Shown here one piece after another: positions 1 to 48,206 of a DNA stretch of 48,206 nt; position 1 is the stretch's first letter, and the number at the start of each line of letters is the position of its first letter. The DNA comes from an uncultured SAR116 cluster alpha proteobacterium. GTDB taxonomy: Bacteria > Pseudomonadota > Alphaproteobacteria > Puniceispirillales > Puniceispirillaceae. The position numbers and the translations under genes are program-made. The notes below the pieces were generated by a model. It was not told where the DNA came from. It worked only from the letters and a program-made list of their open reading frames with translations, and made no database searches. The DNA lies in contig CACHXC010000009.1 in the NCBI GenBank assembly GCA_902583715.1, positions 1 through 48,206 on the forward strand, in the 5' to 3' direction.

Positions 1-1
1 T

Positions 2-817
2 GGCACCAGCAATGCCATTATCTTACCTGAATTCAATAAATTTGCCGTGCAGTTTGGTGGGTTTGGAATCCGTTGGTACGCAATTGCCTACCTGGTAGGG
101 TTGCTGGCTGGCTGGTATTTGCTACGGCGTGAAGCCGACAAAATAGACTCGCCGCTTCGTCATGAAACCATTGATATTTTGCTCAATTACGTGTTGTTCG
201 GCATCATTATCGGTGGCCGGCTTGGCTATATTCTGTTTTACAACAGCGCATATTATTTGGTGCACCCGCAGGCGATTTTACGGATATGGGAAGGCGGCAT
301 GGCGTTTCATGGCGCGCTGATTGGCATTGCTGCTGCCGTTCTACTTATGGCCAGACGCCATCATCTGCCATTTTTCGCTTTAACCGACAGGATTGCGCTG
401 GTGGTGCCGATTGGGCTGTTTTTTGGCCGCTTATCCAATTTCATCAATGGTGAATTATATGGCCGTGTCACAAGCCTGCCTTGGGCCATGGTGTTTCCAA
501 ACAGCGATGGCCAGCCTCGCCATCCGAGTCAGCTTTATGAAGCTGGTCTCGAAGGAATGCTTCTTGGCACTGTTATGGTTATTCTTTGGCATCGCGGATG
601 GCTAACGCAACATGGTCGCGTGACCGGGGCACTTCTTACTGGTTATGGGGTGGCGCGCAGTCTGATTGAATTTGTCAGAGAACCAGACGCGCAGATTGGT
701 TTGCTGTTCGGCTGTGTCAGCATGGGGCAGTTGTTATCCGTCCCAATGATTATAATCGGGGCCTATTTAATCATCAGCAAAGCGGCACCATTTAGCCGTG
801 ATCCGGCATCACGGTAG
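2..817 (+). CDS. lgt: Prolipoprotein diacylglyceryl transferase (5' partial)
   Basis: Lgt transfers a diacylglyceryl group from phosphatidylglycerol to the lipobox cysteine of prolipoproteins in the inner membrane. The family signature is intact (GRLSNFINGELYG), as are the N-terminal IRWYAIAYLVG segment and several hydrophobic membrane spans. The reading frame is open to the window edge, and the residues before the GTG at 47 (LPEFNKFAVQFG) fit the usual Lgt N-terminus. The true start is therefore probably upstream of the window and the GTG is internal. The stop is followed after 6 bases by midA, so the two are probably co-transcribed. Identification is secure; only the start is missing. Confidence 0.93.
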   Translation, partial: GTSNAIILPEFNKFAVQFGGFGIRWYAIAYLVGLLAGWYLLRREADKIDSPLRHETIDILLNYVLFGIIIGGRLGYILFYNSAYYLVHPQAILRIWEGGMAFHGALIGIAAAVLLMARRHHLPFFALTDRIALVVPIGLFFGRLSNFINGELYGRVTSLPWAMVFPNSDGQPRHPSQLYEAGLEGMLLGTVMVILWHRGWLTQHGRVTGALLTGYGVARSLIEFVREPDAQIGLLFGCVSMGQLLSVPMIIIGAYLIISKAAPFSRDPASR

Positions 818-823
818 CCGGTC

Positions 824-1951
824 ATGTCTGATACACCAAATTCTCAGTCAGCTAGCGACGCCATCCAAGCCCTGTTGCATGGGATGATTGCACAAGCTGG
901 CGCCCTGCCCATCAGTCAGTTTATCGCGCTTACACTTGGTCATCCTGAATATGGGTATTACAGGCGGCAAAACCCTATCGGTGCTGCGGGTGATTTCACC
1001 ACAGCCGCCGAAATATCCGGCCTGTTTGGTGAAATGTGCGGCGTCTATCTGGCGCATATGTTTGAAATTGTCGGGCAACCGGATACTGCGCAGATTGTCG
1101 AGCTTGGCCCCGGCCGTGGCAGTCTTATGGCTGATATGCGGCATAGCTGGGCCCACACCACGCCGGCCATGACAGAGTTTCCAATCCATCTTATTGAAAC
1201 CAGCCCAAAACTCCGCAAACTACAAAGACAACGTATCAATGCAGCAAAAATGACCTGGCATGATGATGTGCAAACCCTGCCCAACGCCGCATTGTTTGGC
1301 GTGGCAAATGAATTTTTTGACACTTTACCAGTTGATCAGGCCATATGGCGGCAATCGGCATGGCGGCATCGCCTTATCACTGTTACGCATGGCACGCTGA
1401 GCTTTGTTGACGGGCCCGCACTCACCCAAGCAGAACTGGCCGCCTGGCAGATCAGCAATGATCAGACCAATATGACAGACGGCGCCATCGCAGAATATTG
1501 TCCGACAGCTGAACCAATCATTCAGCAGATTGCTGGCCGTATTGCGTGCTATGGCGGCGCCTGTCTGGTCATTGATTATGGAAAAAACGACAATTTCAGT
1601 GACACTCTACAGGCCGTGGCGGCACATAAGCCTGTTGATTTGTTTTATCAGCCGGGCAATGCCGATATTTCCCATTGGGTTAATTTTGCAGCATTACGGC
1701 GGGCCACTGTCTCGGCCGGTGCACGCTTTATCGGCCCGGTGACGCAGGCAGATTTTCTGATGTCAATTGGCCTACGCGAACGCGCCGAAAATGCCGCCCG
1801 CTTATGCGATGCTGACGGGAGACGGGCGTTATATGCCGCGGTTGACCGCCTTGTCGGGGCACATCATATGGGCACAGCCTTTAAGGTTGGTTTGATCGTG
1901 CCAGTTGGTGATGGCGTGCCTGTTGGCTTCAGCCGAGGAGACATTTCATGA
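824..1951 (+). CDS. midA: MidA/NDUFAF7-type SAM-dependent methyltransferase
   Basis: This 375-residue protein belongs to the class I methyltransferase family that includes mitochondrial MidA/NDUFAF7, which methylates an arginine of a complex I subunit. The SAM-binding motif is visible as VELGPGRGSLMADM near residue 90, after an N-terminal segment with PEYGYYRRQNPIGAAGDFTTA typical of the family. The usual C-terminal QADFL segment follows. It sits 6 bases after lgt, and its stop overlaps the pgeF start (ATGA), an arrangement common in alphaproteobacteria. A role in respiratory complex I assembly is inferred from the mitochondrial homologue; the bacterial substrate is not shown by the sequence. 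Confidence 0.85.
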   Translation: MSDTPNSQSASDAIQALLHGMIAQAGALPISQFIALTLGHPEYGYYRRQNPIGAAGDFTTAAEISGLFGEMCGVYLAHMFEIVGQPDTAQIVELGPGRGSLMADMRHSWAHTTPAMTEFPIHLIETSPKLRKLQRQRINAAKMTWHDDVQTLPNAALFGVANEFFDTLPVDQAIWRQSAWRHRLITVTHGTLSFVDGPALTQAELAAWQISNDQTNMTDGAIAEYCPTAEPIIQQIAGRIACYGGACLVIDYGKNDNFSDTLQAVAAHKPVDLFYQPGNADISHWVNFAALRRATVSAGARFIGPVTQADFLMSIGLRERAENAARLCDADGRRALYAAVDRLVGAHHMGTAFKVGLIVPVGDGVPVGFSRGDIS

Positions 1952-2769
1952 CAGAAACCATGCTGACCCCGGACCTGCCATGCCATAACTATGCTGGCTG
2001 GCCTGTCTCATCACCTGCCAAAGCCTCGTTAAAACATGGGTTTTTCACTGCTAAGGGCGGCATCAGCCGCGGCGTTTATGAAAGTTTGAATTGTGGCTAC
2101 GGCTCAAATGATGACCCCGCCTGTATCGATGAAAACCGCCGGCGGGTAGCGGCGGGGCTTGGGTTTGCCCCGGATAAATTATTTGGGCTGAAACAATACC
2201 ATTCGGCGACAGCGATTTTGTTATCCGAGTCCGCCGGGTCTGCCTGCGACCAGCGCCCTGATGCAGATGCCTATGTCACCACAAGACGTGATGTTGCCGT
2301 GGCTATTTTAACTGCAGATTGCGTGCCTGTGTTATTCGCCGATCGGGATAATGGCGTCATTGGCGCGGCGCATGCTGGCTGGCGCGGGGCAAATGGTGGC
2401 ATTCTAGAATCGACAGTGAATATGATGTGCGCCAATGGCGCCACACTTGCCAGCATTGAAGCTGTGATTGGCCCCGCTATCGCCAAATCCAGCTATCAGG
2501 TTGGTGATGATTGCCGCGATGCGGTTGTCACCGCGCATGCAGACGCTATGCAGTTTTTCTCCGTTGATCCGAAGGCGCCGGAAAAATATCTCTTCGACCT
2601 CCCCGCTTTTACCGCTTGGCAACTTGGTCGAATCGGGCTGACAGATTATGTAGATTTGGCGATAGACACCTATGACAGCGCCAACAATCTATTTTCGCAC
2701 CGCCGCGCTACACATGCACAATTGCCTGATACCGGCCGCCAAATCTCGGTCATTGGTCTGACCAGTTAA
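1948..2769 (+). CDS. pgeF: Peptidoglycan editing factor / laccase-domain protein (YfiH family)
   Basis: Members of this family (Pfam Cu-oxidase_4, YfiH/PgeF) have been described as peptidoglycan editing factors and as purine nucleoside-acting zinc enzymes. The conserved metal-site elements are present in order: QYHSA, TADCVPVLFAD and HAGWRGA, which supply the His-Cys-His ligands. The N-terminal TAKGGISRGVYESLNCG block is also typical. At 273 residues the length is normal. Its ATG overlaps the stop of the upstream methyltransferase by 4 bases, implying translational coupling. Family assignment is firm; which activity dominates in vivo is not decidable from sequence. Confidence 0.88.
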   Translation: MTETMLTPDLPCHNYAGWPVSSPAKASLKHGFFTAKGGISRGVYESLNCGYGSNDDPACIDENRRRVAAGLGFAPDKLFGLKQYHSATAILLSESAGSACDQRPDADAYVTTRRDVAVAILTADCVPVLFADRDNGVIGAAHAGWRGANGGILESTVNMMCANGATLASIEAVIGPAIAKSSYQVGDDCRDAVVTAHADAMQFFSVDPKAPEKYLFDLPAFTAWQLGRIGLTDYVDLAIDTYDSANNLFSHRRATHAQLPDTGRQISVIGLTS

Positions 2770-2913
2770 ACCGGTTTAAACATAACATTTGCCAGAGTTT
2801 TTCATGCCTCATCTATATATTTTTTTAGGATTGATGATCGTTGCTTTGCTCGGGTCATGCTTTATCACCTGACCAGCCGCATCATTTTTCTTTTGGTATT
2901 TGGGTGTCAACAC

Positions 2914-2942
2914 TTGCCCGGACGGGTGCCGATTGCTATAGC
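2914..2942 (+). promoter_or_regulatory. Candidate sigma-70 promoter of prs
   Basis: TTGCCC (2914-2919) and TATAGC (2937-2942) are separated by exactly 17 bases, and the expected transcription start lies about 40 bases before the prs ATG. The site falls inside an upstream extension of the prs reading frame, which supports starting prs at 2991. This is motif evidence only. Confidence 0.5.
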
Positions 2943-2990
2943 ATCCGGATCGGACGCTGGACAGAAGTGCGTCAAATTAAGGTTAGACAT

Positions 2991-3920
2991 ATGAAGATCT
3001 TATCGTGCAATAGTAACCGTCCCTTGGCCGAGGCTATTGCCGCTTACCTTGATGTTCCTCTCACCAAAGCCGAAGTCAAACGATTTGCCGATATGGAAGT
3101 GTTTGTCGAGATCAGCGAAAATGTCCGCGGTGAGGATGTATTCGTGGTGCAGTCCACCTGTTTCCCAGCAAATGACAATGTGATGGAATTATTGGTCGCG
3201 TTGGATGCGTTACGCCGTGGTTCCGCGCGCCGGATCACGGCTGTCATCCCCTATTACGGCTATGCACGCCAAGACCGGAAATCTGGACCGCGCACGCCCA
3301 TCTCGGCAAAATTACTCGCAAATCTGATTACCTCAGCCGGCGCCGACCGGGTGCTGACAATTGATTTGCACGCCGGACAAATTCAGGGGTTCTTTGATAT
3401 ACCAACCGACAACCTGTTTGCCGCGCCAGTTTTTGTCAGCGACATCAAAGCGCGTTATGACGGCTCGAAACTGATGATTGTGTCGCCGGATGTTGGTGGC
3501 GTTGTGCGCGCCCGGTCTTTAGCGCGTCGCCTCGAAGCCGATTTAGCCATTATCGACAAACGTCGGCCAAAAGCGGGTATGTCTGAAGTGATGAACATCA
3601 TTGGCGATGTTGAAGACCGGCATTGCATCATGGTTGATGATATCGTTGACTCAGGGGGCACCTTGTGCAATGCGGCGGTTGCGCTGATGAATAATGGGGC
3701 TTTGTCTGTCGATGCTTATGTCACGCATGGCGTGTTATCTGGCGGGGCAGTCAGCCGGGTGGCGGCGTCACCGCTTAATTCACTAGTTACAACTGACTCT
3801 ATACCCGCTACCGAAGCGGTGCGGGTGGCACGCAACATAAAGCAATTGTCAATCGCCCCCCTACTTGGCGAGGCCATGTTGCGGATCAATCAGGAACGGT
3901 CGGTTTCAACATTGTTCTGA
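2991..3920 (+). CDS. prs: Ribose-phosphate pyrophosphokinase (PRPP synthetase)
   Basis: The enzyme makes PRPP from ribose 5-phosphate and ATP for nucleotide, NAD, histidine and tryptophan synthesis. Characteristic blocks are seen in order: [32 protein letters not shown] (ATP site), [31 protein letters not shown] and the PRPP loop [12 protein letters not shown]. The frame stays open about 50 codons upstream, but the ATG at 2991 is chosen: it follows an AAGG ribosome site, gives the usual 309 residues, and a promoter-like pair lies inside the extension. prs followed by rplY and pth is a frequent order in proteobacteria. Confidence 0.96.
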
Positions 3921-3979
3921 TGCGTTCCAGCTGGCCTGTATAAAACATGCGAAGACCTGACTGACCGGTCTGAAAATCC

Positions 3980-4008
3980 TTGTAATTTGCCGATAATCGG
4001 CCTATACC
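3980..4008 (+). promoter_or_regulatory. Candidate sigma-70 promoter of rplY
   Basis: TTGTAA (3980-3985) and TATACC (4003-4008) are spaced by 17 bases, about 57 bases before the rplY ATG, in the 145-base gap after prs. The gap shows no strong terminator for prs, so rplY may be read both from this site and by read-through. Confidence 0.45.
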
Positions 4009-4065
4009 ACGCACGCCGCGCACCCCTGGAGGCGCGGTACATTGTTTTTACAAAAGGAGTTAGCA

Positions 4066-4713
4066 ATGTCTGACAATACAACCATTAGCGCTGAACAGCG
4101 CGAACGGGTCGGTAAGGGGTCCGCCCGTGCGGCACGCCGCGCAGGCCTTGTCCCTGCCGTCATTTATGGCGACAAAAAAGAACCCGTAGGCATCAATCTG
4201 AGCGCCCGCGAAATCACCCGAATCGTCCATCAACCTGGTATTTTTGGCCAGCTTCTGGACATTGAAATCAGCGGCCAAAAACACACTGTTCTGACCCGTG
4301 ACATTCAGTTCCACCCAGTAACAGATGTTATTCTTCATATGGATTTTCTGCGGGTATCAGGATCTGCAAAAGTGTCCGTAGCGGTGCCGGTTGAATTTAT
4401 CAATGAAGATAACTGCCCCGGTTTGCGGATTGGCGGCGTTCTTAACGTTGTGCGCTACGAGGTTGAATTGCTATGCCCGGCGACTGCCATCCCGGAAAAA
4501 ATCACGGTTAACCTTGATGGCATCAAAATCGGCGACTCTATTCATATCAGTGCCATTCCATTGCCTGATGGTGTCGAACCAACAATCACCGATCGTGACT
4601 TTACCGTGGCGACCCTGGCCTCACCTGGCGGCGGCGTGAAGAACGAAGACGAAGATGGTGAAGCTGGTGACGGTGACGATGATACCAGCGAGGACGAGTC
4701 GTCTGAAGACTAG
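4066..4713 (+). CDS. rplY: 50S ribosomal protein L25 / general stress protein Ctc
   Basis: This is the long (TL5/Ctc) form of L25, which binds 5S rRNA in the large subunit. The N-terminal L25 domain carries ERVGKGSARAARRAGLVPAV and IYGDKKEPVGINL, and the C-terminal beta domain has HMDFLRVS and VPVEFINEDNCPGL. The last 28 residues are a strongly acidic Glu/Asp-rich tail with no fold signature, as in other alphaproteobacterial copies. The ATG at 4066 is chosen because AAAAGGAG precedes it by 7 bases; the in-frame TTG at 4042 has no ribosome site. It is followed by pth after 36 bases. Confidence 0.95.
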   Translation: MSDNTTISAEQRERVGKGSARAARRAGLVPAVIYGDKKEPVGINLSAREITRIVHQPGIFGQLLDIEISGQKHTVLTRDIQFHPVTDVILHMDFLRVSGSAKVSVAVPVEFINEDNCPGLRIGGVLNVVRYEVELLCPATAIPEKITVNLDGIKIGDSIHISAIPLPDGVEPTITDRDFTVATLASPGGGVKNEDEDGEAGDGDDDTSEDESSED

Positions 4714-4749
4714 GCGCGTGACCGCCAAATCAAGCTGAACGGGACTGTT

Positions 4750-5352
4750 ATGTTTCTATTTACAGGACTCGGAAATCCTGAGCAAAAATATGCCATGAAC
4801 CGACATAATGTAGGGTTCATGGCCCTCGATCTGTTAGCAGAATTATATGCATTTCCAGCGTGGCAAAAAAAGGCCGCATCGTTGCAAACAACCGGCCAGA
4901 TTAACCGCAGCCGAATCATTCTGTTAAAGCCCCAAAGCTATATGAACAATTCTGGCCTGCCCGTTGCCGAAGTGGCACGATTCCATAAGATCCCAGTCAA
5001 TAATATTTTTGTCTTTCATGACGAGCTTGATCTTGCCAGTGGGCGCGTACGCGTGAAACAGGGTGGGGGGCACGGCGGGCATAATGGCCTTCGCGATATT
5101 GATCAGCATCTTGGTCAAGATTATTGGCGGATACGCATTGGCATTGGGCGCCCAGACAACCCGGCCATGGATGTTAAATCATGGGTGCTTGCCGATTTTA
5201 CCAAAACAGAAACGAGCGGCTGGCTAGCCGATTTATTGCGTGCAATCAGTGACGAAGCACCGCGGCTCACCACATATGATGATAGCGGATTTATGAGCCG
5301 CGTTGCCTTTCTAGCACCGCCGCCAAAGCCGCCGCACAACGAAACGCAGTAA
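4750..5352 (+). CDS. pth: Peptidyl-tRNA hydrolase
   Basis: Pth frees tRNA from prematurely released peptidyl-tRNA. The N-terminal GLGNPEQKYAMNRHNVGFM carries the catalytic histidine, LKPQSYMNNSG supplies the substrate-binding asparagine, and FHDELDL supplies the active-site aspartate. The glycine/histidine-rich GGGHGGHNGLRDI block is complete. At 200 residues it is normal for the family. It lies between rplY and ychF, the usual order, with only 9 bases to ychF. Confidence 0.96.
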   Translation: MFLFTGLGNPEQKYAMNRHNVGFMALDLLAELYAFPAWQKKAASLQTTGQINRSRIILLKPQSYMNNSGLPVAEVARFHKIPVNNIFVFHDELDLASGRVRVKQGGGHGGHNGLRDIDQHLGQDYWRIRIGIGRPDNPAMDVKSWVLADFTKTETSGWLADLLRAISDEAPRLTTYDDSGFMSRVAFLAPPPKPPHNETQ

Positions 5353-5361
5353 GGATATCTG

Positions 5362-6462
5362 ATGGGATTTAATTGTGGCATTGTCGGTTTGCCGAATGTT
5401 GGCAAATCAACCTTATTCAACGCATTGACCGAAACCGCGGCAGCTGAAGCCGCCAATTATCCATTTTGCACGATCGAACCAAATACTGGCCGCGTGGCAG
5501 TGCCGGACCCTCGGCTTGATGCACTAGCCGCTTTGGCAAAATCGCAAAATATCATCCCTACTCAGTTGGAATTTGTTGATATTGCGGGCCTTGTGCGGGG
5601 CGCGTCTAAAGGCGAAGGACTTGGCAACCAGTTTTTGGGCAATATTCGTGAAGTCGATGCCATTGCGCATGTCCTGCGTTGTTTTGACGATAGCGATATC
5701 ACCCATGTTGATGGCGATGTTGACCCGGTGCGTGATGCGCAAACCGTTGAAACCGAATTGATGCTGGCCGATATCGATTCCATTGAGCGCCGCATGACCG
5801 CCTTGGTCAAAAAATCGCGGGGCGGTGATGCTGAATCAAAGGCTGATCTCGCACTGCTGGAAAAACTGTTGGCGCATCTTGCAGACGGCAAACCAGCCCG
5901 TAGCACCGATGGTCTAACCAAGGCAGAGCAAAAACGCCTGCCACAGCTCCAACTTCTCACAGCAAAACCTGTGCTATATGTGTGTAATGTGGCTGAATCT
6001 GACGCCGCCACCGGCAATTGCTACAGCCAAAAAGTAGCTGAAATGGCGGCGACGCAACAGGCTGGCCATGTGATCGTATCTGCCGCGATAGAGGCAGAAA
6101 TCAGCCAGCTTGATGCGAATGATAAGGGTGAGTTTCTAGCTGAACTTGGCCTTGAAGAAGCTGGCTTGGCACGGCTGATTCGTGCTGGCTATGGATTATT
6201 AAATCTTTTGACATTTTTTACTGTCGGGCCAAAGGAAGCCCGAGCCTGGACGGTGGCAAATGGGGCTACCGCGCCGCAAGCCGCCGGGGTCATCCATACC
6301 GATTTTCAGCGCGGCTTCATCCGCGCTGAAACCACCAGCTTTGATGACTATATTGCCTGCAAGGGTGAAGCGGGCGCCAAAGACGCCGGAAAATTCCGCG
6401 TTGAAGGCGCGGAATATAAAGTCGTTGATGGTGACGTGTTTCACTTCCGGTTTAACGTCTGA
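5362..6462 (+). CDS. ychF: Redox-regulated ribosome-binding ATPase YchF (OLA1 family)
   Basis: YchF is an Obg-like P-loop protein that prefers ATP and associates with ribosomes. The P-loop GLPNVGKST is at residues 9-17, followed by [14 protein letters not shown] and the switch II motif [20 protein letters not shown]. The C-terminal TGS domain ends with the family's [14 protein letters not shown]. The length of 366 is standard. It is the last gene of the plus-strand housekeeping run and is followed by a hairpin terminator. Confidence 0.96.
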
Positions 6463-6499
6463 TGACAGTTGCCGAGAGGTTTAGCCTGAATCGATACAC

Positions 6500-6533
6500 A
6501 ACCCTAGCAGCGAAGGCGCCAGCAGGGTTTTTT
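6500..6533 (+). terminator. Rho-independent terminator after ychF
   Basis: AACCCT (6500-6505) pairs with AGGGTT (6524-6529), with GC-rich material between, and runs into six T's (6528-6533). The T-run is on the plus strand, so it ends the prs-ychF transcript; the reverse strand lacks a comparable T-run for petC. Confidence 0.7.
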
Positions 6534-6551
6534 ATCATTTCTATGACCGGT

Positions 6552-7307
6552 TTAATGGACGTCAGCCCACACCCGGCGCTTTGCCAGAATTGACAAAATC
6601 ACAAAGACGCTGAGGAAAAAAACCACGGCAACACCAATGCGTTTACGCGCTTCCAATTTTGGCTCTGCGGCCCACATCAAGAATTGAGTAAGATCAGCAG
6701 ACATCACTTCAATTGATGCGGTAGTGCCATCAGCGTAAGTTACATCATCGCCGTAAAGCGGCTGAGGCATGGCGATCAAGTTTCCCGAATACGCGTTGTT
6801 GTAATACATGCCATCGGGCACCGATGTATCCGACGGAGCGTCTTTGTACCCAACAAGCAGACTGTACAAATAATCTGGTCCGTTTGCTCTGGCTTTAGCA
6901 ATCAATGACAGATCCGGTGGCAAGGCGCCACCATTGCCAGCCCGTGCCGCATTATCATTAGGATACGGGCTTGGCATACGGTCTGCGGGAATCCCCGCAC
7001 GTATGAACATCTCACCATCATCGTTCGGGCCGTCTTCAACTTCATATTCCGCTGCAAGTGCCTTAATTTCAGATTCATTGTAGCCAAGATCTGCAAAATT
7101 GCGAAACGCGATGTATTTCATAGAATGACAGCCAGCACAGACTTCACGGTAAACTTGAAACCCGCGTTGCATGGCAGCTTTATCAAAAGTTCCAAACGGT
7201 CCGTTAAAACTCCAGTCGCGCTTTGTTAACTCAACTGCGCCCCCAGCGGCGAGAGCGGGGCCGATTAAAAATAAAGAGAGCGCGAATACTATTAAATACC
7301 TTATCAT
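6552..7307 (-). CDS. petC: Cytochrome c1, ubiquinol-cytochrome c reductase
   Basis: This is the haem c subunit of the bc1 complex, passing electrons from the Rieske protein to soluble or membrane cytochrome c. An N-terminal signal peptide ([12 protein letters not shown]) precedes the haem-binding CAGCH at residues 57-61. The axial methionine is probably in [12 protein letters not shown], and a single C-terminal membrane anchor ([20 protein letters not shown]) ends the protein. The length of 251 is normal. It overlaps the end of petB by 4 bases and is the last gene of the operon. Confidence 0.95.
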
Positions 7308-8563
7308 TCCGCTGGCTCCAATCCAGCTCCAAGTGGAGCATTAGCTGATTTAGATCTACTTAGAACTGGTTCCGAAATTGATTTCGGCAGTGGCTTAGTA
7401 GTTTCAAAGACACTGAGCAGGGGCAAAATCACAAGGAAATGCAAGAAATACCAAGCGGTTGCAATGCGGGACAATACAACGTAAATCCCTTCTGCCGGTT
7501 TGCCGCCAAGATAGCCAAGAGCAACGGCATCAATCAGCAACAACCAGAAGAATATACGGAACAACGGGCGGAATCGCGCTGAACGTACTGGCGAACGATC
7601 CAGCCATGGCAACACAAACAGCACAGCAATCGCACCAAACATCAACAACACACCACCAAGCTTGTCAGGCACCGCCCGCAAAATGGCATAAAATGGCAGA
7701 AAGTACCATTCTGGCACAATGTGCGCAGGTGTTTGCAAAGGGTTCGCCGGGATATAATTGTCCGGATGCCCCATCGCGTTCGGGAAGAAAAACACCGCTA
7801 TGGCCAACAGCAATAAAAACACCGCAATCCCAACCATGTCTTTCATCGTGTAATAGGGATGGAATGAAATAGTGTCTTGCGGGCCGCTGGCATCAATACC
7901 GATAGGATTGTTAGATCCGAAACGGTGCAACGCAATAATGTGCAAAACCACCACACCAGCAATCACGAATGGCATCAGATAATGCAATGAGAAGAACCGG
8001 TTTAGCGTTGGGTTATCAACTGAAAACCCACCCCATAACAACGTAACGATGCTGTCGCCAACAACTGGAATGGCCGAGAACAGATTGGTGATCACCGTCG
8101 CGCCCCAAAAGCTCATCTGACCCCATGGCAACACATAACCCATAAAGGCAGTTGCCATCATCAGCAGAAAAATCACTACACCCAAAATCCACAACAACTC
8201 ACGCGGGGCTTTATAAGACCCATAATAGAGGCCACGGAAGATATGGATATAAACAACGATAAAGAAGAAACTTGCCGCATTCATGTGAATATAACGGATC
8301 ATCCAACCATGATTAACATCACGCATAATTCGCTCGACTGCTTCAAACGCGTAATCTACATGCGCAGTATAGCTCATCGCCAGCACAATACCGGTGATGA
8401 TCATGATGGCAAGTGACAACCCGGCCAACACACCAAAATTCCACATGTAGTTGAGGTTCTTCGGAACTGGATAATCGTATTTCTCATGGTCCAACATAGA
8501 GAAAATGGGCAACCGATGGTCGATCCACCGCACTACCGGATTTTGAAATTTTTCAGCAGACAT
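7304..8563 (-). CDS. petB: Cytochrome b, bc1 complex
   Basis: This is the eight-helix membrane subunit carrying the two b haems and both quinone sites. Haem-ligand histidines are seen in [16 protein letters not shown] and in the helix with [17 protein letters not shown]. The Qo-site motif appears as [15 protein letters not shown]. At 419 residues it has the extended form usual in alphaproteobacteria. It lies between petA (31 bases) and petC (4-base overlap). Confidence 0.97.
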
Positions 8564-8594
8564 AGCTTTTCATTACCTCCAGGAAAATGATGGA

Positions 8595-9155
8595 TTAACC
8601 GATACGGATCACCGAGTCGGACAGGAACGTGTAGGGCGGCACTTCGAGATTTGTCGGTGCCGGGCCTTTGCGAATACGACCAGAGGTGTCGTAATGTGAT
8701 CCGTGGCAAGGACAGAACCAACCATCGTACTCGCCACGCACTTCACCAGTTTTCTGACCAAGCGGCACACAGCCAAGATGCGTACAAACTCCTACGAGCA
8801 CCAGATAATCTGCCTTTTCTGCCCGTGCCTGATCGCTTTCCGGGTCACGCAAATCGGACATGTCAGTCGCCGAGGCCCGCGCAATTTCATCTTCGGTACG
8901 ATGCCGAATAAAAACAGGTTTGCCGCGCCATTTCACTGTAATTGACTGACCTTCTGCAATTTTCGACACATCGACCTCGATATTGGCCAACGCCAGCGTA
9001 TCTGCAGCTGGGTTCATCTGGTCAATCAACGGCCAGGCCACTGCGGCGGCCCCAAGCCCTGCCATCGCATTTGTTGCGATCACAATAAAATCACGGCGGC
9101 CGGGATCTTCCGGGCGCTTTGATGCTGTTGTCTTCTTTATATCCGATTTCGCCAT
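8595..9155 (-). CDS. petA: Rieske iron-sulfur subunit, bc1 complex
   Basis: The Rieske protein takes electrons from ubiquinol at the Qo site. Its [2Fe-2S] ligands are in CTHLGC (C124, H126) and CPCHGSH (C148, H151), with C129 and C150 placed for the structural disulfide. The N-terminus has a twin-arginine type segment ([16 protein letters not shown]) leading into the membrane anchor, as expected for Tat export of a folded Fe-S protein. The 186-residue length is normal. It is the first gene of petABC; a dyad and a weak promoter lie upstream. Confidence 0.96.
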
Positions 9156-9230
9156 TTTGTCCTCTGTTTACACTATCACCTTTACATGATCGTCATCATG
9201 CGTCTGGCTTTTTTAACGGCTATAATCACA

Positions 9231-9252
9231 CGCTGACACGTGCGTGACAGCG
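9231..9252. promoter_or_regulatory. Inverted repeat upstream of petABC
   Basis: CGCTGACACG (9231-9240) and CGTGACAGCG (9243-9252) form 10-base arms matching at 9 positions around a 2-base centre. On the minus strand the dyad ends immediately before TGTGATTATAGC; TATAGC at 9219-9224 could serve as the -10 of petA, and no good -35 is present. That is the layout of an activator-dependent or regulated promoter. No T-run follows on either strand, so it is not a terminator. The binding protein is unknown. Confidence 0.4.
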
Positions 9253-9349
9253 CCGAATTCCTAGCATGTTCCGCCATTGGTTTCCTACCCCAAATCTACA
9301 TGTTTTCATCGAAAAATTTTCATTTTTGTCAAAGTTACCGTCTCTTCAC

Positions 9350-10216
9350 TTACGGCCAGCGCACCTCTGGTGGCAGGCTCATTAAAATTGCTTCAATATT
9401 TCCACCAGTCTTCAGCCCGAATAAAGTACCACGGTCATGTAACAGGTTGAATTCAACATAGCGCCCGCGGCGCACCAGCTGTTGATGCCGATCCTCATCT
9501 GTCCAGCTCTTTTTCATCCGGCTTTTCACGATTTCCACATAGGTATCACGAAATCCCCGACCGACATCTTGCGTAAAGGCAAAATCGGCCTGCCAATCAC
9601 CACTATCAAGATTATCATAAAAAATACCACCAGCACCACGTGGCTCGTTACGATGCGGTAGGTAGAAATACTCGTCACACCATTTTTTGTATTTCGGATA
9701 ATAATCAAGGTTGTGTCGGTCACAAACTGATTTGAGCCCCGCATGAAAGGCACTGCCCACTGCGGCATCAGGCAAGAGCGGGGTTAAATCACCGCCGCCA
9801 CCAAACCAACTTTGCGATGTGCAAATAAACCGCGTATTCATATGTGCGGCTGGCACATGCGGGTTTTGCATATGTGCAACAAGTGAGATGCCTGATGCCC
9901 AAAAGCTACCGTCGGCTTCTGCACCACGTACCTGCGCCTTAAATTCATCTGTGAGAGCGCCAAACACGGTTGAAATATTGACCCCAACTTTTTCAAAAAT
10001 CTGGCCGCGCATCAGGCTGATTTCGCCGCCGCCACCGCCCTCCCGATCCCAGCTTTTACGCACAAACCGGCAAGCGGGTTTTTGCGCTGTCGCTGCCGTG
10101 TCTTCAATGGCTTCAAAAGCGGCGCAAATATCATCACGCAGTGCTCGAAACCAGTCCCTGGCAAGCGATTTTTTTTCGGCCAAAGCCAATTCAATTTGAT
10201 GTGTTGCAGGCGCCAT
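9350..10216 (-). CDS. hemF: Oxygen-dependent coproporphyrinogen III oxidase
   Basis: HemF carries out the O2-dependent oxidative decarboxylation of coproporphyrinogen III to protoporphyrinogen IX in haem synthesis. The family blocks [20 protein letters not shown], the catalytic-site [13 protein letters not shown] and the C-terminal [17 protein letters not shown] are all present. At 288 residues it is full length. It is the last gene of the minus-strand run starting at DUF1285, 12 bases after cca. Choice of the O2-dependent enzyme indicates an aerobic organism. Confidence 0.95.
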
Positions 10217-10228
10217 AACTGCCTATAC

Positions 10229-11437
10229 TCACCTCGTCACCACTGCCGCCAACAGCGCCGGTTTCGTCAATGTAAAATCCGACTGCACCCACAGCGCTTC
10301 TGCGCCCTTTAACATCTGACCGAGTGCCGGCCCATTGTCAACGCCGTGCGACAATAAGTCTGCACCAGAAATTGGTAATTGCGGCGCTTGCCACTGATGT
10401 AATAGCTGGTATTGCTGAGGTTGCAGAATTTCACCAAGCCTCCATGCCGCACAGGCGTAATAGGCGGCCGCGCAACCATCCATGTAAAAAGCAGATTGCC
10501 GCCAGTTGGGTGCTGTCAATTCGGCAAAAATTTGCGTCGGATTTGACTGTGCCAATTGGCCACAGAATTTCTGCTCCGCACGGCTCAACCGCAGCCGTTG
10601 CAACACCTTGGTCGCATCTACCTGCAGCAGGGTCGCCGCCAACAGCACAAGCCAGCCAAAATCCGCCGTCACCACTCGTAGATCTGTTGGGCTTGACGGC
10701 ATCGCGGTGACCGCCAGATAACACCCCAGTGATGTTTTATCGAGACCGGTTTGATGCAACAAATCAATGGCTGGTGCGCAACCTTCATGTGACAAAATTT
10801 TGCGTAATTCCTGCGCCACACGTTCTCCGGACAGGCGTGACGCCAAAACGGCAAATGATGTCAGCGCACGAACGGCGTCACTATCATAGTGACCATCGCT
10901 ATAGTCAATGGAAAACCGGCAATAACGAAGCATGCGCAGAGCGTCTTCTTGCACCCGATCAGCCGCCGCCCCAACAAATCGCAACCGCCGGGCCGCCAAA
11001 TCAGCCTGCCCGCGCAGTGGGTCAAAAATCTGGCCCTCTGCATCTAGGTAGATCGCATTGATGGTAAAATCCCGGCGTGCGGCGTCTTGCGCCCAGTTAT
11101 CTTGAAACCGCACCACCGCATGCCGACCATCAGACTCATCATCTGATCTTGTCTGCGTTAATTCGACCGCATCATTACCGCACACAACAGTCACTGTTCC
11201 ATGATCAAGCCCAGTATTGATAACCTTGATGGGCTGATGCTGGCGCAATTCATCTGCCATGACCTGAATAGGCAGACTTACTGCCATATCAATATCACAA
11301 ACACGTCTTCCGGCAAGCCAGTCACGCACCGCGCCGCCTACTATGCGTGCTTCGCCGCCACGCTTTTTCGCCGCATCAAAAATATGTCCAACAACCTCAC
11401 GCCGTGCCCACAGCGGCAATCTTGTGGATGTGCGCAT
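10229..11437 (-). CDS. cca: CCA tRNA nucleotidyltransferase / poly(A) polymerase family
   Basis: This class II nucleotidyltransferase adds or repairs the 3' CCA of tRNAs. RIVGGAVRDWLAG (GGxVRD at residues 34-39) is followed by the metal-binding D48 and D50 of CDIDMAV. The downstream RRDFTINAIYLD and EDALRMLRYCRFS blocks are typical of the head-neck region. The C-terminal half is alpha-helical and less conserved, as usual. Length 402 is normal for the short alphaproteobacterial type. A poly(A) polymerase activity cannot be excluded by sequence alone. Confidence 0.9.
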   Translation of the reverse strand: MRTSTRLPLWARREVVGHIFDAAKKRGGEARIVGGAVRDWLAGRRVCDIDMAVSLPIQVMADELRQHQPIKVINTGLDHGTVTVVCGNDAVELTQTRSDDESDGRHAVVRFQDNWAQDAARRDFTINAIYLDAEGQIFDPLRGQADLAARRLRFVGAAADRVQEDALRMLRYCRFSIDYSDGHYDSDAVRALTSFAVLASRLSGERVAQELRKILSHEGCAPAIDLLHQTGLDKTSLGCYLAVTAMPSSPTDLRVVTADFGWLVLLAATLLQVDATKVLQRLRLSRAEQKFCGQLAQSNPTQIFAELTAPNWRQSAFYMDGCAAAYYACAAWRLGEILQPQQYQLLHQWQAPQLPISGADLLSHGVDNGPALGQMLKGAEALWVQSDFTLTKPALLAAVVTR

Positions 11438-11469
11438 TTCTGCCTCCGCTGTTAACAGCCGCTCGGTCT

Positions 11470-11748
11470 CTATTTTTGTGTGTCAAAACCGCCTGATTTT
11501 ACCGTGCCATCTTCAATGGTTGCCGGCGCATACACAGACCCGGGCGGTGCCGAGTTGGACTCAAGCCACAAAGCCCCAATGAAAAACACACCTAACCCAA
11601 TCACAACACTAATCAGATGTATTAAAGATAACCGGTCAGACACAGTCTCGCCACGCTGTTCGGCACGCCGCCGTTGCCAGTTTTTCAACAGATTGAGCAC
11701 CAAAATAGCCGCACCAATTGCCGAAAGCATGATCAAAATCGTTCGCAT
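11470..11748 (-). CDS. Small membrane protein, DUF6111-like
   Basis: This 92-residue protein has an N-terminal hydrophobic helix (ILIMLSAIGAAILVLNLL), a charged linker (NWQRRRAEQRGE), a second helix (LISVVIGLGVFFIGALWL) and a tail YAPATIEDGTVKSGGF. The tail fits the YVP-EDGK-PG ending of the DUF6111 family found beside cca and Nudix genes in Rhodospirillales; this match is from memory. The function is unknown. It lies 32 bases before cca and 23 bases after the Nudix gene, consistent with one transcript. Confidence 0.6.
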   Translation of the reverse strand: MRTILIMLSAIGAAILVLNLLKNWQRRRAEQRGETVSDRLSLIHLISVVIGLGVFFIGALWLESNSAPPGSVYAPATIEDGTVKSGGFDTQK

Positions 11749-11771
11749 TTATCGCTCCACTCGCATTAGCT

Positions 11772-12410
11772 TCAAGTTTGACCGTGATAAAGACGTTGAC
11801 GCAAATCATTTAAGACTCTGGCCGATAATCCCCAGATATAATGTTCAGGATGGGAAACCACCCAATAACTATTATCACGCCCATCAGTATGGCGCGGCAC
11901 CAGAGAAAAATTATCAGGCTGGCCGATATGCGCCAGCGGCAGGGTAAAAATACTGTCAACTTCAGCTGGGTCAGGCTGCAGCTCATTAAAAATTTCGCTG
12001 CCAACGATACCAACGATTGGCTGAACGATAAACCCAGCCGGGCTGCGCACTGGCAGCAAGCTGCCCATAACCCTGACCGATGGTGGTGGCAGACAGATCT
12101 CTTCATGCGCCTCACGCAACGCGGTATCAATCAACCCTTTGTCGCTGGCATCAAGCGCGCCGCCGGGAAAACTGATTTGCCCTGCATGATGTGATAAATG
12201 CGCCGCACGCTTGGTCATCAAAATCTGCCAGTCTGAGTCGCGCCAAATCAGCGGTACCAGTACCGCTGCCAGCCGGTCATCATCAAGGCCATTTTTCATT
12301 TGTGGCCGGTCGCGCCCATCGGGGGCGGTATCAAGACAGGTCAACAACTGTCGCGGCACGGCCTCATAATGCGTGTTGTCAGAAACAGAAACGGTCACAG
12401 CTAGCATCAT
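11772..12410 (-). CDS. CoA pyrophosphatase-type Nudix hydrolase
   Basis: The Nudix box reads GGALDASDKGLIDTALREAHEEI and is preceded by KRAAHLSHHAGQISFPGG. Together these give the extended signature of the CoA/acyl-CoA diphosphatase subgroup (UPF0035), which splits CoA into 3',5'-ADP and phosphopantetheine. The length of 212 is usual. Its start overlaps the DUF1285 stop by 4 bases, and cca follows after DUF6111, a conserved alphaproteobacterial neighbourhood. The substrate is inferred from the subgroup motif. Confidence 0.82.
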   Translation of the reverse strand: MMLAVTVSVSDNTHYEAVPRQLLTCLDTAPDGRDRPQMKNGLDDDRLAAVLVPLIWRDSDWQILMTKRAAHLSHHAGQISFPGGALDASDKGLIDTALREAHEEICLPPPSVRVMGSLLPVRSPAGFIVQPIVGIVGSEIFNELQPDPAEVDSIFTLPLAHIGQPDNFSLVPRHTDGRDNSYWVVSHPEHYIWGLSARVLNDLRQRLYHGQT

Positions 12411-12931
12411 TCCAAAATAAAAAAATGGTCATGGCTCCAAACGCCAATACGACCATCATCGCCAGCTTCAGCTCGCGCCGCGAGCTCATAATAGACAGGA
12501 CGGCTGAGTTTGGCGAGTAGCCCATCACGAACCTCAATGTAGGGCTGCAAACCAGATCCGTCCAGGCTTGGGAGCATTTGCAATGGATGCGCTGCATCAA
12601 GTGGCACATGATCATTAACATTGGTGATAAAACGCAACGCTGGATGCGTTCCTGGAATTCCGCCATCGGCGTTATCAACTGTCAATGCCGTGGCGATAAA
12701 TGGGGCATCTTCGACTTCGATACGCCCTTTTTCGGCTGGGGTCTCAAGCCAAAATACACCGTTAGAGTCACGTTTCAACACGGTTGAAAATAGCTTTACC
12801 AAGGCTTTACGATGAATTTCGCCTCCTTCGTGGTACCACCGCCCATCGCTAGCTATTTTGATATGAAATTGTTGTTCGACAGCGCGGCCGATTTCATCAA
12901 ATTCTTGTTGTTTTTTCGTATGTTTTTGCAT
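12407..12931 (-). CDS. DUF1285 domain protein
   Basis: This 174-residue soluble protein has the DUF1285 hallmarks: GRWYHEGGEIHRKALVKLF near residue 30, GVFWLETPAEKGRIEVEDAPF, and a C-terminal half with YEVRDGLLAKLSRPVYYELA. No catalytic site is known for the family, and no signal or membrane segment is visible. It is the first gene of the minus-strand DUF1285-Nudix-DUF6111-cca-hemF run and its stop is coupled to the Nudix start. The function is not known. Confidence 0.8.
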   Translation of the reverse strand: MQKHTKKQQEFDEIGRAVEQQFHIKIASDGRWYHEGGEIHRKALVKLFSTVLKRDSNGVFWLETPAEKGRIEVEDAPFIATALTVDNADGGIPGTHPALRFITNVNDHVPLDAAHPLQMLPSLDGSGLQPYIEVRDGLLAKLSRPVYYELAARAEAGDDGRIGVWSHDHFFILE

Positions 12932-13011
12932 GGCTCATCGTACCAAGACTAACTCGATTTATCACGACATTAATTTCTGTAAACTTTTTATAAACCTCTC
13001 TATACGATGCC

Positions 13012-13268
13012 ATGGATGCATTAGGAAGAGCTGGCCATTCTGCCTAGATTACACAAATTACAGGGATGCTGGTGGATCTGACGTTGCACTCAATTGTCGG
13101 TGGGGTGGCGTTTCTGTAGGCGACGCAGAACATGCCTCCCGACCCCGAAATAGTTAAATTCAGCATAATTACATAATTATTCTTGAAACTAGCGCATCAC
13201 TGTGCGAAGCACATCGCTGTCAACCACCGCAAAAGTGTGTTGATGGCTCCAAACACACCTGTTTTTTT
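13012..13268 (+). ncRNA. Candidate structured leader or small RNA upstream of tauE
   Basis: The 347-base gap between the divergent DUF1285 and tauE genes holds a promoter-like pair, TGTAAA (12978-12983) and TATACG (13001-13006) spaced by 17. Several stems follow. GTCGG (13096-13100) pairs with CCGAC (13139-13143) and continues as GGGGT/GCCTC around an inner GCGT/ACGC hairpin. TGTGC-GAA-GCACA lies at 13201-13213, and a terminator-like hairpin sits at 13235-13268. No convincing protein is encoded: the 75-codon frame at 12930-13157 has no family features. No known riboswitch or RNA family was recognised. It could be a leader with an attenuator or a separate sRNA. Confidence 0.3.
13235..13268 (+). 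terminator. Terminator/attenuator hairpin just before tauE
   Basis: GTGTGTT (13235-13241) pairs perfectly with AACACAC (13252-13258) around a 10-base loop, and CTG plus seven T's follow (13262-13268). It ends only 10 bases before the tauE ATG. No plus-strand gene precedes it, so it either ends a small RNA or acts as an attenuator. The stem is short (three GC pairs), which limits confidence. Confidence 0.5.
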
Positions 13269-13278
13269 GACATTAAAA

Positions 13279-14193
13279 ATGTATATTTACCTCCCAATTG
13301 CTGAAATTTCGATGCATATCGGTATCATTTTTGGTCTTGGCGGCGGTGTTGGGTTCTTATCTGGGCTGTTTGGCGTGGGTGGGGGCTTTCTAATGACGCC
13401 GCTATTGATTTTCTTCGGTATACCGCCAGCAGTTGCTGTGGCGACCGAGGCTAACCAGATCGTTGCCTCATCGGTGTCTGGGGTACTGGCACATATGCGG
13501 CGCGGCAATGTAGATTTCAAAATGGGCAGCATTTTGTTGGCTGGGGGTGTGGTTGGATCATCCTTTGGGGTGTTGCTGTTTAAATATCTGCGCGATATGG
13601 GCCAAATTGATTTGGTCATTAAGCTATCTTATGTGGTGTTTCTTGGTGTTATTGGCGGGTTGATGTTGCTGGAAAGTTCGCGTGCGATTTTGCGGTCGCG
13701 TCGGCCCGGGGCAACGCGCCGCAAACTGCACCAGCATAACTGGCTTCATGGATTACCTCTGAAAATGCGCTTTCGGCGTTCCAAGCTCTACATCAGCGCG
13801 CTATTGCCGCTGGCGATTGGCGCCTTTGTTGGCTTGCTGGCGGCCATCATGGGTGTTGGTGGCGGCTTCATTATGGTGCCAGCGATGATTTATTTGCTTG
13901 GCATGCCGACCTCAATTGTGGTTGGCACGTCACTATTTCAAATTATTTTTGTGACAGCCAACGTGACCCTGTTGCAATCCGTTCAAACAAAAACGGTTGA
14001 TTTTATGTTGGCCGGCTTATTGTTGTTTGGCGCCGTCATTGGTGCACAATTTGGCACCCGCGCCGGAGCGTTATTGCGCGGTGAACAATTGCGCGGCTTG
14101 CTGGCATTGATGGTGTTGGCGGTATGTTTGAAACTAGGGTTTGATTTGGCGATGCAGCCAAGTGATGTATTCAGCGTGGAGCTACTAAAATGA
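13279..14193 (+). CDS. TauE/SafE family sulfite/organosulfonate-type exporter
   Basis: This polytopic membrane protein has two copies of the TauE/SafE repeat: GFLSGLFGVGGGFLMTPLLI near residue 25 and GLLAAIMGVGGGFIMVPAM near residue 190. Family members export sulfite, sulfoacetate or related anions. The ATG at 13279 is chosen because MYIYLPIAEIS matches the usual N-terminus of this subgroup; ATGs at 13183 and 13243 would add untypical residues. No Shine-Dalgarno is visible at 13279. The gene is coupled to TIGR02186 by a 4-base overlap, a conserved pairing in alphaproteobacteria. The substrate is unknown. Confidence 0.85.
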   Translation: MYIYLPIAEISMHIGIIFGLGGGVGFLSGLFGVGGGFLMTPLLIFFGIPPAVAVATEANQIVASSVSGVLAHMRRGNVDFKMGSILLAGGVVGSSFGVLLFKYLRDMGQIDLVIKLSYVVFLGVIGGLMLLESSRAILRSRRPGATRRKLHQHNWLHGLPLKMRFRRSKLYISALLPLAIGAFVGLLAAIMGVGGGFIMVPAMIYLLGMPTSIVVGTSLFQIIFVTANVTLLQSVQTKTVDFMLAGLLLFGAVIGAQFGTRAGALLRGEQLRGLLALMVLAVCLKLGFDLAMQPSDVFSVELLK

Positions 14194-14960
14194 TCCGCGC
14201 CGTTTTTGCATATTTACTGGCTGTCTGCGGCATGCTAGCCACCAGCCCAACGCCAGCCAATGCTGGCAGTGTTGTGGCAGATTTATCCCAGTCCAATGTT
14301 TCGATCACCAGCGGGTTTCATGGCATTGAACTATTATTATTCGGCGCAGTAGATGGGCGTGAAACCGATGACATTATCGTCGTGGTTAGCGGTCCGCCTA
14401 CCGATGTCGCCCAGCGCCGCAAGGCACAAGTTGGCGGCATTTGGATCAACGTGGAAACCAATATCTGGAAAGACGCGCCAAGCCTGTATCAAATCCTTAC
14501 AACGCGGCCACTTGCTGAAATCACCAACGCGGACACATTGGCACGGCTTCAGATCGGCGCCGATCAATTAAGGTTACGACTAGAGCCTGAAAAGCCACAG
14601 CCCGGCACCGAAAAACCCCATGCTGGCAGACTTTTGCAATCATTTGCGCGCAATATGGCGTCAAAAGGGCTGTGGCCAGCAGATGTCGGGTCTGTAAAGC
14701 TGACGGATGGCGCGTTGTTCAGAGCCAATGTGCAACTGCCAGCAAATGTCATTTCTGGTATTTATGATGTGCGCATTTTGCAGTTTCGCAATGGTGTTGT
14801 CTTCAGCGAGAGCGAAACCAATATCTACATAAAAAAAGGCGGGCTAAGTGCGATGATCTATAATTTTGCACATGACTATTCTTTGCTTTATGGTTTATTC
14901 GCTGTAGCTTTTGCCGTGGCGGCAGGCTGGCTGGCTGCAGTGGCATTCCGCCGCGGCTGA
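14190..14960 (+). CDS. TIGR02186 family membrane-anchored protein
   Basis: The protein has a signal peptide (cleavage near TPANAGSVVADLS), a long periplasmic part with GFHGIELLLFGAVDG and DIIVVVSGPPTDVAQRRK, and one C-terminal membrane helix (LLYGLFAVAFAVAAGWLAAVAF). This matches TIGR02186, a family almost always next to a TauE/SafE gene, as here (4-base overlap). It is presumably a periplasmic partner of the exporter; no biochemical role is established to my knowledge. Confidence 0.8.
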   Translation: MIRAVFAYLLAVCGMLATSPTPANAGSVVADLSQSNVSITSGFHGIELLLFGAVDGRETDDIIVVVSGPPTDVAQRRKAQVGGIWINVETNIWKDAPSLYQILTTRPLAEITNADTLARLQIGADQLRLRLEPEKPQPGTEKPHAGRLLQSFARNMASKGLWPADVGSVKLTDGALFRANVQLPANVISGIYDVRILQFRNGVVFSESETNIYIKKGGLSAMIYNFAHDYSLLYGLFAVAFAVAAGWLAAVAFRRG

Positions 14961-15005
14961 CAACGCAAACAGATTGCACTTGCAGACATTCATTAGGGAA
15001 CAGGC

Positions 15006-15485
15006 ATGGCGAAGAGAAAGAAAAAGCAACCGGTATTTCTCGTTGTCGTTGACGACAGCGAAGAGATGCATCAGGCGCTGCAATTTGCTTGTGGGCGCGC
15101 GCGCACTGTTGGCGGACGTGTGGCCTTAATGTATTGCATTGCACCAGCCGAATTTGAATATTGGGCTGGTGTTGGCGAATTAATGCGTGCCGAAGCGCGT
15201 GAAAATGCCGAAGAAAAAATGGCCACTCATGCTGATTATGCAAAGAAATTGACCAAAGACACCCCCGTTCTCCATGTCCGTGAGGGCGATATTAAAGATG
15301 AATTGTTGGCGCTGATTGATGAAGAGCCTGATATCAGCTTGCTAGTTCTGGGTGCTGACACCAAAACAGAAAATGCTGGCCCACTTATCAACTTTCTGAT
15401 GGCCAAAGGCGCCTCGCGTTGCCGGGTGCCAATCACCGTTGTGCCCGGCAATCTAACTGATGAACAACTTGACGCGCTGTTTTGA
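15006..15485 (+). CDS. Universal stress protein (UspA family)
   Basis: This 159-residue single Usp domain starts FLVVVDDSEEMHQALQFACGRA. The nucleotide-binding end is not a clean G-2x-G-9x-G pattern: LLVLGADTKTENAGPLINFLMAKGASRCRVPITVVPG keeps the general shape with divergent spacing. An N-terminal basic stretch (MAKRKKKQ) is unusual. It lies 45 bases after TIGR02186 and just before a secreted cyclophilin, so it may respond to envelope or sulfur stress in the same transcript. That link is inference from position. Confidence 0.8.
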   Translation: MAKRKKKQPVFLVVVDDSEEMHQALQFACGRARTVGGRVALMYCIAPAEFEYWAGVGELMRAEARENAEEKMATHADYAKKLTKDTPVLHVREGDIKDELLALIDEEPDISLLVLGADTKTENAGPLINFLMAKGASRCRVPITVVPGNLTDEQLDALF

Positions 15486-15511
15486 TCACAAGACAAAATA
15501 AAGGGCAAAAA

Positions 15512-16027
15512 ATGAAATTGAAACGACTTGGTATTTTAGCGATAGGATTATTATTTATGAGCGAAACATCATCAGCCAACGCTGGCAAAAAACTGCTTCT
15601 CGAAACATCTCAGGGGCAGGTGGAAATTGCATTTTTACCAGAATTAGCCCCTAACCATGTCAACCGGATAGCCGAACTGGCATCATCTGGGTTTTACGAT
15701 GGGATTATTTTCCACCGGGTTATTCCGGGGTTTATGGCCCAAACTGGTGATCCGACAGGCACCGGCATGGGCGGGTCTGGCACTAATCTGGATGCTGAAT
15801 TTACCGATTATGAATACCGCGTCGGCACTGTTGGCATGGCCCGGTCATCCAACCCAAACAGTGGCGACAGCCAGTTTTTCATCTGTTTTGACGGGTGTGG
15901 TCATTTGACTGGTCAATATACAGTGTGGGGGCAGGTCGAACGCGGCATGGAAGCTGTTGAAAAGCTTGCAGCTGGTCAACCACCTGCCGAACCTGACCAA
16001 ATCATATCCGCCTCAGTTATCGACTAG
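15512..16027 (+). CDS. Secreted cyclophilin-type peptidyl-prolyl isomerase
   Basis: A signal peptide (LGILAIGLLFMSETSSANAG) precedes a compact cyclophilin domain with GIIFHRVIPGFMAQTGDPTG (catalytic arginine in FHRV), MARSSNPNSGDSQFFIC and a WGQVERGMEAVEKL end. It should assist folding in the periplasm. At 171 residues it is typical of bacterial PpiA-like proteins. The ATG at 15512 after AAAGGGC is preferred over the TTG at 15482, which overlaps the upstream Usp stop. A strong terminator follows. Confidence 0.92.
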   Translation: MKLKRLGILAIGLLFMSETSSANAGKKLLLETSQGQVEIAFLPELAPNHVNRIAELASSGFYDGIIFHRVIPGFMAQTGDPTGTGMGGSGTNLDAEFTDYEYRVGTVGMARSSNPNSGDSQFFICFDGCGHLTGQYTVWGQVERGMEAVEKLAAGQPPAEPDQIISASVID

Positions 16028-16101
16028 GCCAACCAAATCAAGCGGTCAGAAAAGCAAGCTCCTCAACGGCCACTGACAGTACCCCGCCTTGGCCGGATCG
16101 C

Positions 16102-16132
16102 ATAGTCAGAGTCCAACTCTGGCTATTTTTTT
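16102..16132 (+). terminator. Rho-independent terminator after the cyclophilin gene
   Basis: ATAGTCAGAG pairs with CTCTGGCTAT (one G-T pair) around a five-base loop and is followed by seven T's. It ends the plus-strand tauE operon and slightly overlaps the rarD stop region, so the two convergent genes share almost no spacer. Confidence 0.85.
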
Positions 16133-17033
16133 ACCCAGCTGGCAAAATCGGACGAGCCGGTTTTGGGCGTGTGGTGAAATACACCGCGATTCCGAGCCAA
16201 ATGGGCCCGAATGCCAGCAAATCCCGGATTTCAAATGCCTCACCAATTAGCAATGTCGCAATTAAAAGCTGTGTTGTTGGATTACTGTAAAAGAGCAGGC
16301 TAGCCGTTGTCATGCTGAGCAACTGATTACCGGCATGAAACAGGATCAATGGCACCACCGTTAACACACCCACGAACATTGCCAGCAACACAAACATCGT
16401 ACCGCCACCAAAAAAAATAGACTGGCCAGACCAGGCCAACCAGCCAAAAAAGCCCAGCGTAACAGGAAGCAATATCAATGTTTCGACAAACAAACCCAAA
16501 ATTGGGTCAATCTTAAGGCGTTTACGCGCCACCGCATACAGCGAAAATGTTACCGCTACCGATAAGGCGACCCAAGGCACACCAGAGATAAGAAAGGCCT
16601 TTATCAGCACCCCAACTGTCACACATAAAATGGCCAGCCACGCCCATCGATCTAACCGTTCGCCCAATATGGTAATGCTCAGCAAAACCGTGCAAATCGG
16701 ATAGATAAAATACCCCAATGCCGCGCTGACAACATGGCCAGATTGCACCGCATACACATAAATTGTCCAATTTGCCGACAAAAAACATGCGGTGATGATA
16801 AAACTAGCACGTAGTTTTTTATTGAAGAAAACCTGCAATGCCATGCTGATTTGCCGCCGCCAAATGATCAAGCCAAAAAGCAGTACAAGTGACCATAAAG
16901 ACCGATGCGCAACAATTTCCAGGGGATCAACATCACCAAGGAAATGGATATAAACAGGCACAAATCCCCATAAAATACCGGCACTTAATGCAAATAAGAC
17001 GCCGCTTACGCGGGTCTGCGCCGTTGTGCTCAT
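16131..17033 (-). CDS. rarD: EamA/RarD-type drug/metabolite transporter
   Basis: This ten-helix DMT-superfamily permease of 300 residues carries RarD landmarks: AGILWGFVPVYIHFL at the start, EIVAHRSLWSLV, and SANWTIYVYAVQSGHVVSAALGYFI. The C-terminal half has LLFYSNPTTQLLIATLLIGE. The ATG at 17033 is chosen because GGATG lies 6 bases upstream; the frame continues 7 codons further without a ribosome site. The substrate is unknown (RarD was named for chloramphenicol sensitivity; relatives move amino acids). It is a single gene, convergent with the cyclophilin operon. Confidence 0.85.
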   Translation of the reverse strand: MSTTAQTRVSGVLFALSAGILWGFVPVYIHFLGDVDPLEIVAHRSLWSLVLLFGLIIWRRQISMALQVFFNKKLRASFIITACFLSANWTIYVYAVQSGHVVSAALGYFIYPICTVLLSITILGERLDRWAWLAILCVTVGVLIKAFLISGVPWVALSVAVTFSLYAVARKRLKIDPILGLFVETLILLPVTLGFFGWLAWSGQSIFFGGGTMFVLLAMFVGVLTVVPLILFHAGNQLLSMTTASLLFYSNPTTQLLIATLLIGEAFEIRDLLAFGPIWLGIAVYFTTRPKPARPILPAG

Positions 17034-17180
17034 GCTACATCCTTCATTAAACAAATTTTTCGGTAAGCGACCAAAATATATAAACGCATTGAGAGGAATC
17101 GCCAGTTAAATCTACCACGGACAAGATAGGCAATCCGGCGCCTCGCCTGCCCAGCAAATCAGGAATTCTTGATTTAACAT

Positions 17181-17209
17181 TTGACTTTATTGGTTGCTGT
17201 CCCCATATG
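17181..17209 (+). promoter_or_regulatory. Candidate promoter and long 5' leader of the cold-shock gene
   Basis: TTGACT (17181-17186) and CATATG (17204-17209) are spaced by 17 bases. The predicted start near 17216 gives an untranslated leader of about 120 bases before the ATG at 17337, as is usual for cspA-type genes, whose leaders control temperature-dependent translation. No other gene is seen between rarD and this gene. Motif evidence only. Confidence 0.5.
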
Positions 17210-17336
17210 GAAGGTGCCGAAGGGCTTTATGAGACTAGGATCCAACCACAGATTCACAGCCGCATAGAAGTCGCGTTCAGAAATAGTCAGCTTGCAGACT
17301 AACGGCAGGTCAAAGCTGAGGTTGGAGACTAAATAA

Positions 17337-17546
17337 ATGGCACAGGGTACTGTCAAGTGGTTTAACACCCAAAAAGGTTACGGCTTTATCAATCCTGATG
17401 AAGGCGGCAATGATGTGTTTGTACATATCACCGCGGTTCAAAATTCTGGTCTGAATGGCCTGAATGAAGGTCAGAAAGTGACTTACGAACTCGAAGAACA
17501 GCGGAATGGCAAAATGGCCGCAGTTGGCCTTGGTCTTGTCGATTAA
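17337..17546 (+). CDS. cspA: Cold shock protein (CspA family)
   Basis: A 69-residue single cold-shock domain that binds single-stranded RNA/DNA. RNP1 (KGYGFI) and RNP2 (VFVHI) are both intact, after the canonical GTVKWFN. GGAG precedes the ATG by 9 bases. A long leader and a strong terminator flank it, so it is a monocistronic unit. Symbol given at family level; alphaproteobacteria carry several paralogues. Confidence 0.95.
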   Translation: MAQGTVKWFNTQKGYGFINPDEGGNDVFVHITAVQNSGLNGLNEGQKVTYELEEQRNGKMAAVGLGLVD

Positions 17547-17601
17547 TTATTGATACTGACACACAAACACGAACGGGGATAAACCACTACGTTCGCTAGG
17601 A

Positions 17602-17633
17602 TGGCCGCCAAATACAGTGGGCGGCCATTTTTA
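17602..17633 (+). terminator. Rho-independent terminator after cspA
   Basis: ATGGCCGCC (17602-17610) and GGCGGCCAT (17621-17629) form a perfect 9-base stem with a 10-base loop, followed by T's. It lies 55 bases after the cspA stop. Confidence 0.9.
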
Positions 17634-17722
17634 ATGGCTAACGCGTCTGGTTCATCCCTGTGTGGGCAGGTTCGTCGTTGCAGGTGGTTCGCCTGCCAGA
17701 TGGATTTTTGATTGCACAACAA

Positions 17723-18142
17723 TTAGTGTAAAACGGTTGTCCATAGTGATGAGACAAACAAACTAGCGGCAATCACAGCCAGCAAGAAATCAGCTTCTTG
17801 ACTAACAAAAATACCAGACGCAACGCCGGTGGTGGTCAGAACAAAGTTGAATTCGCCAATTTGCTGGGTGATGAGCGATGAAACAAGCGCTCTGCCGGCC
17901 GGTTCCCCTCCTGCATATAATAGCACCCAACCCAAAATGGTCTTCAGGCACAACACCGTCACCGTAACCGGTAAGATCACCCCCCAATGTGTTGTCACAT
18001 AATTCAGATCAACCAACAGGCCAATCGACACAAAGAAAATTACAATAAGCAGCGATCGTAACGGATGGGTGGCTTCTGTTATGGGTTTCCGCAAATTTGT
18101 ATAACTGACCGCAAGGCCAGCACAAAAGGCTAATCGGACTGT
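17723..18142 (-). pseudogene. Remnant of a Kef-type (CPA2) cation:proton antiporter
   Basis: About 140 codons match the middle-to-late part of the exchanger domain of KefB-type antiporters: FCAGLAVSYTNLRKPITEAT, then PLRSLLIVIFFVSIGLLVDL and ITQQIGEFNFVLTTTG. The first half of the domain and the cytoplasmic RCK/TrkA-N part are missing, and the frame ends at LWTTVLH. No proper start exists: the frame runs back without interruption to the TAG that is the dmdA stop at 18143-18145. This looks like a leftover joined to the dmdA 3' end by deletion. Expression as a functional transporter is very unlikely. Confidence 0.75.
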
Positions 18143-19252
18143 CTATACCAACGGAAATGAAGCGGCACGCGCTGGTAAAATGCCATGATCGGTAACCACC
18201 GCGACACCATCGGGTGCCGCAATAGCGGCTGTCGATATCAGCCCGACACCAATATTTGATTTTACCCGCGGGGAATAGGCACAAGCGCTAGCAAACCCGG
18301 CATAGGCTCCGTTTAATGTCACATCCCAGCGATGTTCATTACCGCCCTGAAATGGCGCACCATCAATCAAAAGCCCGATAAACCGCCGTTTCACCCCAGC
18401 CGCCTTAATGGCTTTTAAGGCTGACTTACCGATAAAATCATTTGGTTGGTCAAGATCTATAAAATTATCCATACCCAGTTCAAACGGGTTTGTGTCGGCA
18501 TCAGTGTCTGCCCCATAAGAAATCAGACCGCTTTCTAGACGTTCGACATAATTTGGCGTTCCTGGACCAATGCCGTAAGGAGCGCCTGCCTTGGCGACAA
18601 GATCCCATAATTCGTCGCCGCGCTGGCCATCACGCAGATAGAGTTCAAAGCCGCCTTGTTTCGACCAACCGGACCGCGCCACAACCAGCGGTATGCCGGC
18701 CAACTCGGTAATCCGAAATCCAAAATATTTAAATTCTCTCACCCAATCGCCAAATAAATTGGCGACAACATCAGCTGATTTTGGCCCCTGAATGGCCAAT
18801 GGTGACACATCCGGTTCAAACACCCGTACATCCAGCCCGTGCGCACCGGCAATGGCCGATGCCCAAAGCACGATATCGCTATCGGCAATCGACAACCAGA
18901 TTTCATCCTCATCTACCTGCAATAATACCGGGTCATTAATAATCACCCCATCATAATTACAAATTGGTACATATTTGCCTTGGCCAATTACCAATCCATC
19001 GAGGTTACGCGGGGTCAACAATTGCGCCAATTTCAGCGCATCAGGCCCTTTTAGTGCGACTTGTCTTTCAACCGCCACATCCCACATAGCCACACCATTG
19101 ACCAAACGATCATATTCGGCGGCCGGATCGCCATAGCTTGTCGGCATGAACATGTGGTTATAAACGCTGGCCGCGGCCAAACCAGCTTTGCGCGTTGCCG
19201 CAAAAAATGGACTCTTGCGCACGCGCGCCCCAACTGAAAGCATGAGTGACAT
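18143..19252 (-). CDS. dmdA: Dimethylsulfoniopropionate demethylase (DmdA)
   Basis: DmdA moves a methyl group from DMSP to tetrahydrofolate, giving methylmercaptopropionate. The protein belongs to the GcvT fold but carries DmdA-like blocks as recalled from the Pelagibacter enzyme: WDVAVERQV, NDPVLL, WLSIADSDI, IQGPKSADVV, KYFGF, ARSGWSKQGGFELYL and the GPGTPNYVERLESGLLSY-like segment (here ESGLISYGAD). Starting at the ATG at 19252 (AAGGTG nearby) gives 369 residues, the length I recall for Pelagibacter DmdA. No other DMSP genes are in the window. A close DmdA-like paralogue with another methyl donor remains possible. Its stop abuts an antiporter remnant. Confidence 0.8.
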   Translation of the reverse strand: MSLMLSVGARVRKSPFFAATRKAGLAAASVYNHMFMPTSYGDPAAEYDRLVNGVAMWDVAVERQVALKGPDALKLAQLLTPRNLDGLVIGQGKYVPICNYDGVIINDPVLLQVDEDEIWLSIADSDIVLWASAIAGAHGLDVRVFEPDVSPLAIQGPKSADVVANLFGDWVREFKYFGFRITELAGIPLVVARSGWSKQGGFELYLRDGQRGDELWDLVAKAGAPYGIGPGTPNYVERLESGLISYGADTDADTNPFELGMDNFIDLDQPNDFIGKSALKAIKAAGVKRRFIGLLIDGAPFQGGNEHRWDVTLNGAYAGFASACAYSPRVKSNIGVGLISTAAIAAPDGVAVVTDHGILPARAASFPLV

Positions 19253-19348
19253 TGCAAACCACACCTTAATATTGATCAATTGTCCTGCTGCATAATGGCA
19301 TCAGAAAATCAGTTTAATATTCTCAAATCGTCATATTGACTGGTGATT

Positions 19349-20407
19349 TTAAGCAAAATATTGGAAAATTTCTTCGCTCAGCAGATCTATGTCATCACGC
19401 GTGATGTCTAAATGTGTTACCAGCCTGATTTGCCTGGCACCGCCGCCCAGCAAAATACCGCGTGCGGCAAGGTGTGCGCGCAAGCCATCAGCCGCACCAT
19501 CTGGCAGTGTGATGAACACCATGTTGGTCTCTACCAAATCTGGTTCCACATGAATGGCTTTGACCTGTGCCAAGCGTTCGGCGAGGCGTAATGCATTTGC
19601 GTGATCATCCGCAAGGCGGTTAATATGATGATCAAGCGCATGGATCCCAGCAGCAGCGACAATACCAATTTGACGCATGCCGCCGCCAACTAATTTGCGA
19701 ATACGATGCGCCCGCCTAATAAAATCTGTTGGCCCAACCAAGACAGACCCGGCTGGTGTTCCGAGCCCCTTGGACAAACATAAAGACACCGTATCAACAG
19801 CATCGACAATTTCGGCGGGAGGTATGCCAAGCTTGACAACCGCATTCATCAGCCGCGCCCCATCAAGATGCACAGCCAGCCCATATGCACGGCCGGCCGC
19901 CGCCATTTCGTCTATGTTTGCAACAGACTGGACCTGCCCAGCCACCGTATTTTCCAGACATAACAACCGTGACATGGCACAATGTGCATCATCAGGTTTG
20001 ACAGCCGCGGCGATATCATCTGCCAGCATTGCGCCCGACGTGGCTGTCGATATTGGTGCCATCATAACGCCGCCAAGCACCGCCGCACCACCAGCCTCAT
20101 CTCGAAAAATATGATATTTGTCACCAACCAGAATTTCATCACCACGCTGGCAATGCGCAAGTGTCGCACATAAATTTGATTGTGTGCCAGTAGCAACAAA
20201 CAACCCGGCTTCCTTGCCAAGTAATTTTGCCGCTTTATCTTGCAACGCATTGACTGTCGGGTCATCACCATAGACATCATCCCCAACTTCAGCCTCAACC
20301 ATCGCCTGCCGCATCGCCGCGGTTGGTTTTGTCACCGTATCACTGCGCAGATCCATCCGCACCGGCCTATTTGTTTTTGCAACACCCGCATACATCATGA
20401 TGTTCAC
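19349..20407 (-). CDS. ltaE: Low-specificity threonine aldolase (beta-eliminating lyase family)
   Basis: This PLP fold-type I enzyme splits threonine/allo-threonine to glycine and acetaldehyde. DLRSDTVTKPT is the characteristic start, VGDDVYGDDPTV follows, the cofactor aspartate is in HLDGARLMNA, and the PLP lysine is K213 in SLCLSKGLGTPAGS. The length of 352 is normal. A GTG at 20407 overlaps the stop of the upstream flavoprotein (GTGA); the ATG at 20398 is an alternative start. The overlap implies co-transcription with the reductase gene. L- versus allo-specificity cannot be read from sequence. Confidence 0.9.
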   Translation of the reverse strand: MNIMMYAGVAKTNRPVRMDLRSDTVTKPTAAMRQAMVEAEVGDDVYGDDPTVNALQDKAAKLLGKEAGLFVATGTQSNLCATLAHCQRGDEILVGDKYHIFRDEAGGAAVLGGVMMAPISTATSGAMLADDIAAAVKPDDAHCAMSRLLCLENTVAGQVQSVANIDEMAAAGRAYGLAVHLDGARLMNAVVKLGIPPAEIVDAVDTVSLCLSKGLGTPAGSVLVGPTDFIRRAHRIRKLVGGGMRQIGIVAAAGIHALDHHINRLADDHANALRLAERLAQVKAIHVEPDLVETNMVFITLPDGAADGLRAHLAARGILLGGGARQIRLVTHLDITRDDIDLLSEEIFQYFA

Positions 20408-21651
20408 ACCCCGTCTTGCTGCACACCAGATGCACCGGTTGCAAATGTTTTTAAATCAAAGGCTGAGTCAGCGGCATCTGACGGTGCCGGTGAAACATTA
20501 TTTTCAAGGCATTTTTTGCCAAGCATATAGGCCGCCGGGTCATGCACCGCCTCGACCGCTACCAATCGGTCCTGATCATAGCTCCAGACCGACATACCGC
20601 CTTCACGTTTTCCCAGACGTACCGCATAGCGCAGATCATCTTTGCCAACTGGGACAATACCTGCAGATTGCAGTCTCACGTCATATTGTTCTGACCAAAA
20701 CCACGGCACGGCCATATCCGGCATCGGCGTTTTAGTGATATCAGCGGCGGCGCGCGCCGCTGTGTCTTGGGCATTATGCACTGACTCAATGCGTAATACG
20801 GCCCCCTCTATCAGTGCCACATCACCAATCGCATAGACATCATCAATCGTGCTGCGCATCTGACGGTCAACAAGAATGCCATTGCCAATGGCCGCACCGG
20901 CGGCATCTGCCAACACGCTCTCAGGCGCAACGCCAATGCCGACCACCAGAAAATCGGCGCTGATTTGCTGGCCGGTATCCAATGTTATGCCAGTGAATAT
21001 GCCATCTTTATGGTCGATCTTCGTGCCGGTCATACCGGTATGTATTTTCACCCCGTGGCGTTGATGAAGACCCAGAAAAAAAGCAGATATGTCCGGGCTT
21101 GCCACACGCGCCAGCAATCGGTCCGCGGCTTCAACCACATGCACGTTTAGTCCAGCTTTACGAAAGCTGGCCGCGGCTTCAAGCCCAATATAGCCGCCAC
21201 CAATCACCACAGCCGTAGCGGCTGTTTGCATCGCCCGGCGCAATGCGGCGGCATCGTCCGGATTTCGCAACACATGTACATTGCCCAGACCCGCCGCTGG
21301 CGGCAATGTGCGCGGTATCGCCCCCGTGGCAAGGATGAGCTTATCATAATTTAGTGACTGGCCATCGGCCAACCCTATTTGGTGCGTCTCTGGTTCAATA
21401 CGATCAACAGCCACACCATCAATCATTGTCACCTGAAATCTGTCATACCATTCCGGGCGGCGTAGCAAAAATTTTTCATCTTTTTCTGGCGTGCTTCCAA
21501 GAAATGACTTTGACAAAGGCGGACGTTCAAGCGGCGCACCGACCTGCCTGTCGACCAGCGTAATCGCACCAGAAAATCCGAGATTGCGCAATTGTTCTGC
21601 GCATGAAATGCCGGCATGACTGGCGCCGATAATTACAATGTGCTGGGTCAT
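20404..21651 (-). CDS. FAD/NAD(P)-dependent ferredoxin (rubredoxin) reductase-type flavoprotein
   Basis: A 415-residue two-Rossmann flavoprotein of the putidaredoxin/rhodocoxin reductase type. The FAD motif is IVIIGASHAGISCAEQL, the NAD(P) motif VVIGGGYIGLEAAASF, and the second FAD block VYAIGDVALI. A reductase C-terminal domain follows with VPWFWSEQYDVRLQSAG. Such enzymes feed electrons to [2Fe-2S] ferredoxins of P450s or dioxygenases. No ferredoxin or oxygenase gene is adjacent, so its partner is unknown. Confidence 0.85.
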   Translation of the reverse strand: MTQHIVIIGASHAGISCAEQLRNLGFSGAITLVDRQVGAPLERPPLSKSFLGSTPEKDEKFLLRRPEWYDRFQVTMIDGVAVDRIEPETHQIGLADGQSLNYDKLILATGAIPRTLPPAAGLGNVHVLRNPDDAAALRRAMQTAATAVVIGGGYIGLEAAASFRKAGLNVHVVEAADRLLARVASPDISAFFLGLHQRHGVKIHTGMTGTKIDHKDGIFTGITLDTGQQISADFLVVGIGVAPESVLADAAGAAIGNGILVDRQMRSTIDDVYAIGDVALIEGAVLRIESVHNAQDTAARAAADITKTPMPDMAVPWFWSEQYDVRLQSAGIVPVGKDDLRYAVRLGKREGGMSVWSYDQDRLVAVEAVHDPAAYMLGKKCLENNVSPAPSDAADSAFDLKTFATGASGVQQDGV

Positions 21652-21864
21652 AACACCTCTAATCCATCGCTATGGCTGGTTCACTTGGCCTATTCTGCCA
21701 GCGGTTTGCGCCGACTAATCGCGATAAATACCTTAGGAAAAATCTGGCGGCTTTGCTAGATATTCTGGACTTAGTGATAAGCGAATCTGACCCCCCTTGC
21801 CAACCCATATATCAACCCGATATTGGCCGCACAATTTTGTTATTCAAGTAAACATAGATGTGGG

Positions 21865-22626
21865 TCAGAGCTTGGCTGTAGGCCCTGTTGGCCCTACTCC
21901 TAACAGTCGCGGCAAGCCGGTTAAATCAGTGATTACATGTTCTGGCAAAATATCGTCGTATGGCCGGAATTCATAGGCATCAGCAACGCAAATAAACATC
22001 TTGCATCCAGCCGCTATCGCCGCCTCATAATCGGCAATGGTATCACCCACCATAATACTGGCTTCAGCTTTCACGCCGGCGACATCACAACAATGCAACA
22101 GCCCATCTGGATCTGGTTTTGACCCATAGCCGCTGTCTGCCCCGACAATGGTGCAGAATAATTCAGCAATACCAAGATCATGCAAACTCTGTCTGGCGCT
22201 GGCCTCGCTATCATTGGTCACCATCGCCAGTTGAAAGCCATCTTGATACAAGGCCTTGAGTGGGTTAACCACATCGCCTTTGGGTTTGGTCGACTGGCGG
22301 GTATGTTCATAAACGATATTTTTTACCTCGTTACGATAGGCCTGGTCATAGTCAAGCGCGATCATCTCTTGCGGCAACATGGCTTGCCATTTGGTGCGTA
22401 TCTGGGCGAATGAACCAGTCGCAAAAATCCCTTTTGGGTCAATATGGCCAACTGCATCGTCAACACCAATGGCACGCAATAAATCTGCTGTGGTGACCTG
22501 CGGGGTGGTACCGTTTGATGGGATTAAACTTGCGGTATATGCTGCCACCGCACGCGCAACTGGTAACCATGTTGCCTGTAGGTCAAGGATCACCCCATCT
22601 TTGTCAAAAATCACCAGCCGCGCCAT
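21865..22626 (-). CDS. HAD-superfamily phosphatase (Gph-like)
   Basis: HAD motif I is VIFDKDGVILD (nucleophile D8), motif II VTNDSEASAR, and the motif III/IV region KPDPDGLLHCC plus MVGDTIADYEAAIAAG. The helical cap between motifs I and II is of the phosphoglycolate-phosphatase/beta-phosphoglucomutase type. The ATG at 22626 is preferred over the preceding GTG (AAAGAG lies 9 bases upstream). It is the last gene of the minus-strand catabolic run, 12 bases after UPF0280. The substrate is unknown; it could be a flavin- or pathway-related phosphate ester. Confidence 0.8.
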   Translation of the reverse strand: MARLVIFDKDGVILDLQATWLPVARAVAAYTASLIPSNGTTPQVTTADLLRAIGVDDAVGHIDPKGIFATGSFAQIRTKWQAMLPQEMIALDYDQAYRNEVKNIVYEHTRQSTKPKGDVVNPLKALYQDGFQLAMVTNDSEASARQSLHDLGIAELFCTIVGADSGYGSKPDPDGLLHCCDVAGVKAEASIMVGDTIADYEAAIAAGCKMFICVADAYEFRPYDDILPEHVITDLTGLPRLLGVGPTGPTAKL

Positions 22627-22638
22627 CACGAATGCTCT

Positions 22639-23694
22639 TTACGGGTTTTCATCTGGAAGAACAGCCTGCACCGGCGGCTTGGTCGTCGTCCCGCCGCAGA
22701 TGAAACCTTGACCCTGCACAACCCCATAAGCAGCTGATATTTTACCGGACTGACGCATGTCTTCAGCAACACCAGCGCCGCGCCGCAGTGCATTTTTTAT
22801 AATTTGGTCTGGCAAGCGATCAACTTCAACCGTAACTAACCGCGCCCCCAAATCACTATCAGGTGCCGCTTCATTGGCCGGTTGGCGGTGCACACCGGGC
22901 CAATGCGATTTTGGGTCATCATCTGGCCATACCGCATTTGCGATCAGTGTCGCCGCCACATCAGCCGCCGCCGCCGTTGGTGCCAGCACCGTCACCAAAT
23001 CAGCTATCCCCAGAGACTGGCTCCGGCCTTTCCAGCCGCTTGTCGCAATGCCACCAACCTGATCAGCCACGCTGATCTTTATCGTACCGACAAAGGCGTT
23101 GGCCGCTAGCAGCATCCTGCCCTCATCTATTGATGCAACAGTATCAACATGCGCGTGGAACACCACATCCGGGTCAGCGCAGATGCCAATCGAATAGGAC
23201 GGCACCGCGGCACCTGCCGGGTTTAGATAAAGCGCGATATCTCCTCCATTATTGACGTAAATACGATCAACATCAGCAGCATCACGCATCACTGCCAAAA
23301 TTTCATCAGCCACCGCCCCAGCCACGGCTGCCATCGCCGTGATATAATTTTCGTCTCTATAGTTGTCGGCATGCGGAATGGTCGCCGCCCACATACGCGC
23401 GGCAACCCCGCCGGTTGGGGGGCGGCTAAGTTGATCAACGGGCCTGCGCAAAATCGCCAGTTCACTGACCAATTCTTCAAGCAATGTATCGAACCGGTCT
23501 TTGGCGGCAGAACAGGCCTGTTTCACTGCGTCCGACGCCCCATCCACACCAATCACGAGGTCAATCGGCCCATGATGCAAATGTAACCGCCCATCATCTA
23601 ACCATTGTGCGTGCGCCCCAGCAGGATGCCGCATGTTGTGGCCCACCGGGTCAATGGCTACCGGGGTATGGGCTACTGGGGCAGCGACCATCAT
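22639..23694 (-). CDS. UPF0280 family, ApbE-like; candidate flavin transferase
   Basis: The 351-residue protein shows UPF0280 landmarks: TAMAAVAGAVADEIL, YVNNGGDIALYL, and GGIATSGWKGRSQSLGIADL. UPF0280 is structurally related to ApbE, which attaches FMN to threonine of target proteins using FAD and Mg2+. The ATG at 23694 overlaps the hnr stop (ATGATG), so the two are translationally coupled. The 6-hydroxynicotinate reductase of Eubacterium barkeri has a covalently bound flavin, so a job in flavinylating Hnr is an attractive inference. No transferase activity has been shown for UPF0280 to my knowledge. Confidence 0.75.
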   Translation of the reverse strand: MMVAAPVAHTPVAIDPVGHNMRHPAGAHAQWLDDGRLHLHHGPIDLVIGVDGASDAVKQACSAAKDRFDTLLEELVSELAILRRPVDQLSRPPTGGVAARMWAATIPHADNYRDENYITAMAAVAGAVADEILAVMRDAADVDRIYVNNGGDIALYLNPAGAAVPSYSIGICADPDVVFHAHVDTVASIDEGRMLLAANAFVGTIKISVADQVGGIATSGWKGRSQSLGIADLVTVLAPTAAAADVAATLIANAVWPDDDPKSHWPGVHRQPANEAAPDSDLGARLVTVEVDRLPDQIIKNALRRGAGVAEDMRQSGKISAAYGVVQGQGFICGGTTTKPPVQAVLPDENP

Positions 23695-25190
23695 CCTTTG
23701 CCCGGCCACGTAATATCGGCGCGTTGCTGGATCGCTGTCATGCCCTGCAACCGATGATCGTTCTGCGGCCCAACCTGGCCTGCCAGCGCTTCTTCAATCG
23801 ACATCACGTGATCCATATGACCGCCGAGTGCCTGATAATCACTTTGCCGCATGGTAAATTCAATCGGTGCCACCAACGCCGGCGTCGGCACAAACCCAAA
23901 CGCATTGTCCGGCATTTGCATCACATCAGCCATGATGGTGATGCCACCACCCGGCCAAATATAGACCGGGGCACCGCCACAACTCACCCGTACCAACGCC
24001 TGCTTTACCGCGCGGGTCAACTGCACCGGGTTTTCCGTCACACCTGCCCGTAACGACCCCCCAGCGCCGCCCATAAACGCCACCGATGTCAGCGCTGGTT
24101 CACAATTTTCCTCAATGCGCGCAATAGACGGGCGAAGCCGGTCTGGCATGTCCATGGCAATGGGGTTTAGTGCCGCGTCAAGCTCGTAATAGGCAAATTG
24201 TTCACCAGTCGTCGACACCATCAACAATGACTGCCCGGGCTGTGCCACTTTGCTGTCAAACGGACCCAAAATATCCAGCGGGTCAGTCAGTTTGGTGCCG
24301 CCCCACCCTGTCCCCGGTTCCGCCACCTGGAAATAGCGCCCGGGCGTTGACCGCCGGCCTAGAATCTTGATGCCTGACGGTTTCCAGCCCAGCACTTTGC
24401 CAGCCTGATGTTCCGACATCACACCGGTGATATGATCATCAACAATCACCACTTCGTCGACCAGCCCCTGCCATTGTGCGGCAAACATACCAATGGTGGC
24501 CGATCCGCAGCCAACCCGCATACGGTCTTCGGTAACGCCATTGATGATAGGCGGCTCACCAGCCTGAATTAATAATTGAGACCCGTCATCCACCTGCATT
24601 TCAACGGCATCACCATTGCACAGGCTCAGCAAAGTGGCGCAGGTCACCCGGCCCTCTTTTTTGCCGCCGCCGGTCAGGTGATTCACCCCGCCAAGCGACA
24701 GCATTTGTGACCCATATTCGCCTGTTGTGACATGGCCAACAGCCTCACCATCAACACGCACCAAACTGCGTTCTGAACCAATGTGGCGGTCGGTATCAAT
24801 TTTCACCTTGGCGCCGCAATAGCTGAAGATTCCCTCGGTAACAACGGTCACCATGTCAAAGCCATCATGCTGGCTGGCAACAATAAAAGGGGCAGGCTTA
24901 TAATCTGGATAGGTGGTGCCGGCACCAATCGCCGTCACAAAATGATCGTTTGGCGTGACAATACTGCCGTCCCACGGTTTATCTTCCCCTACAAACGGCA
25001 CAAAAGTGCCGCCTTCATCAATCCGGCGTTGCATGATGACCAACGGGTCCAATCTAACCAACTGCCCGGCATCATTGGCATAACGGTCACAAGCGCCCGA
25101 TTTACCATCAGCGATGTAACACATCACCGGGCAGGCATCGCACCGGATTTTTTCATCAACCCGTTCATCACGGCTTTTGCGCTCAGTCAT
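23691..25190 (-). CDS. hnr: 6-hydroxynicotinate reductase-like Fe-S flavoprotein
   Basis: Hnr of Eubacterium barkeri reduces 6-hydroxynicotinate to 1,4,5,6-tetrahydro-6-oxonicotinate with reduced ferredoxin. This 499-residue protein has an N-terminal cluster motif CDACPVMCYIADGKSGACDR (C17, C20, C24, C34) and further cysteines at 125, 184, 191, 228, 363 and 404, ten in all. It is rich in glycine loops (LGGVNHLTGGGKK, FMGGAGGSLRAG, IWPGGGITI). It lies between a molybdenum hydroxylase (4-base overlap) and UPF0280, with an enamidase nearby. Assignment rests on resemblance to proteins annotated as Hnr plus this context; a related reductase acting on another hydroxylated N-ring is possible. Confidence 0.65.
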   Translation of the reverse strand: MTERKSRDERVDEKIRCDACPVMCYIADGKSGACDRYANDAGQLVRLDPLVIMQRRIDEGGTFVPFVGEDKPWDGSIVTPNDHFVTAIGAGTTYPDYKPAPFIVASQHDGFDMVTVVTEGIFSYCGAKVKIDTDRHIGSERSLVRVDGEAVGHVTTGEYGSQMLSLGGVNHLTGGGKKEGRVTCATLLSLCNGDAVEMQVDDGSQLLIQAGEPPIINGVTEDRMRVGCGSATIGMFAAQWQGLVDEVVIVDDHITGVMSEHQAGKVLGWKPSGIKILGRRSTPGRYFQVAEPGTGWGGTKLTDPLDILGPFDSKVAQPGQSLLMVSTTGEQFAYYELDAALNPIAMDMPDRLRPSIARIEENCEPALTSVAFMGGAGGSLRAGVTENPVQLTRAVKQALVRVSCGGAPVYIWPGGGITIMADVMQMPDNAFGFVPTPALVAPIEFTMRQSDYQALGGHMDHVMSIEEALAGQVGPQNDHRLQGMTAIQQRADITWPGKG

Positions 25191-27949
25191 GGTTTTGTCT
25201 CTTGTGCCTGCTGATGCAATGCCGCGCGAATTTTATCGGCAGTAGCCGGAAGATGCGTGATCAGCACACCGGTTGCCTGACGAATAGCATTCACAATGGC
25301 TGGCGCGGTTGGGATCAATACATGTTCGCCCAGTCCCTTGGCCCCATAGGGCCCCTCTGCATCTGCTACCTCAACGATGACATGTTCAAACAACGGCACA
25401 TCACCAATTGTCGGGATGAGATAATCATGTAAATTTTCGGTACGGCCGGGCAAATAATCTTCCATCAAGGCCAGACCAATGCCTTGGGCAGCCCCGCCTT
25501 CAATCTGGCCCTCGACAAGCAACGGGTTAATTGCCCGTCCCACATCATGCGCTGTTGTCATCTTCTCAAGACGCACATGACCTAGCCCGATATCCACCAT
25601 CAATTCGGTCATTTGCGCACCATAGCCATAAACAGCATACGGGGCGCCCTGACCATTTTCATCAAGCGGTGTGGTTGGTGGGTCATAGGTTTCCTCTGCC
25701 ATAAATACATAGCCATGCGCATTCACTGGCAAGGACGACAAATCAATGCTGGCGGTGCCACCAGCCGCATTGTCAACAAGGCGTACCTCTGCCCCATCAA
25801 TTACGATGCTGGCATCATCCGAGACATTGCCGTGGCGCAAAATCACCTCACGCAAAGCGCGGCCAGCCAGCAATGCGGCTTTTCCGGACACGAATGTCTG
25901 GCGTGATGCGGATGTCTTGCCGCAATCTGGTGTCCGATCAGTGTCGCAATCGATCAGCGATAGGCTATGGACCGGCACCCCTAATGCATCAGCGGCAATT
26001 TGCGAAATAACCGTATTGGCGCCTTGCCCGATATCCATTGCCCCTTGGTGCAGAACACAAGCGCCGTCAGCCGTCACACCGATCCGCATGGTTGACGGGT
26101 TTGGCAGAGAAGTATTGCCACACCCATACCAGCAACTGGCCACGCCAATGCCCTTGCGCAACATTGATCCGGTCTTGGTGGCGTCTTTGTTAAACCTGTC
26201 AGCGCGCCCCAATGCCGCATCCCATTCTGGTTGCAACGCCGCTAAACAATCGGCAATGCCAACACCTGTCGGAAAACACTGGCCGGTGACCGTCGGCATA
26301 TGATTTTGCAATGCATTCATCCGCCGAAATGCCAGCCGGTCCATGTCTAGCTTTTCTGCCAATAGATCATAGGCGCATTCTTGCGCAACCGCTGATTGCG
26401 GCACGCCGAATCCACGAAACGCCCCAGCTGGCGGCGCATTGGTATGCACAGCAACACTCGATGCCCGGTAATCTGGCGTTACATAAGGCCCACTGGCATG
26501 TACTGGCACCCGGTTTGCCACAGTTGGCCCCCAACTGGCATAAGCGCCAGTGTTAAACACGCCATCAAAGACAAAGCCACTGATCCGCCCCTCAGCATCA
26601 CAGCCCACCTCCAGCCGGATATCTGATGGATGACGTTTGGTCGAGGATCGCATCGACTCACCGCGCGTGTAACAAATCGCCACCGGACGGTGCAACACCC
26701 ACGCCGCCAATGCGACAAAAGGTTGAAATGAAATATCAAGCTTTGATCCAAAACCACCGCCACATGCGCTTGGCATCACGCGAATGGCATCAACCTCCAG
26801 CGCCATAATTTCGGCAAGGCTATCACGGTCCATTTGCGCGGCCTGCGTACAGCCATAGATCACCAGCCTGTTACCCTCACGCACCGCGTAACCAGCCTCA
26901 GGTTCAATATAAGCATGCTCAATAAAGGGGGTGCTTGAATGCACGCTGACCCGGTGCGTCGCCCGCGCCAGCGCCGCATCAGCATCTCCGCGGGCCACAT
27001 AGCCTTTGACCAAAATATTACCGTCACGCCCCGCATGCAACTGCCGGGCCTCTGGCTTACGCGCTTCTTGCGGCGTTAACATCGTCTCATGCGGTTGCCA
27101 ACTAACCGGAAATTCAGCCTCATCGAACCCCTCAATCACGGCTGGCTCACCAACAATAGCAGCCACAGCCTCGCCCCGATACAACGCGGTCCTCTCGGCA
27201 AAAACAGGTTGATCAGCAAACGGCGGGATCACACCAAAACAATTGCGGCCCGGCACATCCGTTGCATCAAACACTGCCACAATGCCCGGGCGATCTGCCA
27301 AAAACGCCGATTTATCGCCAATTTCGAAATCAGCATAATGATGTGGACTGCGAATAACCCGCAATGACAACGCATCATCAGGCACACTATCTGCACCATA
27401 GTTAAGCCCGGCCTGCACCTTGGCGACGCCGTCAAGATGCTGAATCGAACTGCCCACATTGTGGCCAGCATCTGGTTTGATAGATGGCGGTTGGCGTGCG
27501 TGCGCCTGCATCACCGCATCAATAATTTTGCTGTAGCCGGTACAACGACACAACACCCCGCCAAGCGCATCTTCTACCTCGGTGCGGTTTGGTTGGGGGT
27601 TGGTCTTTAACAAATGCGCTGCAGACACCAGCATGCCGGGCGTACAAATTCCACATTGCGCCGCCCCATGCACTAAAAAACTCTGCTGTAATTTTTCGAT
27701 AACAGCTGACTCATGCAACCCTTCAACACTGGTGACTGATTGCCCGTCAACCTGCCCCAGCGCGACCAAACAACTGCAGACCGGCTCATCATCAAGCAAA
27801 ATGGTGCAGGCCCCACAATCACCAGCGTTACAACCAACCTTGGTACCGGTCAGGCCAAAATCACCGCGTAATATATCGCTCATCCGTGTTGTCGGGCGTG
27901 CCGTACTGGTCACAGGTTTTCCATTTAGCAAAAAGCCTATGCCCGCCAT
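25187..27949 (-). CDS. Molybdenum hydroxylase, fused [2Fe-2S] and Mo-cofactor subunits (nicotinate dehydrogenase-like)
   Basis: This xanthine-oxidase-family protein hydroxylates an N-heterocycle or aldehyde with water. The first ~150 residues are a two-cluster small subunit: C40, C45, C48, C60 (CNAGDCGACTILLDD) and C99, C102, C134, C136 (CGIC and CRC). The rest is the molybdopterin subunit with GGGFGSKLDIS, PPAGAFRGFGVPQ, GQGANTVISQIAAD and the catalytic glutamate in GAKGLGEHVLIP. At 920 residues both parts are full size, so this is a true fusion. Its ATG overlaps the FAD-subunit stop by 1 base (TAATG). Context suggests nicotinate as substrate; the residues do not prove it. Confidence 0.88.
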   Translation of the reverse strand: MAGIGFLLNGKPVTSTARPTTRMSDILRGDFGLTGTKVGCNAGDCGACTILLDDEPVCSCLVALGQVDGQSVTSVEGLHESAVIEKLQQSFLVHGAAQCGICTPGMLVSAAHLLKTNPQPNRTEVEDALGGVLCRCTGYSKIIDAVMQAHARQPPSIKPDAGHNVGSSIQHLDGVAKVQAGLNYGADSVPDDALSLRVIRSPHHYADFEIGDKSAFLADRPGIVAVFDATDVPGRNCFGVIPPFADQPVFAERTALYRGEAVAAIVGEPAVIEGFDEAEFPVSWQPHETMLTPQEARKPEARQLHAGRDGNILVKGYVARGDADAALARATHRVSVHSSTPFIEHAYIEPEAGYAVREGNRLVIYGCTQAAQMDRDSLAEIMALEVDAIRVMPSACGGGFGSKLDISFQPFVALAAWVLHRPVAICYTRGESMRSSTKRHPSDIRLEVGCDAEGRISGFVFDGVFNTGAYASWGPTVANRVPVHASGPYVTPDYRASSVAVHTNAPPAGAFRGFGVPQSAVAQECAYDLLAEKLDMDRLAFRRMNALQNHMPTVTGQCFPTGVGIADCLAALQPEWDAALGRADRFNKDATKTGSMLRKGIGVASCWYGCGNTSLPNPSTMRIGVTADGACVLHQGAMDIGQGANTVISQIAADALGVPVHSLSLIDCDTDRTPDCGKTSASRQTFVSGKAALLAGRALREVILRHGNVSDDASIVIDGAEVRLVDNAAGGTASIDLSSLPVNAHGYVFMAEETYDPPTTPLDENGQGAPYAVYGYGAQMTELMVDIGLGHVRLEKMTTAHDVGRAINPLLVEGQIEGGAAQGIGLALMEDYLPGRTENLHDYLIPTIGDVPLFEHVIVEVADAEGPYGAKGLGEHVLIPTAPAIVNAIRQATGVLITHLPATADKIRAALHQQAQETKP

Positions 27950-28827
27950 TAGTTCACCTGCCCCATGTCTGACCCAGCTGTTATCAAAAGTCGCCGCACG
28001 GCTTCTTCAACCGCCTCAATGCGATAGCTTGCCGGGGCGCGCACATCATCAATCGGGGACAAGCTGGCAAAATACGCCGCCGACACCAAATCGGCCGCGC
28101 CCAACAGTGGTTGGCCGCACAAGTGCCGTTCCAGATCAGCAAGCCGCGTTGCCACTTCTGAACAGGCTCCAACAGCAATCGCTATTTCGGCAATTGTCTG
28201 CTCGGTGTCGCACAACAGCCGCATCGCCACCATACCAATCGAAATGACCAAATAGCGGCGGGCCCCAAATTTATAGAAATATCCCTGTCCAACAGTCGCG
28301 GGGCTTGGCACCAGAATAGCGGTAACAATTTCGTCCTCAGCGCAGACGGTTTTGCGATTGCCAGTGATGAATGACGCCAGTGGTACCACCCGGCGCCCCC
28401 GGCAGGATTGAATCTCTACCGCAGCATCCATGGTCAACAGGGCCGGCACCCCATCTGCAGCCGGTGACGCATTACAGATATTACCAACCAGCGTTGCCCG
28501 GTTTTGGATTTGCCAAGACCCAACCTCGCCAGCCGCTATTTTCAATCCATCAAACGCCGGCGGAAGGTCAGCCCGTATCACATCGCGCCAACTCACCGCC
28601 GCGCCAATCGACCAATATTCATCGCTTTGCTTGATCACGCGCAAATCGGCAATGCCGGAAATATCAAGCACACGGCCAATAAGCGGCCGGTCCTGCAATG
28701 CGGGATACACATCTGTGCCGCCAGCCAAAATCCGGCACGGGCCGGCCGCTAGCATGGATAGGGCGGCGTCAAGCGCTGACGCTCTTAGATAAACATCATC
28801 ACCATCTGCGGCTGATACAGCTTGCAT
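27949..28827 (-). CDS. FAD-binding subunit of the molybdenum hydroxylase
   Basis: A 292-residue CoxM/PCMH-type protein that passes electrons from the [2Fe-2S] clusters to an acceptor. FAD-binding loops are ILAGGTDVYPALQDRP and ATLVGNICNASPAADGVPAL; the C-terminal CO-dehydrogenase flavoprotein fold has GARRYLVISIGMVAMRL. It precedes and overlaps the fused large subunit, giving a two-gene enzyme. A palindromic operator-like site lies 54 bases upstream, so this gene can begin its own transcript apart from the aldehyde oxidoreductase gene. Confidence 0.88.
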   Translation of the reverse strand: MQAVSAADGDDVYLRASALDAALSMLAAGPCRILAGGTDVYPALQDRPLIGRVLDISGIADLRVIKQSDEYWSIGAAVSWRDVIRADLPPAFDGLKIAAGEVGSWQIQNRATLVGNICNASPAADGVPALLTMDAAVEIQSCRGRRVVPLASFITGNRKTVCAEDEIVTAILVPSPATVGQGYFYKFGARRYLVISIGMVAMRLLCDTEQTIAEIAIAVGACSEVATRLADLERHLCGQPLLGAADLVSAAYFASLSPIDDVRAPASYRIEAVEEAVRRLLITAGSDMGQVN

Positions 28828-28880
28828 TAACCCTCCTACATACGCTCATAAAACACCCCGCAACCAGTTGCCAGATCGCG

Positions 28881-28904
28881 TTTATTTGTTTGTACACAAA
28901 TAAA
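28881..28904 (-). promoter_or_regulatory. Operator-like palindrome before the molybdenum hydroxylase genes
   Basis: TTTATTTGT (28881-28889) and ACAAATAAA (28896-28904) are perfect 9-base arms around TTGTAC. The core TTTGTTTGTACACAAATAAA agrees at 15 of 20 positions with the palindrome before the aldehyde oxidoreductase gene. It sits in the 133-base gap after that gene. No clear -35/-10 pair was found beside it. Confidence 0.6.
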
Positions 28905-28960
28905 GAAGACCGCAAATCACCATGCACGTCAAGCCCTATGGGCAAGACATGCACGGCGCA

Positions 28961-30685
28961 TTATTGCATGGTTGCACTCGCCAAAAGGGCCTGCATTTGC
29001 TGGTTCACTTCCTGACTAAATAACCGGTTGGTCTTGCCAGTTGGTGGCAACGGCTCATCAGTGAAAAACGCTGGTAATTCATCATCATCGTCATCAAAGC
29101 CGGCGGCTTTGTTAAAGGCAGCCTCTAGCCGCAAGGTTTCAAGCGCGATATGGCGAATAAATTCTGGGTCAACACCCGCATCAAAGGCATCATTTATGGC
29201 ATCGGCAATCAGTTGCAGATTATCGTCCGTCACTGAACGGCCAAACACACATAAACCGAATGAGTCAGCGACTGCACTATTGATCTGCATGCGCAGGCTT
29301 TCCGCCACAAGTTCGGCAATCGATTTATCATCACATTTGAACGAGGGCGCATTCCCAACGGTGTGATCGGCACCTTGCGCCGTTAGCATCATGGAAATAC
29401 CAGTGACTTCAACGACCCGAGGGTCATAGGCGCTAATCGCCTGTTTCTTGATAACCGGCACCCGTGCCACTTTCAGGGCCGCACCAACCCGCGCCGTGCC
29501 CGACGCATAAAGCCGGCCTTTTTCACTGCCCGCGCGGATTTCTTCGAGACAGGCGTGCATAAAGGGCAGATCACCAAACGCCCCCTCACCAGCCTCCATC
29601 AACACCGCAATAGTGGCACCAAGCTCAATACTGTCAACGCCCAGATCATTCGCTGTTTCATTGAGACGCGCCACGTCATCCGGTTCCGTTAGCCCGCAAT
29701 TAGTTCCCAGCAAGCCGATGGTTTCATATTCAAGCGGCGACACCAATTCGCGCCCGCTATCATCAACAAAGACATTACTGCATTTGATAAGACATCCCGG
29801 CATACAAGCATGTGACGTTTCACCACCGCGCCCGCTATTAAGTTCGCGGATAAAATCGCCACCCATCTTCAGCGGACCATCATCCGCACCGGTTAATTGA
29901 CCAGATGAAAAATTACGCACCGGCAAGGCCCCAAGGTGATTGGTCAAATCTGCAACCATTGCCGTACCCGTTGTTTTCAGACTTTGAACCGCAACTGACT
30001 CACCCAATTTTTTGCCGTAATCCTTAATCGCACCCATGACTTTTTTGCGATCATGCACCGGCGGCATGCGGTCTTTGTCGATCACCACCGCTTTTATTTT
30101 TTTGGCGCCCATCACGGCCCCAACACCACCGCGCGCCGCCAATCGTGACGGCCTGTTGTCAGTATCAGAGAACGCCACGCCCGCCATTAAACCAAGATAT
30201 TCACCAACCGGGCCACAAAGGGCCAACGAGGTTTTTTCACCATAAGCGGCATGTAGTTTCTGTGCGCAATCAAAATTACCAAGTCCTAAATAAGGGCTGG
30301 CATCATCAAATGAAATATCACCATCCTTGGTAATGCGGATCACCACCCACGCGTCACTGGCACCATTAAAGGTGATGCCAGCAATCTGCAATTGCCCCAT
30401 GGCAAAGCCAAATGTACCACCGCTATTGGCCTCTTTAACACCGCCGGTAAGTGGGCTTTTACAGCCGACAGACAAACGGTTCGCATTAGAAAAATTTGTG
30501 CCGGCAAATGGCCCAACTGAAAATATCAAGGGATTTTCCGGTGCCAGCGGGTCAATAGCGGCGACATCACGTTCAACCAGCATCCGCGCGATCAGATACC
30601 GCCCGGCCTCGGCCAATTCACGGCCGGCAAGCTGGCGTTCCAACACATGCTGGCGGTGCAAATCTATTTCAATAAATTTCCTCAT
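28961..30685 (-). CDS. Aldehyde:ferredoxin oxidoreductase (tungsten/AOR family)
   Basis: AOR enzymes oxidise aldehydes to acids at a tungsto-bispterin centre and reduce ferredoxin. The [4Fe-4S] ligands are seen as C294, C298 and C302 (CMPGCLIKCSN) with C479 (SFGLCVFGR), and the N-terminal pterin-binding half has GPFAGTNFSNANRLSVGCKSP and RGGVGAVMGAKKIKAVV. The ATG at 30685 follows AAGGGG; the frame runs 8 codons further upstream. The 574-residue length is slightly short of the typical ~600. It lies between enamidase and the molybdenum hydroxylase, with its own promoter-operator. AORs are best known from anaerobes; the substrate here is inferred to be the ring-opened aldehyde. Confidence 0.85.
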   Translation of the reverse strand: MRKFIEIDLHRQHVLERQLAGRELAEAGRYLIARMLVERDVAAIDPLAPENPLIFSVGPFAGTNFSNANRLSVGCKSPLTGGVKEANSGGTFGFAMGQLQIAGITFNGASDAWVVIRITKDGDISFDDASPYLGLGNFDCAQKLHAAYGEKTSLALCGPVGEYLGLMAGVAFSDTDNRPSRLAARGGVGAVMGAKKIKAVVIDKDRMPPVHDRKKVMGAIKDYGKKLGESVAVQSLKTTGTAMVADLTNHLGALPVRNFSSGQLTGADDGPLKMGGDFIRELNSGRGGETSHACMPGCLIKCSNVFVDDSGRELVSPLEYETIGLLGTNCGLTEPDDVARLNETANDLGVDSIELGATIAVLMEAGEGAFGDLPFMHACLEEIRAGSEKGRLYASGTARVGAALKVARVPVIKKQAISAYDPRVVEVTGISMMLTAQGADHTVGNAPSFKCDDKSIAELVAESLRMQINSAVADSFGLCVFGRSVTDDNLQLIADAINDAFDAGVDPEFIRHIALETLRLEAAFNKAAGFDDDDDELPAFFTDEPLPPTGKTNRLFSQEVNQQMQALLASATMQ

Positions 30686-30721
30686 AGTCAGCCCCTTTTG
30701 GCTAAACATACATAGATGAAT

Positions 30722-30756
30722 ATTGTTTGTATACTAACAATTAACATATTTGTAAA
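30722..30756 (-). promoter_or_regulatory. Promoter with overlapping palindromic operator, AOR gene
   Basis: On the minus strand TTTACA (30751-30756) and TATACA (30728-30733) are spaced by 17 bases. A 20-base near-perfect palindrome, ATTGTTTGTATACTAACAAT (30722-30741), has one mismatched pair and covers the whole -10 element, as expected for repression. Similar sites precede three other units in this cluster. Confidence 0.7.
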
Positions 30757-30809
30757 TCAGCTTTTGCCTTGGCCACATTTACCCAGCAAGTGCAAACGGG
30801 CCGCCTTTT

Positions 30810-31979
30810 TTACAGCACCACTTCTGGCAAGCGTTCAGCGGGCGGTGTATTACGGCTACGCTGGGTGCGGACAATGCCGTCAATGATGGTCATCCCGACA
30901 CCCGGCAGGTTACCTTGATGAATACTCTCAAGCATGGTTTTGCCTGGCGCATGCTGAGCGCTGTCGATTAAGATGTAATCTGCCGACTTGCCAATTTCAA
31001 TGATACCGCTGTCAAGCTCGCGCATTCTGGCGGTGTTACCAGTGGCAAAGCAAAAAGCAATCTCTGGCGGAATATCGCCAAGGCTAGACAGCATCGCAAT
31101 CATCCGCAAAATGCCAAGCGGTTGCACGCCTGATCCTGCTGGTGCATCAGTGCCTAAAATAATACGCTCTGCTTGGCCGATTTCAAAAGCTGTGCGCATG
31201 GCAAGTAAACCAGCTCGTTCATTGCCATTGTGAACAATTTCGATACCGCGCGTACAGCTTTCGCACAGGCATGTGATCTGGTCATCAGGCAACGCCGTAT
31301 GACCGCCATTAATATGGCCAATGATATCTGCATCCGCCTCTAGCACGACGTCTTTATCGATCAACCCTGATCCCGGAATCGATGGGCCGCCGGTATGGAT
31401 GGTCGACTGAATGCCATATTTACGCGCCCATTTCACCATTTGGGCGGCGGTTTCTCCGGCTTTTACCGAACCCAAACCAACTTCACCTAGCAATTTAACA
31501 CCCGCATCTGCCAGCTCTTTGAAATCGGACTCGACCATTCCCTCTTCAATTACCGGAGCGCCAGCAAGCATTTTCACACCAGATGGCCGGAAATTTTCAT
31601 ACCAACGTTGCGAAGCAATCGCCATGGCTTTTAACCCAACAATATCCTTGGGCCGGCCGGGCGCATGCACCTCACCAGCTGAAATCATTGTTGTCACACC
31701 GCCATGGAGGCATGAATCAATCCAGTTTAATTGCTGTTGGCGCGGCGTATAATCGCCAATCACCGGATGGACATGGCTGTCAATCAACCCCGGCGCCAGC
31801 GTTACGCCATGTGCATCAACAATCTGCGTCGCTTGGTCGGTATCAAGGTCAGCATAACGGCCAATGGCTGCGATCCTCCCATCAATGGCAATCACACAAT
31901 CACCATCAATCAGCGGCTCTTCCAGCTTGCCAGACAAAATCTGACCGATATTCTTTATTACAAGCTTTTGTACAGACAT
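30810..31979 (-). CDS. ena: Enamidase (amidohydrolase superfamily)
   Basis: Enamidase hydrolyses 1,4,5,6-tetrahydro-6-oxonicotinate to 2-formylglutarate and ammonia. The metal-binding HxH is H69/H71 in IDSHVHPVIGDYTPRQ; other likely ligands are E166 (LLGEVGLGS), H195, H222 (GHINGGH) and D278 (LGTDAPAGSG). Blocks such as LHGGVTTMISAG, PGRPKD and the tail SRNTPPAE agree closely with the E. barkeri enamidase as I recall it. The ATG at 31979 follows AAAAGGGG, giving 389 residues; an upstream extension to 32051 would run through the promoter. It precedes the AOR gene. Family is certain; orthology with enamidase is likely. Confidence 0.8.
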   Translation of the reverse strand: MSVQKLVIKNIGQILSGKLEEPLIDGDCVIAIDGRIAAIGRYADLDTDQATQIVDAHGVTLAPGLIDSHVHPVIGDYTPRQQQLNWIDSCLHGGVTTMISAGEVHAPGRPKDIVGLKAMAIASQRWYENFRPSGVKMLAGAPVIEEGMVESDFKELADAGVKLLGEVGLGSVKAGETAAQMVKWARKYGIQSTIHTGGPSIPGSGLIDKDVVLEADADIIGHINGGHTALPDDQITCLCESCTRGIEIVHNGNERAGLLAMRTAFEIGQAERIILGTDAPAGSGVQPLGILRMIAMLSSLGDIPPEIAFCFATGNTARMRELDSGIIEIGKSADYILIDSAQHAPGKTMLESIHQGNLPGVGMTIIDGIVRTQRSRNTPPAERLPEVVL

Positions 31980-32036
31980 GATTTGCCCCTTTTTACTGCT
32001 GATGCCGCGGGCCATAGCCCAATGAAACCCGGCTAT

Positions 32037-32070
32037 TTCATTAGTATGCAAACATTTATTTCTTGTGCAA
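32037..32070 (-). promoter_or_regulatory. Promoter with operator half-conserved, enamidase gene
   Basis: On the minus strand TTGCAC (32065-32070) and CATACT (32043-32048) are spaced by 16 bases. TTAGTATGCAAACATT (32041-32056) matches 14 of 16 positions of the reverse of the AOR-gene palindrome, and it covers the -10. Its outer left arm is degenerate. Expected start of transcription fits the ATG at 31979. Confidence 0.55.
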
Positions 32071-32083
32071 GGCGATTTAAAAT

Positions 32084-32494
32084 CTACATCTTATCAAGTA
32101 ATTCGAGCAACCGTTTAACATCACGACCAGTTAAGTTAGCCACCGTATCTTTGGTGATTTTGCACGCTTTTTCGATTGCATCAATCGTCAGGCTGCGGCC
32201 CGCATCGGTTAGTGAAATCTGTAAACGCCGCAGATCATTTGGATCGGCACGGGCCTCGACAAGATCTTTTTCTAACAGCCGCGCAATCACCCCTTTGGTG
32301 GTAGCAGCATCCATCGCAACCAGCCGGCCAAGCTGATTTTGAGAGGTTTCGCCAACCTCATAGAGACGCGCCAAAATTGAAAATTGAGTGGGCGTCACAT
32401 CTGAAAGATGCCGCGAAAAAATTTCCAGATGACGCTGCGTCGCAAGACGCAATTTATACCCTACCTGATCATCAAGTCTGTAATCATTAGGCAT
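32084..32494 (-). CDS. MarR-family transcriptional regulator
   Basis: A 136-residue winged-helix protein with the MarR layout: VTPTQFSILARLYEVGETSQNQLG (helices before the reader), the recognition helix MDAATTKGVIARLLEKDL and the wing ARADPNDLRRLQISLTDAG. Starting at the ATG at 32494 (AAGGG upstream) removes nine untypical residues. It is transcribed divergently from the DUF1185 gene and precedes enamidase on the same strand. Its operator region contains two palindromes. It is the obvious candidate to control the cluster, with a pathway aromatic as ligand; that is inference. Confidence 0.88.
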   Translation of the reverse strand: MPNDYRLDDQVGYKLRLATQRHLEIFSRHLSDVTPTQFSILARLYEVGETSQNQLGRLVAMDAATTKGVIARLLEKDLVEARADPNDLRRLQISLTDAGRSLTIDAIEKACKITKDTVANLTGRDVKRLLELLDKM

Positions 32495-32528
32495 GGATTT
32501 ACCCTTTATATGACCCATCAATGCAGCA

Positions 32529-32578
32529 AATAATCAAGCTGATTATTGTTTGACAGCGAACAAATTTTATTCTTGAAT
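32529..32578. promoter_or_regulatory. Divergent control region between marR and DUF1185
   Basis: Two palindromes lie side by side. AATAATCA-AGC-TGATTATT (32529-32547) is a perfect 8-base inverted repeat. ATTGTT-N8-AACAAA (32545-32564) has the same arm sequence and spacing as the palindrome before the AOR gene. A plus-strand promoter TTGACA (32550-32555), 17-base spacer, TTGAAT (32573-32578) overlaps the second one, in front of the DUF1185 gene. This fits autoregulation plus control of the divergent gene. Confidence 0.6.
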
Positions 32579-32630
32579 TTAGCGTCAATTTTTTGCACAC
32601 GTCAAACCCCTTTGATCACGAGGCCCGCGC

Positions 32631-33218
32631 ATGACCACCGCAAAAATTCGCAAAATTGTTACAATTATTGAAGAAACCCACAGCGAAGCCGATCAACCCA
32701 TTGATCCGGCCACACGCCGTGCTGCGGCGGTTGCCGTTATCGAAAATCCTTTTGCTGGCCACTACGTAGAGGATTTAGAAACCTTGATGGTGATTGGTGA
32801 AGAGCTCGGCGCACAATTAGGTGAGGCATGCGTTACCGCGCTGGGCATCTCTCCTGCCGACGCCCAAAGCTATGGCAAGGCTGCCCTTGTTGGTGAAAAT
32901 GGCGAATTGGAGCATGCCGCGGCGATTTTACATCCACGGCTTGGCAAGCCTCTACGCGCGGCTGTTGAAAAAGGCGCGGCGCTGGTTCCATCAAATAAAA
33001 AACGCGGCGGCATGGGGACCCCGCTTGACGTGCCGCTTGGTCATAAGGATGCCGCCTATGTCAGATCACATTTTGACGGCATGGAAGTGCGGGTGAATGA
33101 CGCGCCGCGTGCAAATGAAATTCTAGTGGTCGTAGCGGTTGCCGATTCTGGGCGCCCGTTACCCCGTGTTGGCGGATTGACGCATGACGAGGCTGAAGGC
33201 AAAGACGGCCTGCGTTAG
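32631..33218 (+). CDS. DUF1185 (PF06684, 'amino acid synthesis') family protein
   Basis: A 195-residue soluble protein with the family blocks RRAAAVAVIENPFAGHYVEDL, EAAAIL-like HAAAILHPRLGKPLRAAVEKG and LDVPLGHKDAAYVRSHFDGM. Structures of this family have been described as a variant of the chorismate-mutase fold with a suggested role in amino-acid metabolism; no reaction is established. It faces the MarR gene across shared palindromes, so it probably belongs to the nicotinate-type cluster, perhaps in a downstream or isomerising step. Its stop overlaps by 4 bases the stop of the convergent DMT gene. Confidence 0.8.
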   Translation: MTTAKIRKIVTIIEETHSEADQPIDPATRRAAAVAVIENPFAGHYVEDLETLMVIGEELGAQLGEACVTALGISPADAQSYGKAALVGENGELEHAAAILHPRLGKPLRAAVEKGAALVPSNKKRGGMGTPLDVPLGHKDAAYVRSHFDGMEVRVNDAPRANEILVVVAVADSGRPLPRVGGLTHDEAEGKDGLR

Positions 33219-33676
33219 TCGATTTTACTGCTTGCAAGCTGCGTTGTTGCCAAACCAATTAACAGCATAACTGCACCAAAAAGCTGAGCCATGTTGACTG
33301 GTTTTACAGGTGCGCCAAACAAGCCAAAATGATCGATCATTAGAGAGAATAAGATTTGGCTGGAGACTGCCATCACAATGAAATTTGCTACCCCTATTTT
33401 TGGTGCGAGCACCGTTGCGCTGATCACATAGAACGCGACTATTAGGCCAGCACCAAAATCAAATGGCGCAAGATTTTGCAGGTTTTGTGTCGTCAGGCTA
33501 CTTTTGCCAAAGACAACTGAGACCAGCAGAGCTAACAAAATTGCGACAAAAAAAACGATTACAGTAGCATAGATCGGCTCGCCAAGAGCCCTGCCCACTC
33601 GAGCATTCAAAATGCCGATCAGAGGAATAAACGCTCCAGCTAAAAGAGCCCAAATAAAATACTTGATACCTAACAT
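33215..33676 (-). CDS. DMT_YdcZ-family membrane protein (DUF606)
   Basis: This 153-residue protein has five hydrophobic helices, beginning FIWALLAGAFIPLIGILNARVG and ending QLFGAVMLLIGLATTQLA. It matches the half-size YdcZ/DUF606 branch of the drug/metabolite superfamily, whose members often work as pairs; only one copy is seen here. It may transport a cluster metabolite, but nothing in the sequence tells the substrate. It overlaps the DUF1185 gene tail to tail and lies downstream of the NIPSNAP gene on the same strand (54 bases). Confidence 0.75.
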   Translation of the reverse strand: MLGIKYFIWALLAGAFIPLIGILNARVGRALGEPIYATVIVFFVAILLALLVSVVFGKSSLTTQNLQNLAPFDFGAGLIVAFYVISATVLAPKIGVANFIVMAVSSQILFSLMIDHFGLFGAPVKPVNMAQLFGAVMLLIGLATTQLASSKID

Positions 33677-33730
33677 CGGGCTTACCTTGTTTGAAATCGG
33701 TGCTTGATAATTTGTTGCATTAGATCACAT

Positions 33731-34054
33731 TTAAGGATGCGGCCCCCATGGCGAGGCATGCAACAACTGGTTATGCTGTGTCATCAATAATGGTCTGATT
33801 TTGCCGGCAAATTCCATGAAAGCTGGGTCCTGAAACATTGTATCCCAATGCTGGCGCCGATCATTGTAATCATCAAATTTCCACAAATGGACAATCTGGT
33901 GCAACCCGCCAGTATCCGAGGTAAAATAACCAACAAGCTTGCTATCAAAACCGCCTTTTTGAATGGCTGGCCAACCATAATCATTGTAGGCAGCCACAGC
34001 GTCTTTCATTTTGCCAACATAAACCTGATAAGTGCGCAATTCATATAAAGCCAT
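33731..34054 (-). CDS. NIPSNAP family protein
   Basis: A 107-residue dimeric alpha-beta barrel type protein with the NIPSNAP start MALYELRTYQVYVGKMKDAV and the block GGLHQIVHLWKFDDYNDRRQ. Bacterial NIPSNAP proteins often accompany catabolic operons as small accessory or monooxygenase-like proteins of unknown role. It follows the DapA-family gene by 21 bases and is likely the end of the importer transcript or shared with the DMT gene. Confidence 0.85.
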   Translation of the reverse strand: MALYELRTYQVYVGKMKDAVAAYNDYGWPAIQKGGFDSKLVGYFTSDTGGLHQIVHLWKFDDYNDRRQHWDTMFQDPAFMEFAGKIRPLLMTQHNQLLHASPWGPHP

Positions 34055-34075
34055 AATGTCCTCTCTAATAGTAAG

Positions 34076-35026
34076 TTAGCGCCCAGACCCAGTAATAAGG
34101 CCAGACGCCACAAGCGCGGTTTTCAATTCGTCTATTTCGGCTGATGACAGCGGCATTAATGGCGGCCTAACAACGGCACGGTCAATCCGCCCCAGCAATT
34201 CCAGACAGACTTTCATCCGGTTATGCATATCCAAAAACGGGGCGCGGTAAAACGCTTGTGCCAGCGGGTAAATACGGTCATTAACCTGCCGCGCGGTCTG
34301 CAAATCATTTGCTTCGATAGCCTCAAATAATGCCACCTGCAAATCTGCTATCACGCTACCTGCGCCCGAAAGCAATCCAGCTGGCCCCATAGACAAAGAC
34401 GCCATCAGCCAAGATGAGTGGGTTGTCAACACATTCACCGGGCGCTGTCGCAATTGAAAATTACGAATATGTTTTTCGTGCAACATGGGGTCGTTACACC
34501 AATCCTTAATCGCGACGACTGACGGCACGGCATCGAAAATTGCCTCCATTGTCGCAAACGGATAGCTAAGCCCAGTGGCCTGCGGATATTGAAATAAAAT
34601 CAGCGGCAGATCAGTTGCCTCAGCAATCATTTGAAAATGGCGAAGCGCCATCTCCGGGCGCAATTGTCCTCCCATGCTCATGCTATTCGGCGGAAACACC
34701 AGCAAGGCGCTAGCGCCTTCAGCGTCGGCCATACGGGAAATCTCAACCGCGGCATGACTGCCATCAGCATAGACGCCATTGACTAAGGGCAACCTGTCAC
34801 CGACTTCAGCCAGCGATAGAGCCAAAAGCTCTTGCTGTTCAGCAGAGCTACATGCGTGAATTTCCGAGGCATGCCCATTGACAGTGATGGCACTCAACCC
34901 AACTGTTGCGGCAACGTCGCGCAGATGTTTCAGCGAGTTTTTATGATCGACTGCATAATCCCGGTCAAACGCAATAAGGGTTGCCGGTATAACACCCCTT
35001 GCAACAAATTTAACCAGTGCCGTCAT
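34076..35026 (-). CDS. Dihydrodipicolinate synthase/N-acetylneuraminate lyase family enzyme
   Basis: A 316-residue class I aldolase-type TIM barrel. The Schiff-base lysine is K174 in VVAIKDWCNDP and the supporting tyrosine is Y147 in LFQYPQA. The usual GTTGE carbonyl-binding motif is replaced by NGHASE, so it is not a true DapA; it probably acts on a different 2-oxo acid. It follows livF by 18 bases in the same direction, suggesting that the importer brings in its substrate. The reaction is unknown. Confidence 0.8.
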   Translation of the reverse strand: MTALVKFVARGVIPATLIAFDRDYAVDHKNSLKHLRDVAATVGLSAITVNGHASEIHACSSAEQQELLALSLAEVGDRLPLVNGVYADGSHAAVEISRMADAEGASALLVFPPNSMSMGGQLRPEMALRHFQMIAEATDLPLILFQYPQATGLSYPFATMEAIFDAVPSVVAIKDWCNDPMLHEKHIRNFQLRQRPVNVLTTHSSWLMASLSMGPAGLLSGAGSVIADLQVALFEAIEANDLQTARQVNDRIYPLAQAFYRAPFLDMHNRMKVCLELLGRIDRAVVRPPLMPLSSAEIDELKTALVASGLITGSGR

Positions 35027-35044
35027 CGATCAGACCGTTTTTGC

Positions 35045-35689
35045 TCAATCGCTGACAATAGACCCACGCTCAATAACATACGTCCGATCGATTACATCTG
35101 CCACGTGTGCATCGTTTGACTCGGCAATTATAATAGACACGCCCTCTGCTTTAAGTGACGCCAATATTTCGCCCATTCTTAGAGCAAGCACCGGCGCAAT
35201 GCCCTCTGTGGGCTCGTCGAGTAACAATAAATTTTTTCCAACCATAAGAGCACGTGCCAAGGCTACCAGTTTTTGCTGACCTCCTGAAAGAGAAGTTGCT
35301 GGTGTTTCACGAAATTTTTGACATTCTGGTATTATCTTATAGATCCATTGTAACCGCGACTGAAAGTCCTCAATGCCAGTGGACCAAACTGGCACCAGAA
35401 TATTTTGCTCAGCAGTCATTTCTGGCACAAGTCGCCTATCTTCCGGCATGTAACCAAAGCCCATGTGTGCACGTTTGTATCCCGGAAGCTTGTTGATCTC
35501 GTCACGGCCATGTAGGACACTTCCAGCATTGACAGGAATCAGTCCCATCACTGATCGAAGGAATGTAGTTTTTCCGGCACCGTTGCGCCCGATCAATCCG
35601 ATGATCTCGCCATTGTCGATAGTCAATCCAATATCACGTAAAATTGGTGTCCCATTGATATCAACGTCTAGTGATTTTACTACCAGCAT
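35045..35689 (-). CDS. livF: ABC importer ATPase, LivF type
   Basis: One of two ATPases of a branched-chain-amino-acid-type importer. Walker A is GLIGRNGAGKTTF, the signature LSGGQQKLVALARAL, and Walker B NLLLLDEPTEGIAP. At 214 residues it is about 20 shorter than common LivF proteins but all motifs are present. It lies 9 bases after livG. Symbol reflects family and order, not proven leucine transport. Confidence 0.88.
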   Translation of the reverse strand: MLVVKSLDVDINGTPILRDIGLTIDNGEIIGLIGRNGAGKTTFLRSVMGLIPVNAGSVLHGRDEINKLPGYKRAHMGFGYMPEDRRLVPEMTAEQNILVPVWSTGIEDFQSRLQWIYKIIPECQKFRETPATSLSGGQQKLVALARALMVGKNLLLLDEPTEGIAPVLALRMGEILASLKAEGVSIIIAESNDAHVADVIDRTYVIERGSIVSD

Positions 35690-35698
35690 TTTCAGGCC

Positions 35699-36472
35699 CT
35701 ATTTCTTTCTCTTGTGATGCTCTTTTCCAATCACAAATTCTTGGACTTTTTTATCGGACAACGCCTTTTTTGGTGGCATATCAGCAATGATTTCACCCTG
35801 ATAAAAAGCTAAAACACGACTAACGTAGCGGGCAACGATTTCCATATCGTGCTCAACGAAGAGAACCGTTACACCGTCTTCTTTGAGAGCGTCCATCACT
35901 ATATCCATGAAGTCGAATTTTTCTTCAACGCTGATGCCACTAGTAGGCTCGTCAAGCAGAAGAATTCTCGGCCTACTGACCACCGCCATAGCTATGTCTA
36001 GAAGCTTTCTGACACCCTGAGCCAAGGCGCTCACAGTCGAGTCACGATGCGCCTCTAACTTATACCTCGCAAGAACGGCATCAAGCTGCTGCCTTAACTC
36101 AGGGGTGTCCATAAGCCGCAAAGCGTCAAACGCTGTGTTGTTTGCGATGGCAATAGATATCATCAAATTCTCCGCCACCGTCATAGAATGGAAAACTTGT
36201 GAAACCTGAAAAGAACGGGAAATGCCAGAATGGGTAATTTTTCTCGTTTCGAGGCCGACCAGTTCCTTACCTTCAAATTTTATGCTGCCTTCTGTGGGGG
36301 CAAGATAGCCAGTCACCATATTAACAAAACAGGTTTTACCGGCACCATTCGCACCAATGATGCCAACAACCTCACCTCTCGAAATGTCAACATTGATATC
36401 TTTAGCAGCAACAACGGCGCCAAAAGTTTTGAGAAGGTCGCGAACCTCGAGAATTGGTGCGTTATTTCCCAT
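35699..36472 (-). CDS. livG: ABC importer ATPase, LivG type
   Basis: Walker A is GIIGANGAGKTCFVNMVTGY; the linker signature region reads ALAQGVRKLLDIAMAVV, an unusual form of the LSxGQ motif; Walker B is ILLLDEPTSGISVEEK. The first ATG at 36514 lies deep inside livM, so the ATG at 36472, preceded by GGAGG, is preferred (257 residues, 11-base overlap with livM). It partners LivF in powering the LivHM channel. Confidence 0.88.
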   Translation of the reverse strand: MGNNAPILEVRDLLKTFGAVVAAKDINVDISRGEVVGIIGANGAGKTCFVNMVTGYLAPTEGSIKFEGKELVGLETRKITHSGISRSFQVSQVFHSMTVAENLMISIAIANNTAFDALRLMDTPELRQQLDAVLARYKLEAHRDSTVSALAQGVRKLLDIAMAVVSRPRILLLDEPTSGISVEEKFDFMDIVMDALKEDGVTVLFVEHDMEIVARYVSRVLAFYQGEIIADMPPKKALSDKKVQEFVIGKEHHKRKK

Positions 36473-37403
36473 TTTTTCTACCTCCAAGCTTCTCAAGCAA
36501 GCTCCAGATTCCACCCGGCAGGAAGAAAATGATAGTCAGAAATGTTGCTCCCATGATTAACTGCCAAGCTTGAGGCGCAAGCTCAAAAGCATAGGTTCTG
36601 AGAACTTCAAATACTAAAGATCCAATAAATGGCGCTATAACGTTTCCTGGACCTGAGAGTATCGTTACAAACACGAGTTCACCAGAAACAGTCCAATTTA
36701 TCATAGACTCCGGATCAACCTGGCCAAGAGACATCGCCATCAGAGCTCCTGCACCACCCGCAAGAATAGTTGAAATGGTGTATTTAAGGTGTATGGCATG
36801 CGCCACAGAGAAACCGAGATATTCCACTCTTATTTCATTATCCCTGATCGCAGTGGTAAGCCGGCCATATGTTGTCTTTAAATAATAGTTCACCAGGAGA
36901 GCAGCTATGACACCAACCGATGTGATAATGACAAAAAGTGGGTACTTGGTCTCTGGAGCCAACCCAAAAATTGTCGACATTGAGATAGCAAAGCCGTCTG
37001 TTGATCCCAAAGACTCAGTCTTGACCACAATACCGAAAAGAACCATCGAGATCGCTGTATTTAGCATGGCAAAGAAAATGTCGCGATAATTTCGTAGTAT
37101 AAAGCCCAAAAGAAACCCAGCTAACCCTGCCACAAGAGCGCCCGCTAAAAGTCTCAAAAACACATCAGTCACGCCGAGTTGAATATCAAGTATTGCCACC
37201 GCATATGCGCCTAGGCCGAAATAGAATGCATGGCCAAACGAAACTAATCCAGTTCTCCAAAGGACCATTAAGCCGACAATTGCAAGCGCGCGAGAAAACC
37301 CAAACATGAATTGGTTTACAATCCAGTTCGGAGCAAAAGCACCTGCCAAAATAATCAGCACACCACCAAAAAGAACAAACTTTGACGTCTTGTCTTCAAG
37401 CAT
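36462..37403 (-). CDS. livM: ABC importer permease, LivM type
   Basis: A 313-residue multispanning permease with the LivM family segments WRTGLVSFGHAFYFGLGAYA, TTYGRLTTAIRDNEIRVEYL and GGAGALMAMSLGQVDPESM. It lies 2 bases after livH and overlaps livG. It forms the transmembrane channel with LivH. Confidence 0.9.
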   Translation of the reverse strand: MLEDKTSKFVLFGGVLIILAGAFAPNWIVNQFMFGFSRALAIVGLMVLWRTGLVSFGHAFYFGLGAYAVAILDIQLGVTDVFLRLLAGALVAGLAGFLLGFILRNYRDIFFAMLNTAISMVLFGIVVKTESLGSTDGFAISMSTIFGLAPETKYPLFVIITSVGVIAALLVNYYLKTTYGRLTTAIRDNEIRVEYLGFSVAHAIHLKYTISTILAGGAGALMAMSLGQVDPESMINWTVSGELVFVTILSGPGNVIAPFIGSLVFEVLRTYAFELAPQAWQLIMGATFLTIIFFLPGGIWSLLEKLGGRKNGK

Positions 37404-37405
37404 AT

Positions 37406-38302
37406 TTAGATCTTTCTCGGTTTTGCAGGCGCGAACAGTCCCTCAGGACGAAAAACTAAGACAACAGCCATCACTGCGAAGACCACAAAGAGTTCAACTT
37501 GGGGTAATTCGTGGACTGCTAGGGCTCTCAAAATACCAATGATTATTGAGCCAATAGCTGCCCCAGCGATAGAGCCCATTCCTCCGACAACGACCACCGC
37601 AAAGGACAAAACAATAACCTCTGTGCCCAAGCCCGGCGCGACGGAAATTGTTGGGGCTATGTATGCGCCACCCAATCCACCAAGTATTGCTCCACCAATA
37701 AAGGTAAGCGTGTAGACGAGTGGAACATTTATACCCATTGAGATGCCCATCTCTCTGTCATAAATGACTGCTTTAAGAAGGGTGCCCCATTTTGTTTTGT
37801 TTAAAAGGTACCAGCATCCTAACGCGACGAGCGCAGCAACCGCTATCAAGGTTAAACCGTAGACATCCCGGATAATTCCGCCCAACTCTACTGAGTCCAA
37901 GAGGGCCATGGGCTGATAGGCAAAGTATGGGTCGGTTCCAAATGCAATAAGAATGATATCTTCCAAGACAAGAAACAATCCAAACGTCGCCAATACGATT
38001 AATACCTCATCACGGTGATACATGTATTTTAAAATACCTTGCTCAATCACAAACCCAAGTATTAGTCCAACAACTATCGCCGCGGCTATGATAATCAGAA
38101 AACCCATTGCGTCAGGCATTCCCATATCAGAGAATTTTCCAATGAAAAATGCAGCTGTGTAAGCGCCCCAAGCGTAAAAACTTCCATGGGCAACGTTGAG
38201 AATTTTCATGACGCCAAATATAATCGTCAATCCCGCTGAGACTATAAACAGATATGACGAAAATTGCAGCCCATCCAACAGAATTGTTAGGAAGGTCTCC
38301 AT
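37406..38302 (-). CDS. livH: ABC importer permease, LivH type
   Basis: A 298-residue permease with the LivH features GLQFSSYLFIVSAGLTIIFG, LNVAHGSFYAWGAYTA, and VVVVGGMGSIAGAAIGSIIIG. It follows the binding-protein gene after a 78-base gap that holds a stable hairpin. Partner of LivM. Confidence 0.9.
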   Translation of the reverse strand: METFLTILLDGLQFSSYLFIVSAGLTIIFGVMKILNVAHGSFYAWGAYTAAFFIGKFSDMGMPDAMGFLIIIAAAIVVGLILGFVIEQGILKYMYHRDEVLIVLATFGLFLVLEDIILIAFGTDPYFAYQPMALLDSVELGGIIRDVYGLTLIAVAALVALGCWYLLNKTKWGTLLKAVIYDREMGISMGINVPLVYTLTFIGGAILGGLGGAYIAPTISVAPGLGTEVIVLSFAVVVVGGMGSIAGAAIGSIIIGILRALAVHELPQVELFVVFAVMAVVLVFRPEGLFAPAKPRKI

Positions 38303-38340
38303 AGTTTGCCCCCGATAAATTTAGATTAATATAATTAGGT

Positions 38341-38365
38341 GATGACAGCGATTACCGCTGCCATC
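38341..38365 (-). promoter_or_regulatory. Intergenic hairpin between livK and livH
   Basis: GATGACAGCG and CGCTGCCATC pair over 10 bases (one G-T) around ATTAC. No T-run follows, so it is not a simple terminator. Hairpins in this position often protect the binding-protein mRNA and lower expression of the permease genes; that role is inferred. Confidence 0.45.
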
Positions 38366-38380
38366 ATTATTTGGCTTATA

Positions 38381-39673
38381 TCAGCACTTGGCACCTTTCA
38401 TGCCGCCCTTGATCCAGTCAACACTGTTGACTCCTTCAGGAGGCATAATGCATGACCCAGGGTAGAATTTCACATCCGTTACTACATTCTCTCCATTTTC
38501 ATCATCATACTTTGTGATGCCGTAACCGTTTTCTGTAACAGCTTGGTGACCACCACCAAGCGACATTTCTACAGTTGTTGAGAACGATTCGAATGTTATG
38601 CCACGAAGAGCATCCCCCAATGCTTCATCAGAGGCGTCACTGCCTGCTTTATCATATGCAATTTTCGCAGCTAAAATAGCCTGGCCGTACTGGTAAGCAG
38701 GACCGGATGGATATGTTCCGTAGAGATTTTTGTAGGTGTTAACAAACCATTGGTTCAGAGCAGAATCTCGATCTCTGACCAAAATACCGTACGGCCCACG
38801 GGCGCCAAGAACCAAGCCATCCGGCAGTTTTTTACCGAGGCGATATGCGGCGGTTCCGCCAACGGTGAAAACACCAATCTTCTTCTTAAACAAACCACGG
38901 GCATTTCCCTGGAAAATAAACGCCTCTAGATCACCACCCCAAAAACTTGTGTGGATCAAGTCTGCTTTATCAAGTGACATTGCAGAAATTTCCGATCCAT
39001 ACTGACCGGCAAAAATCTTAGGAAATTGAGTCTTATCGGAAGCCATTGAATTCGGCATGATCTGTTTGAGGGTTAGATCAAAGTCACGCCACGAGTCTTG
39101 ACCCCAAGCGTAGTTTTGATTGATACCGGTGTAACCCTTTAAATCGGGGTACTTTTCCTTGACATACATCGCCGCAGCAACATTGTCCGCGGTTGCATGA
39201 CCCATTGTTCTAAATACATATTTTCTCGGCGCTTCTTCGAAAATACGAGGAGTCCCACATGTCGCAAAAATAGTGAATTGCTTCAATTCCTCTGCGATCG
39301 GAGCAAGAGCTTGACAATTGCCTGATGAAATGTACCCAACAACAGCATCAACGCCCCGCTTTTCAACAAGGTTGCGGTATTCCGCTACTTGCTTTGTAGC
39401 ACCACCACCCTCATCAATCGCTTCAATGGTTGCAGTCGCCCCACCGAAGCCTTTTGAGTCGTATGGAGCCGGTAGTTTGCCCGCATTGATCGCGTCAGCA
39501 ACCATTTTTGCGCCGTTCATTGCGGGAATTCCGAATGGCCCTGCGGCTCCACCCGTCAAAAAGCTGGGTACCGCGATCGTAATAGCATCTTTCGCCAGCG
39601 CGGAACCCGCACCCAACGTCATGGCTGAGATCGCTGCCAACCCGACGGCCCGCGCTAAATAATTGTGTTTCAT
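38381..39673 (-). CDS. livK: Periplasmic substrate-binding protein of a Liv-type ABC importer
   Basis: A 430-residue type I periplasmic binding protein with a signal peptide (AVGLAAISAMTLGAGSALAKD). Blocks typical of the family are AITIAVPSFLTGGAAGPFGIPAMNG, EYRNLVEKRGVDAVVGYISS and the glycine/tyrosine segment PSGPAYQYGQAILAAKIAYDK. It is longer than LivK (~370), closer to the amide/urea/aromatic-acid binding types, so the ligand need not be an amino acid. GGGAG precedes the ATG. It is the first gene of a likely livKHMGF-dapA-like-NIPSNAP transcript. Confidence 0.88.
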   Translation of the reverse strand: MKHNYLARAVGLAAISAMTLGAGSALAKDAITIAVPSFLTGGAAGPFGIPAMNGAKMVADAINAGKLPAPYDSKGFGGATATIEAIDEGGGATKQVAEYRNLVEKRGVDAVVGYISSGNCQALAPIAEELKQFTIFATCGTPRIFEEAPRKYVFRTMGHATADNVAAAMYVKEKYPDLKGYTGINQNYAWGQDSWRDFDLTLKQIMPNSMASDKTQFPKIFAGQYGSEISAMSLDKADLIHTSFWGGDLEAFIFQGNARGLFKKKIGVFTVGGTAAYRLGKKLPDGLVLGARGPYGILVRDRDSALNQWFVNTYKNLYGTYPSGPAYQYGQAILAAKIAYDKAGSDASDEALGDALRGITFESFSTTVEMSLGGGHQAVTENGYGITKYDDENGENVVTDVKFYPGSCIMPPEGVNSVDWIKGGMKGAKC

Positions 39674-39735
39674 TTTTGTCTCCCGTTTAGATCTTGCTTA
39701 GGCGGCTTTCGTACCGCTTATTGTTCAACCCCTCC

Positions 39736-39764
39736 ATATGACGTTAGTAAAATCTCGTGGTCAA
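39736..39764 (-). promoter_or_regulatory. Candidate promoter of the Liv importer operon
   Basis: On the minus strand TTGACC (39759-39764) and TCATAT (39736-39741) are spaced by 17 bases, about 60 bases before livK. The rest of the 276-base gap to the divergent monooxygenase gene is AT-rich with no gene, and it lacks the cluster palindrome found at 28.9-32.6 kb. Confidence 0.45.
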
Positions 39765-39949
39765 GTATTCTATTTATTCGGATATTGTTTTTTTGTGATT
39801 TTATTAGTTTTAGGGGTGTTAGTAATCAGCTACCCTCTACCCATCCTGACGTTTTTGCGATACAGATACTATAACAAAAATTAAGCTGGTAAGCTCTAAG
39901 TTCCAGCCTGCATCAGCTTTAAATGGATTGATGTCGCTTGAGGTTTTAC

Positions 39950-41731
39950 ATGCCGTTTGATCAACAAGATTGTCGTCAAACAATAATAGACTGGATCGAC
40001 GACTTTAATAGATTCATCACTGACCCACCAGACCATCAGAATAATGGAGAAAATCTGTTCTTAGTGGACAGTTTTTGGCGTGATGCCCTTGGGCTGACTT
40101 GGCAGCTTAACACATATGTTGGTAACGAAAACATAATCACTACGATGCGCCAAAACTTAGCAAAAATCGGTCTGCGCGACTTGAAACTAGATTATGAAGC
40201 CAGCCTTCCACAATGGGTGAACCGGGCCGGCACTGACGCCATTGAAGCGTTCATAAAATTTGAAACCAAACATGCCAACGGGCGCGGCATTGTCAGATTG
40301 TGCGAGGCAACGGAACAAGTCGATACAGATACCGCTGGCCCGACATGGCGCGCCTGGACTTTTTTTACCGCCATCGACTCACTCAAAGGCCACGAAGAAC
40401 AGACCGGTCGCAATCGGCCAACTGGCAGTTCCTATTCACGCGATTTTCGCGGACCAAACTGGTTGGACAAGCGCATCGTGGCCCAACAATATGATAACCG
40501 CGACCCGGCGGTTCTGGTCGTTGGTGGCGGGCAAGCCGGGCTGTCGATTGCGGCCCGCCTGACCCAACTTGGCATCGACACGCTGATCGTCGATAAGAAC
40601 AGCCGCATTGGCGATAATTGGCGTAACCGCTATCACGCCTTGACCCTGCATAATCAGCTTCACGTCAATCATCTGCCTTATGTGCCGTTTCCACCGACCT
40701 GGCCAACCTATATTCCAAAAGACATGCTGGCATTATGGTTCGAATCCTATGCGGCAATTATGGAGTTGAATTTCTGGACGGATACCGAAGTCACCAGCGG
40801 GCGATATAATGAAGCCAGCAAATTATGGGACATCACGCTAACACTGAAAGATGGAAGTACCCGCCATATGGCACCGCGGCATGTCGTGCTTGCCACTGGT
40901 GTCAGCGGCATTGCCAATCTGCCAAAAATTCCAACACTTGATATATTTGACGGGCCAGTTGTGCATTCCAGCCGCTATCATGACGGTGATGACTGGGCTG
41001 GCAAAAACGCCATTGTTATTGGTTGTGGCAATAGCGGTCATGATATTTCACAAGATCTGTATTCCAGTGGTGCCAATGTCACTATGGTGCAGCGCAGCCC
41101 TAGTTTGGTAGTTAATATCGAACCAAGCGCACAATTTCCTTATCGATTATATGAGGAAGACAGGACCACAGATGAATGTGATTTTATTACCACATCAATG
41201 CCCCTTCCTCTTGTAAAAAAAGCCCACCAGCATTTCACCAAACAATCAAGAGATGCCGACAAGCCACTTCTCGACAAGTTGCGTGGAGTCGGTTTTCAGC
41301 TAGATTTTGGCGAAGACGATACTGGCTGGCAGTTTAAATATCTGACACGTGGTGGCGGATATTATTTCAATGTTGGTGCTTCTGATTTGATTGCCGAACA
41401 AAAAATCAAACTGATTCAAAATGATAATATCGACAGGTTCACCGCTGATGGGGTGACGCTGAAAGATGGCAAAAAAATCCCCGTTGATGTTGTCATTTTA
41501 GCAACTGGATATAAGCCGCAGGAACATCTCGTGGCCAAGTTATTTGGGCAGGAGATTGCCGACCGCGTTGGCCCAATATGGGGCTATGGCGATGGTTTGG
41601 AATTGCGCAACATGTACCGGCCAACCGGCCAACCCGGCTTGTGGATGATTGCCGGTAGCTTTGCCCAATGCCGGATCAACTCAAAATATCTTGCCCTCCA
41701 AATCAAAGCTGTTGAAGCGGCGCTGATTTAG
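39950..41731 (+). CDS. Flavin-containing monooxygenase with N-terminal NTF2-like domain
   Basis: A 593-residue two-part protein. Residues ~8-150 resemble an NTF2/SnoaL-type fold (FLVDSFWRDALGLTWQLNTY near 37-56). From ~185 it is an FMO-type oxygenase: FAD motif VVGGGQAGLS (G192, G194, G197), the fingerprint FDGPVVHSSRY (F333-Y343, FxGxxxHxxxY), and the NADPH motif VIGCGNSGHD (G358, G360, G363). It should oxygenate an N, S or ketone substrate with NADPH and O2. The ATG at 39950 after GAGG is used. pcaD-like gene follows 78 bases later. The substrate is unknown. Confidence 0.82.
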   Translation: MPFDQQDCRQTIIDWIDDFNRFITDPPDHQNNGENLFLVDSFWRDALGLTWQLNTYVGNENIITTMRQNLAKIGLRDLKLDYEASLPQWVNRAGTDAIEAFIKFETKHANGRGIVRLCEATEQVDTDTAGPTWRAWTFFTAIDSLKGHEEQTGRNRPTGSSYSRDFRGPNWLDKRIVAQQYDNRDPAVLVVGGGQAGLSIAARLTQLGIDTLIVDKNSRIGDNWRNRYHALTLHNQLHVNHLPYVPFPPTWPTYIPKDMLALWFESYAAIMELNFWTDTEVTSGRYNEASKLWDITLTLKDGSTRHMAPRHVVLATGVSGIANLPKIPTLDIFDGPVVHSSRYHDGDDWAGKNAIVIGCGNSGHDISQDLYSSGANVTMVQRSPSLVVNIEPSAQFPYRLYEEDRTTDECDFITTSMPLPLVKKAHQHFTKQSRDADKPLLDKLRGVGFQLDFGEDDTGWQFKYLTRGGGYYFNVGASDLIAEQKIKLIQNDNIDRFTADGVTLKDGKKIPVDVVILATGYKPQEHLVAKLFGQEIADRVGPIWGYGDGLELRNMYRPTGQPGLWMIAGSFAQCRINSKYLALQIKAVEAALI

Positions 41732-41809
41732 ATGCTTATATCTTCACGTAAACAGTGAGGCGGGACACTCCCCCGTCATCCCACCACCACAGGCAGATAG
41801 GACAGTTTC

Positions 41810-42598
41810 ATGAATTTTGTCGAACTTAACGGTATCACCCTGCACTATAAAATGATCAATGCCGACAGCGGTAAACCGGTAATCGTGTTTTCCAATTCAC
41901 TTGGCACCGATTTTCGGATTTGGGATGATTGTGTTGCCGATTTATCTGCTGATTTTGCTATTTTATTATATGACAAGCGCGGTCATGGCCTATCAAGCCT
42001 TGGCACCCCGCCCTATGCCATTGATGACCATGTCAGCGACCTTGCTAGCTTGATTGATCACCTTGGCATCACCAGCGCAACCGTGTGCGGCCTGTCGGTC
42101 GGCGGATTGATTGCTCAGGGGCTGTATCATAAACGGCCTGATCTGGTGAATGGGCTGATCTTATGTGATACCGGTGCCAAGATTGGCGATGCACAAATGT
42201 GGAATGACCGCATGGCCATTGTCAAAGAGGGGGGGCTTGATGCCCTTGTTGAAGCCAACATGCAACGCTGGTTCAGCCCAGATTTTCATAAAAACCGGGC
42301 GACAGAATTGGCTGGCTATAGCAATATGTTCACCCGCACACCAGAAGGCGGCTATTTAGGCACAGGTGCTGCTATCCGTGATGCTGATTTTCGCGATCAA
42401 GCCCCACAGATTGCCGTGCCAACAGTCTGCGTTGTTGGTGATCAAGATGGCGCCACACCGCCGGCCTTGGTGCAATCAACAGCCGATCTGATCCCCGGCG
42501 CTGGCTTTGAGGTGATTGCTAATGCTGGCCATATACCATGTGCCGAACAGCCCGCCGCGGTCATCAAAATCATCCGCGGGCTGATGGCCAAAATTTAA
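41810..42598 (+). CDS. Alpha/beta hydrolase, 3-oxoadipate enol-lactonase (PcaD)-like
   Basis: A 262-residue alpha/beta hydrolase with the nucleophile elbow CGLSVGG (S96), the oxyanion segment SNSLGTD, an acid in VVGDQDG and the histidine H241 in NAGHIPCAEQP. These features, plus YDKRGHGLS, match enol-lactonases of the beta-ketoadipate route. No other pca gene is in the window, so it may instead hydrolyse an ester or lactone made by the monooxygenase just upstream. The stop overlaps that of the convergent GST gene by 4 bases. Confidence 0.78.
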   Translation: MNFVELNGITLHYKMINADSGKPVIVFSNSLGTDFRIWDDCVADLSADFAILLYDKRGHGLSSLGTPPYAIDDHVSDLASLIDHLGITSATVCGLSVGGLIAQGLYHKRPDLVNGLILCDTGAKIGDAQMWNDRMAIVKEGGLDALVEANMQRWFSPDFHKNRATELAGYSNMFTRTPEGGYLGTGAAIRDADFRDQAPQIAVPTVCVVGDQDGATPPALVQSTADLIPGAGFEVIANAGHIPCAEQPAAVIKIIRGLMAKI

Positions 42599-43218
42599 CC
42601 ACCCGACGTGCGCTGCGGTTGTGCCGCCAGACTCTGGCTAACTGAGGGGCGGGCGCGCAATTCGGTCAGCAGCGCATCTAATTTTGGTCGGGTGGCGCGG
42701 ATTGCGGTTTTATTGAAATCCCAGCGGCTCAGCATATAGAGATAGAAATCAGCGGCTGTCAGTACCTCGCCGCAGATATAGGGGGCCAACGCCGCCTCTA
42801 TATAATCATAAAGCACCGCCTGTTCCGCCACGGCTTTGGCCCGTAAATCATCAAAGCCCGATTCTTGGGCGTAATAATGACTATGGTGCTGGCGGTGATA
42901 GGCGGGATAGATTGATGTTGCCAGCAATGCCATAAATTGGCTGTATCGGTCATGAAGCGGTGTGCCAACGGCTGGGGCCAGCCCGTCAAAATGCGTAGTG
43001 ATATGGTTGATAATCGCCAGTGTTTCAAAAATCTGATGTCCGTCAGGACAGATTAAAACAGGAATGCGCCCTAATGGGTTGCGGGCATGAAAATCCGCGC
43101 GTTTGACCTCTACCGGGTCCGGAAATGAAATATCATAATCGACCCCGACTTCACGAAACAAAAACTCGGCAATTAATGATCCGGCCCCCGCCCGACCAAT
43201 AATATGATAGCGACCCAT
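42595..43218 (-). CDS. Glutathione S-transferase family protein
   Basis: A 207-residue GST with a thioredoxin-like N-terminus (RYHIIGRAGAGSLIAEFLFRE), the glutathione-site block NPLGRIPVLICPDG and the specificity helix ETLAIINHI, then an all-helical C-terminal domain with the cap motif LTAADFYLYMLSRWD. The ATG at 43218 is used (GAGGGAT upstream) instead of GTG at 43233. It is convergent with the hydrolase gene; the substrate is unknown. Confidence 0.85.
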   Translation of the reverse strand: MGRYHIIGRAGAGSLIAEFLFREVGVDYDISFPDPVEVKRADFHARNPLGRIPVLICPDGHQIFETLAIINHITTHFDGLAPAVGTPLHDRYSQFMALLATSIYPAYHRQHHSHYYAQESGFDDLRAKAVAEQAVLYDYIEAALAPYICGEVLTAADFYLYMLSRWDFNKTAIRATRPKLDALLTELRARPSVSQSLAAQPQRTSGG

Positions 43219-43361
43219 TTTGTTATCCCTCACCGATAAATATTGGCTTTATGTCTACGCCGGAGGCCACCACCACACTATATTACCATTTGCGGCGATG
43301 GCATCTGATGCTACAAAAAGCAGGACATGTTCACCCCTTCAATTAGCCACAGGCGCGCCCC

Positions 43362-44525
43362 ATGTTCAATACCGCTGTCACCAAACTCAATGCCCCACCC
43401 GTTTCGGTCGTGCTTAATTGGAAGGCATCCTATGATGATAGCCAAGGCGAATTAATTGATATGAGTCAGGCGGTGCCCGGCTATACCGCGCATGATGACA
43501 TGCTGGCGGCACTGGCCGAAGCGGCATCACAGCCTGACCTCGCACGTTATGGCCCGGTAGAGGGAGACATGCCACTTCGCCAATCCTATGCACGCCACCT
43601 TAGTGATGTCTATCAAGCCGAGATTGCCGCTGATAATATTCAGATCACTTCGGGCTGTAATCAGGCATTCGTCGCCACCGCGCTGGCTGTGGCCGGACAG
43701 GGTGACCGGGTGGTGATGATGCGGCCTTGTTATTTTAACCACGAATCAGCGCTTGGCATGCTGGGTATTGGCATTGATTACGTTGATTGCGACATTGATA
43801 ACGGGTTGTTACCAGATAGCGCCGCTATTGCCAGTGCGATAACCGACAAAACCAAGGCTGTATCTTTGGTTAGTCCGAACAACCCAGCGGGCAGCGTCTA
43901 TCCACCGGATCTGTTGCTGGAAATTTTTAAATTATGTCAGTCGCGCGGTATCTGGCTTATTCTCGATGAAACTTATCGTGATTTTTTGCCGCTTGATCAG
44001 AACACACCGCACCAACTTTTTGCTGAGGATAATTGGCAAGACACCCTGGTCCAGCTCTATAGTTTTTCAAAATCCTATTGTTTGCCCGGCTACCGTTTAG
44101 GTGCCATCACCGCTGGTCAGGACCTGGCATTCCAACTGGCCAAAATTATCGACAATATTCAAATTTGCGCCCCGCGCACGGTGCAGCATGCGCTCGCGCC
44201 AATGATCGACAAATTGGCAGATTGGCGTGATCAGAACCGTCAGCGCATCTCCACGCGTGTGACCGTTTTTCGCCGTGTACTCGATCAGCTTGATGGTTGG
44301 GACCTGCTGAGCAGTGGTGCCTATTTTGGCTTTGTTCGACACCCATATTCTGGGGTAGATTCGCTGGAGGTGGCCCAGCTCATGGCGCGAAAGGCCGGGG
44401 TATTGGTTATTCCAGGCGCATTTTTTGGCGATGGTCAGGACGCCATGTTGCGCTTTGCTTTTGCCAATGCCGGACGCGATGTTATCGCTAAATTGCCAGA
44501 CCGTTTGAATAATCTGACGCTATAG
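43362..44525 (+). CDS. Class I/II aminotransferase (PLP)
   Basis: A 387-residue fold-type I aminotransferase. It has the phosphate-side GCNQAF (residues 98-103), N173 in SPNNPAG, D202 and Y205 in LDETYRDF, and the PLP lysine K237 in YSFSKSYCLPGYRLGAI. R463-type substrate arginine is expected in the C-terminal MLRFAFAN block. Substrate specificity cannot be told from sequence. The gene stands alone: the 143-base upstream gap shows nothing notable and the downstream gene is convergent. Confidence 0.85.
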   Translation: MFNTAVTKLNAPPVSVVLNWKASYDDSQGELIDMSQAVPGYTAHDDMLAALAEAASQPDLARYGPVEGDMPLRQSYARHLSDVYQAEIAADNIQITSGCNQAFVATALAVAGQGDRVVMMRPCYFNHESALGMLGIGIDYVDCDIDNGLLPDSAAIASAITDKTKAVSLVSPNNPAGSVYPPDLLLEIFKLCQSRGIWLILDETYRDFLPLDQNTPHQLFAEDNWQDTLVQLYSFSKSYCLPGYRLGAITAGQDLAFQLAKIIDNIQICAPRTVQHALAPMIDKLADWRDQNRQRISTRVTVFRRVLDQLDGWDLLSSGAYFGFVRHPYSGVDSLEVAQLMARKAGVLVIPGAFFGDGQDAMLRFAFANAGRDVIAKLPDRLNNLTL

Positions 44526-44559
44526 CCAGACCTGTCGCCGACGGGTTTGCCCGGCCCGC

Positions 44560-45696
44560 TTAATCGCCGGGCGGTGTCAAAAGCGCACCAGACAATGCCG
44601 CAGATTGCGTTTTGGCAATCCGTGCATCCGACATTTGCTGATCGGCAATCAATAAATCCTGTTTCAGCCCCATCAGCATCGGGTACCATTCGCGTTGCAG
44701 GGTTGATTTCCATTGCCATAAAAGCTGATCAACGGCCTCTAGCGCCATTTCCACAGGTGGCACCGCAAATTTCGGTCCAAAACCATAAGGCGCATCAAAA
44801 TAACACGCCACAGTGAAAAACGCTGGCGGCAGATGCTGTCCCAGCAGATCACGCCATTTTTCAACATCATCACCAATGAGCATCACTTCTAGCAGAAGCT
44901 TGTCAGTTTCTATCAGGCCAGTTGGATTTAGCAAAATATTTGATGCTCCCACGGATCGGCGCCACGGCCCGATAAACAGACGACGCGGACAATAATCATT
45001 GGCATAGAAATTATCCCAAATAAGCAGACGGCGATCTGCAATATGGCCGGATGCATCTCCGCCAATGCGGTGGGCAACAATATCATTACCGCAATAGACA
45101 ATTGGGCAGTCAGGTGCCAGCGTTGTTGTAAGGTCTTTCAAATATGACAGTGAATTTGGGTCAGTCGCATCAACAAGGCTGTCAGCATAGATACGCGGCA
45201 CGATGATAACGGGCCGGTCAACCGCCTGCATCAAATGATTAGCAAGTGCGGCATGGGCCTTGCCTTCGCTTTGGAATGGTCCGGCCCGATCATCGAAATC
45301 TGCGCCAATATCATCCATCAAAAGGACGATATGGCTGGCCCCATCCGCGCTTAGTTGTTCAGCTTTTTTGACCAAGCAAGCAAAATCATCACCCCTTTTT
45401 TTTTCAAGCTCGGCAAAATTGAAATCAAGACCCGGGGCAATACCCGCCAGCACATCAATATTCTGGCGCGCGGCGGCTGCGGCAAAATCTGCAAAACCGT
45501 TCCGCCATTGGTCGTCATAGGGGGTGCGCCATGCATATCGATGCGCCGCGTCATCTTTCGGCGCATATAAATAGCTGTTCATACCAAGGCTTGCCATCAC
45601 AGCCACTAATTCATGGCGCGCTGACCAGTCGAGCAAGCGACCATAATACCCCTCAATATAACCAGACCGGTTGCCGGCAATATTGTTATTTGTCAC
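44560..45696 (-). CDS. GH84-type beta-N-acetylglucosaminidase domain protein
   Basis: A 378-residue catalytic domain of the hyaluronidase/O-GlcNAcase (GH84) family. It opens with GYIEGYYGRLLDW, continues with MASLGMNSYLYAPKDDA and GIAPGLDFNF, and has the catalytic aspartate pair D128-D129 in VLLMDDIGADF. No signal peptide is visible, so it may be cytoplasmic. No carbohydrate-binding modules are present. Neighbours for PIG-L deacetylase, AnmK and MurQ suggest action on amino-sugar glycosides from chitin, glycoprotein or cell-wall fragments. Confidence 0.82.
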   Translation of the reverse strand: MTNNNIAGNRSGYIEGYYGRLLDWSARHELVAVMASLGMNSYLYAPKDDAAHRYAWRTPYDDQWRNGFADFAAAAARQNIDVLAGIAPGLDFNFAELEKKRGDDFACLVKKAEQLSADGASHIVLLMDDIGADFDDRAGPFQSEGKAHAALANHLMQAVDRPVIIVPRIYADSLVDATDPNSLSYLKDLTTTLAPDCPIVYCGNDIVAHRIGGDASGHIADRRLLIWDNFYANDYCPRRLFIGPWRRSVGASNILLNPTGLIETDKLLLEVMLIGDDVEKWRDLLGQHLPPAFFTVACYFDAPYGFGPKFAVPPVEMALEAVDQLLWQWKSTLQREWYPMLMGLKQDLLIADQQMSDARIAKTQSAALSGALLTPPGD

Positions 45697-45787
45697 ATCT
45701 CAACCTCTTGCTATTATGCCCCTTAGTAAAGCCCAGATTTAATGTGAAATCAAAAGGCTTTCGCAGCTCTCAAAAGGTGAGTTTGAC

Positions 45788-46477
45788 ATGCAAATTATGG
45801 CCATTGGGGCGCATCCCGATGATTTGGAAATTTTTATGTATGGTCTATTAGCGGCGGCCGCATCACGCGGCGACGGGTTGCATCTTGTGGTCGCTACCGA
45901 TGGTGCCGCTGGCGGCAGTGAACCCGGCCCAGCACTGGCCAAACAGCGGGCGGCAGAGGCTCGCGCCGGGCTTGCCCAACTTGGTGAAGTGCAGTTGCTT
46001 GATCTTCCAGATGGTGATTTATCATATGCTTCAGATGCCGCCAGCACCATAACCAGCATCATCCGCGACGCAAAACCAGATCTGATCGTCACACATGCGC
46101 CTGAAGATTATCATCCTGATCACCGTGCTTTGTCACGATTTGTCAGTGATGCCGCTGGCTTTATCTGTCCGGTCCTGTTTTGTGATACATTAATGGGGGT
46201 CGGCTTTACCCCGGAATATTATGTCGACATCACGCCTTATTTTGATGCGAAGCAAGCAGCCATAATGGCGCATATCAGCCAGCACCCCGATCGCTTTGCA
46301 GCCGCCACCGCGATTATGAACAGGTTTCGCGCGGCACAATGCAACGCCCCCGAAGGACATTACGCTGAAGCCTATCGTATCAACAGCCGCTTTCCGTTTA
46401 GTGACGTACGCGCGCTTTTGCCAGCGCCACCCCCCTATCGGCCTTTTTATGTACCAGAGTCGGACGCGCTCATCTAG
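45788..46477 (+). CDS. PIG-L/LmbE family N-acetylglucosaminyl deacetylase
   Basis: A 229-residue zinc deacetylase. The metal site is visible as IGAHPDDLEIFMYG (H, D, D) and HAPEDYHPDHRALS (second histidine group), with GAAGGS and AKQRAAEARAGLAQLG between. The family removes acetyl from GlcNAc-containing molecules. It is divergent from the GH84 gene and its 3' end overlaps anmK by 8 bases tail to tail. A role in processing amino sugars released nearby is inferred. Confidence 0.88.
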   Translation: MQIMAIGAHPDDLEIFMYGLLAAAASRGDGLHLVVATDGAAGGSEPGPALAKQRAAEARAGLAQLGEVQLLDLPDGDLSYASDAASTITSIIRDAKPDLIVTHAPEDYHPDHRALSRFVSDAAGFICPVLFCDTLMGVGFTPEYYVDITPYFDAKQAAIMAHISQHPDRFAAATAIMNRFRAAQCNAPEGHYAEAYRINSRFPFSDVRALLPAPPPYRPFYVPESDALI

Positions 46478-47597
46478 CCAGCGCCAATTGGCCCCCACTG
46501 ACCGGACGGAGGCATCCAGTCGTATGCGGAAAAGATGTAGGTAACCCATAATGAAAACGTGCGGCCAAAAATGCCATTAATTCAGCCTCCAGCATATCAG
46601 CGTCAAATGCCTCGCTTTTTTGTGTCATCACCGGCATCGACAGGCATGAAGACAAATCGCGCATCATAGTAATATTGCGCCGGCCACCACCAGCCACAAA
46701 GACTGATCGCGGCGGCGTTGGTAGCTTGCCAATGGCATGGGCAATGGTTTGCGCGGTAAAACTGGTTAGCGTTGCCGCGGCATCAGCAACTGATAAACGG
46801 GCAAAATCTGGGTCTAACAACTGGTGGGAAAATTCCTGGCGATCCAGCGATTTTGGCCATTTTTGCGTAAAATATGGATGGGTCATCCAGTTTGCTATCA
46901 GCACTTGATTGGCTGTGCCGGTGGCGGCTAATGCACCATCAAGATCGCACGCCGCATGTAATTTGGACATCATGAAATCATCCAGCAGTGCATTGCCCGG
47001 TCCGGTATCAAACCCAATCAAACTATGCGGGTCATCAGCAGATACAAACGTGAGGTTGGCAACACCGCCAATATTGACAAGAGCAGCTGGCAGATCAATT
47101 TGCATGGCGCCACACACGGCGGCATGGTAAATCGGTGCCAGCGGCGCGCCTTGACCGCCAGCATCCATATCGGCCTGACGCACATTATGCACCACATTGA
47201 TCGAACTGGCCTTGGCAAGGCAATTTGCATCGCCAAGCTGAATGGTCTGCCGGCCAAGCGGATGTAAGGTATCGGCGCAGGCGTTGTGATACACCGTTTG
47301 GCCGTGAAAGCCGATCAGATCAACACGATCACCAAATTGACGGCATAGCGCCTCAACAGCAGCCGCGTGATCCACAGCAATGGCGGTATCAAGGTTGATG
47401 CGTGCAGTGGCGTCAGCAAGAAACATCGCTGGGTCAGCACAACAGGCCCGTATCGCCTCACGCGTGTCCTGCCGATACGCAAAATGGCCACAACTGGCCG
47501 TGCGGGTCACCTGCACCCCATCGGTTATCAACACCGCCGCGTCAATGCCATCAGCACTTGTCCCAGACATCAGCCCAATGATTGATAATTCGGTCAT
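46470..47597 (-). CDS. anmK: Anhydro-N-acetylmuramic acid kinase
   Basis: AnmK phosphorylates and opens 1,6-anhydro-MurNAc to MurNAc 6-phosphate in peptidoglycan recycling. GLMSGTSADGIDAAVL at residues 8-23 is the ATP-binding start; FHGQTVYHN, NIGGVANLT, GFDTGPGNALLDDF and VAGGGRRN follow in order. The length of 375 is normal. It is divergent from murQ with a 42-base gap that must hold both promoters; the two reactions are consecutive. Confidence 0.95.
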   Translation of the reverse strand: MTELSIIGLMSGTSADGIDAAVLITDGVQVTRTASCGHFAYRQDTREAIRACCADPAMFLADATARINLDTAIAVDHAAAVEALCRQFGDRVDLIGFHGQTVYHNACADTLHPLGRQTIQLGDANCLAKASSINVVHNVRQADMDAGGQGAPLAPIYHAAVCGAMQIDLPAALVNIGGVANLTFVSADDPHSLIGFDTGPGNALLDDFMMSKLHAACDLDGALAATGTANQVLIANWMTHPYFTQKWPKSLDRQEFSHQLLDPDFARLSVADAAATLTSFTAQTIAHAIGKLPTPPRSVFVAGGGRRNITMMRDLSSCLSMPVMTQKSEAFDADMLEAELMAFLAARFHYGLPTSFPHTTGCLRPVSGGQLALAR

Positions 47598-47639
47598 CTA
47601 CGTCTTCTCTTTCGTTTGCTGGGCTTTTATAGTGGCGGT

Positions 47640-48206
47640 ATGACGCCAAGAAATACAGACCGAAATGCAACGAAAAATGACGCTGGTGTGACAGCCGCCT
47701 CTACCGAGGATATATTACCGGCTGATCTGCATATTGACCGCATGACCCCGACGCGGGCTTTGGCCGCCATGCTTGATAATCAGGCCCATGCCATAACCGC
47801 CATTAAAGCCGCCTTGCCAGCCATCGAACGAGGTGCCATTGCAGCTTACCAGCGGCTATGCCAATCCGAAACCGGGCGGTTGATTTATGCCGGGGCTGGT
47901 ACATCTGCACGAATTGGCGTGCAAGATGGGGCCGAATTATTGCCCACCTTTAACTGGCCGCATCATCGGGTGGATTTTTTGATTGCCGGCGGCGCTTCGG
48001 CCCTGCTTCGGGCTGTTGAAAATGCCGAAGACAAGGCTGACACAGCCGCCGCACAAATCACCAGCATGTCTGTAGGGCCTGATGATGTGGTGATTGGTCT
48101 TGCCGCTAGTGGCAATACGGTTTTTACTACCGCCGCGGTCATATCTGCAAAACAAGCGGGTGCGGTCACCATTGGCATCGCCAATAATCCGGATACCGCC
48201 CTTTTG
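47640..48206 (+). CDS. murQ: N-acetylmuramic acid 6-phosphate etherase (3' partial)
   Basis: MurQ removes lactate from MurNAc 6-phosphate to give GlcNAc 6-phosphate. The 189 codons in the window start at ATG 47640 and include the SIS-domain blocks YAGAGTSARIGVQDGAELLPTF and DVVIGLAASGNTVFT. The DLHIDRMTPTRALAAMLDNQ stretch is typical of the family start. The frame is open to the window end. Together with anmK it gives the MurNAc recycling route. Confidence 0.92.
   Translation, partial: MTPRNTDRNATKNDAGVTAASTEDILPADLHIDRMTPTRALAAMLDNQAHAITAIKAALPAIERGAIAAYQRLCQSETGRLIYAGAGTSARIGVQDGAELLPTFNWPHHRVDFLIAGGASALLRAVENAEDKADTAAAQITSMSVGPDDVVIGLAASGNTVFTTAAVISAKQAGAVTIGIANNPDTALL

Follow-up and report, generated by a model that had tools for sequence, protein, structure and literature searches.

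A putative aerobic route for reduction of nicotinate-like pyridine carboxylates that may recruit an aldehyde oxidoreductase in some marine Proteobacteria

Introduction

How does a bacterium that lives in oxygen supply the low-potential electrons for reductive dearomatization? We know of no settled answer, and aldehyde (ferredoxin) oxidoreductases (AORs) are, to our knowledge, hardly known from oxygen-living ocean bacteria. Both matters meet in a gene unit on a single contig of an uncultured SAR116 alphaproteobacterium, in which a molybdenum hydroxylase, an Hnr-type reductase, a UPF0280 protein, an AOR, and an enamidase are encoded together. The window analyzed here is the whole 48,206-nucleotide stretch of that contig, and the question that it raises is what an AOR does in the company of a ring reductase.

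Kitts is said to have described aerobic nicotinate catabolism via THON in Azorhizobium in 1989 and 1992. PMC3511419 ascribes to Azorhizobium an aerobic reductive route with glutarate as its end product; the original prediction that such a route could work in an aerobe and end in glutarate is not new, and the new part is the AOR. In Azorhizobium and the Bradyrhizobiaceae, Hnr and the first three enzymes are clustered with an ABC importer (PMC3511419), and the SAR116 region similarly unites Hnr, enamidase, and an importer, with a glutaryl-CoA dehydrogenase (GcdH) gene elsewhere in the genome. The Azorhizobium-type cluster also encodes two conserved unknown proteins, which, we would guess, are probably UPF0280 and AA_synth. 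The main text of PMC3511419 mentions no AOR, uses the word "aldehyde" 0 times, and leaves the aldehyde-oxidizing enzyme unnamed.

Results and discussion

Gene content of the SAR116 unit

Profile and PDB searches recovered every gene named in the original prediction at its place and added a MarR regulator gene, unnamed there, that is part of the unit. The genes of the unit and of the importer lie on the minus strand unless noted. In coordinate order, the SAR116 gene run includes a HAD-family hydrolase (21865–22629; HAD_2, 6e-26) that occurs in 11 of 146 loci, every one within the SAR116 group. It is followed by UPF0280 (22639–23709; NF003322, 313 bits against a cutoff of 290), a putative Hnr-type 6-hydroxynicotinate reductase (23691–25190), and a putative nicotinate-type molybdenum hydroxylase, assigned by Pfam and NCBIfam profiles, with a combined [2Fe-2S] and Mo-binding subunit (25187–27949) and an FAD subunit (27949–28827). 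Beyond these lie the AOR (28961–30709), the enamidase (30810–31979), the MarR regulator (32084–32521; Pfam), and, on the plus strand, an AA_synth family protein (32631–33218; PF06684), a frequent Hnr partner found in 116 of 147 Hnr loci. A branched-chain-type ABC importer with two ATPases, two permeases, and a binding protein (35045–39673; Pfam) is a candidate uptake system. The window also contains a Rieske-type ferredoxin reductase (20404–21651).

The Hnr-like protein has no match in Pfam or NCBIfam, and its structural model (pLDDT 78) matched no PDB structure at E ≤ 0.001; relatives of 62 to 72% identity occur on 26 plasmid records, of which 17 are annotated as 6-hydroxynicotinate reductase, 3 as hypothetical, and 6 not at all. 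For comparison, the Hnr proteins of SG-6C and E. barkeri are 42% identical (PMC3511419). UPF0280 is a near-constant neighbor of Hnr (143 of 147 loci by tblastn). The best PDB matches of its model (pLDDT 84) are two chains of 2o34, and those ranked 3 to 41 are all ApbE, FmnB, or Ftp proteins, with E ≤ 0.001 at ranks 3 to 5 only and TM scores of 0.26 to 0.40 of the query. On the basis of this model, UPF0280 is predicted to be an ApbE-like flavin transferase for Hnr.

The enamidase assignment is anchored by the solved E. barkeri enzyme (2vun; 363 bits, E = 1.8e-107 over 384 residues, 28–411), and the motifs of its metal site are retained. Its open reading frame begins at 32051, probably 72 nt too early, because relatives of at least 68% identity align only from residues 21 to 29 (one, G303, from residue 9) and because an operator-like site covers 32041–32052; the probable start is 31979. 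These families support a nicotinate-type reductive pathway, as first proposed. E. barkeri nicotinate fermentation likewise has a molybdenum hydroxylase, an enamidase, and Hnr, the probable counterpart of the SAR116 Hnr-like protein, although its hydroxylase is divided differently into subunits. As Alhapel reportedly found in 2006, E. barkeri then reduces the aldehyde to hydroxymethylglutarate, which undergoes a B12 rearrangement. The claim that the anaerobe's later genes are missing was upheld by a Pfam scan of 38 window proteins, a set that leaves aside about 10 further ORFs and all those below 90 aa, in which no hydroxymethylglutarate dehydrogenase, B12 mutase, or other such match was seen.

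The AOR resembles aldehyde-oxidizing enzymes

The SAR116 AOR, of the single-subunit type, comprises AFOR_N and AFOR_C domains. Its best PDB matches are aldehyde oxidoreductases, the top three at E values of 1.5e-47 to 2.8e-51, the latter for 1aor. Four second-shell residues (Thr, Glu, Tyr, and His; 243, 313, 427, and 448 in Pyrococcus furiosus) mark aldehyde-oxidizing AORs according to a section of a 2025 review (PMC12096430). The SAR116 enzyme keeps all four as T249, E329, Y428, and H449, which do not vary among the 33 aligned AORs; nor do the [4Fe-4S] cysteines C302, C306, C310, and C487. Cluster cysteines and second-shell residues alike are thus common to this protein and the tungsten AORs of P. 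furiosus (1aor) and A. aromaticum (AORAa), although the cysteines are spaced CX3CX3C in place of the CX2CX3C of 1aor. No AorA or AorC partner subunits, as defined in the relevant part of PMC6365974, were seen near the SAR116 gene.

These residues also bear on the idea that the AOR is itself a ring reductase of the BamB (benzoyl-CoA reductase) or YdhV kind that joins in ring reduction. BamB shares the Pfam family and appears among the weaker PDB matches (4z3w, E = 4e-13). BamB and YdhV lack the four second-shell residues, however, as that section of PMC12096430 describes them; the best matches are aldehyde oxidoreductases, and the ring is already served by Hnr, so that we regard this role as extremely improbable.

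The AORs studied here occur in presumed aerobes; among aerobes, the same section of the review names one AOR producer. If the AOR does act in this pathway, it would have a defined job in oxygen-living ocean bacteria. The SAR116 tungstate importers, too, would gain a possible function; tupABC is present in every subclade but IIb.I, according to the pertinent part of PMC12262181.

The AOR is a lineage-specific companion of Hnr and enamidase

The AOR clade occurs in 16 of 385 genomes of the class, and 15 of these 16 encode Hnr, compared with 53 of the 369 others (p = 1.8e-11). Distant AORs have no such bias (5 of 17 Hnr-positive, p = 0.20). Where the sequence extends for at least 8 kb in both directions from Hnr (96 loci), an AOR accompanies 9 of the 29 enamidase-containing loci and 0 of the 67 that lack enamidase (p = 7.7e-6). 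Such locus counts are lower bounds, because in some genomes enamidase (G287, G210, G378, and G300) or the AOR (G287 and G001) falls beyond the Hnr stretch retrieved or is on a different contig, and the genome table is therefore preferred. Hnr loci from named genomes were the best 80 of 204, with genes called by a codon-usage gene caller. Two rows were dropped (L079, which shares its contig with L099, and G182, with a 34-residue Hnr fragment), the AOR of G065, which is split, entered the counts once, and enamidase matches of 36 to 42% identity (paralogues) and AOR matches of at most 33% were counted apart.

Linkage was found in SAR116, Rhizobiaceae-like MAGs, Granulosicoccaceae, and two more genera, in five differing arrangements, and three lineages share an operator-like site. 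In nine genomes, the sequence read around the clade AOR contains neither Hnr nor enamidase, as would be expected of a bystander that lies in the cluster by chance. Linkage in several lineages and varied arrangements, three of them with the shared site, makes this very unlikely. Co-occurrence, linkage, and the site that its closest relatives have in common tie the AOR to the pathway, as originally proposed.

The expectation that the AOR would be general to related clusters failed. Clade AORs are found in 15 of 68 Hnr genomes and in 11 of the 30 that also have enamidase, so that the idea of the AOR as an obligatory pathway component is rejected. Its absence from the other 19 (one of which, G163, has a distant AOR) indicates that it is dispensable, and on this genomic evidence the AOR is a lineage-specific option. 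A motif scan of 146 loci, using PROSITE-type patterns and no positive control, found no dedicated aldehyde dehydrogenase replacing it next door. A search of 8 of the 19 genomes for PF00171 (E ≤ 1e-80) gave 8 to 16 genes in each; among the matches listed, the closest to either Hnr or enamidase lies at a distance of 19 kb, in G335, and the rest are farther off or on other contigs.

In many Hnr loci, a hydantoinase-like pair replaces enamidase. These loci, from Rhodobacterales and others, share Hnr, UPF0280, the molybdenum hydroxylase, AA_synth, and an operator-like site with SAR116 but have hydantoinase A/B-like genes where SAR116 has enamidase, and none of the 46 with 8 kb on both sides contains an AOR. 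Four genomes have a clade AOR and Hnr without enamidase (G079, G184, G187, and G313), and in at least G079 and G187 the Hnr loci are of this hydantoinase type, with the AOR unlinked to them; a fifth (G359) has a clade AOR without Hnr. Among clade AORs of at most 65% identity, 10 of 12 are unlinked to Hnr or enamidase within the stretch read, and a 53% relative in Thermus has surroundings without pathway genes. Since these unlinked AORs also lack the site described below, the basic role of the clade may be general.

A shared operator-like palindrome and a MarR regulator

A perfect TTNGTATACNAA palindrome lies ≈50 to 90 nt upstream of the AOR in 10 of 13 close relatives (AOR identity at least 69%) with AOR upstream sequence, nine by upstream scan and the window by coordinates (30726–30737). 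The window's own count is no independent test, because the palindrome was spotted there visually before being refined on relatives. Perfect sites precede 0 of 12 clade AORs of at most 65% identity, 0 of 12 distant AORs, and 0 of 1 in Thermus; the background is 25 of 1629 windows. The only perfect copy in G303 is the one before the AOR, and two of the four in G001 precede the AOR and enamidase. L120, L122, and L123 have no site directly before the AOR. Two further copies in the SAR116 unit, each with one mismatch, lie upstream of the molybdenum hydroxylase and Hnr genes (28889–28900) and upstream of the enamidase (32041–32052).

The MarR protein has Tyr, Tyr, Arg, and His in its pocket, compared with Tyr, His, Arg, and His in BpsR, so that three of four 6-hydroxynicotinate contacts are retained and one differs. 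We infer from sequence that this protein pairs with the palindromes. Sensing the hydroxylated ring, it would repress the enamidase, the AOR, and the molybdenum hydroxylase and Hnr genes through a common operator.

A proposed route to glutarate

Gene families, catalytic residues, linkage, shared operator-like sites, and GcdH in the AOR run of two relatives can be read directly; the substrates of the enzymes are our proposal. The molybdenum hydroxylase, judged by its family, would form a 6-hydroxypyridine, Hnr would reduce the ring by two electrons, and enamidase would open it by hydrolysis; the resulting aldehyde would be 2-formylglutarate in the case of nicotinate. The AOR would then oxidize this aldehyde, or glutarate semialdehyde after decarboxylation, to the acid, yielding glutarate, which, once activated, would pass to GcdH. 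As a whole, an aerobic reductive route for a nicotinate-like pyridine carboxylate, with an AOR recruited by some marine Proteobacteria, is the account that we favor, with some reserve. Oxidation may precede decarboxylation, the order first put forward; in Azorhizobium, decarboxylation reportedly comes first (Kitts, in 1992).

Glutarate as the end product, already part of the original prediction, is suggested by two Granulosicoccaceae MAGs (L120 and L122), in which GcdH lies upstream of the AOR in one GcdH-AOR-MoM(-MoL) run. GcdH is present in 14 of 14 genomes tested, including that of the window (G000:C5:83006-84193; 87% identical to a G381 protein that matches GcdH structures). The gene is thus close to the AOR in these two MAGs but not in SAR116, where GcdH is unlinked; in the SAR116 genome G381, it has unrelated neighbors and no operator-like site within its 18-kb stretch.

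Electron supply to Hnr

The two low-potential electrons released per aldehyde at the AOR could pass through ferredoxin to Hnr, and such closure is consistent with the stoichiometry. No Fer4 ferredoxin is encoded on the window contig. A closed ferredoxin loop in marine aerobes, with two electrons spent at Hnr and two regained at a tungsten-type AOR, and with UPF0280 loading the covalent flavin of Hnr, is a tentative reading to which we give somewhat less than even weight. If true, it would make a photosystem, bifurcation, or energy-driven ferredoxin reduction unnecessary, and a product-side AOR that shares the switch of the ring reductase would be a simple answer to the problem of low-potential electrons in aerobes.

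The AOR might instead be a mere aldehyde scavenger that delivers electrons to a general ferredoxin or NAD pool, with Hnr fed by an NAD(P)H:ferredoxin reductase. Of 146 loci, 17 carry a ferredoxin-NADP reductase gene (c13), and 12 of these 17 are of the hydantoinase type. The gene immediately precedes Hnr in L116, L135, L138, and a Pseudosulfitobacter plasmid, but not in L128, and operator-like sites lie near it; moreover, a Rieske-type ferredoxin reductase is encoded in the window itself, and 53 of 68 Hnr genomes manage without an AOR. The c13 gene is found in 0 of 13 AOR loci, however, and the AOR in 0 of 17 c13 loci, as if the two were alternative suppliers, a weak argument at such small numbers. 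We consider this arrangement rather unlikely.

The substrate

Rather than free nicotinate, the substrate could be another pyridine carboxylate, such as trigonelline or homarine. Among Hnr loci, 49 of 146 carry a Rieske oxygenase gene, as do 6 of the 13 loci with an AOR; its representative matches VanA_C (O-/N-demethylase type). In addition, a bacterial homarine pathway has been published (Nat Microbiol 2026, as cited in a portion of PMC13390433). The SAR116 loci lack a Rieske gene, and both the enamidase and the MarR pocket favor a 6-hydroxynicotinate-like ring. On chemical grounds, ring opening would yield a keto acid rather than an aldehyde if the carboxylate sat at C2, and would leave the AOR jobless, and trigonelline, once demethylated, would pass through nicotinate anyway. 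Another substrate therefore seems rather improbable, and homarine is kept as a rival and not adopted as the certain substrate. For a nicotinate-like ring, Hnr, the enamidase or hydantoinase type of locus, and the AOR could serve as markers for such compounds in sea water.

Gene organization and the known aerobic route

On the minus strand of the window (contig C9 of a genome that is 60% complete), the genes run from 32521 downward in the order MarR, enamidase, AOR (aldehyde (ferredoxin) oxidoreductase), Mo hydroxylase (two genes), Hnr (the 6-hydroxynicotinate reductase-type protein), UPF0280, and HAD. Beyond HAD lie a Rieske-type ferredoxin reductase, a GntG aldolase, and a GcvT/DMSP-demethylase-like protein. 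An AA_synth gene (PF06684; 32631–33218) has the opposite orientation, and an ABC importer occupies 35045–39673. The pathway genes named in the original prediction (Mo hydroxylase, Hnr, enamidase, and AOR) are all present, and its statement on the anaerobe's later genes agrees with the 38 window proteins scanned, 0 of which resemble later steps of nicotinate fermentation.

The enamidase aligns with the Eubacterium barkeri structure 2vun over residues 28–411 (363 bits), and the His, Glu, and Asp motifs, which we take to be its metal ligands, are all in place. Hnr shares 94% identity with a protein from an uncultured proteobacterium and 79–90% with Candidatus Puniceispirillum and SAR116 records, making SAR116 the most likely affiliation of the source bacterium. 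Hnr has no match in Pfam, NCBIfam, or PDB sequences, and its structure model gave no fold match. Relatives with 62–72% identity occur in 26 of 72,556 plasmid records (17 annotated as 6-hydroxynicotinate reductase, three as hypothetical, and six unannotated there). PMC3511419 reports a nicotinate-growing Bradyrhizobiaceae strain whose Hnr is 42% identical to that of E. barkeri and whose cluster includes the first three pathway enzymes together with an ABC importer and two uncharacterized proteins. The same paper credits a route to glutarate via the ring-reduced intermediate THON to Azorhizobium; an aerobic reductive route was therefore already known. Among the matches listed for AOR with nicotinate topics in a literature collection with few subscription papers, no paper places AOR in the pathway, nor does any retrieved for hydroxynicotinate with glutaryl-CoA, Azorhizobium, or enamidase assign it there.

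Two kinds of Hnr locus

Hnr is present in 69 of 385 alphaproteobacterial genomes, once as a fragment. We examined 147 Hnr loci (using, for named genomes, the best 80 of 204), two of which are one contig, leaving 146 distinct loci. Enamidase occurs in 35 and at least one gene of a hydantoinase A/B-like pair in 55, with both in none; the other 56 have neither within the stretch examined. Ring opening therefore seems to take two forms, by either a lactamase-like pair or a hydrolytic enamidase, and the hydantoinase-type loci apparently represent a second ring-opening route. VanA-type Rieske oxygenases accompany 24 of these 55 loci, and the second route perhaps serves N-methylated pyridines. The hydantoinase A/B-like genes (for example, L156:4107–6194) are found in many Rhodobacterales loci, and their best NCBIfam match is caprolactamase alpha, below cutoff. 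Wherever AOR was seen in the Hnr loci, either enamidase was there too or the locus was cut off (L107 and L122).

Association of AOR with the Hnr pathway

AORs with ≥60% identity to the window protein, which we term the AOR clade, occur in 16 of the 385 genomes, of which 15 have Hnr (p = 1.8e-11) and 11 have enamidase, whereas distant AORs (≤33%) occur in 17 genomes, five with Hnr (p = 0.20). Within Hnr genomes, the clade is found in 11 of 30 with enamidase versus 4 of 38 without (p = 0.017), and at least two of those four (G079 and G187) carry hydantoinase-type Hnr loci. These p values are generous because related species are not independent. The clade is nearly confined to Hnr genomes, but most genomes with Hnr and enamidase lack it.

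Physical linkage takes several forms. SAR116 loci have the order enamidase-AOR-Mo-Hnr, and Granulosicoccaceae have GcdH-AOR-Mo, GcdH being glutaryl-CoA dehydrogenase. The pair enamidase-AOR occurs in G194 and G287, the pair AOR-Hnr in the Rhizobiaceae-like MAGs L110 and L112, and the trio AOR-AA_synth-enamidase in G001. Neither Hnr nor enamidase lies around the clade AOR within the stretch examined in nine other genomes, and one more genome (G065) has its AOR divided over contig ends. Overall, AOR is tied to the Hnr pathway. The Thermus thermophilus pTT27 AOR (L258:9022–10734; 53% identity to that of the window) adjoins type III-B CRISPR genes, and the annotation shows neither Hnr nor enamidase around it.

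A shared operator-like palindrome

The palindrome TTNGTATACNAA (≤1 mismatch), first spotted by visual inspection of the window and later refined as a pattern, has four copies there, three of them upstream of Mo/Hnr, AOR, and enamidase, against 0.85 expected; four were reached in 1 of 100 shuffles. The 37 enamidase/AOR loci hold 57 sites versus 11.4 in mononucleotide shuffles (near MoM, a Mo hydroxylase subunit gene, 14; enamidase, 10; AOR, 8; Hnr, 8), and the 54 hydantoinase loci hold 73 versus 10.0 (MoM, 36; Hnr, 34; ferredoxin reductase, 19), a site between two genes being credited to both.

A perfect site lies ~50–90 nt upstream of AOR in ten genomes: seven from SAR116 (the window, G303, G381, L103, L105, L106, and L108), G001, and two Rhizobiaceae-like MAGs (L110 and L112). 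The pre-AOR site is the only one found in the SAR116 loci L080, L103, L105, L106, and L108; Mo and enamidase sites are present in the window and G303. No site precedes AOR in 12 clade AORs of ≤65% identity, 12 distant AORs, or the single Thermus AOR. L120, L122, and L123 likewise have none directly upstream of AOR, and their 1-mismatch sites precede GcdH, the first gene of the run, or a GcdH remnant. Across whole genomes, G303 has a single perfect copy, which lies before AOR; G381 and G000 (the window's own genome) have two apiece, one of them before AOR; and G001 has four: one each upstream of AOR and of enamidase, one on the Hnr-bearing contig, and one at another place. A reversed control pattern is comparably rare in these genomes (4, 6, 1, and 2 copies), so the evidence is one of location, not number.

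We infer that the window MarR binds this palindrome. Compared with the 6-hydroxynicotinate pocket of the MarR regulator BpsR, it keeps the Tyr, the Arg, and one His, with the other His replaced by Tyr. At the last pocket position, 17 of 21 enamidase-type regulators have His, whereas 26 of 35 hydantoinase-type ones have Asn, a sequence difference suggesting that the two locus types may respond to different inducers.

AOR chemistry, electron supply, and glutarate

All 33 aligned AORs (22 clade members, Thermus included, and 11 distant) share T249, E329, Y428, and H449 as well as the four cysteines of the cluster. The first four match the second-shell residues of aldehyde-oxidizing AORs named in PMC12096430. 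None of the scanned window proteins resembles AorA or AorC, so AOR would be the single-subunit, ferredoxin type. Ring reduction by Hnr takes two electrons at the ferredoxin level, oxidation of one aldehyde by AOR releases two, and the potential of the aldehyde/acid couple is low enough to drive the reduction. By this chemistry, the electron sum of AOR and Hnr balances, and AOR electrons may, as originally proposed, reach Hnr.

A ferredoxin-NADP reductase gene occurs in 17 of 146 Hnr loci, 12 of them hydantoinase-type, lying directly upstream of Hnr in four of five inspected (L116, L135, L138, and L260, not L128), and in none of 13 AOR loci. This speaks for AOR as a supplier of Hnr, as if each locus kind had its own electron source, AOR or ferredoxin-NADP reductase, although exclusion alone is weak evidence. 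Against it, neither gene is present in most enamidase-type loci. A six-frame search gave no Fer4 match on the window contig and nine in its genome, and Fer2-type ferredoxins were sought among the scanned proteins. According to PMC12262181, all SAR116 subclades but one have the tungstate importer tupABC.

In L120 and L122, GcdH is directly upstream of AOR on the same strand; the L122 protein scores 613 bits to 4w9u and 568 to 3gnc, and the L120 gene clusters with it. In L074 and L095, GcdH lies near Hnr with a CoA-transferase gene adjacent (matching family III in L095); in G300, it is 13 kb away. GcdH is also present in every one of 14 genomes tested, among them that of the window, and glutarate is thus the likely end product, as had been predicted. 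A short ORF in the GcdH position upstream of AOR (L123:9172–9585) resembles, on visual inspection, a GcdH copy with an internal deletion.

Accessory genes

UPF0280 (22639–23709) accompanies Hnr in 143 of 147 loci. Its structure model (pLDDT 84) matches 2o34 first and then, at ranks 3–41, only the flavin transferases ApbE, FmnB, and Ftp; TM-scores to these are low (0.26–0.40 of query), so the likeness to ApbE-type transferases is distant. E. barkeri Hnr is said to have been found by Alhapel in 2006 to contain a covalent flavin, and UPF0280 is a good candidate for the protein that may attach it. Our literature search found no paper joining any two of UPF0280, DUF375, flavin transferase, and 6-hydroxynicotinate.

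AA_synth lies alongside Hnr in 116 of 147 loci, and relatives often have two tandem copies. The DMSP-demethylase-like GcvT protein (18143–19279; 378 bits, cutoff 410) falls within a conserved SAR116 Hnr gene run. Beside it, a 123-aa Na/H exchanger piece (17723–18094) looks truncated in the window, the counterpart gene in L080 and L099 encoding 386–402 aa.
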